DNA of 64,000 bases from contig JACOEK010000004.1 of the NCBI GenBank assembly GCA_024998595.1, forward strand, positions 186,001-250,000, in the 5' to 3' direction. This stretch comes from Nitrospira sp. Lineage in GTDB: Bacteria; Nitrospirota; Nitrospiria; Nitrospirales; Nitrospiraceae. Below the pieces are notes generated by a model. The model saw nothing but the letters and a program-made list of their open reading frames with translations. It made no database searches and was not told the DNA's origin. How positions within the stretch are numbered: position 1 is the stretch's first letter; every line of letters begins with the position of its first letter. Both the position numbers and the translations under genes were made by a program. Of the stretch, positions 1-64,000 are shown in pieces.

Positions 1-1784
1 CCTTCCTCCTTCCTCCTCTCGATGCCTATACGGCTCAAGTCCTGAGGGGTGGATCGTCTCGTCAGATTCCGACGCCCGTGCCGGTGGAGGCCTTGGCGGC
101 GTTGCGCCGGCCGGGGACGTACAGCCGCTCCTTACACATGTCAATGGTTCCCCATCGCAAACGGGAGATCGGTTCGAACGCCTGGGTCGTCGGACGCGGA
201 AAGACCGCGGACGGACGAGCGATCCTGGCGAACGACATGCATCTCGATGTTGGAGTGCCGAACATCTGGTATCGCGTCCAGATGCGATACAGCCAGGTTG
301 AACTCACCGGAGTCGTGGTGCCGGGCATTCCAATCGTGATTGCCGGCTCCAACGGTTCGCTGTCCTGGGGCCTGACCAATGTCGAAGGAGATTTTTTGGA
401 CCTCGTGCGGCTGGAGATCAATCCGCACAATCCGGATGAATATGCCACGGTGGACGGGTGGGAACGGTTTACGGTTCGCAAGGAGCGCATTGCCGTTAAC
501 GGCACCTCCGATCGAATCGTGGAGGTCAAAGGCACGCGCTGGGGGCCGGTGACCGAAGGTCCGCTGATGGGGCAGTCGCTGGCCCTCCATTGGACTGCCT
601 TGGATCCCGAGGCGGTGGATCTCGGATTGCTGCGGATGGATCAAGCTCGCTCGGTTCGGGATGGGATTGCCGTTGTCACACGAGCGGGTGCTCCGCCGAG
701 CAATGTACTCCTGGCCGATGACGAGGGGCACATTGCCTGGACATACATGGGCAAGATCCCGGTCCGGCGCGGCCTGGACGGGTCGGTCAGCCTCTCGTGG
801 GCCGATGGCCGGACCGGATGGAATGGATACATCCCGCCCGACGAGCTACCCCGCTCGATCGATCCTCCCTCCGGATTCCTCGTGAGCGCGAACCAGCGCA
901 TGACGGATGAGACCTATCCCCATGTGATCGGCCATGCATTCGCCGGCGGCTACCGTGCCTTCCGGATCACCGAACGGCTGCGCGCGATGGAGCGAATCCG
1001 GGAGCAGGATCTCATGACCGTACAATTGGATACCACGACACAGCTGTACGACTTTTATCGCGAACTGCTCCAGCGCCTCCTCAGCGTCGAGGTGATAGCG
1101 CAGCGCAAGGAATTGGCTGACGTACGCCAGGCCGTCGATGCGTGGAACGGCCGGGCCGACAGCGACAGCCGGGGGCTCGCCTTGCTGGTCGCGTTTCGCC
1201 GCAACCTGGCTGCCTCGGTCTTCCCGCCGTTTCTTCAGGGCTGCCGGGAGAAAGAGGCGGCCTTCGTATTTGATGGAGATCTGGATACTCCGCTCAGAAG
1301 TCTCCTGACGGAGCAGGCTCCCGGCACGCTCCCCGATCCGGTCAGGTTCTCGGATTGGAAAGGATTTCTCCTGGAGGAATTGTCCAAGACGGTCGACGCC
1401 CTCAAAGCGGATTACGGATTGTCTCGGGTCGATGGTTTGGCATGGGGAACGGTGAATCACGTACGTATGGTGCATCCGTTGAGCGAGGCCATCCCTGTGG
1501 TAGGGCAGTGGTTGAATATGCCCGATGATCCGGCCTCCGGTTGCGGCCCATGCGTGCGAGTCCTCAGCGGCAGCTTGACCGCCAGCGAACGGATGGTGGT
1601 TTCTCCGAGGCATCATACAGAGGCGTTGTTTCACATGCCGGGCGGCCAATCCGGGCACCCGCTCTCACCGCACTATCGCGATCAACAACTAAACTGGAGT
1701 CAGGGACGCTCGACGTCGCTCGTCGCGGGCAAGCCGATGCATACCCTGACATTCACGCCAGCGGGCAGTGCCGGTCGATCCTAA
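1..1784 (+). CDS. Penicillin-acylase-family N-terminal nucleophile hydrolase (5'-truncated)
   Basis: The frame is open from base 3, so the gene starts outside the window; the GTG at 78 is only an internal codon. A Gly-Ser-Asn-Ala-Trp junction, with the Ser codon at 174-176, matches the start of the beta chain of penicillin acylases, where autocleavage exposes the catalytic serine. The later SANQRM segment fits the oxyanion-hole Asn region. Nearly the whole beta chain is present, but the signal peptide and most of the alpha chain are missing. Family members hydrolyse amides in the periplasm; PvdQ, for example, removes the fatty acyl group from pyoverdine precursors. It lies 43 bases upstream of an MbtH-like gene on the same strand, so a role in deacylating an NRPS product is plausible. 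That role is inference; quorum-signal or other amide hydrolysis remains possible. Confidence 0.85.
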
Positions 1785-1827
1785 TCGCGGTCATGTCGGA
1801 ATTCATTCACAACACCAAGGAGGCGTT

Positions 1828-2073
1828 ATGGGACAGGACGAACAGGAAGATTCAACGGTATACAAGGTGGTGGTCAATCATGAAGAGCAGTACTCGATTT
1901 GGCCTTCCTACCGTGACAATCCACTGGGGTGGCGGGATGCCGGGAAGACCGGACTCAAAGAGGAATGCCTGGCCTACATCAAGGACGTCTGGACGGACAT
2001 GCGGCCGTTGAGTCTCCGTAAGTGGATGGCGGAACAGTCCGAGCAAACGGACTCCGCGGCGGCGTCATGCTGA
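1828..2073 (+). CDS. MbtH-like NRPS accessory protein
   Basis: This 81-residue protein carries the family signature: [10 protein letters not shown] near the start, a GW pair, CLxYI, then [11 protein letters not shown]. MbtH-like proteins bind adenylation domains and support their folding and activity in the cytoplasm. I chose the ATG at 1828 because AAGGAGG lies just upstream and the length then fits the family (about 70-80 residues). An in-frame start at 1768 would add an unsupported extension. The stop overlaps the start of the next gene in the sequence ATGCTGA, which suggests translational coupling. It probably serves the adenylation domains of the four NRPSs downstream. Confidence 0.95.
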
Positions 2074-2828
2074 CCACGACCGATCGGCGCCCATGGCTGG
2101 TGACGTGCCGCCCTGGGACCGGTCTTCGCCTGATCGGGTTTCCCTACGCGGGCGGCGGCCCGTCCCTTTTCCGCACCTGGCCCGGTGAGTTGCTGCAGGA
2201 CATCGAGCTCTGCGCGGTTCACCTGCCGGGACGGGAAGCAAGGATGAAGGAACCGCCGATGGGAAACCTGCGTCAGGTAGTAGCGGAGTTGGTGGAAGCG
2301 ATCGAGCCGTTCTGTGATCGGCCCGTGGCGTTGTTCGGCCACAGCATCGGCGGACTGCTGGCCTTCGAATGCGCCCGTGAACTGCGGCGTCGGTTCGGCA
2401 TCTCTCCGGTTCACCTGTTCGTATCCGGTTGCCCTGCTCCACAGATTCGCGACCAGGACCGGCTGTGCGATCTTCCGGACGAAGAGTTCCTGGAGCGGAT
2501 GCGTCGATTCAACGGCACGCCGCGAGACATCCTGGATCATACGGAAATGATGGAGCTGATGTTACCCACGCTCCGGGCCGATTTCGCCCTTCGCGATACC
2601 TATGTCTATGAGGACGAACCGCCGTTGAACTGCCCGATCTCTGCGTTCGGCGGCATGGCGGATGAAGCGGTCGGGACGGAGCAGCTCGAGCGATGGAAGG
2701 TCCACACGGCTGAAGGGTTTCAATTGTGGCTGTTTCAGGGAGATCACTTTTTTATCCGGACCGCTCAGCCGGTGGTGGTGGAGACCGTGACATTTATCCT
2801 GCAACCTCATCGGCACGTGCGGCGGTAA
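2067..2828 (+). CDS. Type II (editing) thioesterase
   Basis: This is a 253-residue alpha/beta hydrolase of the GrsT/RifR type. The nucleophile elbow GHSIGG places Ser at residue 93. The probable acid is Asp199 and the base is His227 in GDHFF, and FPYAGGG near residue 25 is the usual N-terminal oxyanion loop. Such enzymes clear stalled or wrong acyl groups from NRPS carrier domains. The ATG at 2067 overlaps the preceding stop by 7 bases (ATGCTGA), while the in-frame ATG at 2022 would lie inside the MbtH-like gene and is less likely. It is followed after 49 bases by the hydroxylase gene of the same operon. Confidence 0.93.
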
Positions 2829-2877
2829 CGGGAAGGATCGAACTGGTGTGTGCCCACTCGAACGCGGAGGAACCACG

Positions 2878-3912
2878 ATGATTCATGAACGAGGCACGTC
2901 TTGCATGGCTCTAGATGGCGTAAACGGCAGCGCAAGGCAGCAAGGAGGTTTGACGGCGTCACCACTCGCACCGGACAGCCGACTGCCCTATGTGGTGACT
3001 CCCGTGGAGGAGCGACCACTGAACGACTACCGCGATGCCGCCCGTTCCTATGCGGAGATCCTGTTGCCGACCTGCGGAGGCCTGCTGTTCCGCGGCTTGC
3101 CGATCCGGTCGGCCGGTGACTTCGAATCGTTCGTCGGCGCCTTTACGGCCTCCCTCGTGTCATACGAATTCGGCTCCACGCCTCGTTCACAAGTACAGCG
3201 GCAAGTCTACACCTCGACCGAGTATCCCCCGCACCAACACATCCCGCTCCACAACGAACAGGCCTACACGAGAGAGTGGCCCATGAAGATCTGGTTCTAC
3301 TGCGGCCAGGCCGCGGAGCAGGGGGGCTATACACCGATCGCGGACAGCCGGGAAGTCTTTCGGCGCATGCCGGCCCGTATTCGAGAGCGCTTCGTCGAGA
3401 AACAGATCATGTATGTCCGCAACTACGGAAACGGCCTGGACGTACCGTGGCAGAAGGTGTTCAACACCCAGGATCCTGCCGTCGTGGAGCGATATTGCCG
3501 GGATAACGGGATTCAACACGAGTGGAAGGAGGACGGTGAGCTGCGCACCAGACAAGTCGCCCAGGCCATCGCAGTCCATCCTCGAACCGGAGAGACGGTC
3601 TGGTTCAATCAAGCCCATCTGTTCCACGTGTCGAATCTGGAGCCGGGCGTACGGGAAGCCCTGTTGGCAGTCGTCTCCGAGGAGGATCTTCCTCGAAATG
3701 CCTGCTACGGCGACGGGAGCGCAATCGAGGCCGAGGTGCTGGATGAAATCCGCGAGGTGTATCGAAGTCTTGCCGTGCAATTCGCCTGGCAACAGGGGGA
3801 CGTGATGATGCTCGACAACATGCTGGCCGCGCACGGCCGCACGCCCTTTACTGGGCGCCGGCAGATTCTCGTGGCCATGGCTGAGCCGAGGGGAGCCGCG
3901 ACTCCATGCTGA
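2878..3912 (+). CDS. Stand-alone TauD/SyrP-like Fe(II)/2-oxoglutarate hydroxylase
   Basis: The 344-residue protein has the TauD fold signature: an HxE iron ligand pair (His125, Glu127 in LHNEQAY), the distal His319 (AAHGRTPF) and Arg328, expected to hold 2-oxoglutarate. I chose ATG 2878 because GGAGG precedes it; an upstream GTG at 2848 is weaker. Enzymes of this group hydroxylate the beta carbon of aspartate (or histidine) while it is bound to an NRPS carrier domain. Stand-alone siderophore enzymes of this type are described to give erythro-beta-hydroxyaspartate. The likely target here is the Asp of NRPS3 module 1, which is inference. The protein is clearly homologous to the C-terminal domain of NRPS3. 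Its stop overlaps the NRPS1 start (ATGCTGA). Confidence 0.88.
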
Positions 3913-6900
3913 TGCCCCACGATCAGGCGCAAGAGCCCCGGGCCGGGGAGTCAGCCACGGAACCGGAACAGTACCTGTTTCCCATGAGTTTCGGGCAACG
4001 GCGGTTGTGGTTCCTTTCGCAATTGGAACCGGAGAGTGCGTCGTACAACACGGCCATTGCCGTCCGCATGAAGGGAGCTCTCGACTCTCACATCCTCCTG
4101 GACTGTTTCAATCGCCTGGTGGAGCACCACGAAATTCTGCGCACGACCTTTGCGACCGATAAGGGGGAGCCCGTCCAGATCATCGCGGCCACAGGGCAGG
4201 TCACGTTGGAAACCGGGATCGTGGAGAACCGACCGGAGGCTGTGCTGCAGGCCGCACGCCATGAAGCACAGCGTCCCTTCGATCTGCAACGAGGCCCTTT
4301 GCTTCGGCTGCGTCTCTTCGATATCGCAGACGAAGACCACTTGCTGGTCATCACCTTGCACCATATCGTATGCGACGGTTGGTCGGCTCAGATCCTTGCA
4401 CGGGACTTCGCGCGACTGTACGCCCAAGCCATAGCTGGGCTCGATGCCGCCTTGCCGGCGCTCCCGATCCAGTATGCCGATTATGCGGAATGGCAGCGAG
4501 GATGGCTGCAAGGAGAGGTTCTCGACAGGCAACTCGCCTATTGGAAGCGGGAACTCACCGGCGAGTTGCCGGTCCTCGAGTTGCCCTCCGACCGCCCGCG
4601 CGGGGCGGTTCAAACGTCATCGGGCAGCCGCTATGTGTTTACGCTGCCCCAGCCCGTTGCTGTGGCGTTGCGGGACATCAGCCGCCGCCATAATGTGACG
4701 CTGTTCATGACCTTGCTGGCCGCGTTTCAAACGTGGCTGATGCGGTACACGGGGACGCAAGACGTGTGCGTGGGCACTCCCATCGCGTGCCGCACCAAAC
4801 GCGAGACCGAGGACCTCATCGGATTCTTCGCCAACACCCTCGTGCTTCGCACGGACCTCTCGCACAATCCCACCTTCCCCCAGTTGCTTGAACGAGTCCG
4901 GGAAGTCGTCATCGGCGGCCAAGAGCATCAGGAATTACCGTTCGAGGAACTGGTGGATGCGCTGAAACCGGCGCGGGCGTTGAGCCACTCTCCTTTGTTT
5001 CAAGTGCTGTTTGTCCTCCAGACGGCGTTGAGCGAAGCCATTGCTCTGCCCGGGTTGCAGGTCGAGATCACGGAAGTCGATGCGGCGGGCGCGAAATTCG
5101 ATCTTTCGCTCGACATGGTCGAAACCTCAACCGGCTTGGAGGGAGCCTTCGAGTACAACACTGACCTGTTCGATGAGAAGACCGTCGTTCGCATGGCCCG
5201 GCATTTCCAAACGCTCTTAGCCGGCATCTGTGACCGGCCTGATCGGAGGTTGGATCAGTTTCCTTTCTTGTCGCCGAAGGAACAGGCACAGGCTTGGTTG
5301 GTGGGAACTGAGATTTCTTCTCGCGAACAGGAATGGGCCGGCTTTGCCGCGGCTTTCGAGGCACAGGTGAAACAAAGTCCCAACGCCGTGGCAGTCGAAT
5401 GCGCGGGATCGAGACGGACCTACGCGGAGCTCAACGAAGAAGCCGATGGAGTTGCTCAAGCCTTGAGCGAGACGGGCGTGGGCTCCGATGAGGTGGTAGC
5501 GCTGTTGCTCGACCGGGGGATTTCATTACTCACGGCCATTGTCGGCGTGATGAAGGCCGGCGCCGCATATCTTCCGCTGGATCCCTCTCATCCGGCGGCT
5601 CGTTGGCAGGAGATGATCGAGACGAGCGGGGCCTGTGCGGTCGTCACGAGCGAGTCCCATCGACTTCCCCTGGTCGAGGCCTGTCCGTTATTGACCACGG
5701 GCGCTGTTGCCCTGCTCACCATCGACAAGATTGAAACCAACAAGACGGGCACCATTCCTTCCCGCGACGGTTTGCCGGATCAACTGGCCTACATCATATA
5801 TACCTCCGGTTCCACGGGAATCCCGAAGGGCGCCATGGTCACCCAGCGGGGCTTGATGAATCACCTGTGGAGCAAACGCGACTCGTTGGACCTCGGACCG
5901 GATGACGTGGTGGCTCAGACGGCCTCCGCCTGTTTCGACATCTCCGTGTGGCAACATCTGGCCGCCCTTTTGTGCGGGGGCCGGACACTCATCGTGCTCG
6001 ACGACGTCGCCCGTGACCCGTCACGGCTCTTGGATTGTTTGGATCGGGCAGGAGTGACGGTAGCGGAAACGGTGCCGGTGTTGCTCAAGGGTATGCTCGA
6101 AATCCAGAACGCCGCTGATCTCAAGGATCTGCGGTGGCTCTTGCCCACCGGGGAAGCGTTGCCGCCGCAGCTCTGTCGCGAGTGGCTCGAGCGGTATCCC
6201 CACGTTCCGTTGGTCAATGCCTATGGTCCGGCTGAATGCGCGGACGATGTCGCCACGGCGACGATTACGTCTCCACCTGCACCCGATGACGTGGCCATGC
6301 CGATCGGGCGTCCCATCCGAGGAATACGACTCGTGGTGGTGGATCGCTGGATGACGCTGGTGCCGAGTGGAGTCGCCGGGGAATTGTGCGTCGGCGGCGT
6401 GGGAGTGGGACGAGGTTACGTGCGAGATGCGGGACGAACCGCTGCGTCCTTCGTTCCGGATCCCTTTTCGTCGGACCCCGGCGCTCGGCTGTATCGAACC
6501 GGTGACCGCGTCCGTCTCCGTCGCGACGGCAACCTCGAGTTCCTGGGGCGGATGGATCATCAGATCAAACTGAGGGGTGTACGGATCGAACCGGGAGAAA
6601 TCGACGCTCGTTTGCGCGCGCTGACCGGGATTCGAGATGCCGTGACGGTTTTGCGGGAGGACCATCCCGGCCAGAAACGACTGGTGGCCTATGTGGTGGC
6701 GGCCGCAGAGGTACCGCCTTCGGTAGAGGAGTGGCGCAGCAGCCTTCGACGGACCCTGCCCGAGGCCATGATTCCGTCGCAGTTTATGCTCTTGGAGGCC
6801 TTGCCGCGCACAGCGAACGGCAAGGTGGATCGAACTTCGCTGCCGGTCCCGTCGGATGAGCGCACGATTGGCTATGTCGCGCCAAGGGACAGAATCGAGA

Positions 6901-9900
6901 CGGCAATTGCGGAGATCTGGTCAGACGTCCTGCAGCGAGAACGAATCGGAATCCACGAGAATTTTTTCGAACTTGGCGGCGATTCCATCATGAGCCTGCA
7001 GGTGGTGAACCGCGCCAGGCAAGCCGGTTTATCCCTCACCCCGCGGCACATGTTCCAACACCAGACCGTCGCAGAACTGGCGGCGGCATTGGATCAACCG
7101 CAAGATCCTAGCCATCATACAACGGCGACCGATCTCTCCGCACTGCTCGTCGATGACGCTGCGTACGCCACGGCCAAGGCCGCGTGCCCGAATCTCGAGG
7201 ACGTCTATCCCCTGAGTCCCTTGCAGCAGGGGTTGCTGTTTCACAGCCTCTACGCTCCTGGGTCAGGCGTGTACATCGAGCAGATGAGCTGGCGCTTGCA
7301 AGGTGCGTTGAACCTCCGGCCGTTCCGCGAAGCCTGGCAGCAGATCGTCGATCGGCATGCGGTGTTGCGGACGAGATTCCTGTGGCGGGAGACCACCTCA
7401 CCCATCCAGATCGTGCTTCCGTTCGCTGAATTGCCCTGGACGGAGTTGGACTGGCGGGACTGTCCGTCGGCCGAACAAGAAGCGCGGTTCAGCCGATTGG
7501 TCGAAGAGGACCGGCGCACGGACTTCGATTTCGAACGGCCGCCTTTGATGCGCATCACGCTCATTCGTCTCGCGCAGGAGCACTATGAAGTGCTGTGGAC
7601 GCATCATCATATCCTGATGGACGGATGGTGCTTGCCGATTCTCTTGCAGGAAGTCTTGCGCGCCTACGACGCGCTCGGGCGAAACGAACAGGTGCCGTGC
7701 GATCCCGTGGTGCCCTATCGCCACCATATTGCCCGGCTGCTTGTTCAAGACCAGACCGAGGCCGAACGATTTTGGCGCGCTTCGCTGAAGGGCATGACGC
7801 AGCCGACGGTGCTGGGGGAAGACCTCTCCACGGAGGGGGTGCCTCAGCCATCCTCCTGCGGAACGGCCACCCTCACATTCTCACCGGAAGTCAGCGCCGA
7901 GGTTCTCGCCTTCGCACAGAAGCACCGCGTGACGCTCAATACTTTGGTGCAGGGCGCGTGGGCCTTGCTGCTGAGCCGGTACAGCCGCGAACCGGAGGTC
8001 TTGTTCGGCACGACCGTTTCCGGACGCTCGTCGGACCTCTTCGGAATCGACCGGATCGTGGGGCTCTTCATCAATACCCTGCCGCTGCGCGTTCGTGTGG
8101 CTCCCGACGCCGTCCTCTCCGAATGGCTGCGAATGCTGCTGGAACAGAACGCCGAGTTGCGGCAGTTCGAACAGACGCCGCTGGTGCAGATTCAAAGCTG
8201 GAGCGACGTCCCCCGGGGACAGCCGCTGTTTGAAAGCCTGGTGGTGTTCGACAACCATCCCATGGACGAACGGCTGGAAGCGGTGACCAGCGTCACGATC
8301 GAACGCGTAACCCTGTCCGGCCAAACGAATTATCCCTTGACGTTGAACGTGCTGCCCGGCAAGGACCTCACGTTTTCGCTCTGGTATCAACGCAACCGTT
8401 TCCGATATGAGACCGCGCATCGCATGGTTCAACAGCTCGAGACGTTGATCATCGGGATGGTCAAGAACCCTCAGGCTCGGCTGAGTTCGCTCCCCTTGAT
8501 GGGAGCGGCGGAGCGGGCGCAGGTGGTGGCGGGGTGGAACGACACAGCGCGGGCGTACCCGACGGCGGCCGTCCCGGCCCTGATCCAGGCGCAGGCCGCG
8601 CGGACTCCGGCGGCCGTGGCCGTGCGGGCCGGGGAGTTGACCCTGACCTATGCGGCACTGCTCACGCAGGCCGGTCAATTGGCCCAAGCGCTCCGGGCCC
8701 GCGGCATCGGTCCCGAGTCCCTCGTGGCGGTGGCGCTGGAGCGCTCCGTGGACCTCGTCGTGGCCTTACTGGGCACGTGGTACGCGGGTGCCGCCTTCGT
8801 GCCGCTCGATCCCTCCTATCCCGTCGAACGCCTCCGCTACATGCTCGACGACAGCCAGGCGGCGCTGCTCCTGACCGATACCGCCCAGGCGGCCCGGCTC
8901 GCCCCGGCCGGTCCGACACTCTGTGTGGATCAGGACCGCGCCGCACGGGCAGCCTACCCGGCGACGCCCGTGACGGTGACCCCGGCCGACGCGCAGCTCG
9001 CCTACGTCCTCTACACCTCCGGGTCCACCGGCCGGCCCAAAGGCGCCGGCAACACCCATGCAGGTTTGCGCAACCGGCTCCAGTGGATGCAAGAGGCCTA
9101 TGGCCTGACCGCCGCCGACCGCGTACTGCAAAAAACCCCGATCAGCTTTGACGTCTCCGTCTGGGAATTCTTCTGGCCGCTTCTCGTCGGCGCCGAACTG
9201 GTCATGGCTGAGCCGGGCGCGCATAAGGACCCGGTCCGTCTGATCGACCACCTCGAGCGCCATGGCATTACGACCCTGCATTTTGTGCCGCCGTTGCTCC
9301 AGGCGTTCCTCGACACGCCGGGCGTGGCTCGCTGCCGGAGTCTGCGCCAGATCCTCTGCAGCGGCGAAGCCTTGCCGGCCACGCTGCCGCCGCGCGTGCA
9401 GGAGCTGCTGCCGGGGGTGGCCCTGCACAACCTCTATGGCCCGACCGAAGCGGCGATCGACGTCACCGCCTGGACCTGCCCGACGCCGCCGGCCGCCACC
9501 GTGCCGATCGGGCGGCCCATTGCCAATCTCCAGATCTATGTCCTGGACCCGCAGGGGGAGCCGGTGCCTATCGGGGTGCCGGGGGAGTGCTACCTCGGCG
9601 GGATCGGCGTGGGCCGCGGCTACCATCGGCGGCCGGACCTGACGGCCGACCGCTTCGTGCCGGATCCGTTCAGTCCCCACCCCGGGCAGCGGCTCTATCG
9701 CACCGGCGATCTCGTGCGGTCGCGCCCCGACGGCGCCCTCGAGTACCTGGGGCGGTTGGATCACCAGGTCAAGATTCGGGGCGTGCGCATCGAGCTGGGC
9801 GAAGTGGAAGCGGCGTTGCGCCAGCAGCCGGGAGTGCGGGAGGCCGTGGTCGTGGCCCGGCGCGAGGGTGCGGGCGGGGCGCGACTCATCGGCTATGTGA

Positions 9901-10418
9901 CAACGCAGGCGGAGCTGCCGGTCGACCCGGCGGCACTGCGCCAGGCCCTGGCGCGCACCCTGCCGGAGTATCTGGTCCCGGCGGTCGTGGTCCGGCTGGC
10001 GCAGTTGCCGCTCAGTCCGAACGGGAAGGTGGATCGGCAGGCCTTGCCGGCGCCGGCGTGGGAGGCGCAGCGCACCACGGCCTATGCGGCACCGGCGACG
10101 GAGCTCGAACACCGTTTGGCCGCCATCTGGGCCCAGGTGCTCGGCCTCGCCCAGGTCGGCCGCCATGACAACTTCTTCGAACTCGGCGGGGATTCGATCA
10201 CCAGTCTGCAGGTCCTCGCCAAGGCTCATCGCGAGGGGCTCACCCTGACACCCAAGCAACTCTTCGAGCATCCCACCGTCGCGTCGGCGGCGGCGGTCGC
10301 CGTGGTCGAGAGCGCTGACGCGACACCGTCTGTGGCGGATGAGCAAGGCGCGGGACGAATCGTGGATGTGGAATTGAGTGACGAAGAGATGGAGAACCTC
10401 TTGAAGGAGATTGGATAG
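3906..10418 (+). CDS. NRPS1: C-A(Dab)-T-C-A(Ser)-T
   Basis: This 2170-residue synthetase has two modules. C1 has HHIVCDGWS at 152-160. A1 has TSGSTG near 633 and FDISVW at 677-682, and its pocket residues read D-I-W-E-L-T-A-D-D-K, which I recognise as a 2,4-diaminobutyrate code as in PvdL. T1 carries Ser1027 (GGDS). C2 begins [13 protein letters not shown] near 1101 and has HHHILMDGW at 1233. A2 has TSGSTG near 1704, and its code D-V-W-H-L-S-L-I-D-K is a serine code. T2 carries Ser2097. A short acidic tail ([14 protein letters not shown]) may be a docking element for NRPS2. As first enzyme, C1 could be a starter domain that loads a fatty acyl group, but this cannot be decided by eye. The A2-T2 part belongs to a 1.7-kb repeat shared with NRPS2. 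Confidence 0.93.
8496..10198 (+). repeat. Near-identical A-T(Ser) cassette, copy 1
   Basis: About 1.7 kb inside NRPS1 matches 15020-16722 inside NRPS2 at a constant offset of 6524 bases. I see four mismatches, all in the first 90 bases, and none afterwards. The unit starts in the linker after C2, just before the LMGAAERAQ stretch, and ends in the carrier-domain core at GGDSI. It looks GC-richer than its flanks. Recent duplication or gene conversion of an adenylation-carrier unit explains it best. Confidence 0.95.
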
Positions 10419-10420
10419 GG

Positions 10421-13400
10421 ATGCAGGCGAACACGAGCAATCAGGGAACGACTGACCGGGTGCCCGGCGGCGGGCTCATGAACATCGAGGCGGTGTACCC
10501 GCTCTCTCCCATGCAGGAAGGCATGCTGTTTCATACGCTGATGAATCCCGGCACCGGTATCTATTTGATGCAGAACCGGTACTGCGTGGAGGGTGACTTG
10601 GACCAGGCGGTGTTTCGTCGCGCATGGATACAGGTCATCGCGCGTCATTCGATCCTGCGGACATCCTTTGTCTGGAAAAGTCAGAAGCGTCCTCTCCAGG
10701 CCGTCCACAAGGAGGTCGACGTGCCCTTGGATATCATGGACTGGCGAGAAAAGGATCGTGCGAACCAAATTGCCGACTTGGATACTCTGTTGCAGCAGGA
10801 ACTCGTTCAGGGATTCGACTTCGCCAAGCCCCCTCTGATGCGCTTGCGATTGATTCGCCTGAACGATCGCAGCTATCAGTTCGTGCACAGCTTTCACCAT
10901 ATCCTGCTCGACGAATGGTGCATCTCTCCGCTGCTGATGGATTTTCTGGCTCACTACGAAGCCTGCGCTCAAGGGCTCATCTGTCAGGCGGAAAAGCCGC
11001 GGCCCTATCGGGACTATATCGCCTGGCTGCAACGGCGCGATCTGGATGCCGCGAACCGGTTTTGGCAGGACTACTTGCAGGGCTTTTCGACTCCCACGCC
11101 GCTCGCCTATGACCGGCCTCCGGAAGGATTGGCCGACCAAAATGATGACGCGGCGGATCACTGCGTGCACCTGAGTGCGGATCTGACGGCGCGGCTCACG
11201 GCCCTGGCACAGCAACATCGCGTGACGCCGAACACCTTCGTGCAGGGAGCCTGGGCACTGCTCCTCGCGCATTACAGCGGTGAGAAGGACGTGCTGTTCG
11301 GAGTGACGGTAGCCGGCCGGCCGACGCAACTCGTCGGCGTCGAATCGGTGTTGGGCCTGTTCATCAATACCCTGCCGTTACGCGTGTCGGTGACGCCGGA
11401 TCGTCCGGTCATGGCCTGGTTGAAGGATCTGTTGGCGGAGAACGTGCGGCTTCGCGAGTACGAATACACGCCGCTCATTCAAATCCAACGATCGAGCGAA
11501 ATCCCGCGTGGAGAAGCGCTGTTTCACAGTTTGTTCGTCTTCGAAAACGCCCCGGTGGATCCCGCGCTCTGCGAGGGGCGGATCATGTTTCGCGCCGAAG
11601 AAGAACAGTATCGGGTGCACACGAACTATCCCATGACCGTGATGGGCTGGCCGGGCAAGGAAGTCGGACTCAAACTTTCCTACGACCGCCGCCTCTTCGA
11701 CTCCGAAACGGTCCTCCGGATGATCGGGCATTTAAAGGGTCTCTTGGAAAGCTTCATCACGCAGCCGGATTCCCGCATCGGCGACCTGCCTATGTTGGGT
11801 CGGGAAGAACGCGCACAGCTCCTGTTGCAAGGAATCGGGGAAACGGACAAGCCGCAGGACGAGCGCAGTTTCGCGCAGCGATTCGAAGCCGAGGTGCGGC
11901 GATCCCCCCAGGCCACCGCAGTCGTGTGCGACGATCGGTCGCTGACGTATGACGCCTTGAATCGTCGGGCCAATCGTGTGGCCCATCGGTTGAGCGCGAA
12001 GGGCATCGGTCCGGATGCGATCGTCGCCGTTTTGGATGAGCGCGGAACGGACCTGCTCACGATGATCCTTGGCTGTTTCAAAGCCGGAGGGGCCTATCTC
12101 CCGCTTGACCCGCACCATCCAGTCGCCCGTGTGGCCCGGCTGTTGGAATTGAGCCGTGTCTCGGCCGTCGTGACCTCGCGGCGTTTGAAGTCTCAGCTCG
12201 ACCAGGTCCTGTCGGCGATGTCGCAGGGCGCGCGACCATTTGTCGTGCTGCTGGATGATCTAGGAGAGGAGCCGGGGTCCGATGAGGATCGCGCGGTGCC
12301 CGCCCGTATGGATCAGTTGGCCTACGTCATCTATACGTCCGGCTCGACCGGCATTCCGAAGGGGGCAATGGTCACGATGGGTGGCATGCTCAACAATATC
12401 GACAGCAAGTTGAGCTCGTTGGCGATCGGGCCTCAGGATGTAATCGCACAGACCGCCTCTCAATGTTTCGACATTTCGGTATGGCAGTTCTTGACCGCGC
12501 TCTTGTGCGGCGCGAGCACCCATATCCTGACCGATGAGGTGGTTCGAGAGCCGTCGCGGCTGCTGACCCGACTCGACTCCGCGGGCATCACCATCTACGA
12601 AGCGGTGCCGGCCGTTCTGCAGGCCCTATTGGATGCGGGCGACTCCGCTGACGCGCCAGCCAAATTCTTCGCGCATGTGCGCTGGATCTTGCCGACGGGC
12701 GAAGCCCTACCGCCGGCCCTCTGTCGGCGCTGGTTCGAGCGTTATCCGAACATTCCCCTCATGAACGCCTACGGTCCGGCCGAATGTGCCGACGATGTGG
12801 CCGTCCATCCCATTCTGGAAGCACCGGCCGCGGATATCGTCCGGATGCCGATCGGCCGTGCGATTCAGCGCACACGGCTCTATGTCGTCAACCATTTGTT
12901 GGCACCGGTCCCGGTCGGTGTCTCGGGCGAACTCTGCATCGGCGGGATCGGTGTCGGTCGAGGGTACTTGGAGGATCCGTCCCGTACGGCCCACGTCTTC
13001 GTGCCCGATCCCTTCGTGAACGAGGCGGGAGCAAGGCTGTATCGCACCGGCGATCTGGCCCGCTACCGCCCTGACGGAACGATCGAGTATGTGGGGCGTG
13101 TCGATCATCAGGTCAAGATCCGCGGCTTCCGGATCGAGCTGGGGGAAATCGAGTCCTGCCTTGCCGGCCATGACGACGTTCGGGATGCCGCCGTCATCGT
13201 TCGAGAAGATCGTCCTGGAGACAAGCGATTGATCGCCTACGTCGTGCCGCAGGAAGGCCGTGCCGTGGATCAGGAACGGTTACGGACAGCGGTCCAGGCG
13301 CACCTCCCCGAGTACATGGTTCCTGCTCTGTTTCTCTCGCTCGATTCCCTGCCGCGCACTTCGAACGGGAAGGTGGACCGCCGGGCCTTACCCGCTCCCG

Positions 13401-16400
13401 AGTCAGACGGTCTCGACGGTTCATCCTACGTTGCCCCCCGCAACGTCACGGAGGAGCTGTTGGCCGGCATCTGGGCGGATATTCTCGGACTTGAGCGGGT
13501 CGGGGTCCGGGACCATTTCTTTGAGCTGGGAGGCCATTCCCTCTTGGCGACCCAGGTGGTGTCCCGCATCCGGAGCGCCTTTCATATCGACCTTCCGTTG
13601 CGGGCTGCGTTCGAATGTCCCACCATCGCCGATCTGGCGGCCACGGTGGATCGAGCACGCGTGGAGGGCGCCGGACCCCAGGCTCCCACCTTGAAGGCCG
13701 AGCGACGCGAAGGCCCGGCGCCGCTCTCGTTCGCGCAACAGCGTCTCTGGTTCCTGGCACAACTCGAACCGGAGAGCTGGTTGTACAACTTGTCATTCGG
13801 CATGCGGCTTCGCGGCCCGCTCGACGTGGAAGCGCTCCGCGCGAGTTTCGACGCCGTCGCAACGAAGCACGATCTCTTGCGTACCCGGTTCCTCACGGTC
13901 GAGGGGCGGCCGGTCCAGGCCATCGATGAATCTTCGGTCCTCCCGTTTGAACAACGGAATGGAGCCCCGATGCCGGACGAGGCATTGGACGAGTATGTCG
14001 CGCGCGCGGCGGCGCAGGAAGCTCAACGGCCCTTTGCCTTGGAAGGGGATCTTCTGTGGCGCGTCAATCTCATGCAATTGGCCGAGCAGGATCATCTGCT
14101 GCTCGTCACGTTGCACCATGCCATCGCGGATGGGTGGTCCTTGAATCTGCTCCTGTCCGATATGGTCGGGACGTATTCCGCGCTGCGCGCAGGAAAACCG
14201 TCGCCCTTGCCGGCGCCGACGGTGCGATATGCCGACTATGCGCGGTGGCAGCGGGATTGGATGACGGGAGAGATCCTGGATCGCGAACTGGGATACTGGA
14301 AGCGGACGCTCGCCGGTGCTCCATCCATGTTGAGTCTGCAGCCGGACCACGCCCGTCCCACGGTGCAAACCTTCCGTGGAGCGCGACAGAGTTTCACGGT
14401 GACGCCGGAGCTCACCGAGGCATTGCAGAAACTCAGCCGCCGACAGGGCGTCACGCTGTTCATGACTCTCCTCGCGGGCTTTCAAGTCCTGCTGCATCGC
14501 TACAGCGGCGATGTGGATCTTTCCATCGGCACACCGATCGCGAACCGCACCAGCCTGGAGACGGAAGAACTGATCGGGTTCTTCGTCAACACCCTGGTGC
14601 TCAGAACCGACTTGAGCGGCAATCCACGCTTCGTCGATTTGCTCGACCGTGTGCGGGAGGTCGTGCTGGGTGCGCAGAGCCACCAGGACGTGCCGTTCGA
14701 ACAGGTGGTCGATGCCTTGAGTCCCGCACGGGATCTGAGCCATGCGCCGCTGTTTCAAGTGATGTTTGCGCTGCAGACTCTCGGCCGGCAGGCGATGGAG
14801 ATTCCCGATTTGACGGTCGAGCCGGTGGAGGTCGATCCCGGCAGCGCGAAATTCGATCTCTCGCTCGAAATGACGCTGGCGCCGGAGGGCCTCACCGGCT
14901 TCTTTGAATTTAATCGAGATCTGTTCGAATCCGCCACCATCGAACGCATGAGCGCTCACTTTTTGACTCTCATCGAGAAGCTCGTCGCCGAGCCGCAACG
15001 AAAGCTCGCCGCGTTTCCTTTGATGGGAGCGGCGGAGCGGGCGCAGGTGGTGGCGGGGTGGAACGACACGGCGCGGGCGTACCCGACGATAGCCGTCCCG
15101 GCCCTGATCCAGGCGCAGGCCGCGCGGACTCCGGCGGCCGTGGCCGTGCGGGCCGGGGAGTTGACCCTGACCTATGCGGCACTGCTCACGCAGGCCGGTC
15201 AATTGGCCCAAGCGCTCCGGGCCCGCGGCATCGGTCCCGAGTCCCTCGTGGCGGTGGCGCTGGAGCGCTCCGTGGACCTCGTCGTGGCCTTACTGGGCAC
15301 GTGGTACGCGGGTGCCGCCTTCGTGCCGCTCGATCCCTCCTATCCCGTCGAACGCCTCCGCTACATGCTCGACGACAGCCAGGCGGCGCTGCTCCTGACC
15401 GATACCGCCCAGGCGGCCCGGCTCGCCCCGGCCGGTCCGACACTCTGTGTGGATCAGGACCGCGCCGCACGGGCAGCCTACCCGGCGACGCCCGTGACGG
15501 TGACCCCGGCCGACGCGCAGCTCGCCTACGTCCTCTACACCTCCGGGTCCACCGGCCGGCCCAAAGGCGCCGGCAACACCCATGCAGGTTTGCGCAACCG
15601 GCTCCAGTGGATGCAAGAGGCCTATGGCCTGACCGCCGCCGACCGCGTACTGCAAAAAACCCCGATCAGCTTTGACGTCTCCGTCTGGGAATTCTTCTGG
15701 CCGCTTCTCGTCGGCGCCGAACTGGTCATGGCTGAGCCGGGCGCGCATAAGGACCCGGTCCGTCTGATCGACCACCTCGAGCGCCATGGCATTACGACCC
15801 TGCATTTTGTGCCGCCGTTGCTCCAGGCGTTCCTCGACACGCCGGGCGTGGCTCGCTGCCGGAGTCTGCGCCAGATCCTCTGCAGCGGCGAAGCCTTGCC
15901 GGCCACGCTGCCGCCGCGCGTGCAGGAGCTGCTGCCGGGGGTGGCCCTGCACAACCTCTATGGCCCGACCGAAGCGGCGATCGACGTCACCGCCTGGACC
16001 TGCCCGACGCCGCCGGCCGCCACCGTGCCGATCGGGCGGCCCATTGCCAATCTCCAGATCTATGTCCTGGACCCGCAGGGGGAGCCGGTGCCTATCGGGG
16101 TGCCGGGGGAGTGCTACCTCGGCGGGATCGGCGTGGGCCGCGGCTACCATCGGCGGCCGGACCTGACGGCCGACCGCTTCGTGCCGGATCCGTTCAGTCC
16201 CCACCCCGGGCAGCGGCTCTATCGCACCGGCGATCTCGTGCGGTCGCGCCCCGACGGCGCCCTCGAGTACCTGGGGCGGTTGGATCACCAGGTCAAGATT
16301 CGGGGCGTGCGCATCGAGCTGGGCGAAGTGGAAGCGGCGTTGCGCCAGCAGCCGGGAGTGCGGGAGGCCGTGGTCGTGGCCCGGCGCGAGGGTGCGGGCG

Positions 16401-18295
16401 GGGCGCGACTCATCGGCTATGTGACAACGCAGGCGGAGCTGCCGGTCGACCCGGCGGCACTGCGCCAGGCCCTGGCGCGCACCCTGCCGGAGTATCTGGT
16501 CCCGGCGGTCGTGGTCCGGCTGGCGCAGTTGCCGCTCAGTCCGAACGGGAAGGTGGATCGGCAGGCCTTGCCGGCGCCGGCGTGGGAGGCGCAGCGCACC
16601 ACGGCCTATGCGGCACCGGCGACGGAGCTCGAACACCGTTTGGCCGCCATCTGGGCCCAGGTGCTCGGCCTCGCCCAGGTCGGCCGCCATGACAACTTCT
16701 TCGAACTCGGCGGGGATTCGATTCTCGGTCTTCAAGTGATTGCGCAGGCCAAACAAGTCGGGCTGTCCCTCACACCGCGACAGTTGTTTCAGCAGCAAAC
16801 GGTCGAAGCCCTCGCTGCGGCGACGCAGATCGAGGCGGATACGGCACCGGTCATACAGGCTGACCAAGGAGTTGTATCGGGGACATTCCCGATGACCCCG
16901 GCCCAACGGTGGTGGTTCGAGCAACGATTGGCGGAACCCCATCACTGGAACCAATCGCTCATGGTTACGATGTCCGAGCCGCCCGATCGCACCAGACTAT
17001 CGCAGGCGATTCAGCGGCTGCTCGATCAGCATGACGGGTTGCGCTGCCGCTTCGATCGTACCGACGGGGAGAACGCCAAAATCGAGGCAGCTTTGTCTTC
17101 CGGCGAGGCCTTAGTCGTGGTCGACCTCGATCATCTCGCCGACACTGAAGTGCCGGCCGCGATCGCACGCGAGGCCGAACGGTATCAACACAGCCTGGAT
17201 ATCGAAGGGGGGCCGTTGTTCCGCGCCGTGCTGTTCCGGTTGGGATCGCACCGACCCGCCACGTTGCTGCTCATCGCGCACCATCTCGTAGTGGACGGAG
17301 TGTCCTGGCGCATTCTGTTGGAGGATCTCCAGCGAGCCTATCTCCATAGGGAGGGAGCTCCATCGACGCCGCAACTCAAAACGACGTCGATCAAACAGTG
17401 GACGGAAGCGGCGCAACATGCCGCCGGGTCCGAAGCCGTTCTGAGCGAGTTGGGCTTCTGGGAGAAGCAGGATTCCCCTCAGGAATGTTCGCTTCCGCTT
17501 GACGATCCTGCGGCAGATCGGACGGAAGCATCCGCAGACACGTGCTCCGTGCAGTTCACCAGAGAGGAGACGGAAGCGCTGTTGCGGGAAGCTCCCGCCG
17601 CCTACCATACGCAGGTGAACGACATCCTGTTGGCGGCCTTGGCCCAAACGTTCCACCGTTGGACGGGGAAGGATCATCTCTTGTTGGATTTGGAAGGTCA
17701 CGGCCGCGAGCCGTTCGTGGCCGGAACCGATCTGTCGCGGACCGTCGGATGGTTCACGAGCATCTACCCCTTCTTGCTGCGGCTTCCCCAGGGCTCGACC
17801 GGTGAGGTGGTGAAGGGGGTCAAGGAGCAGCTCCGGGCCGTCCCTTCAGGCGGGGTCGGCTACGGATTGCTGCGGTACCTGTCCCGCCATCCCGATGCCG
17901 CCGGTCTCCGGCATCAGACCGCTCCGCAGATCTGCTTCAACTATCTGGGTCAACTGGATCGGGGAACGAACGGACAAACGCTCTTTGAGTTGGCCGGCGG
18001 ACCTACTGGCAAGGAGCATGGGGCATCCAACCGCATGCGGTACGAGTTCAACATCAACGCCGACATCACCGATGGCTGCCTCACCGTGAGCTGGACCTGC
18101 AGTGCCGCCAGAGTCTCTCGGGCGACGATGGATATGCTGGCGGCCTCGTACCGCCGACATCTGCGCGAGTTGATCGCTCATTGTTGCTCGCCGGAGGCGG
18201 GCGGCTATACCCCGTCGGATTTTCCGGACGTCCAGCTCGGCCAGGACGACCTCGACACCATTCTTCAGTCCATGGAGCGAAGTCATGCGCGATAA
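10421..18295 (+). CDS. NRPS2: C-A(Dab)-T-C-A(Ser)-T-E
   Basis: This 2624-residue synthetase starts two bases after the NRPS1 stop, with GGAG upstream. C1 ([13 protein letters not shown] near 26) has the variant active site HHILLDEW at 159-166. A1 (TSGSTG near 639, FDISVW 683-688) again reads D-I-W-E-L-T-A-D-D-K, the Dab code. T1 carries Ser1040. C2 ([12 protein letters not shown] near 1102) has HHAIADGWS at 1232. A2 reads the serine code D-V-W-H-L-S-L-I-D-K and is nearly identical to NRPS1 A2. T2 carries Ser2100. The C-terminal domain is an epimerase: [10 protein letters not shown] at 2287, then [14 protein letters not shown] and [10 protein letters not shown]. The serine would therefore be passed on as D-Ser, which fits the DCL-type C domain that opens NRPS3. 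Confidence 0.93.
15020..16722 (+). repeat. Near-identical A-T(Ser) cassette, copy 2
   Basis: This is the second copy of the unit at 8496-10198. It begins after C2 of NRPS2 and ends at the GGDSI core of T2, immediately before the sequence diverges into an epimerase-linked carrier tail. Both flanks differ from those of copy 1, so the exchange covers the A domain and the first part of the T domain only. Confidence 0.95.
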
Positions 18296-21200
18296 CCAGC
18301 ACATCGAAGCTATGTATTATTTGTCCCCGCTCCAGCAGGGGCTGCTCTTTCATCGCCTCGCCGACCCCGCAGCCGATCCGTACTTCTATCAGTATGCGTA
18401 TCGCCTGCAAGGAAACTTGCGCCTCGATGCGTTCGAGCGGGCATGGCAATCGGTGGTGGAGCGCCATGCCGTACTGCGGACGGCGTTCATCTGGGAAGGT
18501 GTGGAGAAACCGCTGCAGGTCGTTCGCCGGCAGGTGGTGCTTCCGATCGAGCGGCACGATTGGCGCGGGGTGCCTGAGGACGAACAACGGCTGCGATTCA
18601 CATCCCTGCTCCAACAGGATCGTGCCGCAGGCATCGATTTGCTCAAGCCACCTCTGATGCGGCTGCATGTGATCCGCCAGGGCGAGCAAGAGTGGGTGTT
18701 GGTCAACAGCCACCACCACATGCTTCTCGATGGCTGGAGCATGGCCATCGTGCTGCGCGACGTGTTGACGGCATACGAGACGTTCCTGCCGGGGCAGGCA
18801 TCGACGTTCAAGTCCCCCCGGCCTTATCGAGACTACATTTCCTGGGTCAATCGGCAGGACATGAAACAGGCAGAAGCTTATTGGCGTGACGGATTAACTG
18901 GCTTCGAGCGTCCCACTCCCATACCGATCGGGGCTCCGTCGGAACACACGCCTGCCGAAACATTGCCGTTTGCAGAACAATCTCTTCGCTTGCCGGCGGA
19001 CAAGGCCGGCTCACTGCAGGCCTTCGCCAAACAGACCAAGGTCACGGTCAATACGGTCCTGCAAGGTGCGTGGGCTCTGCTGTTACATCGCTACAGCGGA
19101 GCCAGAGATCTCGTGTTCGGGGCGACCGTTTCAGGACGGACGCCGGAACTGACCGGCGTGGACGAAATGGTGGGTCTTTTCATCAACAGCTTGCCGATTC
19201 GTGTCACGGTTCGGCCGGAGCAGAAGCTGACGGAGTTCCTGCGCAGCTTGCAGGAGCACAATGCGACACTGCGGCAATTTGAATGGACTCCTCTCAGCGA
19301 CATCCAGCGATGGAGCGACGTTCCCAATGGCACTCCGCTGTTCGAGAGTCTCATCGTATTTGAAAGTTATCCCGAGGCCGACGATGACGGGACTGCACCG
19401 ACGCTGGCCGTCGAACCGCTGGCCGCAGCATCGAGCGGCGCCTATACCCTGACGCAGGGACGCAACAACTATCCGATTTCTCTGATGGTGGAACCGGGAC
19501 GCGACCTCAAGGTCATTGTCTGTTATGCCCATCACCGGTTTGCCCATGCGGCGATCACTCGCATGATCAGGCACCTGGAGCAGCTACTGGCCGCGATGGT
19601 GGAGGCTCCCCATGCATTGCTCGGCAACATCGCTCTGACGGCGGAAGGGGAACAACGGCAATTCGCGGAATGGAATGAATCGTGTTCATCAGGCGAGCCG
19701 GAGCAGACCTGCATCCATCACCTGATTGCCGATCAGATGGAAGCGCATCCCGAGACGCTTGCGGTGGTGACCAAGACGGAGCGGGTAACTTATCGGGAGC
19801 TGGACCGTCGTGCAGACCAATTGGCACGGTACCTGAGGGCGCAGGGGCTACGGTCGGATGACCGGGTCGGCCTTTGTCTCGACCGATCCTTGGATCTGGT
19901 GGTTGGCATCCTGGCCGTACTCAAGGCCGGCGGAGCGTATGTTCCCCTGGATCCGACCTATCCTCAGGAACGCCTCACGGCCATGATTGCCGACAGTGAT
20001 GCGCGTCTCATCCTCAGCCGCAGTGATCAATCTCAAGGACTGGACGGCTGTCCGGCGCGTCTCGTCCTCTTGGATCGCCAAGCGGAGGAGATTGCGGCAT
20101 GCGGTGAATCGGCTCACGCCCTTCCGGTTTCCCCGCACAATCTCGCCTACGTGATTTATACATCCGGTTCTACAGGCCGTCCGAAGGGAGTAGCCGTCGA
20201 ACACCGGCAGGTGACGGCCTATGTGAACGCGATCCTGCAGCTTGAGCCGGTCGCGGCCGGAACAAATATGGCGGCCGTGTCGACGGTGGCGGCCGATCTC
20301 GGTAATACCGCGCTCTTCGGCGCGCTCTGTTCAGGGCGCACGCTTCATCTATTGCCGACCGAAGACAGCTTCGACCCCGATGCGATGGCGACCGCCATGC
20401 ACGACCGGAACATCGAGGTCCTCAAGATCGTGCCGAGCCACCTGCGTGGGCTCCTTGACGCAGCACATCCCGAACATGTGTTGCCTTCGCGTTGTGTGAT
20501 CCTCGGAGGTGAAGCGCTGCGCGGAGAACTGGTCCGGCACATCCGCCGGCTTGCTCCGGGCTGCACCATCGTCAACCATTACGGGCCGACAGAAACCACC
20601 ATCGGCGTGTTGGCCCATGTGGTCGAGGAATCGGCAGACCAGTCGGCAACCGACGCGCCGATCGGGCGTCCTTTTTCATTCGTGCAGGCCCATATCCTCG
20701 ACGGCGTCGGATTACCGGCTCCTGTCGGCGTGCCGGGGGAACTGTACGTCGGCGGCGCGCAAGTGACGCGGGGCTATCTCAACCGGCCGGAGGCAACGGC
20801 AGAGCGGTTCATTCCTGATGCCTTCAGTCGTCGTCCCGGGGCCAGGCTGTACCGTACGGGCGACAGGGCAACCAGACGAACCGACGGGACCATCGAATTT
20901 TTGGGGCGCGTCGATCATCAGGTGAAGATTCGAGGATTCCGCATTGAGCTCGGAGACATCGAGGCGCAATTGCGGCGTGAAATCGGCGTCTCCGATGCGG
21001 TCGCCGTCGTACGCGGACAACCGGACGGTACCCAACAGCTCGTGGCGTATCTGGCAGGGCCTCCTACGCTGGATACCGAAGCCATTCGAACCAGACTGGC
21101 CCGACGCCTTCCCGATTACATGGTGCCGCAGATCTTCGTGCGTCTGGACGCATTTCCGCTGACGGCCAACGGCAAACTGGACCGGAGCGGTCTGCCCGAC

Positions 21201-24200
21201 CCCGGTTTGCAGACCACCTCCGCTTCGACGCCCTACGTCGCGCCGCGAAGCAGGCCCGAGGAGATCCTGGCCGGAATCTGGCAGACCGTCCTGCAGGTCG
21301 AGCGAGTCGGCGTGCACGACAACTTTTTTGCATTGGGCGGCGACTCGATCCGTACGCTGCAGGTGATTGCCCGCGCCAACCGCGAGGGCGTGAAACTGAC
21401 TCCCAAACAATTGTTCGAACATCAGACCATTGCCTCAGCGGCGGCCGTCGCGCAGGTGAAGGAGGCGGCACCGGTCCACGCTGAACCAGTCATGACAGGG
21501 AAGCAGGAGGTCCAATCCACGGCCGTCGAACGCAGTACAGCAATAGAGCCGGCTCCCCCGACGCCACTCGCAAGCTCAGCCTTCCCGAACTTCCCGCTCA
21601 CGGGCCTGACACCGGAGGCCCTAGCGGAGCGACGCCAGGATTGGACAGCGATTGAAGATTGTTATCCCTTGTCGCCGATGCAGGAAGGCATGTTGTTTCA
21701 CAGCTTGATGAATCCCGGTTCCGGCATCTATCTGATGCAGCAGTTTTATGCCTGGGAGGGGACACTCGACCGGGACGCGTTCGGCCGGGCGTGGCAACAC
21801 GTCATCGACCGACATCCGATTCTCCGAACGTCCTTCATGTGGAAAGATCTGCCGGCACCGCTTCAGGTCGTTCACCGCCTGGTCAAGGCGGAGGACGTGA
21901 TTCAGGACCTGGATTGGACCGGCATGAGCGACGCGCAGCAGCAGACCGGCATGGGAGAGTTGCTGGAGCGGGAGCTGAAGCTCGGCCTGGATTTCGATCG
22001 GGCCCCGTTGATGCGGATTCGCCTCGTCCGGCGCAGTCCAGACCGGTATGCCATCGTGCGGAGTTTCCACCACATTCTGACCGACGACTGGTGTTTCTCG
22101 CTGCTGATGATGGACTTTCTCACCCACTACGATGCCTGTCTTCAAGGACAGGTACCGGATCAGCCCAAGCCGACTCCGTACCGCGAGTACATCGCCTGGT
22201 TGCAACGGCAAGATCAGCCTGCGGCGGAACAATTCTGGAAACAGGAATTGGCCGGATTTTCTACTCCGACCCCGCTTGGAATCGAGCGGCTCGACCCTGA
22301 CAGCTCCTCGACCGGAGCCGCCGTGAGCGACGTGTTCATGGAATTGACCCCGGCCGTTTCCGAGCGTCTGCGGACCTTGGCGCAGGACCATCACCTGACT
22401 CCGAATACCTTCGTGCAAGGAGCCTGGGCCATTCTGCTGTCGCGATACAGCGGTGATCCCGAGGTGTTGTTCGGTGTCACGGTCGCGGGAAGACCGACCG
22501 ACTTACCGGGCGTGGAGGACATCGTGGGCCTCTTCATCAACACCCTGCCGCTTCGCGTGACCGTCACGCCGGATCTACCGGTCATGACGTGGCTTCGGCA
22601 CCTCCTGGCGGAGAACTATCGCATCAGACAGTACGAATACGCCCCGTTGGTGCGCATTCAGCAATGGAGCGACGTTCCGTCGGGACAGGCCCTGTTCCGC
22701 AGCCTGCTCGTCTTCGAGAACGCTCCGAAGGATGCGCGGCTCGGAGAAGAACGGGACGACCGATCCCTGTCCTACGATCAGGATCGGGTGCACACGAACT
22801 ATCCCATGACCGTCGTCGGCTATCCCGGCGAGTCGATGGGGGTGCGCCTTTCGTACGATCGGCGCCTCTTCGATTCTACTGATGTGGCGAGGATGTTGGA
22901 CCATCTCAAGCGGTTGCTCGAATCCATGGCCGCGATGCCGGACCGGACGATCCGCGACCTTCCAATGTTGGATGAACAGGAACGGATCCTGTTGCTGACG
23001 CAGTGGAATGCCAGCGATGGCCACGGGCCGGCGATCGATTTTCCTGCCCTGTTCGATGCTCAGGTGCGGAGAACACCCGCGGCGGTAGCGGTGGAGTGCG
23101 GCGACCTCCGGCTGACCTACGACGAACTCAGTCGCGCCGCCGACGGCGTCGCTCGCGGATTACGAGAACGGGGCGTCGGGCCCGATGACATTGTGGCATT
23201 GCTCGACGACAGAAGCCCGGCCCTGCTGTCGATGATCGTGGGAGTGCTGAAGGCCCACGCCGCCTATCTGCCCCTGGATCCTCACCATCCGGGAGAGCGT
23301 CTGTCGCAGATTGTCTCCTCCGCTCGTGTGAAGGTCCTGCTGGCGGGACCGCGCCATGCTGCCTTGGCGTCAACCGTCGTCGGCATGATGGCAGAAGGGA
23401 TGAGACCACTGCTCCTGTCTGTAGCGGACATGAATCAGGATGGGAGAGCAGAAGAACCCGTAGCGGGCGCCACGGTGTCCAACCGCCTTGCCTATGTCAT
23501 TTTCACCTCCGGATCCACCGGCAGACCCAAGGGGGCCATGGTGGAATCGCGGGGGATGATGAATCACCTGACCAGCAAAATCCCGACACTGAATCTGACA
23601 CCTGCGGACGTGATTGCTCAGACCGCTTCGCAATGTTTCGATATCTCGGTCTGGCAATTCCTGACTCCACTGCTCTGCGGTGCCCGCGTGCAGATCATCC
23701 CCGACGAGGTGGTCCGGGATGCGCAACGTCTCTTGATCGAAGTCGCCACGCGCGGCGTCTCGGTGCTGGAGCTGGTGCCCTCCCTGCTGGGTGGATTCCT
23801 GGATGGACCGTCGCTCCCGCTTCCGCAGTTGCGTTGGTTGCTGCCCACGGGCGAGGCCTTACCGCCGGCCCTGTCCCGTCGCTGGTTCACTCGGTATCCG
23901 GACATTCCCCTGCTGAATGCGTACGGGCCGGCCGAATGTTCTGACGATGTGGCCCTGGCCTGCATCCGCGAAGCACCCGCCGAGATCGAGACCAGCATGC
24001 CGATCGGCCGGCCGATCCCCGGCGTGCGCTTGTATGTGTTGGACCGCGGCACGAACCTGATGCCTCCTGGAGTGGCCGGCGAGCTCTGTGTCGGCGGAGT
24101 GGCTGTGGGCCGCGGGTATCTTCATGATCCCGTAAGAACCGCCGAAGTCTTCGTGCCTGACCCCTTTGGATCCGAGCCGGGAAGCCGGCTCTACCGGACC

Positions 24201-27200
24201 GGTGACCTGGTCCGCTACAGGCCTGATGGTGTGTTAGAGTTCGTGGGGCGCCGCGATCACCAGGTCAAGCTCCGGGGTTTCCGCATCGAGCTGGGCGAGA
24301 TCGAGGCGCGGCTGGCTCAGCATCCCGATGTCGACCGTTGCGTGGTCGTCGTGGCCGAGTGGCAAGCGGGACACAAACAGTTGGCGGCCTACGTAGCCAC
24401 GACGGCCACCTTGAATGCCGACGGACTGCGGCTGTTTCTGCGTCGCACGCTGCCTGAATACATGGTTCCGGCCGCCTTCGTCGTGCTTCCTTCCTTACCC
24501 CTCACACCGAACGGAAAGATCGACCGGAAGGCCTTGCCCAAACCGGATGCGGACCGTGTCGGGGATGATTTCGAGCCGCCCGCTACGCCGACGCAGGATC
24601 TTGTCGGGGGAATCTGGTCGGAAATCCTCGGCCTTGAGCGGATCGGACGCCGGGATCAGTTTTTTGAACTGGGGGGGCATTCCCTTCTGGCGACACAGGT
24701 CATGTCCCGCGTGCGCGCGACGTTTCATATCGAACTGCCGTTACGGACGTTGTTCGACCATCCCACGGTGGAGGCGTTTGCTGCGGCCATCGACCAGACG
24801 GTCTCCCAAGGCGAGGGAGCTCAGGCTCCCATGCTGGTGCCGATGCCCAAAACCGACGAGATGCCCCTCTCCTTCGCGCAGCAGCGGCTCTGGTTCCTGA
24901 CGCAAATGGACCCGGAGAGCGGCGCGTATAATTTGCCGTTTGCACTGCGTCTGGGTGGGATGCTGAATCACCGCATCCTTGAGCGGAGTTTTCTCGAACT
25001 GATTCGCCGGCATGAAACGTTGCGGACGACGTTTCCGGCGCTGAACGGGGAACCGCGGCAGGTGATCGTCGAGACGGATCATTTCTCGATCCCCATCGAG
25101 GACCTCACGACCCTGTCGGAGCCCGACCGAACAGCCGCCATCCGGCGGCATGCCGAATCGCAAGCGCATCAGCCGTTTTATCTGGATCGCGACGTGCCGA
25201 TCCGTGCGCTGCTCTTGAGGGTCAGTGCCGATGCCCACATCCTGCTCGTGACGGTTCACCACATCGCCGCCGACGCCTGGTCCCTGGCGGTGGTGACCCA
25301 TGAGGTTGCCACGGTCTACAACGCCTTAGCAGCCCAGGCGGAGTCGTCCGTCAACCGGTCGGTCGAGGCCCCGTCGTCGTTCCTGCCGCCGCTGCCCATC
25401 CAGTATCGGGACTTCGCCCTCTGGCAACGGCAATGGCTGCAGGGGACCGTGCTTGAACGGGAGCTCGGCTATTGGAAACAACGGCTCGGTGCTGCCCCTC
25501 CGCAGCTGACCCTCCCGACGGACCATCCACGGCCCGAGCAACAAAGTTATCGCGGTGGACGAATCGCGTTCCACGTACCGGGAGAGCTGCTCGAGCCGCT
25601 GCGGCGATTGAGCCGGCGCCAGGGCGTAACCCTGTTCATGACGCTCCTCGCCGCGTTCAAGGTGCTGTTGTCCAAGCTGGCCGGACAGCAAGACATTCTG
25701 GTCGGCACGGATGTCGCCAACCGCAACCGCGCCGAAACGGAAGAACTGGTGGGATTCTTTGTGAATTTGCTTCCCCTGCGCACAGACCTCAGCGGGAACC
25801 CGTCGTTCGTTCAACTCCTGGGCCGCGTGCGGGAAACGGCCCTGGGCGCCTATGCTCATCAAGATGTGCCCTTCGAAAAAATCGTGGATTCGCTCAAATT
25901 GCAACGGGACCTCGGCCGGAATCCCTTGGTGCAGGTGCTCTTCGTACTGCAGAACGTGCCGCCGCCTTCGCTGGAGTTATCCGGGGTGAACGTCGAGTCC
26001 CTGGACTTCGAGCACGAAGTTTCGCGGTTCGATGTGGGGCTGTTCATGGAGGAAACGGAGGATGGCTGCGCCGGACTCTGGAAGTTCAGCCGCGACTTGT
26101 TCGAATTCGAGACGATCGCGGGGTGGACGCAGCGCTTCTTGCGGTTGTTGAGTCACATCGGCCTGTCGCCGGAACAGGGGATCGAGACACTGGACACGGA
26201 AGATAGTGAGGCAAAGGAGGCTCGAAAGGTGGATCAGCAGCAACGGAGCGATCAGCGGCTGCAGCGATTCAAGGCGATCAAACCGAAACCCATCGCGTTG
26301 ACTCAGCGTACCTTGGTGACCGGTCGGCCTCTTGTCGAGGGACATGCGATGCCGTGGATCTACACTCCCGCGGTGGAAGACGTCGATCTCGCCGGGTGGG
26401 TGAGGGAGCAACGCAGCCGGTTGCAACGGGAACTGCTCCAGTCCGGAGCGTTGCTGTTTCGTGGCTTCCCGCTCAAGACCGTACAGGACTTTGAATCCGT
26501 CGCCCAGGCCTTCTGCAGCGAACTGTTCGGAGAGTACGGCGATCTTCCCCGGGAAAAGAGCGGCCGCCATGTCTATGGCTCGACGCCGTATCCGTCAGAC
26601 AAACCCATTCTGTTTCACAACGAAAGCTCCCACATGCACCGGTGGCCGCAGAAACAGTTCTTCTTCTGTCTGCAGGCGGCGCAGGAGGGCGGCCAGACAC
26701 CGATCGTGGACGGACGGCTGATGCTCAAGGGCCTTCGACCGGAGCTCCGTGAACGGCTGCGAACCAAACAGTTGATGTACGTTCGAAACTTTCTTCCCAG
26801 CGTGGATGTCAGTTGGCAGGATTTCTTCCGCACGACCGACAAGGCTGTGGTGGAAGCCATGTGCGCCAGGAACGGCTTGGAATGGCAATGGTTGGACAAG
26901 GAAGGCCTGCGTACCAAGCAACTCTGTCCCGCCATCATCGAACATCCCGATACGGCTGAGGCGGTGTTTTTCAATCAGATCCAACTCCACCATGTGGCCT
27001 GTTTGGAACCGGCCGTGCGCGAGTCCTTAATATCGATGCTGGGTGTCGATTCTCTGCCGAGAAACGTCTACTACGGTGACGGCACGCCGATCGAAGACGA
27101 CGTGGTCGACGAAATCGGAGCCTTGTATGAGCGGACCGCGGTGCGGTTTCCGTGGCAGGCGGGAGATTTGATCATGTTGGACAATATGCTCGTCGCCCAT

Positions 27201-27290
27201 GCCCGTGATCCCTTCGTCGGCCCCCGCAAGATCGTCGTCGCGATGGGCGATATGATCGCCCAATCGGCCATTCAGTCCATGACATCGTAG
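18285..27290 (+). CDS. NRPS3: C-A(Asp)-T-C-A(Dab)-T-C-TauD hydroxylase fusion
   Basis: This 3001-residue synthetase overlaps the NRPS2 stop by 11 bases. C1 has [10 protein letters not shown] at 143-152 and, following an epimerase, should be DCL. A1 lacks the usual FDxS and has AADLGNT at 669-675; its code D-L-T-K-I-G-H-I-G-K is an aspartate code. T1 carries Ser1021. C2 ([13 protein letters not shown] near 1127) has the variant HHILTDDW at 1262-1269. A2 (FDISVW 1785-1790) reads the Dab code D-I-W-E-L-T-A-D-D-K. T2 carries Ser2133. C3 ([12 protein letters not shown] near 2193) has HHIAADAW at 2325. No A or T follows C3. Instead a charged linker leads to a TauD-type hydroxylase at about 2686-2995. 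C3 must therefore condense onto the carrier of NRPS4. Confidence 0.93.
26340..27263 (+). other. Fused C-terminal beta-hydroxylase (TauD) domain of NRPS3
   Basis: Residues about 2686-2995 of NRPS3 align with the stand-alone hydroxylase throughout. The iron ligands are His2778 and Glu2780 (FHNESSH) and the distal His2972 (VAHARDPF); Arg2981 is placed for 2-oxoglutarate. Hydroxylases fused to the end of a siderophore NRPS are described as the IbetaH type, giving threo-beta-hydroxyaspartate or hydroxyhistidine. The next adenylation domain (NRPS4 A1) carries an Asp code, so carrier-bound Asp on NRPS4 T1 is the expected substrate. The pairing is inferred from order and code. Confidence 0.87.
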
Positions 27291-27298
27291 GGGAAGGC

Positions 27299-30200
27299 AT
27301 GCGACAGGAGATCGAGGTTCAAGGGCTACGACTCTCGCCGCAGCAAAAGCGGCTCTGGTTGTGGCAACAGCAAGGACAGGTCGGGCCCGCGAGCGCCGTG
27401 CTGACGCTCGATGGATCCTTTGGCGAGAAGGCGGTGCAGGAATCGCTTCGCCAGGTCATGGCTCGTCATGACAGCCTTCGGACGACCTTCTACCGGCAAG
27501 CAGGTATGAAGCTCCCGTTTCAAGTCGTTGGTGAAGGCTCCGAGCTGGATTGGCGCACGGTCGATCTCTGTCATCTGGCAGACGACGTCGAAAAAGAACG
27601 GGCTGCAGACAAGGCTGCGCGCCGAAGTGACGACTTCGATTGGGAACGAGGACCGTTGGTGCGCGCCACGTTCTGTCGTTTCACGGAAACCCATGCTCAG
27701 CTTTTCGTCGATGTGCCCGCTCTCTGCGCCGATATGAGATCGCTCTGGAATCTCGCGCTTGAACTGAGCCGGTCGTTGGGTGGGGGAGGCGAGGCAGCCG
27801 AGGAACCGGTTCAATACGGCCAGTATTCAGAATGGCAGCATGAATTGCTCGAGGGGCAGGAAGCGCCGCAGGGACAAGCCTGGTGGGCTCGCCGTCGCGT
27901 GACCAGCGAACACCGCATCGCCTTGCCGTTCGAGCGCGACTCCTCTCTCGAACAGTTCGAATCCCCAGCGCGACCGGTCCGTCGCGAGCTTTCCGTCTCG
28001 GGCCTCACGCGATTGCGAGACGGGGCGGCGGCTGCAAAGATTTCCCTTCCAGTCTTGCTGTGCGGATGCTGGACGGCCTTGCTGTATCGCATCACCGCGC
28101 GGCGGGATCTCGTCTGCTGGTGGCGATCCGAAGGACGTCCCTACGAAGAGCTGTCCGGCGGGATCGGTTTGTATGAGCGCTGGCTACCGCTTCACCTTCG
28201 GGTCGAAGGAAACATGCAGCTCCGGGATTTTCTCCCATTGGTATTGCGTGAACAGAGCCAAGCGGAAGACTGGCAACAGTACTACCCAGGTGAGCAGGCT
28301 GAAGAAGACCTGCAGGCGGTGAGAGATGCGATCGGCTTTGAGTACACGCAGCGCGCCACGCCTGACAGGACAGCCGCCGGTGTCCTCATGCTGTCAGACG
28401 GCACATTCAGTATCGAGCCTCTCAAAGTACGACTGTCCTGCTTGGAGCATGAGGCAGGCCTCGCCATGAGTTGGCACACGGATCGGCAACGGATCCCGGC
28501 CGAGATCATGGAGAGTCTTGCCGATCGCTATGTGGAATTGCTGCGGCGTCTCCCGCAACAACTCGATATTGCGATCGATGATGTGGACATCGTGGGCAAT
28601 CGGGAACGGATCAGGCTGACCAGGGAACTGAACCAGACCGCTCGAGCCGGCGAGCCTCCGTTCTTGATGCACAGTCTGATCGAAGCACAGGCGAAACGCC
28701 ATCCGGCACACACGGCGCTGGTCGCCGCCTCACAACGGTTGTCCTACGACGACCTCAATCGGCGAGCGAATCGCGTGGCGCATGGACTCCGGCGGCGAGG
28801 GATCACAATCGGCGACCGGGTCGGTCTCTGCATTGATCGTTCCGTCGACATGATTGTCGCCATGCTGGGTGTGCTGAAGGCCGGTGCGGCCTACGTACCG
28901 GTCGATCCGGCCCATGCCACGGTGCGGCTCGCTCCGAACATGGCCCAGAGCGGAGCAAGCATTCTTTTGATCGAGACCGGCTCCAGCCGGCCCGGATCGG
29001 AGTTTTCCGGCGCGACCCTGAATCTCCGGGAGGATTTTGCCGCGGAACCGGATGACGATCTCACGTTAGTCCAGTCGCCGGACGAATTGGCCTACATCAT
29101 CTACACGTCAGGATCGACCGGTCAGCCCAAGGGGGTCGCCGTCTCCCACCGGAACCTGGTCAACTATACGTCGGCCATCACGGAGCGGATGCAACTGCAG
29201 GAGCAGTGGCAGTTTGCGACCGTCTCTACATTGAGCGCCGACTTGGGACACACCGTGGTGTTTCCTGCGCTGACCTCCGGTGGCTGTCTGCACGTCATCG
29301 GGTACGAGACCGCAACGGATGGACAGTCGTTTGCTTCCTACTTGGCGCAGCATCCCATCGATGTATTGAAAATCGTGCCATCGCATTTCAACGCGTTGCT
29401 GGCGACGGGAGAGGGGCATGCCGTCTGGCCGCGTCAGCTACTCGTGTTCGGCGGGGAAACGTTACCGTGGGATTTGGCCGATGCTGTCATGCGACAGGCG
29501 ACCTGCCGTGTCATCAACCATTACGGTCCTACGGAGACGACCGTAGGCGCCACGACCATGATCGTGACCGACGACCCCGACCTCCGTATTGCGCGAAGCG
29601 TTCCCATCGGCCGGCCCATCGACAACCTGGAGGCCTATATCCTTGATCACCGTCAGGAGCCGGTACCGATCGGGGTGGCGGGTGAACTCTATCTGGGAGG
29701 TTTCGGCGTTGCACGCGGCTATTGGAATCAACCGGACCGCACCGCCGAACGGTTTGTCCCCAATCCGCACACATCTCAGCGCGGCGCCCGCCTCTATCGA
29801 ACCGGCGATCGAACCAGGCGTCTGCCGGACGGATCCATCGAGTTTTTAGGTCGAGTGGATCACCAAGTGAAGATCCGGGGATTTCGGATCGAACTCGGGG
29901 AAATCGAGTCGGTACTTCGACAGCATCCGGCTATTCAGGATGCCGTGGTCACCGTCCGGGACGACAAGCAGATCGAACCGTATCTCGCTGCCTATCTCGT
30001 GCCTCGAGGGGTCGCCCCGCACTCCCGAACGATTCAGGACTTTCTCCGCGCTCGCCTGCCGGATTACATGGTGCCGATGACCATCACTGCCTTGCCCGCC
30101 TTGCCCTTGACGGCCAATGGCAAAGTGGATCGCCGAGCGCTCCCGGACCCGGAACGTGATGGGCAGGGTGCGCGACGGTTTGTGGCGCCCGCCACGGCTA

Positions 30201-33200
30201 CGGAAGAAATTCTGGCCGGCATCTGGGCCGATGTCTTGAAACGGGAAGAGATCGGCACTCAAGACAATTTCTTCGACCTGGGCGGGCATTCACTGCTGGC
30301 CACGCAGGTCATGTCGAGGTTACGGAACGCGTTCGTCGTGGAACTGCCGCTGCGGGCGCTCTTTGAGGCGCCTACCGTCGCCCGGCTCGCTCAGATGGTC
30401 GATGCGGCGAAGAGGACTGATCTAGGAGAGCAGGCCCCGCCGTTGACCGCGATTCCCCGAACCGGGCCTATCCCCCTCTCCTTTGCGCAACAACGGCTCT
30501 GGGTGCTTGCCCAGTTGGAGCCGGACAGTACCGCCTATCATATTCCTATCGCCCTGCGTGTCAGGGGAGCGCTCGACGCGGGCGCCCTGGAACGAAGCGT
30601 TCATGAGGTTGTCCGCCGCCACGAATCCTTGCGCACTAAATTTCAACGTCTCAACGGCGTCCCCATGCAAGTCATCGGGCCGGCACAGCCTCTTTCAATT
30701 CCGCTGATCGATCTTCAGCATCTTCCCGATGAGCGGCGCGAGCAGGCAGCCATTCGACTGGCCGCTGTCGAGGCGGAACGACCATTCGACCTCCGGTACG
30801 GACCTCTCTTGCGCGTCAGTCTCATCCGGCTCAGATCTCATGAGCACCTGCTGCTGGTTACCTTGCACCACATTGTGTCGGACGCCTGGTCTTCTCACCT
30901 GTTGGTCAAAGAGCTGACGGAGGTGTATGACGCGTCAGTAGCGGGCCGTCCGTCCTCGCTTCCCGACTTACCCCTGCAATATGCGGACATCGCTCAATGG
31001 CAACGGGCTTGGTTGAGCGGGCGGATTCTTGAACGGGAATTGACCTTTTGGACAGATGTGCTCGGAGGGGAATTGCCCGTCCTCGACTTGCCGACGGATC
31101 GACCCAGACCGGCGGTGCAGACATCACGAGGGGCGATCATCACCTCAACAATCGGCCCTGGCCTTGCCGCTGATCTCAAGACCCTGAGCCGGCAGACGGG
31201 CGCGACACTGTATATGACGCTTCTGAGCGCCTTCTTCATGTTGCTGGCCCGGGAGACGGAGCAATCGGATCTGATCGTCGGCACACCGATCGCGAACCGG
31301 ACCAGGAAAGAAACGGAAGCCCTCATCGGGTTCTTCGTCAATACGCTCGCTATTCGCACGAGGGTGTCTCAGGAGGCCACGCTCAGCGAGGTGATCACAG
31401 CGGTCCGCGAAGCCTGCCTGGAAGCTTATGCCCATCAAGATCTTCCGTTCGAGAAACTGGTCGACGTGCTGCACCCGTCGCGCGACGTCAGCCGGTCACC
31501 CATTTTTCAGGTCATGTTCGATCTTCAGAATGCCCCGATGGCCGAGTTGCAGGTCACAGGATTGGAATTCGAACCGCTCGAGATCGAGAATACGACCGCG
31601 AAGTTCGACCTCTCGATGACGGTGCAGGAAGCAGACGGGGGGTTGATTCTGGGCCTCGAGTACAACAGCGATCTTTTCGACGCCACCACCATCACGCGCC
31701 TCTTGGAGCGGTATGAACTCATTCTGGCCTCGCTGAATCGGAATCTTCGAACCACGGTGGGCTCGATACCCTTGTTGACCTCAGCCGAGCGGCAGGCTGT
31801 ATTAGTGGTGAATCAGACCGACGGTGTTTCAGGGCCTGCCTTGTCGTTGACGACCCTGATCGAACAGCAGGTGGAGCGGACGCCGGCGGCGACTGCGGTG
31901 TCGCTGGAAGGCCACACCTTGTCCTATGCGGCGCTCAACGCCAAGGCCAATCGCCTGGCGCGCTGGCTGCGCAGCCGGGGCGTGGGGCCGGAAGCGCGAG
32001 TCGGGATGTGTCTGGATCGTTCCCTGGATTTGGTCGTCACGCTGTTGGCGATCCTCAAGGCGGGTGGAGCCTATGTGCCGATCGACCCGGTCTATCCGGC
32101 CGCGCGACAGCAGCAGATTGCACGTGACGCAGAACTGAAACTCTTGTTGATCAGCGGAGACATACCGTCTGGGAGCGACGAGTTTCCCATGCCGGTCCAG
32201 TCGTTCAATCACCTGGATGGCGAGCTGCAGGCGTTGGACGACGACAATGTGCCAGGTTCGGCATCTCCGGAGCAAGCCGCCTATGTGATTTTCACCTCCG
32301 GTTCGACCGGCACCCCCAAGGGTGTGGTGATCTCTCATGGAGCCTTGGCCCAGCACATCGCGGCGATCACGGATGCCTATCATCTTGGTTCGAGTGATCG
32401 GGTGCTGCAATTCGCTTCGCTCAGCTTCGACGTGGCGGGCGAGGAGATCTGGTCCGCCCTCGTGGCAGGCGCGGCGGTGATTCTGCAACCCTGCCGTCTA
32501 TTCGATTCGCTTCCGGCTTTTAGCCAGTTTCTCGATCGCCAAGCGGTCACCGTCGCAGGAGTCCCCGCTTCGTACTGGCATGAATGGATCGGCGCCATCG
32601 AGCAGACTGGATTCGTTCCTCAGTCATTGCGACTGGTCATCGTCGGCAACGAGCCGGTCGCCTCCTCCGACCTTGACCGGTGGCAGCGGCACGTCAGTCC
32701 CGCGGTCAGATGGCTCAACGCCTATGGTCCGACGGAAACCACGGTGACCGCCAGCTTGTACGAGCCGGCGCTCTCCGCGTCGGGAAGCGCGCCTTCTACC
32801 GTGCCGATCGGCCGGCCTTTGCCGGGTCGCTCGCTGTACGTCCTGGGCAGGAATCTTGAGCCGGTGCCGTTTGGCGCGCCGGGGGAATTGTACATCGGAG
32901 GGGAAAGCCTGGCCCGTGGATACCTCAATGATCCCAAACGCACGGCCGCGGTCTTCGTGCCGGATCCGTTCAGCGACCGGCCGGGAGCACGTCTCTACAC
33001 AACGGGAGATCGGGTGTTGGTGCGGCGCGACGGCACGCTCGAGTTTCTCGGCCGGTCCGATGATCAGATCAAACTGCGAGGATTCCGTATCGAGCCGGGA
33101 GAGATCGAAGCCTGCTTGCGCCGACATGCCGATGTGGGCGCAGCCCTCGTGCGCGCTCGCACGGATAATGAGGGGCGAGTAAACCTCGTCGCCTATGTGG

Positions 33201-34465
33201 TCCCGAGGGAAGCCGGACCAGTGGAAACGGCGGCACTTCGCCGTTGGCTCGGCACGACCCTGCCGGAGCATATGGTGCCATCCCTTATCGTGCCGTTGCC
33301 GGACCTGCCGCGCACGCCGGCGGGGAAAATCGATCTGAAAGCATTGCCTGCGCCGGAATGGGGACACTCCGGTGGGGAGCCGTCTGCAGCTCCCGCCACT
33401 CCATTACAACGGCAGTTGACAGCGATGTGGAGCGAAGTGCTCGGAGTCGGCCGGATCGGGCTCCACGATAATTTTTTCGATTTGGGCGGCCATTCGCTGC
33501 TAGCCGTTCAGTTGATCGCACGGATTCAGGCGGTGATCGATCGCCCGCTGGGGTTGATGGATCTGTTTCAATGTCCGACGGTTGAGCAGCTGGCCTATCG
33601 ACTCGAAGGGTTGCAGGCGGCTTCCGCGGAAGTGGTGCTGCTGCGCGAGGGCCGCGACCTGCCTCCGCTGTTCTGCTTCGATCCCGATGGCACGCATGTG
33701 CAGGCCTACCGTCCACTGGCCTTGTCTCTGGAGGATGGGCGGCCCGTGTATGGATTGTCTCTGAGTCATCTCTTCACGCTCCGTTGGCAGGAGGTGTCGA
33801 TCTCCCGGCTGGCGGAACGGCAAACCGCATTGATTCGCGAGCGGCAACCGCGAGGACCCTATCACCTGGTGGGCTGGTCGAACGGGGGAGTGCTGGCCCT
33901 GGCGGTTGCTCAGATGCTGGAACGGGCCGGAGAGGCGGTCGCCTTTCTTGGGTTGCTTGATACTCAACCGGACCATGCCTTGTATGCATCGCAGGGACCC
34001 ACGCCGGTGGATGAACTGGTGGCGTACATCCGGCGTGACCGGCGCGAGGCCTTCGATGCGATTGCCGAATCCGAACGCGAGGCCTTGAAGCGACGGTTGG
34101 AGCAATTGGATGAGGAGCACCGCGTAGAAACGGCCATACAGTGGGCGCGGGATCGTGAGTTTCTGTCTCCCGAAGAAGCTGAGGCGTCGATTGGTTCATT
34201 GAAACTCGGGTACGCCTTGGCCAGGGAAGCAGCACGGTTTCTCGGCATCACCCGAGGCGGTCCCATTCATGCACCGGCTCATGTCTGGTGGACCACGGCA
34301 ACCACCTCCCGCTGGGGAAAGGGGCCGGTCGACTGGTCGGAGCACACGACGGGCCCGGTGTCCGTGGAGACGGTGGTAGGAGACCACATGGACGCTGTCT
34401 ACAGCATCCATGCCCATCAACGTATCGGCGAGGCCCTTGCCGCTGTCGAGAACGTGCAATCTTAG
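27299..34465 (+). CDS. NRPS4: degenerate C (interface-like)-A(Asp)-T-C-A(X)-T-TE
   Basis: This 2388-residue terminal synthetase starts 8 bases after NRPS3. The N-terminal domain is condensation-like but lacks the HH dyad. A1 has SADLGHT at 646-652 and reads D-L-T-K-V-G-H-V-G-K, an Asp code. T1 carries Ser998. C2 has HHIVSDAW at 1190. A2 has an unusual FDVAGEEIW at 1710 and reads D-V-E-G-I-G-A-V-T-K, which I cannot assign; Glu at the third position occurs in codes for ornithine- or lysine-like residues. T2 carries Ser2066. The thioesterase has GWSNGG with Ser2194, a LLDTQPDH segment and His2363 (GDHMD), and would release the peptide as acid or macrocycle. A terminator-like hairpin follows the stop. 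Confidence 0.92.
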   Translation: MRQEIEVQGLRLSPQQKRLWLWQQQGQVGPASAVLTLDGSFGEKAVQESLRQVMARHDSLRTTFYRQAGMKLPFQVVGEGSELDWRTVDLCHLADDVEKERAADKAARRSDDFDWERGPLVRATFCRFTETHAQLFVDVPALCADMRSLWNLALELSRSLGGGGEAAEEPVQYGQYSEWQHELLEGQEAPQGQAWWARRRVTSEHRIALPFERDSSLEQFESPARPVRRELSVSGLTRLRDGAAAAKISLPVLLCGCWTALLYRITARRDLVCWWRSEGRPYEELSGGIGLYERWLPLHLRVEGNMQLRDFLPLVLREQSQAEDWQQYYPGEQAEEDLQAVRDAIGFEYTQRATPDRTAAGVLMLSDGTFSIEPLKVRLSCLEHEAGLAMSWHTDRQRIPAEIMESLADRYVELLRRLPQQLDIAIDDVDIVGNRERIRLTRELNQTARAGEPPFLMHSLIEAQAKRHPAHTALVAASQRLSYDDLNRRANRVAHGLRRRGITIGDRVGLCIDRSVDMIVAMLGVLKAGAAYVPVDPAHATVRLAPNMAQSGASILLIETGSSRPGSEFSGATLNLREDFAAEPDDDLTLVQSPDELAYIIYTSGSTGQPKGVAVSHRNLVNYTSAITERMQLQEQWQFATVSTLSADLGHTVVFPALTSGGCLHVIGYETATDGQSFASYLAQHPIDVLKIVPSHFNALLATGEGHAVWPRQLLVFGGETLPWDLADAVMRQATCRVINHYGPTETTVGATTMIVTDDPDLRIARSVPIGRPIDNLEAYILDHRQEPVPIGVAGELYLGGFGVARGYWNQPDRTAERFVPNPHTSQRGARLYRTGDRTRRLPDGSIEFLGRVDHQVKIRGFRIELGEIESVLRQHPAIQDAVVTVRDDKQIEPYLAAYLVPRGVAPHSRTIQDFLRARLPDYMVPMTITALPALPLTANGKVDRRALPDPERDGQGARRFVAPATATEEILAGIWADVLKREEIGTQDNFFDLGGHSLLATQVMSRLRNAFVVELPLRALFEAPTVARLAQMVDAAKRTDLGEQAPPLTAIPRTGPIPLSFAQQRLWVLAQLEPDSTAYHIPIALRVRGALDAGALERSVHEVVRRHESLRTKFQRLNGVPMQVIGPAQPLSIPLIDLQHLPDERREQAAIRLAAVEAERPFDLRYGPLLRVSLIRLRSHEHLLLVTLHHIVSDAWSSHLLVKELTEVYDASVAGRPSSLPDLPLQYADIAQWQRAWLSGRILERELTFWTDVLGGELPVLDLPTDRPRPAVQTSRGAIITSTIGPGLAADLKTLSRQTGATLYMTLLSAFFMLLARETEQSDLIVGTPIANRTRKETEALIGFFVNTLAIRTRVSQEATLSEVITAVREACLEAYAHQDLPFEKLVDVLHPSRDVSRSPIFQVMFDLQNAPMAELQVTGLEFEPLEIENTTAKFDLSMTVQEADGGLILGLEYNSDLFDATTITRLLERYELILASLNRNLRTTVGSIPLLTSAERQAVLVVNQTDGVSGPALSLTTLIEQQVERTPAATAVSLEGHTLSYAALNAKANRLARWLRSRGVGPEARVGMCLDRSLDLVVTLLAILKAGGAYVPIDPVYPAARQQQIARDAELKLLLISGDIPSGSDEFPMPVQSFNHLDGELQALDDDNVPGSASPEQAAYVIFTSGSTGTPKGVVISHGALAQHIAAITDAYHLGSSDRVLQFASLSFDVAGEEIWSALVAGAAVILQPCRLFDSLPAFSQFLDRQAVTVAGVPASYWHEWIGAIEQTGFVPQSLRLVIVGNEPVASSDLDRWQRHVSPAVRWLNAYGPTETTVTASLYEPALSASGSAPSTVPIGRPLPGRSLYVLGRNLEPVPFGAPGELYIGGESLARGYLNDPKRTAAVFVPDPFSDRPGARLYTTGDRVLVRRDGTLEFLGRSDDQIKLRGFRIEPGEIEACLRRHADVGAALVRARTDNEGRVNLVAYVVPREAGPVETAALRRWLGTTLPEHMVPSLIVPLPDLPRTPAGKIDLKALPAPEWGHSGGEPSAAPATPLQRQLTAMWSEVLGVGRIGLHDNFFDLGGHSLLAVQLIARIQAVIDRPLGLMDLFQCPTVEQLAYRLEGLQAASAEVVLLREGRDLPPLFCFDPDGTHVQAYRPLALSLEDGRPVYGLSLSHLFTLRWQEVSISRLAERQTALIRERQPRGPYHLVGWSNGGVLALAVAQMLERAGEAVAFLGLLDTQPDHALYASQGPTPVDELVAYIRRDRREAFDAIAESEREALKRRLEQLDEEHRVETAIQWARDREFLSPEEAEASIGSLKLGYALAREAARFLGITRGGPIHAPAHVWWTTATTSRWGKGPVDWSEHTTGPVSVETVVGDHMDAVYSIHAHQRIGEALAAVENVQS
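27326..28620 (+). other. Condensation-like domain without HH dyad (candidate interface domain)
   Basis: Residues about 10-440 of NRPS4 begin with LSPQQKRLWLW and keep the overall C-domain pattern. At the catalytic motif, however, the sequence is FVDVPALCADMRS (Asp138 onward) instead of HHxxxDGWS, so peptide-bond formation is unlikely. It sits directly after C3-TauD of NRPS3 and before an Asp adenylation domain. Noncanonical C-family 'interface' domains that position carrier-bound residues for a beta-hydroxylase are known in siderophore NRPSs. That this is one of them is inference. Confidence 0.72.
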
Positions 34466-34531
34466 GCAGGACCGTCCATCCGCATCATTCCATTCCCGCT
34501 CGGGAGCAAAGGCTCACACACCATCTCGTCG

Positions 34532-34567
34532 CCTGCGGTCCGATTCCTTCACCGCAGGTTTCGCTTG
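34532..34567 (+). terminator. Hairpin terminator after the NRPS operon
   Basis: Arms CCTGCGGT (34532-34539) and ACCGCAGG (34551-34558) pair perfectly around an 11-base loop and are followed by TTTCGCTTGTT. It lies between the NRPS4 stop and the convergent RND pump stop. The T-rich tail is on the + strand, so it most likely ends the NRPS transcript. Confidence 0.7.
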
Positions 34568-37500
34568 TTATCCCTGAGAATGCGACGGGTAGGGTAGGAC
34601 GTTGCCGAGCTTCGCTCCAGCCGTGGCGGCTCGCCTGGTTGCCCATCGTTCCGGCAACATCGTATAGATCACGGGCACCAGGAACAGGGTGAGGAGCGTC
34701 GAGAGGACGAGACCGTTGATGACGACCAGACCGATGTGCCAACGGCCTGCCGCGCCGGCGCCGGAGGCCAAGGCCAGGGGAAGGGCGGCCAGGATCGTCG
34801 CCATCGTGGTCATGATGATGGGCCGCAGTCGCAGTACCGAGGCTTCGACGATGGCCAGGTGGACGGAGCGGCCGTCGAGCCGGAGCTGATTGGCAAACTC
34901 GACGATGAGAATCGCGTTTTTCGTCACGAGTCCGATCAGGATCATCAAGCCGATTTCACTGTAGATATTCAGCGTGCCGCGGAACAGCAAGAGAGCCAGC
35001 AATGCGCCGGCCATCGCCGGTGGAACCGACAAGAGGACCGTGACCGGATGGCGGAAGCTTTCAAACTGTGCGGCCAGAATGAGATAGACGACCAGCAAAG
35101 CCAGGACAAAGATGAAGTGCAGATTTCCGGACGACTCCTTGAACTCTTTCGTCTCTCCCGCGTAACTGATGCTGGCGCCGACGGGCAGGTGTTTCCTGAT
35201 GATACTCTCCAACGCGTCGATCGACTGACTTAGCGTAGAGCCGGGTCCAACTCCTGCGCTGATCGTGGCGGCTCTCAGCTTCTCGTAATGGTTGAGTTGT
35301 TTCGGGGCGACGGTCTCGCTCAGCGTGACCAGATTGCTGAGGGGAATCAAATCACCCCGGCTTCCTTTGACGTGGAGATGGTCGATATCCGTTTTGGTGC
35401 CGCGGTGGTGAGGCCGCGTCTGCATGATGACCGGATATTCCTTACCTTCGCGCATGAACATGGACGATTTTCGTCCGCCCAAAAACACTTCCAGCGTCCG
35501 GCCGATCGTTTCGACTGGAATGCCCAGGTCGGCTGCCTTGTCGCGGTTGATCTCCACCCGCAACTCGGGCTTGTTCAAGTCCAGGTCACTGTCCACGTTG
35601 ACCAAGGCAGGGTGTCCTGCTGCCTCGTGCCGGACTTTCGTGACGATCTTTTCCAAGACGTCGTATGCCGGGCCTCGCACCACCAACTGCACCGGCGTCT
35701 TGCTGTCTTCCTGGTTGAACGGCGGCGGATTCAGCGCGAAGACGGTGGCGCCGGGAATGGCTGAGAGGGCCGGTTCAACGGTGTTGATGATGTCCCGTTG
35801 AGCGCGGTCGCGGTCGGACCAATCCTTGAGCGTCACCCACGTGACGGCTCGATTCACCAATGTCGGGCGCGACCCCCTCGCCACCACGGTGTAATAGGAG
35901 TCCATCTCAGGAATGCCTGCGGCCTGTTGTTCGCTGTCTTTGGCATACCGGTCCGTGTAGTCGAGGGTCGCTCCTTCCGGCGCGCTCACGTGAATCGCAA
36001 ACCAGCCGGTATCTTCGAGGGGCGCCAGCTCATTGGGAAGCATCCAGAACAGCAGGCCGCTGAGGGCCAGGGAGAGGAGGGCCGCAAGCATGACCAGCGT
36101 GGGCCGTTGCAGCGCCAGCTCCAAGGCGGCTCGATACCGCCGGGTAAGCCATTGCAGCCATGCAGAGGCATCCAGGGCGGAGCCCTGTGCGGGTGATCCG
36201 GCGGTGACTGTCGAACCCAAGAGCCTCGCACACATCGCCGGCGTGAGGGTCAAAGCGATGAAGCCGGACAGGAGAACCGAGCCTGCGACCGCGATTCCCA
36301 ATTCCGCAAACAAGCGTCCCACGATACCGGGCAGGAAAATGATCGGGAGGAAGACCGCCGCGAGGGTCAACGTCGTCGAGACGACGGCGAACCCGATTTC
36401 CCGGCTGCCTGTGAACGCGGCCTCCGTTGGACTCATTCCCTGTTCGATGCGCCGGTAGACATTCTCCACCACCACGATGGCGTCGTCCACCACGAGCCCG
36501 ATCGCCAGCACGAATCCCAGTAAGGTGATGGTGTTGATCGAACTGCCGGTCACCTGCATCAGCACGAACGTGCCCAGGATCGACCCCGGAATCGCCACGG
36601 TAGGAATCAACGTCGCCTTGGCGCTGCGCAGAAAGAGAAAGACGACCATGACGACCAACAGCACGGAGATGCCCACGGCTTCGTAAACTTCTTTCAGCGA
36701 CCGTTCGATGTAGATGGAGCTGTCGAAGGCCGTGACGAGGTTCATGCCTTCGGGCAGCAGGGACTCCAGAGAAGGGAGGGTGCGTTTGACGGCGCGCGCG
36801 GTCTCCAGTGTGTTGGCCTTCGACTGCTTCATGATGCCAAGGCCGATCGCGGATTTGCCGTTGACGCGAACCAGTTTTCTTTCGTCTTCCGGGGCGATTT
36901 CCGCAATCCCGACGTCTTGCAGGCGGACCGGGTAGCCGTCACGATAGGCCAGGATCAACTGATTGAATTGAGAAGGCTGCTCCAACCCTCCACCCATCCG
37001 CACGCTGAACTCGCGTTGGGTGCTTTCGATTCGTCCCGTGGGCATGGAGACGTTCTGCGTTCGGAGGGCATCTTCCACGTCCTGCACGGTAAGGAGCCGT
37101 GAAGCGAGCCGATCGGGATCCAGCCAGATGCGCATGGCGTAGCGGCGTTCACCGTCGAGCATCACATTCGAGACGCCCGGCAGCGGCGCGAGCCGATCCT
37201 TGAGTTGACGCTGGGCGAAATCGGTCATGTCCAGTTCGCTGTGCCGGTCGCTGATCAAGGCCAGCCACATGATGCCGTCGGACTCGCTGTCTTCCTTCAT
37301 GACCAGCGGCGGTTCGATGCCTTGAGGCAGCAGGTACTGCACCCTAGTCACGCGATCGCGCACGTCATTGGCGGCGGCATCCAGGTTGCGCGTGAGCGCG
37401 AATTCGAGGTTGATGGCGGAGAGGCCTTCCCTGCTGGTCGAACGCAAGGTTCTGAGCCCCTCGACGCCGCTGAGCGCGTCTTCCAGCACGGAGGTGATGT

Positions 37501-37684
37501 CCGTTTCGACCAGTTGGGCATCGGCGCTCTGATACACGGTGAGCACGGACACGACGGGGAAGGTAATGTCGGGATACTCGCGGACTGGAAGTCGTGAAAA
37601 GGACAGGACCCCGAAGAGCATTAGCAAGAGCGTCGCAACGGTGGCGAGGACCGGACGCTCGATGGACAGTGCGGACAGTCTCAT
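34568..37684 (-). CDS. RND-family (HAE-1) efflux pump inner-membrane subunit
   Basis: At 1038 residues this has the normal length for AcrB/MdtB-type proton antiporters. It begins with the usual N-terminal segment (SIERPVLATV) and first helix. It keeps the proton-relay motifs: GLVVDDAIVVVENV in transmembrane helix 4 and the Lys of LVTKNAILIVEF in helix 10. Two large periplasmic loops are present. It would span the inner membrane and pass substrate to an outer-membrane channel, which is not seen in the window. It lies 19 bases downstream of its membrane fusion partner and is convergent with the NRPS operon, so export of the siderophore is a reasonable but unproven role. Confidence 0.93.
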   Translation of the reverse strand: MRLSALSIERPVLATVATLLLMLFGVLSFSRLPVREYPDITFPVVSVLTVYQSADAQLVETDITSVLEDALSGVEGLRTLRSTSREGLSAINLEFALTRNLDAAANDVRDRVTRVQYLLPQGIEPPLVMKEDSESDGIMWLALISDRHSELDMTDFAQRQLKDRLAPLPGVSNVMLDGERRYAMRIWLDPDRLASRLLTVQDVEDALRTQNVSMPTGRIESTQREFSVRMGGGLEQPSQFNQLILAYRDGYPVRLQDVGIAEIAPEDERKLVRVNGKSAIGLGIMKQSKANTLETARAVKRTLPSLESLLPEGMNLVTAFDSSIYIERSLKEVYEAVGISVLLVVMVVFLFLRSAKATLIPTVAIPGSILGTFVLMQVTGSSINTITLLGFVLAIGLVVDDAIVVVENVYRRIEQGMSPTEAAFTGSREIGFAVVSTTLTLAAVFLPIIFLPGIVGRLFAELGIAVAGSVLLSGFIALTLTPAMCARLLGSTVTAGSPAQGSALDASAWLQWLTRRYRAALELALQRPTLVMLAALLSLALSGLLFWMLPNELAPLEDTGWFAIHVSAPEGATLDYTDRYAKDSEQQAAGIPEMDSYYTVVARGSRPTLVNRAVTWVTLKDWSDRDRAQRDIINTVEPALSAIPGATVFALNPPPFNQEDSKTPVQLVVRGPAYDVLEKIVTKVRHEAAGHPALVNVDSDLDLNKPELRVEINRDKAADLGIPVETIGRTLEVFLGGRKSSMFMREGKEYPVIMQTRPHHRGTKTDIDHLHVKGSRGDLIPLSNLVTLSETVAPKQLNHYEKLRAATISAGVGPGSTLSQSIDALESIIRKHLPVGASISYAGETKEFKESSGNLHFIFVLALLVVYLILAAQFESFRHPVTVLLSVPPAMAGALLALLLFRGTLNIYSEIGLMILIGLVTKNAILIVEFANQLRLDGRSVHLAIVEASVLRLRPIIMTTMATILAALPLALASGAGAAGRWHIGLVVINGLVLSTLLTLFLVPVIYTMLPERWATRRAATAGAKLGNVLPYPSHSQG

Positions 37685-37703
37685 AGGGGTATGCCGTAGG
37701 AGG

Positions 37704-38783
37704 TCAGGGCGTCGGTTCCGTCAGGGCGACGATCGGATCGCCTTCCTGCAGTTTGTGGTGGCCGACTCGAATCACCGTGTCCTGCTCTGTGAGCCCGTTC
37801 ATCACTTGAACGAAGCCCTTGATGCGTGTGCCCAACGAAATTTCACGCAGCTGCGCCGCGCCGTTCTTGGCCAGATAGACGTAGATTTTGTCCTGTTTCG
37901 GCATGATGGCTTCTTCCGGAATCAACAGGGCGCGCTCTTCCTGACCGTACGTGAGGAGGACCTGCGCAAACATGCCGGGGCGAAGGCGCTGCTGCGGATT
38001 GGGGATACGGGCCCGCAGTTGGACGGATCTGGTCGTCAGCTCGACCTGCGGATCAATCACATAGACGGTGCCGCGAAAGGTCTCGCCTGCATACGCATCG
38101 GTAGTCAATTCGATGGCCTGGCCGGGTGCCAGATGGCGCAGGAGCGTCTCCGGGACTTTGAAATCGATTTTGAGCTGGCTGAGGTCTTCCAGATTCACCA
38201 GGTCCAGTCCGCTGCCGACGAAGTCGCCCGGTGAGACCCGGCGAATTCCGGTGATACCTGAAAACGGCGCGCGAATCTTCGTTTTTGCCAACCGTGTGGC
38301 ATACAGGCTGTGGTGGGCATGCGAGACTTGGAGCGCCCCCGCCACTTCATCGAGTTGCTGTTTCGGTACATAACGCTTGCCGTCCAAATCCAACTGCTTC
38401 AATCGTTCATAGGTGAGACGGGACACTTTGAGTTGCGCCGCAGCCTGAGCCAGTTCAGCTTGGAGTTCGGAGTCGTCGAGTTCGATGAGCAGCTGATCCT
38501 TCTCCACCGCCTGGCCTTCCTCAAACCAGACCTGTCGGATGCGTCCCGCGACCTCCGGACGAATCATGATGCTTTCGTTGGCGCGTAGCGTGCCGACCGC
38601 TCTGATGGTATGTCGGATCCGGTCGATCGTCACCGGAGCCAATACCACGGTCGTACCCGGCGGAGCCTGATTCGGTCCCTCAGAAGCCGGGACGGGAGTC
38701 AGGCCGGTCCATCGGACCGCCAACAACGCCACGATCGCGCTCAGTGAAAAGAGGAGCAGATATGTGGTGTGGCGAGGAGTCAT
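37704..38783 (-). CDS. RND periplasmic adaptor (membrane fusion protein)
   Basis: This 359-residue protein has an N-terminal membrane anchor (about residues 8-24), no lipobox cysteine, a split biotinyl/lipoyl segment (AGRIRQVWFEEGQAVEKDQ and KIRAPFSGITGI), a short coiled coil between the halves and the usual C-terminal barrel. It belongs to the HlyD/AcrA group and bridges the RND pump to an outer-membrane channel. It is encoded directly upstream of the pump on the same strand, and both genes appear to belong to the exbB-exbD-tonB transcript. Confidence 0.92.
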   Translation of the reverse strand: MTPRHTTYLLLFSLSAIVALLAVRWTGLTPVPASEGPNQAPPGTTVVLAPVTIDRIRHTIRAVGTLRANESIMIRPEVAGRIRQVWFEEGQAVEKDQLLIELDDSELQAELAQAAAQLKVSRLTYERLKQLDLDGKRYVPKQQLDEVAGALQVSHAHHSLYATRLAKTKIRAPFSGITGIRRVSPGDFVGSGLDLVNLEDLSQLKIDFKVPETLLRHLAPGQAIELTTDAYAGETFRGTVYVIDPQVELTTRSVQLRARIPNPQQRLRPGMFAQVLLTYGQEERALLIPEEAIMPKQDKIYVYLAKNGAAQLREISLGTRIKGFVQVMNGLTEQDTVIRVGHHKLQEGDPIVALTEPTP

Positions 38784-38857
38784 GAAATGGTACCGGTGCT
38801 CCTGATCCTCCGGACACGCAGCCTGGGAGGTGCATACGGGAAGAAATCCTGTGCGCT

Positions 38858-39313
38858 CTATTTAAATTCGAGTTTCTTCAGCCCCTGGACAGGCAATTCA
38901 ACCTGACCAAAATCGGAATCGCCCTTGAAGCTTCCGTCAATCGCGAGCGGGAAATCTCCGGTCTTCCCGTTTGTCAGGGTGATGTGGAGCGTCGGCAGAG
39001 CCTTGTCCGCGCCGGGGGTCACCTCCAGCTGTTTCACGCCGTCGAACTTGATGTTGACCGTCGCTGTACCCCGTTTGACCGGCAGGTGTTTTAACTCATG
39101 CGGGATGAAGGACGTTTCGCTGACTTTTTCCTCCCAGTAGAACAGCACGTTTTTCAGGTCGGTCTGCATGTCCTTCGCATCGGTGACCAGTGCATGGAAG
39201 GCCTTATCCCCGTTCTGTTGCGCGATAGCGGGCAATGCGCCGGCGTAGAGCATCACGACGGCCGCAGCCAAGACAGTAAAGGAAAAATGTAAGGAATGAC
39301 GACGTTGTGCCAT
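38858..39313 (-). CDS. Secreted protein of unknown function in the tonB-pump operon
   Basis: This 151-residue protein starts with a clear signal peptide (residues 1 to about 31, cleavage after AIA). The mature part looks mixed alpha/beta: a helical start (HALVTDAKDMQTDLKN) followed by strand-rich sequence ending in LPVQGLKKLEFK. It has no cysteines that would suggest a cofactor. I do not recognise the family. It lies 31 bases after tonB and 74 bases before the membrane fusion gene, so a periplasmic role in the uptake/export system is possible on context alone. Confidence 0.75.
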   Translation of the reverse strand: MAQRRHSLHFSFTVLAAAVVMLYAGALPAIAQQNGDKAFHALVTDAKDMQTDLKNVLFYWEEKVSETSFIPHELKHLPVKRGTATVNIKFDGVKQLEVTPGADKALPTLHITLTNGKTGDFPLAIDGSFKGDSDFGQVELPVQGLKKLEFK

Positions 39314-39344
39314 GAGTCCCTCCGTGGTCGATCAAAGTAAGCGG

Positions 39345-40367
39345 TTATTCCATGCGGTATGAAAAGGGCAAGTCCAGTTGCATTTTAGCCAGTGCCAATT
39401 GGTGTTTGACCTGCAAGGGAAAGGCGTTTCGGACCATGTCCAGCGTGTGGCGGTCCAGTACCGAGTGTCCTGAACTTTCTTCGAGCACCAGATCGAGGAG
39501 ATGGACTGCCGCGCCCCGCTGTTCGATCGTCAAGCGCAGAATGACGCGCCCTTCCCAGCGGTTGCGTTTCGCCTCGGCCGGGTAGCGCTTGCGCTGATCG
39601 ACGGAAGACCAGAGCGCCTGCGATAGCCATCCGAAATCGGGACGTTCCCCCGGCCGCGCGCGCACGGTTCGCTGTTGCACGACCCGGTGTTGCACGGTTT
39701 CTGCCGGCCGCTGCACGATCGCCTGTTCGACCTGTTGTGGCGCCTCAATCGGCGCGGCGTCGCTCACGACGGCGGCGACCTGAGTGACGGGCTCGGCCTG
39801 TCTGGTGACCGGTTCAGTTGAAGCGACGGCGTGAGGCTCAGAGTATTGTTGGACGACCGGAGTGGTTTCCTGGACAACGGCTGTGTGTTCCACGACGGTC
39901 TGCGCCACTTCAGTGGTAGGACTGATCGTCTCCTGAATCGTCTGGGTGACGGTTTCCACCTGCTGGGTCGTGACCTGTTGAATGGGCTGGGCGGTCTGTA
40001 CCGGCAGGCTTTCCTGGACGGGCTGGACCTGTTGAACCGCCTGGGGCTCCTGCATCCGTTGGACTGGTTGGACGACGGGCTGAGTTTTCACCGGTTGCAC
40101 CACCTGCTTGGGTGGAGGCGGCGCAACAGGTTGCGGCGTGGGCGGTGGCTGCGATTCGACGGGAGGCGCGGGAGCCGGTTCTGGCGCAGGAGGCGGAGCC
40201 TGGACCATCGCGACGTCCCACTTGAACGTGGGAGGGGGCGGCGGCGGTATTTCCGTGAGCAACACGACGGCCATGCCGATAAGCAGACCGTGGATCGACA
40301 TGGAGAAGACCCAGCAGAGCGATGTCCGCTGGCGCAGTGATGAATCCAATGGCAGAGCCAGGCTCAT
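39345..40367 (-). CDS. tonB: TonB energy-transducing protein (system 1)
   Basis: This 340-residue protein has the three-part TonB layout. An N-terminal membrane helix (about residues 17-40) is followed by a long proline-, glutamine- and valine-rich periplasmic spacer (PPPPPP, then many PVQ/VQP/TQ units, about 42-245), and then a C-terminal TonB domain with YPAEAKRNRWEG and EESSGHSVLD. It transmits proton-motive force to outer-membrane receptors. Its start overlaps the exbD stop (ATGA), so the three genes form the usual ExbB-ExbD-TonB complex. Arginine-rich RYP positions near 255 contact receptors in known TonBs. Confidence 0.93.
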   Translation of the reverse strand: MSLALPLDSSLRQRTSLCWVFSMSIHGLLIGMAVVLLTEIPPPPPPTFKWDVAMVQAPPPAPEPAPAPPVESQPPPTPQPVAPPPPKQVVQPVKTQPVVQPVQRMQEPQAVQQVQPVQESLPVQTAQPIQQVTTQQVETVTQTIQETISPTTEVAQTVVEHTAVVQETTPVVQQYSEPHAVASTEPVTRQAEPVTQVAAVVSDAAPIEAPQQVEQAIVQRPAETVQHRVVQQRTVRARPGERPDFGWLSQALWSSVDQRKRYPAEAKRNRWEGRVILRLTIEQRGAAVHLLDLVLEESSGHSVLDRHTLDMVRNAFPLQVKHQLALAKMQLDLPFSYRME

Positions 40368-40738
40368 GAACGAACCACCTCCAGGTTGACCTGGTGAAAT
40401 CCCAGCCCGCGAATTTCATCGACCACGGCCACGAATCGATCCAGTACCGTGACCCGGTCAGCGCGCACCAGTACGGACGATTCTCTGGGATGTGAATTCA
40501 GCACACGACCGAGTCCATCCGGCGGAACCGGCTGGTCGTTCATGAAGAGGGTGCCCGCGGCTGTCAGGGTGACCACGAGAGGGATATCCTTACGGTCTCC
40601 GGCTTCTTTGGCTTTTGCCAGCTCGACCGGTACCTGGCCGGTGGTAATGAATGTCGCGGTGGTCAGGACGATCACCAGGAGGACCAACATGACATCTACC
40701 AGTGGGATGACATTGATTTGATCGATGTCACGCCCCAT
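40364..40738 (-). CDS. exbD: ExbD/TolR-family proton-channel subunit
   Basis: This 124-residue protein has a single N-terminal transmembrane helix containing NVIPLVDVMLVLLVI. Asp15 is the expected proton-carrying residue, equivalent to Asp25 of E. coli ExbD. A small periplasmic domain follows. The start overlaps the end of exbB by 11 bases and the stop overlaps tonB by 4, so translation is coupled. With ExbB it powers TonB. Confidence 0.94.
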   Translation of the reverse strand: MGRDIDQINVIPLVDVMLVLLVIVLTTATFITTGQVPVELAKAKEAGDRKDIPLVVTLTAAGTLFMNDQPVPPDGLGRVLNSHPRESSVLVRADRVTVLDRFVAVVDEIRGLGFHQVNLEVVRS

Positions 40739-41153
40739 GTTGCACCTTGAACTGGGTGAGCAACTCCGTGACCCGCCGGCGAAGAATGTTATTGAGGACG
40801 ACGCAGGGAATCGCCACCAGGAGACCGACCGCCGTTGCCTTGAGGGCGAGGCTGAGCCCGACCATGATCGACTGGACCGCCATCGTGCCCGAGGTGCCCA
40901 TGCTATGGAACGTCAACATGATGCCGAGGACGGTTCCCAGCAGGCCGATGTAGGGGGCATTCGCCGCCACGGTCCCGATCACGACCAGGTGCTTCGTGAG
41001 CGCCACTTCGAATTCCTGCTCGGAGCGAAAACGTCTGACATCCACACGTCGAAAGTAAACCCATCGTTCCGTCGCGACGGCAACCGCCCAAAGGCTCAGG
41101 GCGATCAGGAGCCCGATGATGCCGTAGTCGATGAGGTGCTTCATTCCTTCCAT
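40728..41153 (-). CDS. exbB: ExbB/TolQ-family proton-channel subunit
   Basis: This 141-residue protein has three membrane segments typical of the MotA/TolQ/ExbB family: an N-terminal helix (YGIIGLLIALSLWAVAVATERW) and two close helices with APYIGLLGTVLGIMLTF and SLALKATAVGLLVAIP. I prefer the ATG at 41153, preceded by AAAGGA, over an in-frame ATG at 41201 without a ribosome site, which would add 16 residues. It is the first gene of the exbB-exbD-tonB-pump series. No convincing promoter or Fur box could be identified by eye in the 475 bases upstream. Confidence 0.92.
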   Translation of the reverse strand: MEGMKHLIDYGIIGLLIALSLWAVAVATERWVYFRRVDVRRFRSEQEFEVALTKHLVVIGTVAANAPYIGLLGTVLGIMLTFHSMGTSGTMAVQSIMVGLSLALKATAVGLLVAIPCVVLNNILRRRVTELLTQFKVQHGA

Positions 41154-41628
41154 GAAAACCGATCCTTTCTCTTGCTCCAAGTACGCTTTACGTGTGTCCA
41201 TAGATCTGGCACAGGTTCAGAGCATAGGAACTCATCAATAAAGACGTATGAAATCGAGCATCCAACAGCGCATCCCTAAAAAAATCTTAACTGATTGAAA
41301 ATATTGATGTGTTAGGCGGAGATTGCAGTGGCGTCACGCATCTCGAGTCTGATGGCGGTGCGGTACCTGCGAGGGATGCAGGATATAATCGTGCACCGCC
41401 TAGTCCTTGAAGACTCACAGACACTCGTGTCGGCCCGTTCAAGGAGCCGCGAATAGCGTGGTTAGTGCGAAGGAAAGCTGATATCGCTACTTCTTTCCCT
41501 AGCTTGTATCCGTATCGAGCAATTTAATTTGAATTAGGGCGGGAACAATCGGAACTTAGCCCTGCAATTCGGCTTGTCTCAATGGCAAGGGCGATATTGA
41601 GATCTTGAATCGTGAACTGAGCGCACGT
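41154..41628. other. Intergenic region upstream of exbB, no gene found
   Basis: These 475 bases separate exbB from the stop of the next gene, both on the - strand, so they should hold the exbB promoter. An AT-rich patch at 41277-41310 contains TGATTGAAAATATTGATG, which is suggestive but not a convincing Fur box. I see no clear open frame or stable hairpin. Confidence 0.5.
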
Positions 41629-42207
41629 CTATTGGGTCCTAAGTGACCGTATATTTGTCATGGTCTTGTCACGGCCCTGCAATACATCAACACGTTTGAG
41701 GTAATTCATAATCTCTACGGCCAACTCCGATGGACTTTTGGTACTTGAATCAACCTCAACATCATACACAAAGCCCCGATGTACCCGATTGAACTGAGCA
41801 GCCGCCTCCCCGATCGTTCGATCCCGCCGCTGTCGTTCTCTCCGATTGAGTTCTTCCAGTGAACAGTGGACCCCCACCAGGAGAATGCTGTATCCCTTGA
41901 CCCTCTCTAAGAGGTCGATGGCTTGCTCGGTCCGGTCCATCGCATTATCGATCACCAAGAAATGGCCCATCTCGGCCAAGAGAGCGATGCATGCATTATA
42001 TGACCGAACCAGCTGGGGATAATTGAGATCAGAAATATCCTGGCCATGAGTCATGCGGGAAAAAGCACTAGGCGGTAAAGTGTACAAAATGCTGTCGATT
42101 GAGAAGTTCAAATAGACTGTCGGGAGCAATTCTTGAAGCTGCTTGGCAATGGAGGTCTTGCCAGAGCTCGATGTGCCATTCAGGCAAATGATATGGGGTG
42201 ATACCAT
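41629..42207 (-). CDS. Chloramphenicol phosphotransferase-like P-loop kinase
   Basis: This 192-residue protein opens with a P-loop, LNGTSSSGKTSIA (residues 9-21), and continues FSIDSILYTLPP, matching the layout of Streptomyces chloramphenicol 3'-O-phosphotransferase (PF07931), including its Asp after the second strand. Length fits the family. The real substrate is unknown: many family members are generic small-molecule kinases. The gene stands alone between the exbB upstream region and a phosphodiesterase gene, all on the - strand. Confidence 0.78.
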   Translation of the reverse strand: MVSPHIICLNGTSSSGKTSIAKQLQELLPTVYLNFSIDSILYTLPPSAFSRMTHGQDISDLNYPQLVRSYNACIALLAEMGHFLVIDNAMDRTEQAIDLLERVKGYSILLVGVHCSLEELNRRERQRRDRTIGEAAAQFNRVHRGFVYDVEVDSSTKSPSELAVEIMNYLKRVDVLQGRDKTMTNIRSLRTQ

Positions 42208-42288
42208 CTCATTCCTTCAGCTAAAGTGCTGATCCAAATTAAAACGCTGCTGTAAGCAGATCGGCCGGAAAATAGGCTGGGTCTGCCA

Positions 42289-43623
42289 CTATGGTCTCCC
42301 GCTCTCCGATTGCTTCGTCGTTGGGGCCGAATATAGATTGTTGGAAATTAAGCCCTTCAACCATCCCGCTCGTCCGTCGATATCTTTCGGAATGGTCAGC
42401 TGCAGCTGCTCGGCCAAAAACGGATAGATGTGGATGTTTTCAAAGGCAGGAATGGTGGCACCTTGTTTGACACCGGGCCCCATGGCCACAAAAATGCCAT
42501 GCATTTCTGGATGAGCCGGATTCCATCCATGTTCTCCGCCCAAAATGGCCGGCTCATACTCTTTCCATAAGATGAGATAAGGCAAGTCCATCACAATCAC
42601 CACGTCGCCGATCCTGCGATCATGGCGATAGTGCAACGATTCCGGTAGGTCTTCACGAAGGTAGGCTCGACCGTGCCGGAGCGACTGATTGAGCTGGTTT
42701 CGCGTCTTGACTGGATCATGCACGGCCGGATCCAAGTGCAGGCTGGCGTAGGATCCCAGCGTGCCCATCCACTCGTTGGCTGTTTTTTCCTGAATAAGGT
42801 CGTCCATCCAGACGAATTGGTCGCGCTGGACGGACAACATGCCATGGTCACTCACAATGACCACAAAGATCTGCTCCAGGATAGACAAGCTATTGAGACG
42901 ATCGAGCAGAACCCCGAGTGCCTGGTCCACGGCCTGCGCTGCGAAACCAATCTCTGGAGAGTCGATGCCGAACCGATGTCCCGCGTCGTCGAGATCGCTC
43001 ATGTATAAGGTCAACAGATGGGGCCGTCGCTCGACGGGCAGTTGCAACCAGGCCAGGATCTGATCGACCCGAAGGCTATTGGGGATGCGCTCGTCATAGG
43101 GCTGTACATAGCTCGGGCGAATGCCGTGGATATGCGCTTCACATTCGAGCCAAAAGTAACAGGCCGTCACCATCCCTTGCGTTTCTTCGGTGATCCAAAT
43201 GGGCTGGCCTCGGTACCATGTTCCATCACGGCGAGTTTGCGCATCATAGAAGACCTGCTCCCGCGTCGGATCATAGAACACATTGTCCACAAGGCCATGA
43301 TGCTCGGGATACAAGCCCGTCGCTATAGAATAGTGGTTTGGAGTGGTGATCGACGGAAACACCGGAATGAGCCCTTCCGCTCTTACCCCATGCTGAATTA
43401 TCGAGCGGAAATTGGGTAGATCGAAGCGATCCAAGTAATCGGCCCGGAACCCGTCGAGAGATACCAGGATCACATAGCGTTTGTTCTGCTGATCAAATCT
43501 GTTGATACCTCCTGAGCCTTTGTCGGCGACGCCGTCGCCATCGGGGAAGCCCACATCTGACCCGGCCAGGAGGGGGGCAGGCGCAAAGAGTAGTCCAAGC
43601 AGAAGAAGGCAGCGAATGTTCAT
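42289..43623 (-). CDS. Secreted nucleotide pyrophosphatase/phosphodiesterase-type hydrolase
   Basis: This 444-residue member of the alkaline-phosphatase superfamily (PF01663) has a signal peptide (MNIRCLLLLGLLFAP...LLAG). Metal and catalytic motifs are visible: VSLDGFRADYLDRF, the nucleophile Thr in FPSITTPNHYS, then SDLDDAGH, VSDHGM and GEHGWNPAHPEMHG. Such enzymes hydrolyse phosphodiester or pyrophosphate bonds of nucleotides or lipids in the periplasm or outside. I chose ATG 43623 over a TTG six codons upstream because the signal peptide then begins cleanly. I see no link to the siderophore genes. Confidence 0.87.
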   Translation of the reverse strand: MNIRCLLLLGLLFAPAPLLAGSDVGFPDGDGVADKGSGGINRFDQQNKRYVILVSLDGFRADYLDRFDLPNFRSIIQHGVRAEGLIPVFPSITTPNHYSIATGLYPEHHGLVDNVFYDPTREQVFYDAQTRRDGTWYRGQPIWITEETQGMVTACYFWLECEAHIHGIRPSYVQPYDERIPNSLRVDQILAWLQLPVERRPHLLTLYMSDLDDAGHRFGIDSPEIGFAAQAVDQALGVLLDRLNSLSILEQIFVVIVSDHGMLSVQRDQFVWMDDLIQEKTANEWMGTLGSYASLHLDPAVHDPVKTRNQLNQSLRHGRAYLREDLPESLHYRHDRRIGDVVIVMDLPYLILWKEYEPAILGGEHGWNPAHPEMHGIFVAMGPGVKQGATIPAFENIHIYPFLAEQLQLTIPKDIDGRAGWLKGLISNNLYSAPTTKQSESGRP

Positions 43624-43660
43624 GGACCGATGCCCATTCAACGGAATGATTGCGGTGGAA

Positions 43661-44062
43661 TTATTTCAATGAAGTCCGACCATCAAAGTGATGATCGTGA
43701 TCCGCGTCGGCGTCTCGCTTCGTTTTGTGAATGATTCCGTCTTTATGTTCCGGAGGACTATAAAGACTGTACAGTTTGAGCGGTGATGTTTTCCCGCTAT
43801 TCACGACATTGTGTCTGGTACCGGCCGGGATGACGACCGCAAAGCCATCGCTCACCGCATGTTGCTCTCCGTCGAGGATCACGGTTCCCTCGCCCTCTTC
43901 GAAGCGGATAAACTGGTCCAACTCGTGGACTTCTTCTCCGATTTCTTCGCCCGGCTTGAGACTCATCAACACCAGTTGTGAGTGTTCTGCCGTAAATAAC
44001 ACCCGGCGGTAATGTTGATTGTCGCGCGTGGCCTCTTCGATCTGAACGATGTAGCCTCTCAT
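43661..44062 (-). CDS. Small cupin-domain protein
   Basis: This 133-residue protein has a conserved cupin barrel: LKPGEEIGEEVHELDQFIRFEEGEGTV for the first motif region and PAGTRHNVVN for the second, with His/Glu residues suited to bind a metal. The ATG at 44062 is preceded by AAGGAG; a longer frame reaching 44164 has no ribosome site. The C-terminus is rich in His and Asp (DADADHDHHFDG), which may bind metal. The function is unknown: a cupin fold alone does not define a reaction. Confidence 0.85.
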   Translation of the reverse strand: MRGYIVQIEEATRDNQHYRRVLFTAEHSQLVLMSLKPGEEIGEEVHELDQFIRFEEGEGTVILDGEQHAVSDGFAVVIPAGTRHNVVNSGKTSPLKLYSLYSPPEHKDGIIHKTKRDADADHDHHFDGRTSLK

Positions 44063-44197
44063 GAGACATTCTCCTTGGAGACGAGTGAGTGGTGAAACCG
44101 TCAGTAGCACCGGAGTCGACCGGGAACCGCCAGGTATGCTGGATGAATCAGAGGATCGAGTCAATGGGTCAACCTCGACGTTTCCACTTATCTGCCA

Positions 44198-44467
44198 TCA
44201 GTAAGACGCTGAGGTCCCAGCGCCTGTGCGTTGGGTCGGGGGAGTATCGACATAACGATATCCTTTCGATTGCATGCAGCCGCTCAAGTTAATTCCGCCG
44301 GCGAAAGTTTCTTTTACATGCTCCGCCCCGGAGAGCACCTCCGTCTTACACTGTTCCCAATCTTCCTGCATATGGATATCGGACCTGTCCGCGTGCACCC
44401 ACCGGCCCTCGGCACAACCGGACAGGAGCGCGATCAGAAGCCCTATCCCGAACCAGATCAGCGGCAT
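44198..44467 (-). CDS. Small putative lipoprotein
   Basis: This 89-residue protein has a short hydrophobic leader and the lipobox LLSGC (Cys18). The rest is hydrophilic with two further Cys (EQCKTE and SGCMQSKGY), which could form a disulfide. I do not recognise a function. It is divergent from the Fur-family gene, and the 208 bases between them would carry both promoters. Confidence 0.7.
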   Translation of the reverse strand: MPLIWFGIGLLIALLSGCAEGRWVHADRSDIHMQEDWEQCKTEVLSGAEHVKETFAGGINLSGCMQSKGYRYVDTPPTQRTGAGTSASY

Positions 44468-44675
44468 GGCCTTAGAAGCTTACCCCAACGGTGGCCAACA
44501 CCGCATGCGACGGATAGTAGGCGGCAGACCCTCTTAATGGGAATGCTCATCTTCCAGACCCGTTCGGCCCCACTGATACCTCCGGGTACGGAGACTCCAG
44601 GCTCGTGCGTCTTATATGTAGAGGCGGCCACGCAGCGCGGCTGCCGCAACCGATCACAGAGGGAGAATCGGCGGA

Positions 44676-45173
44676 ATGAAAGTGATGACGATGCGGTCTC
44701 GTGCCGGCCGGGAGGAATGGCGCTTGGACGAGGGTATTGAACGGATCCGGACGAGCTTTGGCCGGACACGGCAGAATTGGAGCCTCCAGCGAGAACGGAT
44801 CGTCCACGCCTTTTTGCAAGGTGAGCACATCACGATCCGCGAGTTGTATAGTCGACTGAATCGGCAGGGCCATCGTGCGCCCCTGAACACGATCTACCGG
44901 ACGATGCGGGTGTTATGCGAGAAAGGGTTCGCGCAGGCGCGACGATTCGGCGAAGAAACGCAGTACGATAACCTGTTCGCGAAAGGCGATCACGATCATC
45001 TCATCTGCACTGGATGCGGGCATATCGTCGAGTTCGAAGACCCGACCATCGAACGTTTGCGGCAGCAAGTGGCCGCGGCCAATGGATTTCATCTGACCGC
45101 GCAGAACCTGGAACTGTACGGACTCTGTGCGGATTGCCGGGCGGCCGGAGCTAGCCTGTTGCACCGTGGCTAA
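44676..45173 (+). CDS. Fur-family metal-dependent regulator
   Basis: This 165-residue protein has a winged-helix half (ITIRELYSRLNRQGHRAPLNTIYRTMRVLCEKG) and the Fur dimerisation/metal half with DHDHLICTGCGHIVEFED and a second CADC, giving the CxxC...CxxC zinc pair. It carries about 30 extra N-terminal residues compared with E. coli Fur. It probably controls iron or zinc genes; the neighbouring iron-uptake systems favour iron. It is convergent with the PepSY gene, and the two stops overlap by 4 bases. Confidence 0.9.
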   Translation: MKVMTMRSRAGREEWRLDEGIERIRTSFGRTRQNWSLQRERIVHAFLQGEHITIRELYSRLNRQGHRAPLNTIYRTMRVLCEKGFAQARRFGEETQYDNLFAKGDHDHLICTGCGHIVEFEDPTIERLRQQVAAANGFHLTAQNLELYGLCADCRAAGASLLHRG

Positions 45174-46396
45174 CCTTCACGACGACGCCTGTGAGCATCT
45201 CGTTTCAACCACCACATTCGCAACGCCGTTCCATACAAAAGCAGCGGCGTGAATCCGGCTGCGAAGATGAGCCATCGACCCGCCAGACCGAAGGCTTCCC
45301 CGTTGTGCAAGGGAAAGAGCCAGGACAAAAATGTCTCGCCCCTGGTGAATCGATTCCAGTCCGTGACGCGTTGCACTGTCCCGCTGTATTGATCGATCCA
45401 TACTTCGGTTTGTCCCCCAGCCTGACGGACTTCGCCCGGTTGTCGTAGTCCCACAGAATAACTGTCCCGCTCGTGCTGAGGCAGTCCGATCCACATCGGT
45501 TGGGCATCGGGGAACGTCGTATGGGCGATGGCGACCGCTTGTTCAATGGAGATCTTCGGCATTCCCGCCTGCAAATTAGACCGCGGCTGTTCTGCAGGCG
45601 ACACGTCCCGCACGGGCGAGAACCATCTCACGACCGGCGTGACCAGGTTTGGAAATTCCAAATAAAATCCTGTCAGGGCAAGCAGCATGAGCAGGACCGC
45701 TCCGCTCAGGCCTGTGAGCTTGTGCAGATCATAGTGTTTTCTGATGAGGCTTCCGCCGGATTGAAACGTCAGGGCGCGGCGGAGCTTTCCCGGTTTCGGC
45801 CACCAGAGGTAGAGACCGCTGACTATCGAGAGCAGAAGAAATAGGGCCATGATGCCGACGACGATCTCGCCGGGTCTTCCCAGGAGCAGCTCCTGATGTA
45901 ATTCATAGATGACCGACACCAAAAAAGCGCCCCACCGGCGGTCGCTCAACACCCGAGGCGTCGAGGGATCGACGGCGACGACATGCCATTGCTCATCGGC
46001 AGGAGCGGCCGCCGGATCCTTGAACCAGGCATGGAACGAATCGCGATCGTGGAGCGGAAAGATGAGGGTGTCTGGAGCGGCCCACTCCGGATGTGCCGAC
46101 TGGGCCGCGGCCAATATCTCGCTCAGGGGCCGTGCGCTTCCGGGGAGACTGAGCAATTGATCGGGATTCAGCCATTCATCGATGGCCTTGTAAAAGACGA
46201 GAAAGCTGCCCGTGAGGCTGGTCAGGACGAACAGGGCGCCGCCAAGGAGGCCCACATACAAATGCAGATGCAACCAAAGTTTCTGCAATGATCGGGAGGT
46301 GGATGTAAACGCCCCGGCCGGAGCATCCGGCTGGGCGGTGGCCGGGCGCTGCGCCGCAGGACGGGGCCTAACCGGCTTCAACTCTTGCACGATCAT
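45170..46396 (-). CDS. PepSY-domain membrane protein, possible ferrisiderophore reductase
   Basis: This 408-residue protein has four or more transmembrane segments: HLHLYVGLLGGALFVLTSLTG near the N-terminus, VVGIMALFLLLSIVSGLYLWW and SGAVLLMLLALTGFYL in the middle, and the last near the C-terminus. PepSY regions lie between them. Histidines beside the helices (HLHLY, YELHQELLLG, HYDLHKLTG, FPLHNGEAFG) recur as in the FoxB/PiuB group, which reduces ferrisiderophores in the inner membrane. I chose ATG 46396, preceded by GAAGGGA; the open frame extends to 46561 without a better start. It follows the receptor gene after about 175 bases, so it may act on the same ferrisiderophore. Confidence 0.85.
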   Translation of the reverse strand: MIVQELKPVRPRPAAQRPATAQPDAPAGAFTSTSRSLQKLWLHLHLYVGLLGGALFVLTSLTGSFLVFYKAIDEWLNPDQLLSLPGSARPLSEILAAAQSAHPEWAAPDTLIFPLHDRDSFHAWFKDPAAAPADEQWHVVAVDPSTPRVLSDRRWGAFLVSVIYELHQELLLGRPGEIVVGIMALFLLLSIVSGLYLWWPKPGKLRRALTFQSGGSLIRKHYDLHKLTGLSGAVLLMLLALTGFYLEFPNLVTPVVRWFSPVRDVSPAEQPRSNLQAGMPKISIEQAVAIAHTTFPDAQPMWIGLPQHERDSYSVGLRQPGEVRQAGGQTEVWIDQYSGTVQRVTDWNRFTRGETFLSWLFPLHNGEAFGLAGRWLIFAAGFTPLLLYGTALRMWWLKRDAHRRRREG

Positions 46397-46508
46397 GTCG
46401 TCCCTTCGTTCTGGCCGATACCGGCCAGGCATACTTAATCGGAGGGCCAGCATCGGTCCTACAATAAGAGACGTACGAGGGGGCGAAGACGACACCTGAT
46501 GGATGGAC

Positions 46509-46550
46509 GGGCACCCCCTCATCCCCAGAAAAGCGGGATGAGGGGAGCCC
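46509..46550 (-). terminator. Strong hairpin between receptor and PepSY genes
   Basis: The arms GGGC-CCCCTCATCCC and GGGATGAGGGG-GCCC pair over 15 bases around a 9-base loop, with one opposed A-A. It lies just after the receptor stop on the - strand. There is no T tract, so it may be a weak or Rho-assisted terminator, or a stabilising 3' end that reduces read-through into the PepSY gene. Confidence 0.55.
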
Positions 46551-46570
46551 GATGACGACAAATCAGGGAT

Positions 46571-49156
46571 TTAGAAGGTCCACTTCGCACCAACCTGCCA
46601 GAGTGCCGGCAATCCAGGATAGATGCCACGCGTTCGGTCCATGATCGTGGTTTGGTCCAGCATATTTTTGGCAACGAAAAAGAAGGTGGTATTGATTTTC
46701 TTCACGTATTGGTTGAGCGATGCGTTCATCATGCACCATCCGCGAACAATGCCGCGTTGACCATTCGGCGTGGGTGTCACGATGTTACGGTCGTCGCCGA
46801 ACTGGTCGCTGACGCACTGGGCTTCCAATCTGGCATTGAATGCGCCGAGGCTGAATGCTCGATTGGTATATCCGATTCCCGCCGTCAGCAGATGTTTAGG
46901 CGAGTAGGGAAGCCGATTGCCGCTGACACTCACGACTGCCGCCTCCGTGGGTAGGAGCGCCGCACCCGCAATTGAGCTGTTCCGCGTCCCGAGGAACTCC
47001 GCCTGTGCGACCCAGGTATAGTTCAGATCGAGCGTCACATCCTGGTCCCTGTCGCGTCCCTTTATGGCATCCCAGAGGTCAAGACTTGTGGCGAACTCGA
47101 CCCCGCGATGCCTCGTCGCTCCTGCGCTGGTGAGCGTTGCGCCGGTTCCGCCGGCGGCTGATTGAGAAATGATTTGGTTGTCGAAATCCATCTGAAAGAG
47201 GGTGAATTCATACCCGGCCCAATGGGTCACATTGCCTCTGGCCCCTAACTCGTAGTTCCAACTTAACTCCGGCCCCAAATCGACCACCGCTCCTGTCCCG
47301 GTAATGGCGTCGGAGATTTGCGGCGGCGACATGCCGCGATGCGCACCAAAAAAGAACGTATGTTGTTGGAAAGGCGCATAGGTTATGCCGACGCCCGGAA
47401 GGGCCTCCGTGAAACTGGCTTTCCCGAAGGCACCGTTCCCGTTGTTCTGCAGCCTATCGTACTGGTCGTAGTTGATATGTTCGACCCGCACGCCGGGTGT
47501 GATCGTAAATTGCCCAAAGGTCAACCGCTCCTGGAAGAACAGCGCGTAGGCATTGGTCGTCCGCAAGTTGTTTTCGCCCAAACAGGTGGAACCCGGCACG
47601 GCCAGAAAACAGCTTGAACTCACACCCACACCAGACCCGGTATTGCGAAATTGTTTTCGATCCGACTGCTCGAACATGTACCGCGCGCCGAAATCGGCCG
47701 TGGCGTTCAACCCTAGGAGCGAATGATCGTACTTGAAACGCGATTCGACCCCATAAACCCAGTATTCACGCTCATTGGTGAAGCGCGCGTTGCCGGGTAT
47801 GGCCCCGGCAGCAGTGGCGGGAATGGCGTTGCCGAATTGGAGCGCGCCGTTTGGACTTCCGTCCGCGTTGATTCCCTGTGTGGTTTGCCGGCTCCAATCG
47901 CGGGCGATGTAATGCCCGAAGAAGTTGGTCGTCGATGTCAGGTTCGCGGTGAACATATGGTTGACCGCGACATGCATGCCCATTCGGCGGAAATCGAAGT
48001 TGTCGTTCTTGAACAGCGTTTGCCTGTCCTGGCCGCGTGGAGACCCCCATTCGGATTCGGTCAGCCCCTGGTAGCCGATGCCGGAATCTTCGCGATAGTA
48101 GTTGAACTTGGCCATGATTTGCGTCCGGTCGCTCAGCTCCTGGACCGTTTTGAAGGTGATGTCATCGACCTTGGCCCGAACATTGGTGAACCGCGGCGTG
48201 TCGCTCTGATAGTGGGTATAGTCCACCATGTAGCCGCTCTTCCCCCAGGTGCCGCCATAGTCGAAGTGCGTGTTGAAGTAGTTATTGTTGCCGCCCCACA
48301 ATTGAAAGTTCCCTTCCGGCTTGGCTGACGGCATACGGGTGATGAAGTTCATGACGCCGCCGATGGTTTGCGGACCGTAGAGCAACTGCCCGCTTCCCTT
48401 CAAGACCTCGATTCGATCGAACCGAAAGATCGGGGGAAAGTAATAGGACGAGGGATCCGCGTACGGCATCAACATGATCGGTACGCCGTCCTCCATGATG
48501 TGCACCTTGCGGCTTCGGGTAGGATCTAACCCTCGGATGCCGATGTTCGGTCGGATACCCAGCCCGTCTTCATCCCGGACATGCACCCCGGGCACCTCGC
48601 GTAGGGCTTCATTGATAGTCAGACGATGATTTTGTTCGATGCGCTCTTTGGTGATGACGCGACCGGAGCCGGGAATGTAATCGAGCGCATTTTCCGAGGT
48701 CCCGATGATTTCGACCAAGGGAACTTTTATCTCTGCTTCCCCGGCATCCATCTGCGGATCGGCACTTGCAGTGGGACCGATGGCGGCGGACTGATCGGTT
48801 GCGTCGGACGAGTATCGCGAAGCCGCTTGTTCCAAGATCACGGTACCGTCGTCCGCGGCATAATACGTTAATCCCGTGCCCTTCAGCAGCTGGGCGAGCG
48901 CGTCATCTGGGGAGTACCGCCCGACAACGCCGTCGCAGTCGACCGACTGAACAAGTTCGGCTCGATGGATGAACCGTATTCCGCTCTGATCTCGAAACGC
49001 GCGCAGCGCGGAGGCAAGGGGTTGTGGGGGAATGTCGAATACGACAGGGTCTCCGCGTAGGGCGGCAGCCTGCTCAGCCGCCGCAACACCGTCTAATCCG
49101 ATGGCGGCGCTGATCATCCAGAAACAGATCAGCGCGGTCCACAGCATGCGATACAT
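46571..49156 (-). CDS. TonB-dependent receptor with STN signalling domain (FecA-like, system 1)
   Basis: This 861-residue outer-membrane protein has a signal peptide (residues 1-27) and an STN domain at about 37-95 (FDIPPQPLASALRAFRDQSG). The plug carries GSGRVITKERIEQN and IRGLDPTRSRKVHIMEDGVP, and the 22-strand barrel ends in the terminal Phe (KWTF). The plug resembles FecA. The STN domain passes the ligand signal to a FecR-type protein in the periplasm, matching the fecI/fecR-type genes directly upstream. I chose ATG 49156, preceded by GAAAGGAG, over a start 16 codons upstream. The ligand is unknown: ferric citrate or a ferrisiderophore is likely. Confidence 0.92.
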   Translation of the reverse strand: MYRMLWTALICFWMISAAIGLDGVAAAEQAAALRGDPVVFDIPPQPLASALRAFRDQSGIRFIHRAELVQSVDCDGVVGRYSPDDALAQLLKGTGLTYYAADDGTVILEQAASRYSSDATDQSAAIGPTASADPQMDAGEAEIKVPLVEIIGTSENALDYIPGSGRVITKERIEQNHRLTINEALREVPGVHVRDEDGLGIRPNIGIRGLDPTRSRKVHIMEDGVPIMLMPYADPSSYYFPPIFRFDRIEVLKGSGQLLYGPQTIGGVMNFITRMPSAKPEGNFQLWGGNNNYFNTHFDYGGTWGKSGYMVDYTHYQSDTPRFTNVRAKVDDITFKTVQELSDRTQIMAKFNYYREDSGIGYQGLTESEWGSPRGQDRQTLFKNDNFDFRRMGMHVAVNHMFTANLTSTTNFFGHYIARDWSRQTTQGINADGSPNGALQFGNAIPATAAGAIPGNARFTNEREYWVYGVESRFKYDHSLLGLNATADFGARYMFEQSDRKQFRNTGSGVGVSSSCFLAVPGSTCLGENNLRTTNAYALFFQERLTFGQFTITPGVRVEHINYDQYDRLQNNGNGAFGKASFTEALPGVGITYAPFQQHTFFFGAHRGMSPPQISDAITGTGAVVDLGPELSWNYELGARGNVTHWAGYEFTLFQMDFDNQIISQSAAGGTGATLTSAGATRHRGVEFATSLDLWDAIKGRDRDQDVTLDLNYTWVAQAEFLGTRNSSIAGAALLPTEAAVVSVSGNRLPYSPKHLLTAGIGYTNRAFSLGAFNARLEAQCVSDQFGDDRNIVTPTPNGQRGIVRGWCMMNASLNQYVKKINTTFFFVAKNMLDQTTIMDRTRGIYPGLPALWQVGAKWTF

Positions 49157-49290
49157 ATCGTCTCCTTTCAGCGGTGGGCACAGTTCACACGAGCCACATC
49201 GCATACAGGACGACGGGGAGACCTCACACTCCCTATTCCGTACGACATTTTTTACGATCGCACGAGCAAGGGGTGTCTCGTGCGGAAATT

Positions 49291-49314
49291 GCCGAAGATG
49301 AACGTTTCTTCGGC
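49291..49314 (-). terminator. Hairpin at the end of fecR-type gene 1
   Basis: The arms GCCGAAGA and TCTTCGGC pair perfectly with an 8-base loop, 12 bases beyond the FecR stop on the - strand, followed by AATTTCC. It may attenuate read-through into the receptor gene, as is common between fecR and fecA. A second hairpin (CGCACGA/TCGTGCG, 49259-49284) follows closely. Confidence 0.5.
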
Positions 49315-49325
49315 GGACAGAACGG

Positions 49326-50342
49326 CTACAGGGAAAGGAGAGTAAGGTACGGCGTCAGGCGGGTGATACGAAACGGTACGGTACGCTGCAGCAGGGCAAG
49401 TGAATGCGCCGGGTCGTCTAGGGCGAGACTCCCCGATACCAGTTGCGCGCGAAGCGTGGAGTCCAGGACGAGAATCGTGTCAGTCCGGTAACGATTCATT
49501 TGAGCCACAATGTCTTCGATCGGCATCTGATCAAATATCAATTCATGCCGTCGCCATGCCGTGACAGCTGAGGAGCTGAATGGCTCCGGCGCAGAGACTT
49601 GCTGCTTATCGTCGAACAGAACCCGATCACCCGCGCGAATCTCGATGGCGTGCTCCTTGTCGAACAGGCGAACTGCCCCCTCCAAGACGCTGACGATGGT
49701 CCGGTGGCCATTGTGCTCGATATTGAATACGGTTCCGATCGCCCGCACCATGCGCCCGTTGACCGCCACCTCGAAGGGACGTGCCGGATCGTGTGCGACT
49801 TCGAACAGCGCCTCACCCTGCTTCAACGAGAGGCTTCGCCGGTGATCCGACAGGGTTACGGACAATGCTGATCGGGTATTGAGATGTACGAGAGAACCAT
49901 CGGTCAGGGAGACCGTTGCCTGCTCGCCGGCACGGGTGTGATGGTCGGCAGACCAAAATTCAATGATAGACCAGAGGCTCGGTGCGAATGCCGTCACGAC
50001 CATGAGGGCCGCAGCGGCCGCACCCCACCGAATTTTATGCCGGGACCAGGTGGATAATCCGGAGCAGGCAGGGAAGGCTTTGACCGAAGGACCAACAACC
50101 TCGCTGGGCAGGGAGACGCGGCGGACCTGAGAACCCAATCCGTCCAGCGCGTGCCAGAACCGTTCGGCCTGTCGAAACTGTAGCTCATGAGCGGGATCCC
50201 GCCGACGCCACGCGACGAAGTCTTGATGGTCCTGCTCCGACATGATGCCTGACTGTAGACGTAGGAGCCATTGATTCGCTTCTTCCCATGCGGGATCGGC
50301 GTTTTGATGTTCCGGAGTCATACTGTCGTCAGATGCGGACAT
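49326..50342 (-). CDS. FecR-family anti-sigma factor/signal transducer (system 1)
   Basis: This 338-residue protein has an N-terminal cytoplasmic part (WEEANQWLLRLQSG...FVAWRRRDPAHELQFRQ, the DUF4880 pattern), one transmembrane helix (about 106-124) and a periplasmic FecR domain (TRAGEQATVSLTDGSLVHLNTRS, then AIGTVFNIEHNG), ending in an STN-like C-terminus. It holds the partner ECF sigma factor inactive and activates it when the receptor is loaded. The gene lies 81 bases after the sigma gene and 169 bases before the receptor, the standard order. Confidence 0.9.
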   Translation of the reverse strand: MSASDDSMTPEHQNADPAWEEANQWLLRLQSGIMSEQDHQDFVAWRRRDPAHELQFRQAERFWHALDGLGSQVRRVSLPSEVVGPSVKAFPACSGLSTWSRHKIRWGAAAAALMVVTAFAPSLWSIIEFWSADHHTRAGEQATVSLTDGSLVHLNTRSALSVTLSDHRRSLSLKQGEALFEVAHDPARPFEVAVNGRMVRAIGTVFNIEHNGHRTIVSVLEGAVRLFDKEHAIEIRAGDRVLFDDKQQVSAPEPFSSSAVTAWRRHELIFDQMPIEDIVAQMNRYRTDTILVLDSTLRAQLVSGSLALDDPAHSLALLQRTVPFRITRLTPYLTLLSL

Positions 50343-50423
50343 GATAGATCCTTCTCAGCCTGGCACGCTGAAGCGGGATATCGCTGAGAATAATGGGTTT
50401 GTCGGATCGACTCAAGGGCGGAG

Positions 50424-51029
50424 TCACTCGTTGATCATCGAGGCGTCCAACGCCTCAAACCGCGCGCGGCAAAAGCTCATAGCTTTTGTCAGATGGTTCT
50501 CGACGGTTTTAGTGGAAATGTTGAGTTCGCGGGCGATGTCCAAATAGCTTTTGTGCTCAAATTTGAACATGACGAACACCGCACGACGTTTCGGGGGCAT
50601 GCTTTCAATAGCATGCAGCACCGCTGTCAACCGGTGTTTTGCGTCGACGGTGGTCTCTGCGTCCGGAATTGCAGTCGGAAGAGACGCCGCTTGATCAAGC
50701 GAGGTCGATCGCGATGCAGCCCGCTCCTCCCGTCGTAGATGATCGATCGCGAGATGCTTTGCCGTGGTGTAGAGAAAGCTGCGGGGATTTCGAACGTTTT
50801 GAGGGTTTGCCAGGGTGACGATACGAAGGTACAACTCCTGAATCAAGTCTGCCGCCGCCGAGGGACATCGGACTCTGTAGGTCAGAAAGCGCAGTAATGG
50901 CCCCTGTTCTCCCCGGACGAAGTTAATCAAGGTATCGAGCGATACCACAGAGGCATGGCCTTCCTCGTCAGCGGAGGTGCAGGAGAGACTCAAAGAGCTT
51001 GTATGCGGACGATCCGACCAGTCTGACAT
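50424..51029 (-). CDS. FecI-like ECF sigma factor (system 1)
   Basis: This 201-residue protein has sigma-70 region 2 (GPLLRFLTYRVRCPSAAADLIQELYLRI and RSFLYTTAKHLAIDHLRREER) and region 4 (IESMPPKRRAVFVMFKFEHKSYLDIAREL and STKTVENHL). This is the iron-starvation sigma type that activates the linked receptor gene. I chose the ATG at 51029; a TTG four codons upstream is possible. Neither has a strong ribosome site. Confidence 0.9.
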   Translation of the reverse strand: MSDWSDRPHTSSLSLSCTSADEEGHASVVSLDTLINFVRGEQGPLLRFLTYRVRCPSAAADLIQELYLRIVTLANPQNVRNPRSFLYTTAKHLAIDHLRREERAASRSTSLDQAASLPTAIPDAETTVDAKHRLTAVLHAIESMPPKRRAVFVMFKFEHKSYLDIARELNISTKTVENHLTKAMSFCRARFEALDASMINE

Positions 51030-51263
51030 GCGGCGTTTCAACAGGCAGCGAACATATTGGGTTTCCCGTCCTATGGCGGAGTTTCGACAGCAGAACCACC
51101 CTAACAGAGGTCCTGGTCTGGCTGAATGTTCCGTTTCCTGAAATGGTGCCCATAGATGAGATTTTCGATGATGCGACTACAACGGTAGCCTCGAGGTAGG
51201 GTTTTGACGAGTTCATACGTCATATGTAGATGGGAGGAGTGTCTCCAGGGGGGGCCGTACCGT

Positions 51264-51437
51264 ATGTCATCTCGTCCACAAACACCGTCGGAATTTCAGG
51301 ATGTGCGTTGTGTCTGCGGTCGACTGACCGCCCGACTCGAAAAGCGGGGGGTCGTTGTGAAATGCCACCGTTGCGGCGAATTTGTCGTGATTTCTCTTGC
51401 CGATCTCAAGGCTCAACTAAACCGAGCGACTCCATAG
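51264..51437 (+). CDS. Com-like zinc-finger protein
   Basis: This 57-residue protein contains two knuckles, RCVCGRLTAR and VKCHRCGEFVVIS, giving a C-x-C...C-x2-C metal site as in Com, the translational activator of phage Mu mom. I chose ATG 51264 because the similarity begins soon after; a longer frame starts at 51204. It stands alone between the two iron-signalling systems, transcribed opposite to both, and ends before a strong palindrome. It could be a phage remnant. No DNA-modification gene is adjacent. Confidence 0.6.
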   Translation: MSSRPQTPSEFQDVRCVCGRLTARLEKRGVVVKCHRCGEFVVISLADLKAQLNRATP

Positions 51438-51491
51438 TCAATCCAACAAGGTCGATGTCGTCTGCACGGATGCCTGGCTGGCTCTAAACGT

Positions 51492-51527
51492 GCGGGGCGC
51501 GCACCCACGGTCTGGTGCGCGCCCCGC
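51492..51527. terminator. Perfect 14-base-pair hairpin between convergent genes
   Basis: The arms GCGGGGCGCGCACC and GGTGCGCGCCCCGC pair perfectly around an 8-base loop, between the end of the Com-like gene and the convergent receptor stop. There is no long T tract on either strand; it probably acts as a bidirectional transcription barrier. Confidence 0.7.
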
Positions 51528-51553
51528 GTTGAGGTGCAACGGTCTAGTCTCGC

Positions 51554-54109
51554 TCAGTGGAACTCGAACTTGAGTGACCCGATGGCGGTGAACGGCGCAC
51601 CGGTATACACGATTTCGCGGAAATTCTGCGCTCCGACAAAATACCGTTGATCGAGAAGGTTGGTGAAGTTGATCGCGGCGAGCAGGTTGGTTCTCTTGAA
51701 GAATTCCTGCTTCCGGTAGTACAAGGCTGCATCCATTCGCACGTAGCCGGCCATTTCAAAGGGGGCCTGACAGTTGGCCGGATCCTGACATTGGAAAATG
51801 CCGTTCCGTTTGCCCTGCGCATACATGCCGATACCGGCGCCAAAGCCTTTCACGACTCCCTCTTGGAAAAAGTACGTTGACCAGACGCTTCCCTGGTGCA
51901 GTGAGCTGTTCGGTACGCGACTGTCCACGGCAAAGAGCAGGTCTTTCGTCACCCGTGTGTCGATGTAGGCATAGTTCGCAATGATCTCCCAACCGGGGAG
52001 AATTTGACCCGCGATGTCGAACTCCACGCCCTTGCTGCGTTGCTCGCCGGTCGCGACGGAGAAGAAGAATCCGTTGAGCGGATCGGCGGTGAGGACGTCT
52101 CGTTTCTTGACATCAAACACCGCCACGGTAGACCGAATTTTTCGGTCGGCCGACTGGAATTTGATGCCTCCCTCATACGATTTGCCTTTCTCCGGCGCAA
52201 ACAGCGACCCGTTGATGCTTCGGGAGCCGGCGGGCTGAGGCGCAAACGATTCGGTGTAATTCGCATAGAGCGCGATGGGTTCCCATGGCCGATAGGTGAT
52301 GCCCACCGACGGGCTGAACGCTTTGTCGGTGCGATGGCTTTCCGATCCCGTTGCGTTGAAATCGTCGGGGTTCGTGGTGAGGTTTTGATCGAAAATATCG
52401 AACCGGCCGCCAAAATGCACATGCAGGTTGTCCAACAGGTCGACTTGATCTCCGAAGTACGCGCCGATGACGTTGTTGTGCTGATTGGTGTCGCTGAATT
52501 TGGTCAGCGCGGCATCGACAAAGAGGCGATTGCCGGGATTGAAGATGTCGATAAAGCTGCCCGATCCGCCGAAGTCTCCGAATGCTCGCTGACTAGATGC
52601 TTCCCGACCCAGTTCGATACCGAGAATGGTTTTGTGTTTGATCGAACCCGTGGAGAACATTCCATGCAGTTCGTTCTGTAGATAATGGCTCTGGAACAGA
52701 CCCGGCAGTTCATATCGGGCCAGGTTCAACAGTCCGGTCGTTTCGTCCAGGAAATTCGACTCCAGACTGGAGTACCGTTCTTTTGACACCGCGGCGCGAA
52801 ACGCACTGCGCCATTTGAACATGTCGTTGAATTCATGCGTGAGGATCAATGTGGCTTTTCCCTGCTGCGTCTCGGCACGTCTCGTGGGATCACCCAGAAA
52901 ACGGCCGATGGGAATCGGCGCCACACCATTGCCGAAGGCCACGAGACCCCGGTCGATCGGAGACTTGTTGTAGAGGTATTCGCCTTCGAAGCGGAGGTTG
53001 GTTCGCGAACTCAATTCCCAGCCGAAGGTCGGCGTCAGAAAAATACGCTCTGATTTGACTCCCTCTCGGTAACTTTCTGCGGACTCATACAGGCCGTTAA
53101 ACCGATAGGTGAGACTCTTGCTATCGTTCAAGGGGCCGCCGAGATCGATCGTTGGCCGATAAAGTGAATAGCTTCCGACGATGAGTTCAGCCGAATAATA
53201 AGGGTCCTTGAGGGGGGACTTCGTGATCTGGTTGACGATACCCGTGGGATCGGACCGGCCGTAGAGATAGGACGGTGGGCCTTTGACTACCTCCACACTT
53301 TCGATATTGATCACGTCGCGAGCCGCACGAGAGCCGAATGTACTGTCGTCGCGGAATCCATTTTTAAACGTATTGAGGCTACTTTGAAACCCGCGAATAT
53401 TGATGTCCGCAGCCCTGCCGCCATTCGTATTCGCCACTGACACGCCGCTGACATTCCTCAGCGCGTCTTCCAGGCGAATCACTCGTTGATCCTCCATGAC
53501 TCTGCGAGTGACGACTTCGACCGACCTCGGCGTCTCCTGTATGGAGACCGGGATTCGCGTTGCGGATTCTGAGTCTTCGACGGTGTACCCTCGATCTTCC
53601 ACGTCCTTCACCACGATTTCAGGCACCTTCACAGGCTTGGCCGATCGTGGCACCTCCGTATTGGGATTCCTCGGTTCCGGTGCAGTAGCCTGCGCAACCG
53701 TTGCTGCTGGTGCAGGCAGCACGGCGGTTGGCTCCAGCGTCATGGTGCGAGGTTCAGTCAACTTGTAACTAAGTCCCGTTCCGGCAAGCATGACTGCCAG
53801 CGCATCTTCCGGTGTGTGACGACCGGTCACGCCGCTGGTGGTTTTGCCCTCTGTCATGTCGGAGGGAACCAGGAGGCGATAATTGGCTTGATCTGCAAAT
53901 GCGGTAATGGCGGACCCAAGCTGTTGCGCCGGAATGTTGAATTCCGTCGGCTCAGACAACTCCCCGCCAAAGGTGACCTGCGCCAAAGACAAAACCTTCG
54001 GCTGGTCGGCAATGATAGCTTCGTGTGCCGCATCGGCCGTGGTGCCGGCCGTATGAAAAGATATGGCCGATAGAATTGCGATAATGATGAACTGCCCTGA
54101 GAACTGCAT
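51554..54109 (-). CDS. TonB-dependent siderophore receptor with STN domain (system 2)
   Basis: This 851-residue outer-membrane receptor has a signal peptide, then an STN domain (about residues 55-115: FNIPAQQLGSAITAFADQ). The TonB-box region is followed by the plug (SIQETPRSVEVVTRRVMEDQ, INIRGFQSS, then VEVVKGPPSYLYGRSDPTGIVN) and a barrel ending LKFEFH. The plug pattern is that of hydroxamate/peptide siderophore receptors such as FpvA or FhuA. I chose ATG 54109 with GGGGGA upstream; an ATG six codons earlier contains this ribosome site inside its reading frame. It is the last gene of the AraC-TonB-sigma-FecR-receptor series and a good candidate receptor for the locally made siderophore. Confidence 0.92.
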   Translation of the reverse strand: MQFSGQFIIIAILSAISFHTAGTTADAAHEAIIADQPKVLSLAQVTFGGELSEPTEFNIPAQQLGSAITAFADQANYRLLVPSDMTEGKTTSGVTGRHTPEDALAVMLAGTGLSYKLTEPRTMTLEPTAVLPAPAATVAQATAPEPRNPNTEVPRSAKPVKVPEIVVKDVEDRGYTVEDSESATRIPVSIQETPRSVEVVTRRVMEDQRVIRLEDALRNVSGVSVANTNGGRAADINIRGFQSSLNTFKNGFRDDSTFGSRAARDVINIESVEVVKGPPSYLYGRSDPTGIVNQITKSPLKDPYYSAELIVGSYSLYRPTIDLGGPLNDSKSLTYRFNGLYESAESYREGVKSERIFLTPTFGWELSSRTNLRFEGEYLYNKSPIDRGLVAFGNGVAPIPIGRFLGDPTRRAETQQGKATLILTHEFNDMFKWRSAFRAAVSKERYSSLESNFLDETTGLLNLARYELPGLFQSHYLQNELHGMFSTGSIKHKTILGIELGREASSQRAFGDFGGSGSFIDIFNPGNRLFVDAALTKFSDTNQHNNVIGAYFGDQVDLLDNLHVHFGGRFDIFDQNLTTNPDDFNATGSESHRTDKAFSPSVGITYRPWEPIALYANYTESFAPQPAGSRSINGSLFAPEKGKSYEGGIKFQSADRKIRSTVAVFDVKKRDVLTADPLNGFFFSVATGEQRSKGVEFDIAGQILPGWEIIANYAYIDTRVTKDLLFAVDSRVPNSSLHQGSVWSTYFFQEGVVKGFGAGIGMYAQGKRNGIFQCQDPANCQAPFEMAGYVRMDAALYYRKQEFFKRTNLLAAINFTNLLDQRYFVGAQNFREIVYTGAPFTAIGSLKFEFH

Positions 54110-54147
54110 GATTCCCCCTCTGCTCATTCGGTGTCCAAGGATGTGCC

Positions 54148-54173
54148 GGGAGGCCGGCCATGGCCGCCTCCCT
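54148..54173. repeat. Palindromic hairpin in the leader of receptor 2
   Basis: GGGAGGCCGGCC and GGCCGCCTCCC pair with a 2-base loop and a single bulge, between fecR-type gene 2 and the receptor start. It may separate expression of the regulator from the receptor. A T7 run on the - strand lies about 80 bases further upstream (54245-54251). Confidence 0.5.
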
Positions 54174-54295
54174 CATGCCGGGATGCCCATAGGTAAAGAC
54201 GGACGGGGCCATTGAGGCTGCAGTGAAAATCACACGTCGGGCAAAAAAATCTTGCGAAGGGGCATTCCGGGCCGGGACAGCGAGCTGTGGGGCGT

Positions 54296-55282
54296 TCAGT
54301 GCAGGAAGAGGAAATACGGACTGAGAGCGGTGTCGCGGATGCCAAGCGTCTGTTCGATGACACGCAAGGCGGAGTCGGGGTCGTCGATTTCGAACACACC
54401 GGTGACAGGCAATGAGCGGAGGGAAGGGTTCAGGATAAAGATATGGCCGCGACGGTATCGATTGAGGTCTGCCACCACAGCTCCCAATGGTTGGGCTTGG
54501 AAGATCATTTTGCCTCGCAGCCAGGCCGAGGTCTGATTGGCATCCACCGACTGGGGCGTGCTCCAGCCCTCGTCGGGTGAGTAGGAGATCTGCTGTCCCT
54601 CCTGAACCACCAGGGGGGACGCCGCGCGGCTATTCAGAGAGGAAACTTGTACTGCATGCTCGGACACGGTCACCGTCACCGAATCATTCCGCGTCTGTAC
54701 CACGAACGTTGTGCCCAATGCCGTGGTGGCGGTGTCTTGGCTCCGGACCATGAAAGGCCGCGTTGCGTCTGCCGCCACTGCAAAGGCCGCTTCGCCCTTG
54801 AGCAGATCGACCTCCCGTCGTTGCGGAGAGAACACCACGTTGAGTGCGGTGTCAGTATTGAGCGTTAGCCGGGTCCCGTCCTGAAGCACAACCTGTTCTT
54901 GTTGTCCGACCGGAGTCCGGTGATGGGCGGTCTGGAGGCGAAATTGATCGAGGAAGGGCTTCCAAGAGAACCAGACTATCGCCAGAACGACACAGGCCAC
55001 GAGACTCCATCTTCGCAATCGCGGCCACCATCGACGACTAGAGGAATCAGTAGGCCGCACGCTTCGGGAAGACGAGTGTAGTGTGGCACCTGCGTGACCG
55101 AGCTCTTCCCACAAGCTCGACGCGTCACGGAACGCGCGTTCATGAGATGGACTGGCGTGTTTCCACGCCTCGCAGGCTCGGCGGTCTTGGTCTGAAGCAT
55201 GGCCGGAGTGAAGTCGCGCCACCCATACAATGGCCTCGTCTTCGATCGATGAAGGAAATTGTGGGGGATTCGCGTCGGACAT
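54296..55282 (-). CDS. FecR-family anti-sigma factor/signal transducer (system 2)
   Basis: This 328-residue protein has the same layout as system 1: cytoplasmic start (EAIVWVARLHSGHASDQDRRACEAWKH), one transmembrane helix (SLVACVVLAIVWFSW, about 91-105) and a periplasmic FecR domain (TPVGQQEQVVLQDGTRLTLNTDTALNV, then ALGTTFVVQTRND), with an STN-like end. The start is uncertain: ATG 55282 gives a typical N-terminus, ATG 55303 and TTG 55324 are in frame. It lies about 95 bases after its sigma gene. Confidence 0.9.
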   Translation of the reverse strand: MSDANPPQFPSSIEDEAIVWVARLHSGHASDQDRRACEAWKHASPSHERAFRDASSLWEELGHAGATLHSSSRSVRPTDSSSRRWWPRLRRWSLVACVVLAIVWFSWKPFLDQFRLQTAHHRTPVGQQEQVVLQDGTRLTLNTDTALNVVFSPQRREVDLLKGEAAFAVAADATRPFMVRSQDTATTALGTTFVVQTRNDSVTVTVSEHAVQVSSLNSRAASPLVVQEGQQISYSPDEGWSTPQSVDANQTSAWLRGKMIFQAQPLGAVVADLNRYRRGHIFILNPSLRSLPVTGVFEIDDPDSALRVIEQTLGIRDTALSPYFLFLH

Positions 55283-55376
55283 CCATCCATCCGTCGCACG
55301 CATGCCGGGCAGTGTTTTGCCCAAGCCTGAGGTGCACAGCTACTGTATAAGACGGATGGCAGCGAGCTTTCAACAG

Positions 55377-55904
55377 TCACGAACGAGAGGTGACCTCTTC
55401 GGATCTCAGGCGCGCGCGGCAATGCTTCAGCGCCTGGATGACATACTTTGCAACCATGCTTTCCGATACCCCCAGTTCCTCCGCAATCTCTCGATGAGTT
55501 TTTCCGTCTAACCGATTCATCAGCAAGGCACTTCGGCACTTGGGAGAGAGTTCTCCCATGGCGCGTTCCAATCGTACCAGCCGCTGTTTGGCGTCTAGTG
55601 CATCCTCTGCCGAGGGCGCCAGGCTGGCGGCATTCTCGGGCAGGGGGTCGATACTCATGGCTTCCCGGCGAATACGGATCTTCCGGAGATTGTCCACGGC
55701 CAGGTTAGCCGCCACTCGAAAGAGAAATGCTCGAGGGTTTTGCACATCGATGTTCGGTCGCATGCGGACCAGATGCACGTACGTCTCTTGTGCACAGTCC
55801 GCTGCGAGATCTCGGCAGCCGAGTTTATGGGTAAAAAACCGCAAGAGATCATTATGATGCTGTTCAAAGGCTGAGAGGCAGGGGATGGTGTGCTCAGGTT
55901 GCAT
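55377..55904 (-). CDS. FecI-like ECF sigma factor (system 2)
   Basis: This 175-residue sigma factor has region 2 (LLRFFTHKLGCRDLAADCAQETYVHLVR and RAFLFRVAANLAVDNLRKIR) and region 4 (LSPKCRSALLMNRLDGKTHREIAEELG and SESMVAKYVIQALKHCR). I chose ATG 55904 since the longer frame to 56036 would run into the tonB gene, whose stop lies 10 bases upstream. It is expected to transcribe the linked receptor gene when FecR 2 signals. Confidence 0.92.
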   Translation of the reverse strand: MQPEHTIPCLSAFEQHHNDLLRFFTHKLGCRDLAADCAQETYVHLVRMRPNIDVQNPRAFLFRVAANLAVDNLRKIRIRREAMSIDPLPENAASLAPSAEDALDAKQRLVRLERAMGELSPKCRSALLMNRLDGKTHREIAEELGVSESMVAKYVIQALKHCRARLRSEEVTSRS

Positions 55905-55914
55905 AGTCAGGGTC

Positions 55915-56832
55915 CTATTCCAGGCGGTAGCCAATTGGGATGCGTACAACGATGAATGGTTGATCGAGTGAATACTGCAACGGCATCGGAGAAATACGTT
56001 CAAGTAGTGCGATCGCGTCATGGTCGAGCGAGTCATGTCCTGAGGAAGTCACCACCTGAATGTCGCTGATGCGGCCATCCTCATGGATGACCGCCTGGAC
56101 AACAACATTGCCCTTCCACCGGTGCCATTTCGCTTGAGCCGGGTACCGTTTGATTTGTTCGACTTCGGCGGCGACTACGCTAGCCAACCAACTGTAATCG
56201 GGCTGCACATGGCGTGATACCGGTGTCGGCCTGAACTGCGGCAACGGTCGGCTGACCAAGCGAGGAGTTTCCGGCACCGTGGGTTCCAGGGCCAGGTTTG
56301 ATCCATGGGACGCCTCTACGACCGGTGGCGGCAACTCGGCCGGTGTAGAATTCGTCACCGGCTGGATCATCCCGGAAAGCGTGAGATTGTCAGCGCTAGG
56401 TTCTGAACGCGAGGGGTCGGTGGGAGGGGGAGGTGCTCCCGTTGAATCCTCGAATGGTGTGACTGCCTGGGTAGAGCCTTGGTGGTAGGTGCCTGAGGCC
56501 ATGTGCCCGTCAGTCGCAGGAGTTGTCTGCCTAATGGTGGAGCGAGACGAAGCAGGCAGCCGATGCCCGACCGACCGAGTAGTATGCAACGGCACATCAT
56601 CAGCAGCAGGGACTACCTCAGCAGATGAGGCTGAGGCAGGAATGGGTTTGTCCGAACTGAACTCTTCTGGCCGCGAGGCAGCAACCAGGGTGACATCCCA
56701 GCGAAATGGAGCGATCCGTGGAACCACGGAAAACTCCGCAGCGAGGAGAACCGCGACACAGAGACCCGATGCATGCACGACCATAGAAAATATCCACGCG
56801 CCCAGTGAGGTCAGTGGGACTCGAAGAGTCAT
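55915..56832 (-). CDS. tonB: TonB-family protein (system 2, receptor-dedicated)
   Basis: This 305-residue protein has an N-terminal membrane helix (about 12-35), a serine/proline/threonine-rich spacer and a C-terminal TonB domain with RYPAQAKWHRWKGNVVVQAV and TSSGHDSLDHDAI. It is shorter and less repetitive than the system-1 TonB. The start overlaps the AraC-type stop by 4 bases (ATGA), and the sigma gene starts 10 bases after its stop. No ExbB/ExbD accompanies it, so it would have to use the pair at 40.4-41.2 kb or another pair elsewhere. Confidence 0.9.
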   Translation of the reverse strand: MTLRVPLTSLGAWIFSMVVHASGLCVAVLLAAEFSVVPRIAPFRWDVTLVAASRPEEFSSDKPIPASASSAEVVPAADDVPLHTTRSVGHRLPASSRSTIRQTTPATDGHMASGTYHQGSTQAVTPFEDSTGAPPPPTDPSRSEPSADNLTLSGMIQPVTNSTPAELPPPVVEASHGSNLALEPTVPETPRLVSRPLPQFRPTPVSRHVQPDYSWLASVVAAEVEQIKRYPAQAKWHRWKGNVVVQAVIHEDGRISDIQVVTSSGHDSLDHDAIALLERISPMPLQYSLDQPFIVVRIPIGYRLE

Positions 56833-57347
56833 GCCATATCTGCCTGACGGAGTTGTTGTCTGCGATATTCAGTGGGAGAGCACCCGACTGCTCGCTTGAA
56901 GAAGTGACTGAAGGCAAACGCGTCACTGAAGCCGACAGATTCGGCGATCTTGGTGATGGTGTGCCGCTCCTCCAGCAGCATGGAGGTGGCTTTGTCGAGA
57001 CGCAGCTGTTTCAGGTGCTTGGAGAACGGAAGGCCCATATAACGCTGGAATACGTCGGAGGCATACTTTTCGGAATAGCCGAGAAAGCAAGAGAGTTCCT
57101 TCAGCGTGACTCGTTCACTGACGCGATCAGAGAGAAATGCGCAGAGGCGCTCCGTCACGGAATCCTGGCAGTGCGCAGCTACGCAGGCCGTTTGCTCCGC
57201 AGGAGAATCTGCCATAGCAGCACCCCCCGCAGGGCCAGATGACTCAGACTTCACCGTGGGTCCGAAGAGAGTTGAGTCAGGGATCGTTGGAATGACGGTC
57301 TCATCGATATGTTCGGCTTCGACGCAAATGCTACTTTTTTGAAACAT
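56829..57347 (-). CDS. AraC-family transcription regulator (short)
   Basis: This 172-residue protein has the double helix-turn-helix of AraC/XylS proteins at about 75-165: VTLKELSCFLGYSEKYASDVFQRY, then ITKIAESVGFSDAFAFSHFFKRAVGCSPTEYRR. The roughly 70-residue N-terminal part is too short for a usual ligand domain and is not recognised. ATG 57347 has GGGAGG upstream. PchR- and YbtA-type AraC proteins activate siderophore genes, and as first gene of the sigma/receptor operon this one may do so. Its inducer is unknown. Confidence 0.9.
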   Translation of the reverse strand: MFQKSSICVEAEHIDETVIPTIPDSTLFGPTVKSESSGPAGGAAMADSPAEQTACVAAHCQDSVTERLCAFLSDRVSERVTLKELSCFLGYSEKYASDVFQRYMGLPFSKHLKQLRLDKATSMLLEERHTITKIAESVGFSDAFAFSHFFKRAVGCSPTEYRRQQLRQADMA

Positions 57348-57350
57348 GCT

Positions 57351-57396
57351 CGCCTCCCAAAAAAGAAAAGCCCACGATCAAAAAGGACCGTGGGCT
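57351..57396 (-). terminator. Terminator-like hairpin in the leader of the AraC-type gene
   Basis: On the - strand, AGCCCACG and CGTGGGCT (57396-57389 and 57376-57369) pair around a 12-base loop and are followed directly by TTTTCTTTTTT, then the ribosome site and start codon. A second hairpin (CCTCTCTGC/GCAG-T-AGAGG, near 57418-57442) precedes it. This looks like an intrinsic terminator placed inside a leader, hence a possible attenuator. Confidence 0.6.
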
Positions 57397-57448
57397 CAGG
57401 GAATCGAATTCCTCGGGCCTCTACTGCTTGTGCGCAGAGAGGTTAGTT

Positions 57449-57489
57449 GAATATGGTTCTCAATATCATCCTTCGGCGAACCTTGTCAA
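57449..57489 (-). promoter_or_regulatory. Sigma-70-like promoter with overlapping Fur-box-like palindrome
   Basis: On the - strand a perfect TTGACA (57489-57484) is followed after 16 bases by GATATT (57467-57462). The 19-base sequence at 57467-57449, GATATTGAGAACCATATTC, matches the classical E. coli Fur consensus at 14 of 19 positions by my count and overlaps the -10 box. It lies about 100 bases upstream of the AraC-type start. Iron-dependent repression of the five-gene unit is inferred. Confidence 0.6.
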
Positions 57490-58279
57490 GTATTCCATAT
57501 CCTAGAGGCTCGGAGTCACGATAGAAGTCCGAAAGTCGAGGGGGCACTTCCGTATCCGATTAGAGAGAATAGTAAAAGCAGAGGGGAAATCAGGAACGAT
57601 GACCAGTAAGAAGACTCCTTAACATGGCGATCCCTCAAACGATGCCGAATATTAGCTCCACAAGAATATGGTCCAGCGTAGTTCGGGCAATGTGGCGTTG
57701 GTTAAATTGCACACACTCGTGGATGCTACTATTGAGCCGCACTCCAGAATTGCTTTGGACACTTAACGGAAAGTCTCCATCGGGGCTTCCCAAAGAAAGG
57801 TTATAGATTCATAAGTAATATAATGTAGAAATATTCAACATCGTCTAGATATGCGGTCTCATTGCTAAGTACTGTAACTCTTCCTTTCCTGTCGGCCTCG
57901 CCTTGATCGACGCTCTGTTCACTGCGTGTAATGACCATAATCTTTCAAGGCTAAAGTTCCGGAAGTAGGCCTGAAATCCTCCCGCGGCTTGATCCTTCCA
58001 AGTGGGGGAAATCGTAGCTTTGTCTGAAATTTCAAAGGGCACTCAGGAAGCTGAAGCACGCTGTACCGCAATAACGGGATCGACAGGGGGAAAGAAAGAT
58101 TCTGGCTTTAAAGCAGAGTTGTGTATGAGGAGAACAATGGCCGTCTGTGAAGGTCTGAACCAGTTCACCGAGATTATTTGGGACAACTATTCGGGCGAAA
58201 TAGCCTGAAAGTGCTGAAATCGTGGATCATCGAAGAGATAAAGTGAAGCCGGATTTCACTAATATTCTTGAAGGATTCA
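57490..58279. other. AT-richer region without recognisable genes
   Basis: This stretch between the AraC promoter and the tRNA fragment is less GC-rich than either side. Small frames exist (57624-57806 +, 57845-58042 -, 58002-58208 +), but none shows a known family or a convincing ribosome site. It is probably decayed or foreign DNA next to an integration site. Confidence 0.5.
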
Positions 58280-58320
58280 TGGTGCCGAGGGACAGAATCG
58301 AACTGTCGACACCAGCCTTT
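58280..58320 (-). other. 3'-end fragment of a tRNA (leucine type), candidate attachment site
   Basis: On the - strand the T arm GACAG-TTCGATT-CTGTC (58307-58291) is followed by CCTCGGC-A-CCA (58290-58280). The acceptor end CCTCGGCACCA is typical of tRNA-Leu. No 5' half (GCCGAGG plus D arm) is present to the right, so this is not a full gene. Prophages often duplicate a tRNA 3' end on integration; the CCA end points left, so the element should lie to the right, where phage genes begin. Confidence 0.65.
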
Positions 58321-58583
58321 TCAGCACTGAAGAGAAGTGAATGGTATCAACTGGTTGCGTAGTACGTATGGTGTCATGGACGGACAAGTCGCACTCAATG
58401 ATTACCAGCACTTACAAGAGGCCTGGTCAGTTGCTTGAGGCCTCGGGCCGTCGCGCATCGAGGCGGGGCCCTCGCGGGTCCTTCCCAACCTTCCAGGCAT
58501 GCGGGGACGCGTGCTCGCGGTTTTGGTCTAGGGATGGGGTTCATAGGTTGGTGGTAGTGGTAGTAGTGGTGGGTGTGGTGTGA

Positions 58584-59261
58584 ATGTCAGATCTGATCAT
58601 CAAGGGGCGCTCCAGAGTTGCGGAGATTGTTGGAGTCACGGTCAACGGTCTCATCAAGATGGAGCAGCGAGGCCTGCCGATCGCGAAGAAGCGGAGCGGC
58701 GCGACGGATGCGAACGAGTATCATCTGCCGGCGGTGTTCCAGTGGCTGAAGAACGATCAGGCTCGGCAGATCCTCACCTCACAACACGACGAGTCGGTGA
58801 CCGATCTGGCTCGCCGTCGAGCCAAGGCCGAAGCGCGCAAGGCGGAGATCGAGGTGGCCAAGCTGGAAGGGTCCGTCGTCGACGTGCTGCTCGTGCGGCG
58901 TGGGCTCGAAGGGGTGGCGCTCAATCAGCGCACCAATCTGCTCGGGCTGCCGGCGCAGATCGGGCGCGAGATCGACGAGCCGGAAGTGCGCGTCCGTGTG
59001 GTGGCCATCGCCGACCGCAAGGTGCGCGAAGTCTTGCAGGTGATGGCCGCCTATGACCCTGTCGTTGATCCTGGAGACGCCAGCGGAACGGGTGACGACG
59101 CTGATTCAGTCGATCATCCGGCAGATGCATCCACCGCCGAAACTCACGATCAGTCAGTGGGCGGAACAAAAAAGGTTTCTGAGCCGCGACGGCGGCGCGT
59201 CGGTCAAGTGGCGAAACGACACCGCGCCGTATCTTCGGGCGATCATGGACGCAGCCTGTGA
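58584..59261 (+). CDS. Phage terminase small subunit (Nu1-like)
   Basis: The 225-residue frame opens with a helix-turn-helix (RSRVAEIVGVTVNGLIKMEQRGLPI...YHLPAVFQWL) as in lambda Nu1, followed by a basic helical segment (LARRRAKAEARKAEIEVAKLEG). It recognises the packaging site and recruits the large subunit. The final 70 residues are low-complexity and overlap the large-subunit gene by 209 bases, so the original stop may have been lost. No clear ribosome site precedes the ATG; a GT-rich tract (58548-58581) lies there instead. Confidence 0.8.
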   Translation: MSDLIIKGRSRVAEIVGVTVNGLIKMEQRGLPIAKKRSGATDANEYHLPAVFQWLKNDQARQILTSQHDESVTDLARRRAKAEARKAEIEVAKLEGSVVDVLLVRRGLEGVALNQRTNLLGLPAQIGREIDEPEVRVRVVAIADRKVREVLQVMAAYDPVVDPGDASGTGDDADSVDHPADASTAETHDQSVGGTKKVSEPRRRRVGQVAKRHRAVSSGDHGRSL

Positions 59262-61008
59262 TCCGTTGATCGAGCGCATCGTCTACAAGAAGCCCACGCA
59301 GGTCGGCGGGACCGAAGTCATCAACAACATCATCGGGTATTACATCGATCAGGAACCCTGCCGGATCATGTACGCCCAGCAGACCTTGGAAACAGCCGAG
59401 GACTATTCCAAAGACATTCTGCAGCCGATGATCCGCGACACGCCGGCGCTGCGCGGCAAGGTCTGGGAAAGCCGCTCGCGTGATGCGAATAGCACCATCC
59501 TCCGCAAACGGTTTGCCGGTGGGAATCTCAAGCTGGTGGGCGCGAACAGTCCGCGCGGGTTCCGTATGACGCCGCAGCGGGTCGTCATCGGGGATGACGT
59601 CGACGGATTCGAAGCGAACGCCGGCGACGAAGGCAGCCCGATCTCCCTCATGATCCGCCGCACGTCCACCTTCCCAGATCGCAAGATCATTCTCGTCTCA
59701 TCACCGACCGTCGAAGGCACCAGCGAAATCGATAACGCCTACCAGCAATCTGATCAGCGCGTCTGGGAAGTGCCCTGTCCGGAATGCGACACCTATCAGG
59801 ATCTCGTCTGGGCGCAGCTCAAATGGCCCTCACCGTACCACGAAGGGCGCTGGTATTCGGAGCATCACTGCCCGGACCAGGCCCGCTATATCTGCCGGTT
59901 CTGCGAGTATCCCATCGAGCACCGCTTCAAGCGATCGATGAACCTGAAAGGCCTGTGGACACCGCGGGCGCGCTTTACTGGCACGGCGGGCTTCTGGCAC
60001 AACGCGCTCTGCTCAGCTTTTGAGAACTGGCAGGAGATCATCACGCAGTTTTTGCACGAGAAGGATGATCCCGCGCAGTTCCGCGTGTTCACCAACACCA
60101 AGCTCGCCGAGACCTGGAAGGTCAAGCTCGGCACGCAGCTCGAGCATGAGCATCTCTACAATCGCCGAGAGGTCTATACAAGCCCGGCGCCAGATGGTGT
60201 CGTGGTGCTCACGGCCGCCGTCGACGTGCAGGAAAGCCCGGAGCGGTTGGAGATCGAGGTGAAAGGGTGGGGACTCGGCGAAGAGAATTGGGGTATCGAG
60301 CACAAAATCTTCCACGGGCACATCGACCAGCCCACATTCAATCCGGATCTTCCTGATCCATCTGGCAAGCCCAACGCCTGGCGGCTGTTGGATGAGTATT
60401 TGAAACAGCAGTGGATGCTCCCGAACGGCGTCCGGCTGCCGATCGCCTGCACGTTCATCGACTCCAGCCACCGGACCAATGAAGTCTATAAGTTCGTCAA
60501 GCCCCGGCAGATCAGAAATATCTATGCCATTAAGGGATCGAGTGAACGCGGCGCGCCGCTCGTGAACAATCCCACCACGAAACAGCATGGCGTCCTGCTC
60601 ATTATGCTCGGCACCGATACCGCGAAAAGTACGATCTATGATCGCCTGAAAAAGACGGAGCGCGGCGCCGGCTACTATCACTGGCCGATGACGTATGAGG
60701 AAGAATATTTCAAGCAGGTCGTGTCTGAGCGCCTCACTGAAAAAAAGAAGATGGGCGTTCGGTATCACACGTGGGAATTGCCAGACGGGAAGCGCAACGA
60801 AGGCCTCGACCTCAACGTGTACGCCTATGCCGCGCTGACATGGATGATCACTCGGCAGGGGGCAAATCTCGAACGCCTGCGCGATCAGCTCACCGCGTCG
60901 CCCATGCCGCCACCGGTGCGTGACGATCGAGCAGGCGGGTGGGTCAATCGTACCGGGCCAGATCGTGGTACCCAGCCACGCCGAGGCGGATGGGTCAACA
61001 GACGGTGA
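59053..61008 (+). CDS. Phage terminase large subunit (GpA family)
   Basis: This 651-residue protein matches PF05876. A Walker-A-like KKPTQVGGTE (residues 79-88) and Walker B VVIGDD (177-182) form the packaging ATPase. The nuclease part contains AVDVQ and IDSSHRTNEVYKF. A Cys cluster (PCPECDTY and YICRFCEY, about 243-290) suggests a bound zinc, as in lambda-type terminases. It cuts concatemeric DNA and drives it into the procapsid. The last residues (GGWVNRT, GGWVNRR) form a small repeat. Confidence 0.93.
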   Translation: MTLSLILETPAERVTTLIQSIIRQMHPPPKLTISQWAEQKRFLSRDGGASVKWRNDTAPYLRAIMDAACDPLIERIVYKKPTQVGGTEVINNIIGYYIDQEPCRIMYAQQTLETAEDYSKDILQPMIRDTPALRGKVWESRSRDANSTILRKRFAGGNLKLVGANSPRGFRMTPQRVVIGDDVDGFEANAGDEGSPISLMIRRTSTFPDRKIILVSSPTVEGTSEIDNAYQQSDQRVWEVPCPECDTYQDLVWAQLKWPSPYHEGRWYSEHHCPDQARYICRFCEYPIEHRFKRSMNLKGLWTPRARFTGTAGFWHNALCSAFENWQEIITQFLHEKDDPAQFRVFTNTKLAETWKVKLGTQLEHEHLYNRREVYTSPAPDGVVVLTAAVDVQESPERLEIEVKGWGLGEENWGIEHKIFHGHIDQPTFNPDLPDPSGKPNAWRLLDEYLKQQWMLPNGVRLPIACTFIDSSHRTNEVYKFVKPRQIRNIYAIKGSSERGAPLVNNPTTKQHGVLLIMLGTDTAKSTIYDRLKKTERGAGYYHWPMTYEEEYFKQVVSERLTEKKKMGVRYHTWELPDGKRNEGLDLNVYAYAALTWMITRQGANLERLRDQLTASPMPPPVRDDRAGGWVNRTGPDRGTQPRRGGWVNRR

Positions 61009-61316
61009 CATGGAACGAACGTCGCAAAGGCTGGGTCAAGCGTTCAGGCCTGCCGTCCGCACCAGCTGGACCGCCACAGGTCGCAGAGCCACAGCCCGCG
61101 CCAGCAGTGCCGTCAGTCATCATCATTCCGCCGTTTCCGGCGTTCAGTCCGGCCTCGATCGCGGAACTCCTGAAGGTCTATCGATCCACGGTGCAGTATT
61201 GGATGACGGCGGGAAAGCTCGAGTGCTTCAGGGACAACATCGGCGAGCCCTATGTCATGCGGGCTGAGCTCATTCGATTCGTGCGAGAGTATTTGAAAAA
61301 GGGTGTGCAGGGCTAA
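60990..61316 (+). CDS. Small helix-turn-helix phage protein
   Basis: The 108-residue frame begins at ATG 60990, with GAGG shortly upstream and a 19-base overlap with the terminase stop. A proline/alanine-rich N-terminal part leads to FSPASIAELLKVYRSTVQYWMTAGKLECF, an excisionase/MerR-like helix-turn-helix, then a basic helix (IRFVREYLKKG). It may bind DNA, perhaps in packaging or regulation. I do not recognise a specific family. Confidence 0.6.
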   Translation: MGQQTVTWNERRKGWVKRSGLPSAPAGPPQVAEPQPAPAVPSVIIIPPFPAFSPASIAELLKVYRSTVQYWMTAGKLECFRDNIGEPYVMRAELIRFVREYLKKGVQG

Positions 61317-61806
61317 TGGAGATGCCCTTGGCATAAAATTCCAGGAGACGAGCTAAAATCGGGAAGGTCGTATAAGTGTTTAGTTGACTCTTTATCTAAA
61401 CGGGCCTAAAATGCGCGACCTCAACAAGGGCTCTATCTCCTTGAAATTCCCGCATTTTTAGACATTCCGCCTCTTGACCTCTTCTTGAAATCTCTGTATA
61501 CGTATTATTGCCCTTTTGCACAAAAAGGGAACGGCCCTGTTGTTCATCTTGCAGGATGAATACAGAGCCGTCCAAGAAAGGAGGCACCCGCTGTGAGAAG
61601 AAATTAGCGCCCCTAGAAAGGGCAAAACCGGCACGAAAGTCCGGCAACCTTGGCGGCAGGGCGATTTAGCTTGCAGGCGGTTGCCCTGCTGCCTTGAAAC
61701 GACCGCAGTATATTTGGTCGTTTCATAACTTTTCAAGTGGGTTCAATGCGAGGGTTGACAATCAGGTCGTCCCTCATATGAACCAAAACTACCAGAAGGA
61801 ATGACT
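61317..61806. other. 490-base intergenic region rich in hairpins
   Basis: No convincing gene lies here. Between 61511 and 61724 there are at least five stems: CCCTTTT/AAAAGGG (61511-61529), GCCC/GGGC (61609-61623), a GAAA-capped CCGG-AC/GT-CCGG (61628-61644), GGC-GCAGGGC/GCCCTGC-GCC (61652-61693) and GAAACGACC/GGTCGTTTC (61696-61724). This may be a structured RNA or a packaging site. The first small gene downstream starts at 61807. Confidence 0.55.
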
Positions 61807-61950
61807 ATGGCCAATAAAGAATCGAAAACCACTCCGCGCGGCCGGGATTCAGGGTCCGGCCAGTTTACGACCGTAAAGTATGCCAAGGATCACCCGAGGA
61901 CGACACAGGTCGAGCGGGTTCCAAAGGCTGGATACGGCGACAGTAAGTAG
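61807..61950 (+). CDS. Conserved-looking 47-residue protein
   Basis: The ATG at 61807 has AAGGA upstream. The short basic protein contains GSGQFTTVKYAKDHPRTTQVERV, resembling a widespread family of very small proteins with an FT/V-x2-YA-x2-HP/NP-x-TT-x3-E pattern; no function is known to me. The ribosome site and pattern support a real gene despite its size. Confidence 0.6.
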   Translation: MANKESKTTPRGRDSGSGQFTTVKYAKDHPRTTQVERVPKAGYGDSK

Positions 61951-62084
61951 TGCATCAAATCCAGCGGCAAGCTGGGAAGTGGCGGGGGGCACAGGCCTCC
62001 CGCCATTTTTATTTTCAGCTACTGTACCACCGTACAGACAACATCCTAGCTCGATGTCTCCTGACGTGCTATAGACGAGCCTGC

Positions 62085-62258
62085 ATGAATTTACCTGACT
62101 GGATTGAGAAAGACATCGCCATGTTGCCGAAGAATTTCACCGGCCAGATCGTGATCGAATGTTGGGACGGCGGGGTTACTCGCCGGGACTTCATCGATCG
62201 GCGCACCGCGCCAAAAGCGACGCCCGTGGAATCAAAGCGGCATGTACTAAGCGCATGA
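62085..62258 (+). CDS. Small phage protein, unknown function
   Basis: This 57-residue frame from ATG 62085 (MNLPDWIEKDIAML...) contains LPKNFTGQIVIECWDGGVTRRDFI, a pattern often seen in short phage accessory proteins of about 50-70 residues. Its stop overlaps the next start (ATGA), which supports translation of both. The longer frame from 61950 has no ribosome site. Confidence 0.55.
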   Translation: MNLPDWIEKDIAMLPKNFTGQIVIECWDGGVTRRDFIDRRTAPKATPVESKRHVLSA

Positions 62259-62464
62259 ACGTCTACGACACCGCCATCGACGAGATGATCGGGCACCTTC
62301 AGCACCTGAAGGGTGATCATTCCATCACAGACCTGAAGTTTGAGGATCATGTGGGGCTCGACGATATTCCGTCAATGGACGGCTTCCGGCGTCGTGAAGT
62401 GAACGGCACACGGACCATCACGTTACGGATTAACGGCGGGGCCGCAGATAATGTGCGGCAGTAA
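62255..62464 (+). CDS. Small phage protein, unknown function
   Basis: This 69-residue protein is translationally coupled to the previous gene. It is acidic in the middle (DEMIGHLQHLKGDHSITDLKFEDHVGLDDI) and ends with a strand-like TRTITLRINGG. No family is recognised. It is followed by a terminator hairpin before the gpW-like gene. Confidence 0.5.
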   Translation: MNVYDTAIDEMIGHLQHLKGDHSITDLKFEDHVGLDDIPSMDGFRRREVNGTRTITLRINGGAADNVRQ

Positions 62465-62497
62465 GAAAACAGAGTAGTCGGCTCGTTCGTACCAACG

Positions 62498-62540
62498 AAG
62501 GCCACTTGAAGGGGAGCAGTCCTCTTTGGGTGGCCTTTTT
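62498..62540 (+). terminator. Intrinsic terminator before the gpW-like gene
   Basis: The arms AAGGCCAC (62498-62505) and GTGGCCTT (62530-62537) enclose a 24-base loop that can pair further (AGGGGA with TCCTCT), followed by a T run. It separates the small-gene group from the gpW-portal group, which may have its own promoter. Confidence 0.65.
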
Positions 62541-62562
62541 GTGTTACTGGGGCAGGGAACAG

Positions 62563-62784
62563 ATGGCAGAACCGACCGTCGATGACATGCTCACCAACGT
62601 GCGAACGGCGATAAATGACGCGCTGATCGCCGGAGGCGCCATCGAGGTCGAGATTAATGGCCGCCGTATCCGTCGCGACTATACCCAGCTTCTTGAAATC
62701 GAAAAGCGGCTCATCCAGCGCCAACACGCCGCCGTGCCGGCTGGATCAATGCGCAGTCTTGTCACGTTCACGAGGCCGAGCTGA
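62563..62784 (+). CDS. gpW-like head-tail joining protein
   Basis: This 73-residue protein matches lambda gpW in size and pattern: a helical start (VDDMLTNVRTAINDALIAGGA), a beta hairpin around EVEINGRRIRRDYT, and a last helix (LLEIEKRLIQRQHA). gpW closes the portal channel after packaging and joins the tail. Position directly before the portal gene agrees with lambdoid order. ATG 62563 is chosen because similarity begins there; the stop overlaps the portal start (TGATG). Confidence 0.8.
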   Translation: MAEPTVDDMLTNVRTAINDALIAGGAIEVEINGRRIRRDYTQLLEIEKRLIQRQHAAVPAGSMRSLVTFTRPS

Positions 62785-64000
62785 TGCGCGAAGTTCCTCG
62801 TCAGACGCTGACCCGCAGTGAACGGTTCGGGACCACGATCGACGGCCTGATCAGCGTGATCGCGCCGTCATGGGGGCTGCGTCGCTTGCAAGCCCGCACT
62901 GCTCGTCGTGTGCTCTTCGGGGCCTATCGCGGCGCAGAAAAAAACCGCCTGAAAAGTGACTGGACGGCGCTCGACGGCTCAGCGGATGCCGATCTGCTCG
63001 CCGACCTGCCCACGCTCAGACAGCGCTGCCGCGATTTGAACCGCAATGATGCCCACGCCAGCGCGATCACGGCCACAGTGGTAGCAAACGAGGTCGGTAC
63101 CGGACTGAAACCGCAGAGCCGGCCAGATATTGAAGCCCTCGGCGTCTCCGAAGCCGATGCCGCTCGCTTCACCCGCATGGCCGAGCGAGCGTGGCGCAAG
63201 TGGTGCAAGACGGCCGATGCGCAGAATCGGATGGATTTTTACGAGATTCAGGCACTCGTCAGGCGGCAAATCCTCGAAAACGGCGAAGTCTTCGTGTTGC
63301 CGCTGATGATCAAAGACGAGCCGGGGCGGGATTATTCGCTCGCGCTCGAAATTATCGAAGCCGATCGGGTGGAAACGCCGCCCAGTCAGCGCGGCAACAA
63401 GAACATTCGCGATGGGGTGGAGCTGGGAGACCGTGGGCAACCGATTGCCTACTGGATCCGAAAATCTCACCCGGGCGATGTGTTGCTGGGCCGTCCCGGC
63501 GTCACCGGCCCGGCTGAACACACCCGCTATCCGGCGTTTAACAGTGCCGGCCGCCGCAATGTGCTGCATCTCTACCACGTCAAACGGCCAGGACAGACCA
63601 GGGGCGAGCCGTTCTTCGCCCCAGTGCTCTCCGCGTTCAAGGATCTGGCTGATTACATGGAGGCCGAGATCGTCGCGGCCCGCGTCGCGGCCTGTTTCGC
63701 CGCCTTTATCACGAAAACGGATGCCTACGGCACGATGAATGCCAACACCAGCATCGATCCGAAGGGCAACCGCCTCGAATCGCTCGAACCGGCCATGGTG
63801 CAGTACCTGAACCCGGGAGAAGAGGTCTCGTTCGGTGATCCCAAGCGGCCATCCGGCGCGTTTGAGCCGTTTGTGCTCGCCGTGCTGCGGTCCATCGGGA
63901 GCGCGCTCGGTCTGCCGCTGGAATTGGTGCTGAAAGACTTCTCAAAGACCAATTATTCCAGCGCGCGGGCGGCGCTCCTCGAAGCCCGACGCTTTTTCCG
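62784..64000 (+). CDS. Phage portal protein, lambda family (3'-truncated)
   Basis: Starting at ATG 62784, overlapping the gpW-like stop by one base, an open frame runs to the window end (about 405 residues seen). It shows the lambda portal (PF05136) pattern: an N-terminal LRRLQARTARR...YRGAE segment, RDLNRNDAHASAI, RQILENGEVFVLPL, IEADRV, RQGN-type loops, then RGEPFFAPVL and the conserved YSSARAALLEARR stretch close to the window edge. The portal forms the dodecameric DNA channel of the procapsid. The protease/scaffold and capsid genes should follow beyond the window. Confidence 0.92.
   Translation, partial: MREVPRQTLTRSERFGTTIDGLISVIAPSWGLRRLQARTARRVLFGAYRGAEKNRLKSDWTALDGSADADLLADLPTLRQRCRDLNRNDAHASAITATVVANEVGTGLKPQSRPDIEALGVSEADAARFTRMAERAWRKWCKTADAQNRMDFYEIQALVRRQILENGEVFVLPLMIKDEPGRDYSLALEIIEADRVETPPSQRGNKNIRDGVELGDRGQPIAYWIRKSHPGDVLLGRPGVTGPAEHTRYPAFNSAGRRNVLHLYHVKRPGQTRGEPFFAPVLSAFKDLADYMEAEIVAARVAACFAAFITKTDAYGTMNANTSIDPKGNRLESLEPAMVQYLNPGEEVSFGDPKRPSGAFEPFVLAVLRSIGSALGLPLELVLKDFSKTNYSSARAALLEARRFF

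Follow-up and report, generated by a model that had tools for sequence, protein, structure and literature searches.

The end of NRPS3 and the start of NRPS4 very probably form an interface-type station for Asp beta-hydroxylation, in what is probably a peptide siderophore cluster, with the parts of the station carried on two proteins. We favor this reading because the order of the domains, the Asp-type code, the lost catalytic dyad and the TauD partner all fit it. The station lies in a 64,000-nucleotide stretch of a Nitrospira contig, referred to hereafter as the window. The genes looked for in a siderophore cluster are present (two hydroxylases and two Asp-type modules, with TonB receptors, FecR and an ECF sigma factor nearby), and the cluster is a probable siderophore pathway of a Nitrospira species. 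NRP metallophore clusters are not new in Nitrospirota, since a 2026 survey table, as excerpted, already counts them in 15 of 307 genomes (PMC12971057). What is new here is a Nitrospira station accompanied by a second hydroxylase, which stands alone and belongs to another clade, and by a second Asp module. Peptide siderophore machinery of the hydroxyaspartate type, with hydroxylases of two types, is described in a Nitrospira.

In the proposed scheme, NRPS4 A1 would load Asp onto NRPS4 T1, and the N-terminal interface domain of NRPS4 would receive both this T1 and the TauD domain of NRPS3, which would bind NRPS4 in trans and hydroxylate the beta carbon of the bound Asp. The last C domain of NRPS3 would join the upstream peptide to the NRPS4 residue. 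We infer the binding, the hydroxylation and its timing relative to condensation. Should the rule quoted for NRPS-fused hydroxylases apply, the product would be L-threo-beta-hydroxyaspartate; the papers, as excerpted, differ as to which stereochemistry goes with embedded TauD domains.

Domains at the NRPS3/NRPS4 junction

Table 1. Features of the cluster, in window coordinates.
Feature	Position	Strand	Remarks
Stand-alone TauD gene (second hydroxylase)	2848..3912	+	HNEQAY and QAHLFH signatures
NRPS1 (C-A-T-C-A-T) and NRPS2 (C-A-T-C-A-T-E), upstream modules	3906..18295	+	
NRPS3	18285-27290		ends C-TauD
NRPS3 A1 and T1	19731..21446	+	A1 code DLTKIGHIGK, Asp-type; T1 GGDSI
NRPS3 last C domain	24864..26198	+	intact HHIAADA; TauD directly after
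TauD hydroxylase domain, final domain of NRPS3	26331..27275	+	HNESSH and QIQLHH signatures
NRPS3/NRPS4 junction	27276..27298	+	four-residue tail SMTS, stop, 8 bp with GGGGAAGG, then NRPS4 ATG
NRPS4	27299-34465		begins with interface domain, then A, then T
Interface domain (dead, C-like), first domain of NRPS4	27299..28636	+	
DVPALCAD, altered HHxxxDG site of the interface domain	27710..27733	+	
NRPS4 A1	28682..30124	+	code DLTKVGHVGK, read as Asp-type
NRPS4 T1	30209..30403	+	GGHSL; presumed hydroxylation site
Iron-uptake genes: two TonB receptors, two FecR, TonB-like, ECF sigma, AraC-type regulator	46571..57347	-	

Pfam placed the last C domain of NRPS3 (3001 residues) at residues 2190-2645 and the TauD domain (PF02668, E 6.7e-50) at 2697-2986, with neither an A nor a T domain downstream, confirming a preliminary description in which NRPS3 ends in C-TauD without an A or T domain of its own. 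Residues H131, E133, H325 and R334 of TauD, which we take to be those of the Fe(II)/2-oxoglutarate site, were invariant in 10 aligned sequences. The N-terminal domain of NRPS4 matched Condensation (PF00668, E 1.9e-40, residues 11-439), and in its altered motif the catalytic His pair is replaced by Pro and Ala and the Asp is retained. The same description had NRPS4 starting with a C-like domain devoid of the HH dyad and followed by A(Asp)-T; Pfam, the motif and the A1 code, presumably Asp-type, bear this out. A sequence comparison with the PDB matched this domain to 22 entries, all C-type domains from other synthetases and including the X domain. The NRPS4 start codon is in a different reading frame from NRPS3, and this frame change, the stop and the 8-bp gap place the hydroxylase and the interface domain on separate proteins, as had been proposed.

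The interface clade and its hydroxylase partners

Interface domains were called with an HMM trained on the window domain and its relatives, and the tree served as a check on the calls; domains shorter than about 300 residues were dropped from the motif count, those under 380 from the C/I trees and those under 250 from the TauD tree. When the domains were aligned to one HMM, the second catalytic His was present in 1 of 118 interface-called domains versus 313 of 320 C-called domains (E domains included), and the loss of the dyad in NRPS4 is therefore no alignment slip; the intact motif that a corrected alignment might have brought back did not appear. The lone His-bearing call is an internal epimerase-like domain (locus L027, HHLVVDAVSW). 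In a tree of 430 tips, the NRPS4 domain and 114 similar domains formed one clade (support 1.0) with none of the other 315 tips inside. Because this clade takes 115 of the 116 candidates, leaving out only the epimerase-like domain with its intact HH, and no other tips, the NRPS4 domain is no ordinary LCL/DCL domain, and the phylogeny suggested at the outset as a check sets it apart from these. The N-termini of CcsL and CcsI (the latter named by position) of cyanochelin B fall in the clade; the proteobacterial tips are unnamed or uncharacterised relatives. Assignment of the NRPS4 domain to the interface type is based on tree and motifs.

The stand-alone TauD is 46% identical to the NRPS3-fused TauD over the matched part and fell within a 21-member clade (support 1.0). 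The fused TauDs formed a clade (support 0.99) made up of 92 of the 93 fused members and 2 stand-alone ones. Interface domains beside stand-alone TauDs lay in one branch in 23 of 26 cases (support 0.87) and outside it in the other 3, and the branch held no domain from a fused pair. Judged from these trees, TauD type and interface type are linked by descent. By an alignment-based count, A domains following interface domains were Asp-like in 96 of 105 cases and not in 9, compared to 23 of 178 other A domains. The fused TauD of NRPS3 adjoins an Asp-type module with an interface domain on NRPS4. Downstream of the stand-alone TauD gene comes NRPS1, which has an ordinary C domain, and the target of this TauD is probably the Asp module formed by A1 and T1 of NRPS3. 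Nitrospira sequences may come within the CyanoBH groups that were named later.

Conservation of the split and alternative readings

At E <= 1e-35 the NRPS4 domain had a match in 13 of 61 related genomes; the same genus, with 29 genomes including this one, contributed 10. In these 10, an upstream frame with a TauD C-terminal signature stops 7-9 bp before the start codon, and in four other loci a TauD-type end lay 21, 59 and 454 bp upstream in three and was absent in one (L023). The preliminary description had singled out the split across two proteins as the remarkable feature. This view did not hold, as TauD-to-interface neighbors were on separate frames in 118 of 118 pairs and fused in none (95 of 116 loci in five phyla, some pairs coming from one contig or genome and thus not independent), and both potashchelin and cyanochelin B show the split as well. 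The pairs comprised 9 from plasmid loci, 101 from genome-contig loci (the best 80 of 406 relatives, mostly Nitrospirota and Cyanobacteria) and 8 from proteobacterial loci. Frames were defined stop-to-stop, and therefore a frameshift would mimic a split; the gap exceeded 300 nt in 12 of the 118 pairs. Three further loci were also split, as were, by stop position, 12 of the 13 loci L011-L023, which were left out of the counts and of which 6 are duplicate contigs counted elsewhere. The split looks like the usual arrangement across these loci, not an oddity.

Docking-like tails, defined as a 12-mer with at least 4 Asp/Glu plus 3 of LIMVF (a criterion devised after inspecting the tails in the window), occurred at 36 of 54 T/C junctions and at 0 of 118 TauD/interface junctions. 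The finding that TauD/interface junctions are without a docking-like tail in 118 of 118 cases is new here. Because the split appears obligatory, fused halves number zero and the junction lacks the acidic docking tails usual elsewhere, the TauD/interface pair might double as a device that docks the two synthetases to each other, a tentative reading that we hold to be possible rather than probable; against it, TauD genes preceding other partners are likewise without tails. If it is true, these pairs would be docking domains with enzymatic activity that occur in nature and might serve to connect NRPS subunits. The absence of a separate docking tail at this junction also raises the testable question of how the NRPS subunits recognize one another there. 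Neither an obligatory TauD/interface split nor the docking idea was found stated in the excerpted literature outside subscription papers.

AlphaFold models of the window's own C-TauD (mean pLDDT 79.6, pTM 0.50) and of a single-chain TauD-interface surrogate (mean pLDDT 82.0, pTM 0.58) support the domains, not their relative placement. The surrogate was based on 12 loci with the frames in register and one stop between them, the stop being read as Gly; the query was N. defluvii MAG L034, with 52 alignment rows, 12 of them joined. The first 50 PDB matches of the surrogate model in Foldseek were C domains, and the X domain (4tx2/4tx3) was among the fold matches.

The N-terminal domain of NRPS4 could be a recently decayed ordinary C domain, a redundant leftover behind the C domain of NRPS3, given that it has the C fold without the dyad and comes after a working C domain. 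However, dyad loss and a PxLCAD-like signature are common to the entire interface clade, whose members span several phyla and group apart from the remaining C/E tips; the tree and this family-wide conservation disfavor simple decay, which we consider highly improbable. It is also quite unlikely that the domain keeps another catalytic role, for example in gating or editing the aspartyl residue, with TauD independent of it. The motif Asp is present in 118 of 118 interface-called domains, and one Gln, one Gly and one Pro are invariant across 109 of 109 aligned, as such a role might predict, but the motif Asp of C domains is structural and the link by descent with TauD type argues against it.

Neither TauD gene is disrupted and there are two Asp-type modules, which would allow the stand-alone TauD to hydroxylate the NRPS4 Asp and the fused TauD to serve another residue. 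This assignment is very unlikely, as an interface domain adjoins in 0 of 20 loci of the other members of the stand-alone clade (3 without a further domain in view), whereas fused TauDs are followed next by one in 90 of 92 cases. NRPS3 and NRPS4 might, with so short a gap, truly be one protein divided by an assembly or frameshift artefact. Yet the same boundary is found in related genomes and in finished plasmid records, where the genes are separately annotated, and recurrence in finished records makes an artefact almost certainly the wrong explanation.

Comparison with known systems

Several described systems come close to this station. Reitz et al. (2019) reportedly described the interface domain as a non-catalytic C-family domain beside an aspartyl hydroxylase, and two hydroxylase types, IbetaH-Asp and TbetaH-Asp, are said to have different partners. 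The Nitrospira cluster likewise has a non-catalytic C-family domain next to a hydroxylase, and hydroxylases of two types with different partners; by tree and motifs, its fused TauD is a candidate member of the IbetaH-Asp type. The X domain of glycopeptide synthetases is likewise a dead condensation fold, and it recruits oxygenases (cytochrome P450s) to the carrier-bound peptide. Unlike the NRPS4 domain, it has a P450 partner, lies near the thioesterase and belongs to a separate sequence group.

The cyanochelin B cluster (Leptolyngbya sp. NIES-3755, AP017310.1) also has an NRPS that ends in C-TauD followed by a separate protein, and this next protein, like NRPS4, opens with a dead domain of the LPALCAD type, followed by an A-T module. 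A stand-alone TauD precedes CcsL, which also starts with an LPALCAD-type domain; the second hydroxylase of cyanochelin B thus comes with an interface domain, in contrast to that of Nitrospira, where the ordinary C domain of NRPS1 follows. The cyanochelin B line is a hybrid PKS/NRPS and makes another peptide than the Nitrospira cluster. In the excerpted text of PMC12628792, cyanochelin B is a siderophore with threo-beta-hydroxyaspartates, the CcsI-made residue being threo, and the split hydroxylase/interface layout is described.

Potashchelin (Halomonas sp. MG34) differs from the Nitrospira cluster in its fatty-acyl ligase start, nine residues and hydroxamate, as excerpted from PMC7100376. According to the same excerpts, PtcB ends in C-TauD with the Asp module on the next protein, as here, a likeness by description, not by sequence; the excerpts do not call the second C domain an interface domain. 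Potashchelin, like the Nitrospira cluster, combines one fused and one stand-alone hydroxylase with two Asp modules (PMC7100376, as excerpted).

The NRPS3/NRPS4 junction and its dyad-less domain

The window (bases 186001-250000 of its contig, in a genome of 4.23 Mb) carries four collinear nonribosomal peptide synthetase (NRPS) genes, which together encode eight modules. A C domain and a TauD aspartate hydroxylase form the C-terminal end of NRPS3, and 8 bp separate this end from the start of NRPS4, where the N-terminal condensation-family domain has PALCAD in place of HHxxxDG. The A domain that follows has the code DLTKVGHVGK and precedes a T domain with GGHSL. Domain order and motifs bear out the preliminary description, which had a C-TauD end on NRPS3 and a domain lacking the HH dyad, then A-T, on NRPS4. 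In the same genome the next-best match to the NRPS4 domain had an E value of only 1e-21, and the two TauD matches were 46% identical to each other.

Features of the window and of two comparison loci
Feature	Coordinates	Remarks
Penicillin-amidase-type acylase and type II thioesterase	78-2828	upstream of cluster
Stand-alone TauD	2848-3912	21-member clade, support 1.0
NRPS gene cluster	3906-34465
NRPS1		C-A-T-C-A-T
NRPS2		C-A-T-C-A-T-E
Ser-type A-T modules of NRPS1/NRPS2	8496-10198; 15020-16722	99.8% identical over 1703 nt
NRPS3	18285-27290	C-A-T-C-A-T-C-TauD
NRPS4	27299-34465	I-A-T-C-A-T-TE (I, interface domain)
PALCAD motif	within 27710-27733
RND transporter and HlyD-type membrane fusion protein	34568-38783	adjoin NRPS4, opposite strand
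Phage terminase large subunit (gpA type)	59053-61008	near right end of window
Locus L108	11783-12900	C-TauD end and second TauD
Locus L030	12001-17158	Trichormus variabilis ATCC 29413

The near-identical Ser-type modules may point to a recent duplication or to gene conversion (or to assembly collapse). NRPS1 A1, NRPS2 A1 and NRPS3 A2 have the code DIWELTADDK in common, which perhaps specifies diaminobutyrate; the code of NRPS4 A2 is DVEAVVAVTK.

Loci for comparison were gathered by TauD alignment: the 80 best of 406 genome-contig loci, 8 plasmid loci and, from 398 genomes of one phylum (that of genome G061), 28 loci. They were annotated with HMMs trained on the window and its relatives. When all calls were placed in a common alignment, 313 of the 320 C domains had the second catalytic His, against 1 of the 118 domains called interface; the motif Asp was retained in all 118. 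The lone exception, an internal domain of locus L027 (HHLVVDAVSW), lies outside the interface clade. The C-domain phylogeny (430 tips), which the preliminary description had proposed, placed 115 interface domains in a single clade (support 1.0, branch length 0.44) that contained none of the 315 other tips; the NRPS4 domain falls within it, together with the N-termini of CcsL and CcsI from the cyanochelin B cluster (CcsL identified by the accession given in the paper, CcsI by position). Interface domains are reportedly non-catalytic members of the C family, proposed by Reitz and colleagues in 2019 to position the hydroxylase and the carrier-bound residue.

AlphaFold modelled the individual domains, though not their placement relative to one another, in a single-chain surrogate from locus L034, in which the TauD and interface frames are in register and the intervening stop was read as Gly, with mean pLDDT 82.0 and pTM 0.58 (79.6 and 0.50 for the window's own C-TauD). 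Among 845 Foldseek matches of the surrogate in the PDB, the first 50 were C-type domains or larger NRPS pieces containing them, including the teicoplanin-synthesis X domain. The interface domain (I) is listed as a bacterial C subtype in PMC10212144, and antiSMASH 8, as outlined in PMC12230676, includes profiles for it.

Distribution of the split and its partner domains

The split that the preliminary description singled out is real at NRPS3/NRPS4 but not special; the layout thought unusual is the standard one, and it is in print for potashchelin and cyanochelin B. Among 144 TauD domains examined for next domain and frame, none shared a frame with an interface domain, and all 118 TauD-interface neighbours were on separate frames: 90 TauDs stood at the end of an NRPS and had the interface domain next, on another frame, and 28 were stand-alone and followed by one. 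The others were stand-alone before an A domain (14), before a C domain (3), without anything after them in the locus (7), fused with nothing after (1) or fused and followed by another TauD (1). Of the T-C neighbours in the same loci, 54 of 252 were split, as were 23 of 115 C-TauD neighbours. Three additional loci and both cyanochelin B stations had the same TauD/interface split.

Some arrangements varied. In L108 a second TauD, itself stand-alone, lies between a C-TauD end and the interface domain. L030 has a C-TauD of another TauD type (HNEFSY) before an I-A region that is broken into two frames, mostly without an annotated gene. A proteobacterial genome (G254; L116, L133) carries a TauD that is stand-alone yet of the fused type, in a short locus without an NRPS domain, as well as a normal C-TauD/interface station.

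A domains after an interface domain were Asp-like in 96 of 105 cases, other A domains in 23 of 178; the nine exceptions were four D(L/A)TK(I/V)GEVG, one DAWQFGLID and four seemingly misaligned codes. T domains after I-A had GGHSL (93/103) or GGDSI (9/103). Fused TauDs formed a clade (support 0.99) with 92 of 93 fused members, the window's included, and 2 stand-alone ones; of the 90 TauDs here with an interface domain next, 85 had HNESSH. The interface domains that neighbour stand-alone TauDs formed a branch of their own (23/26, support 0.87), with no fused-pair domain inside. The partner types therefore go together by descent, a pattern compatible with specific TauD-interface pairing. We infer that the two domains bind each other, and that hydroxylation occurs, at NRPS3/NRPS4.

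Docking at the junction

By a criterion defined after the window's tails had been seen, and among lineages that are not independent, an acidic, hydrophobic docking-like stretch was found in the upstream tail at 36 of 54 T/C junctions and, with E domains counted as C, at 22 of 41 C/C junctions, but at none of 118 TauD/interface junctions. The median tail lengths at these three kinds of junction were 26.5, 21 and 0 residues, respectively. In the window, NRPS1 ends in [15 protein letters not shown] and NRPS2 in [21 protein letters not shown]; NRPS3 has SMTS immediately after TauD and then ends. TauD and the interface domain might themselves dock the two synthetases, possibly a new point, although we think this rather unlikely. 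Stand-alone TauDs before A (0/14) or C domains (0/3) also have no such tail, so TauDs may simply lack it as a rule. Moreover, where a C domain precedes a stand-alone TauD, its tail has about 30 residues but includes the stretch in only 1 of 23 cases, and the post hoc criterion and shared ancestry also weigh against docking by this pair.

The second hydroxylase and known siderophores

For none of the 20 other members of the stand-alone TauD's clade was an interface domain the next domain within the locus examined. NRPS3 carries another Asp-type module, whose T domain reads GGDSI, in agreement with the T-domain rule for stand-alone hydroxylases quoted in PMC10391617. With two TauD types and this second module, the product is therefore predicted from sequence to contain two hydroxyaspartates, each the work of a different type of hydroxylase. 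The RND/HlyD pair is a possible export system. An acylase and a thioesterase, with a TonB receptor, also adjoin the Leptolyngbya boryana station, which suggests that acyl-chain removal may be part of maturation. Such clusters are already on record for the phylum: a survey table (in PMC12971057) has 16 NRP-metallophore regions, which come from 15 of 307 Nitrospirota genomes.

For embedded TauD domains, the cyanochelin B paper (PMC12628792) gives the product as S or L-threo, as do the abstract and results of the potashchelin paper (PMC7100376), whose introduction says the opposite of its own abstract; the variochelin paper gives erythro. In cyanochelin B the residue of CcsI was found to be threo (PMC12628792).

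The station in the window is real, well explained as interface-type and of a known kind. In potashchelin, as here, TauD lies at the C-terminus of the synthetase PtcB and the first Asp module is on the next protein (PMC7100376); likewise, an NRPS-fused hydroxylase stands before the Asp module CcsI in cyanochelin B (PMC12628792). For potashchelins, too, two hydroxyaspartates are reported that come from hydroxylases of two types, as is predicted for the product of the window's cluster.
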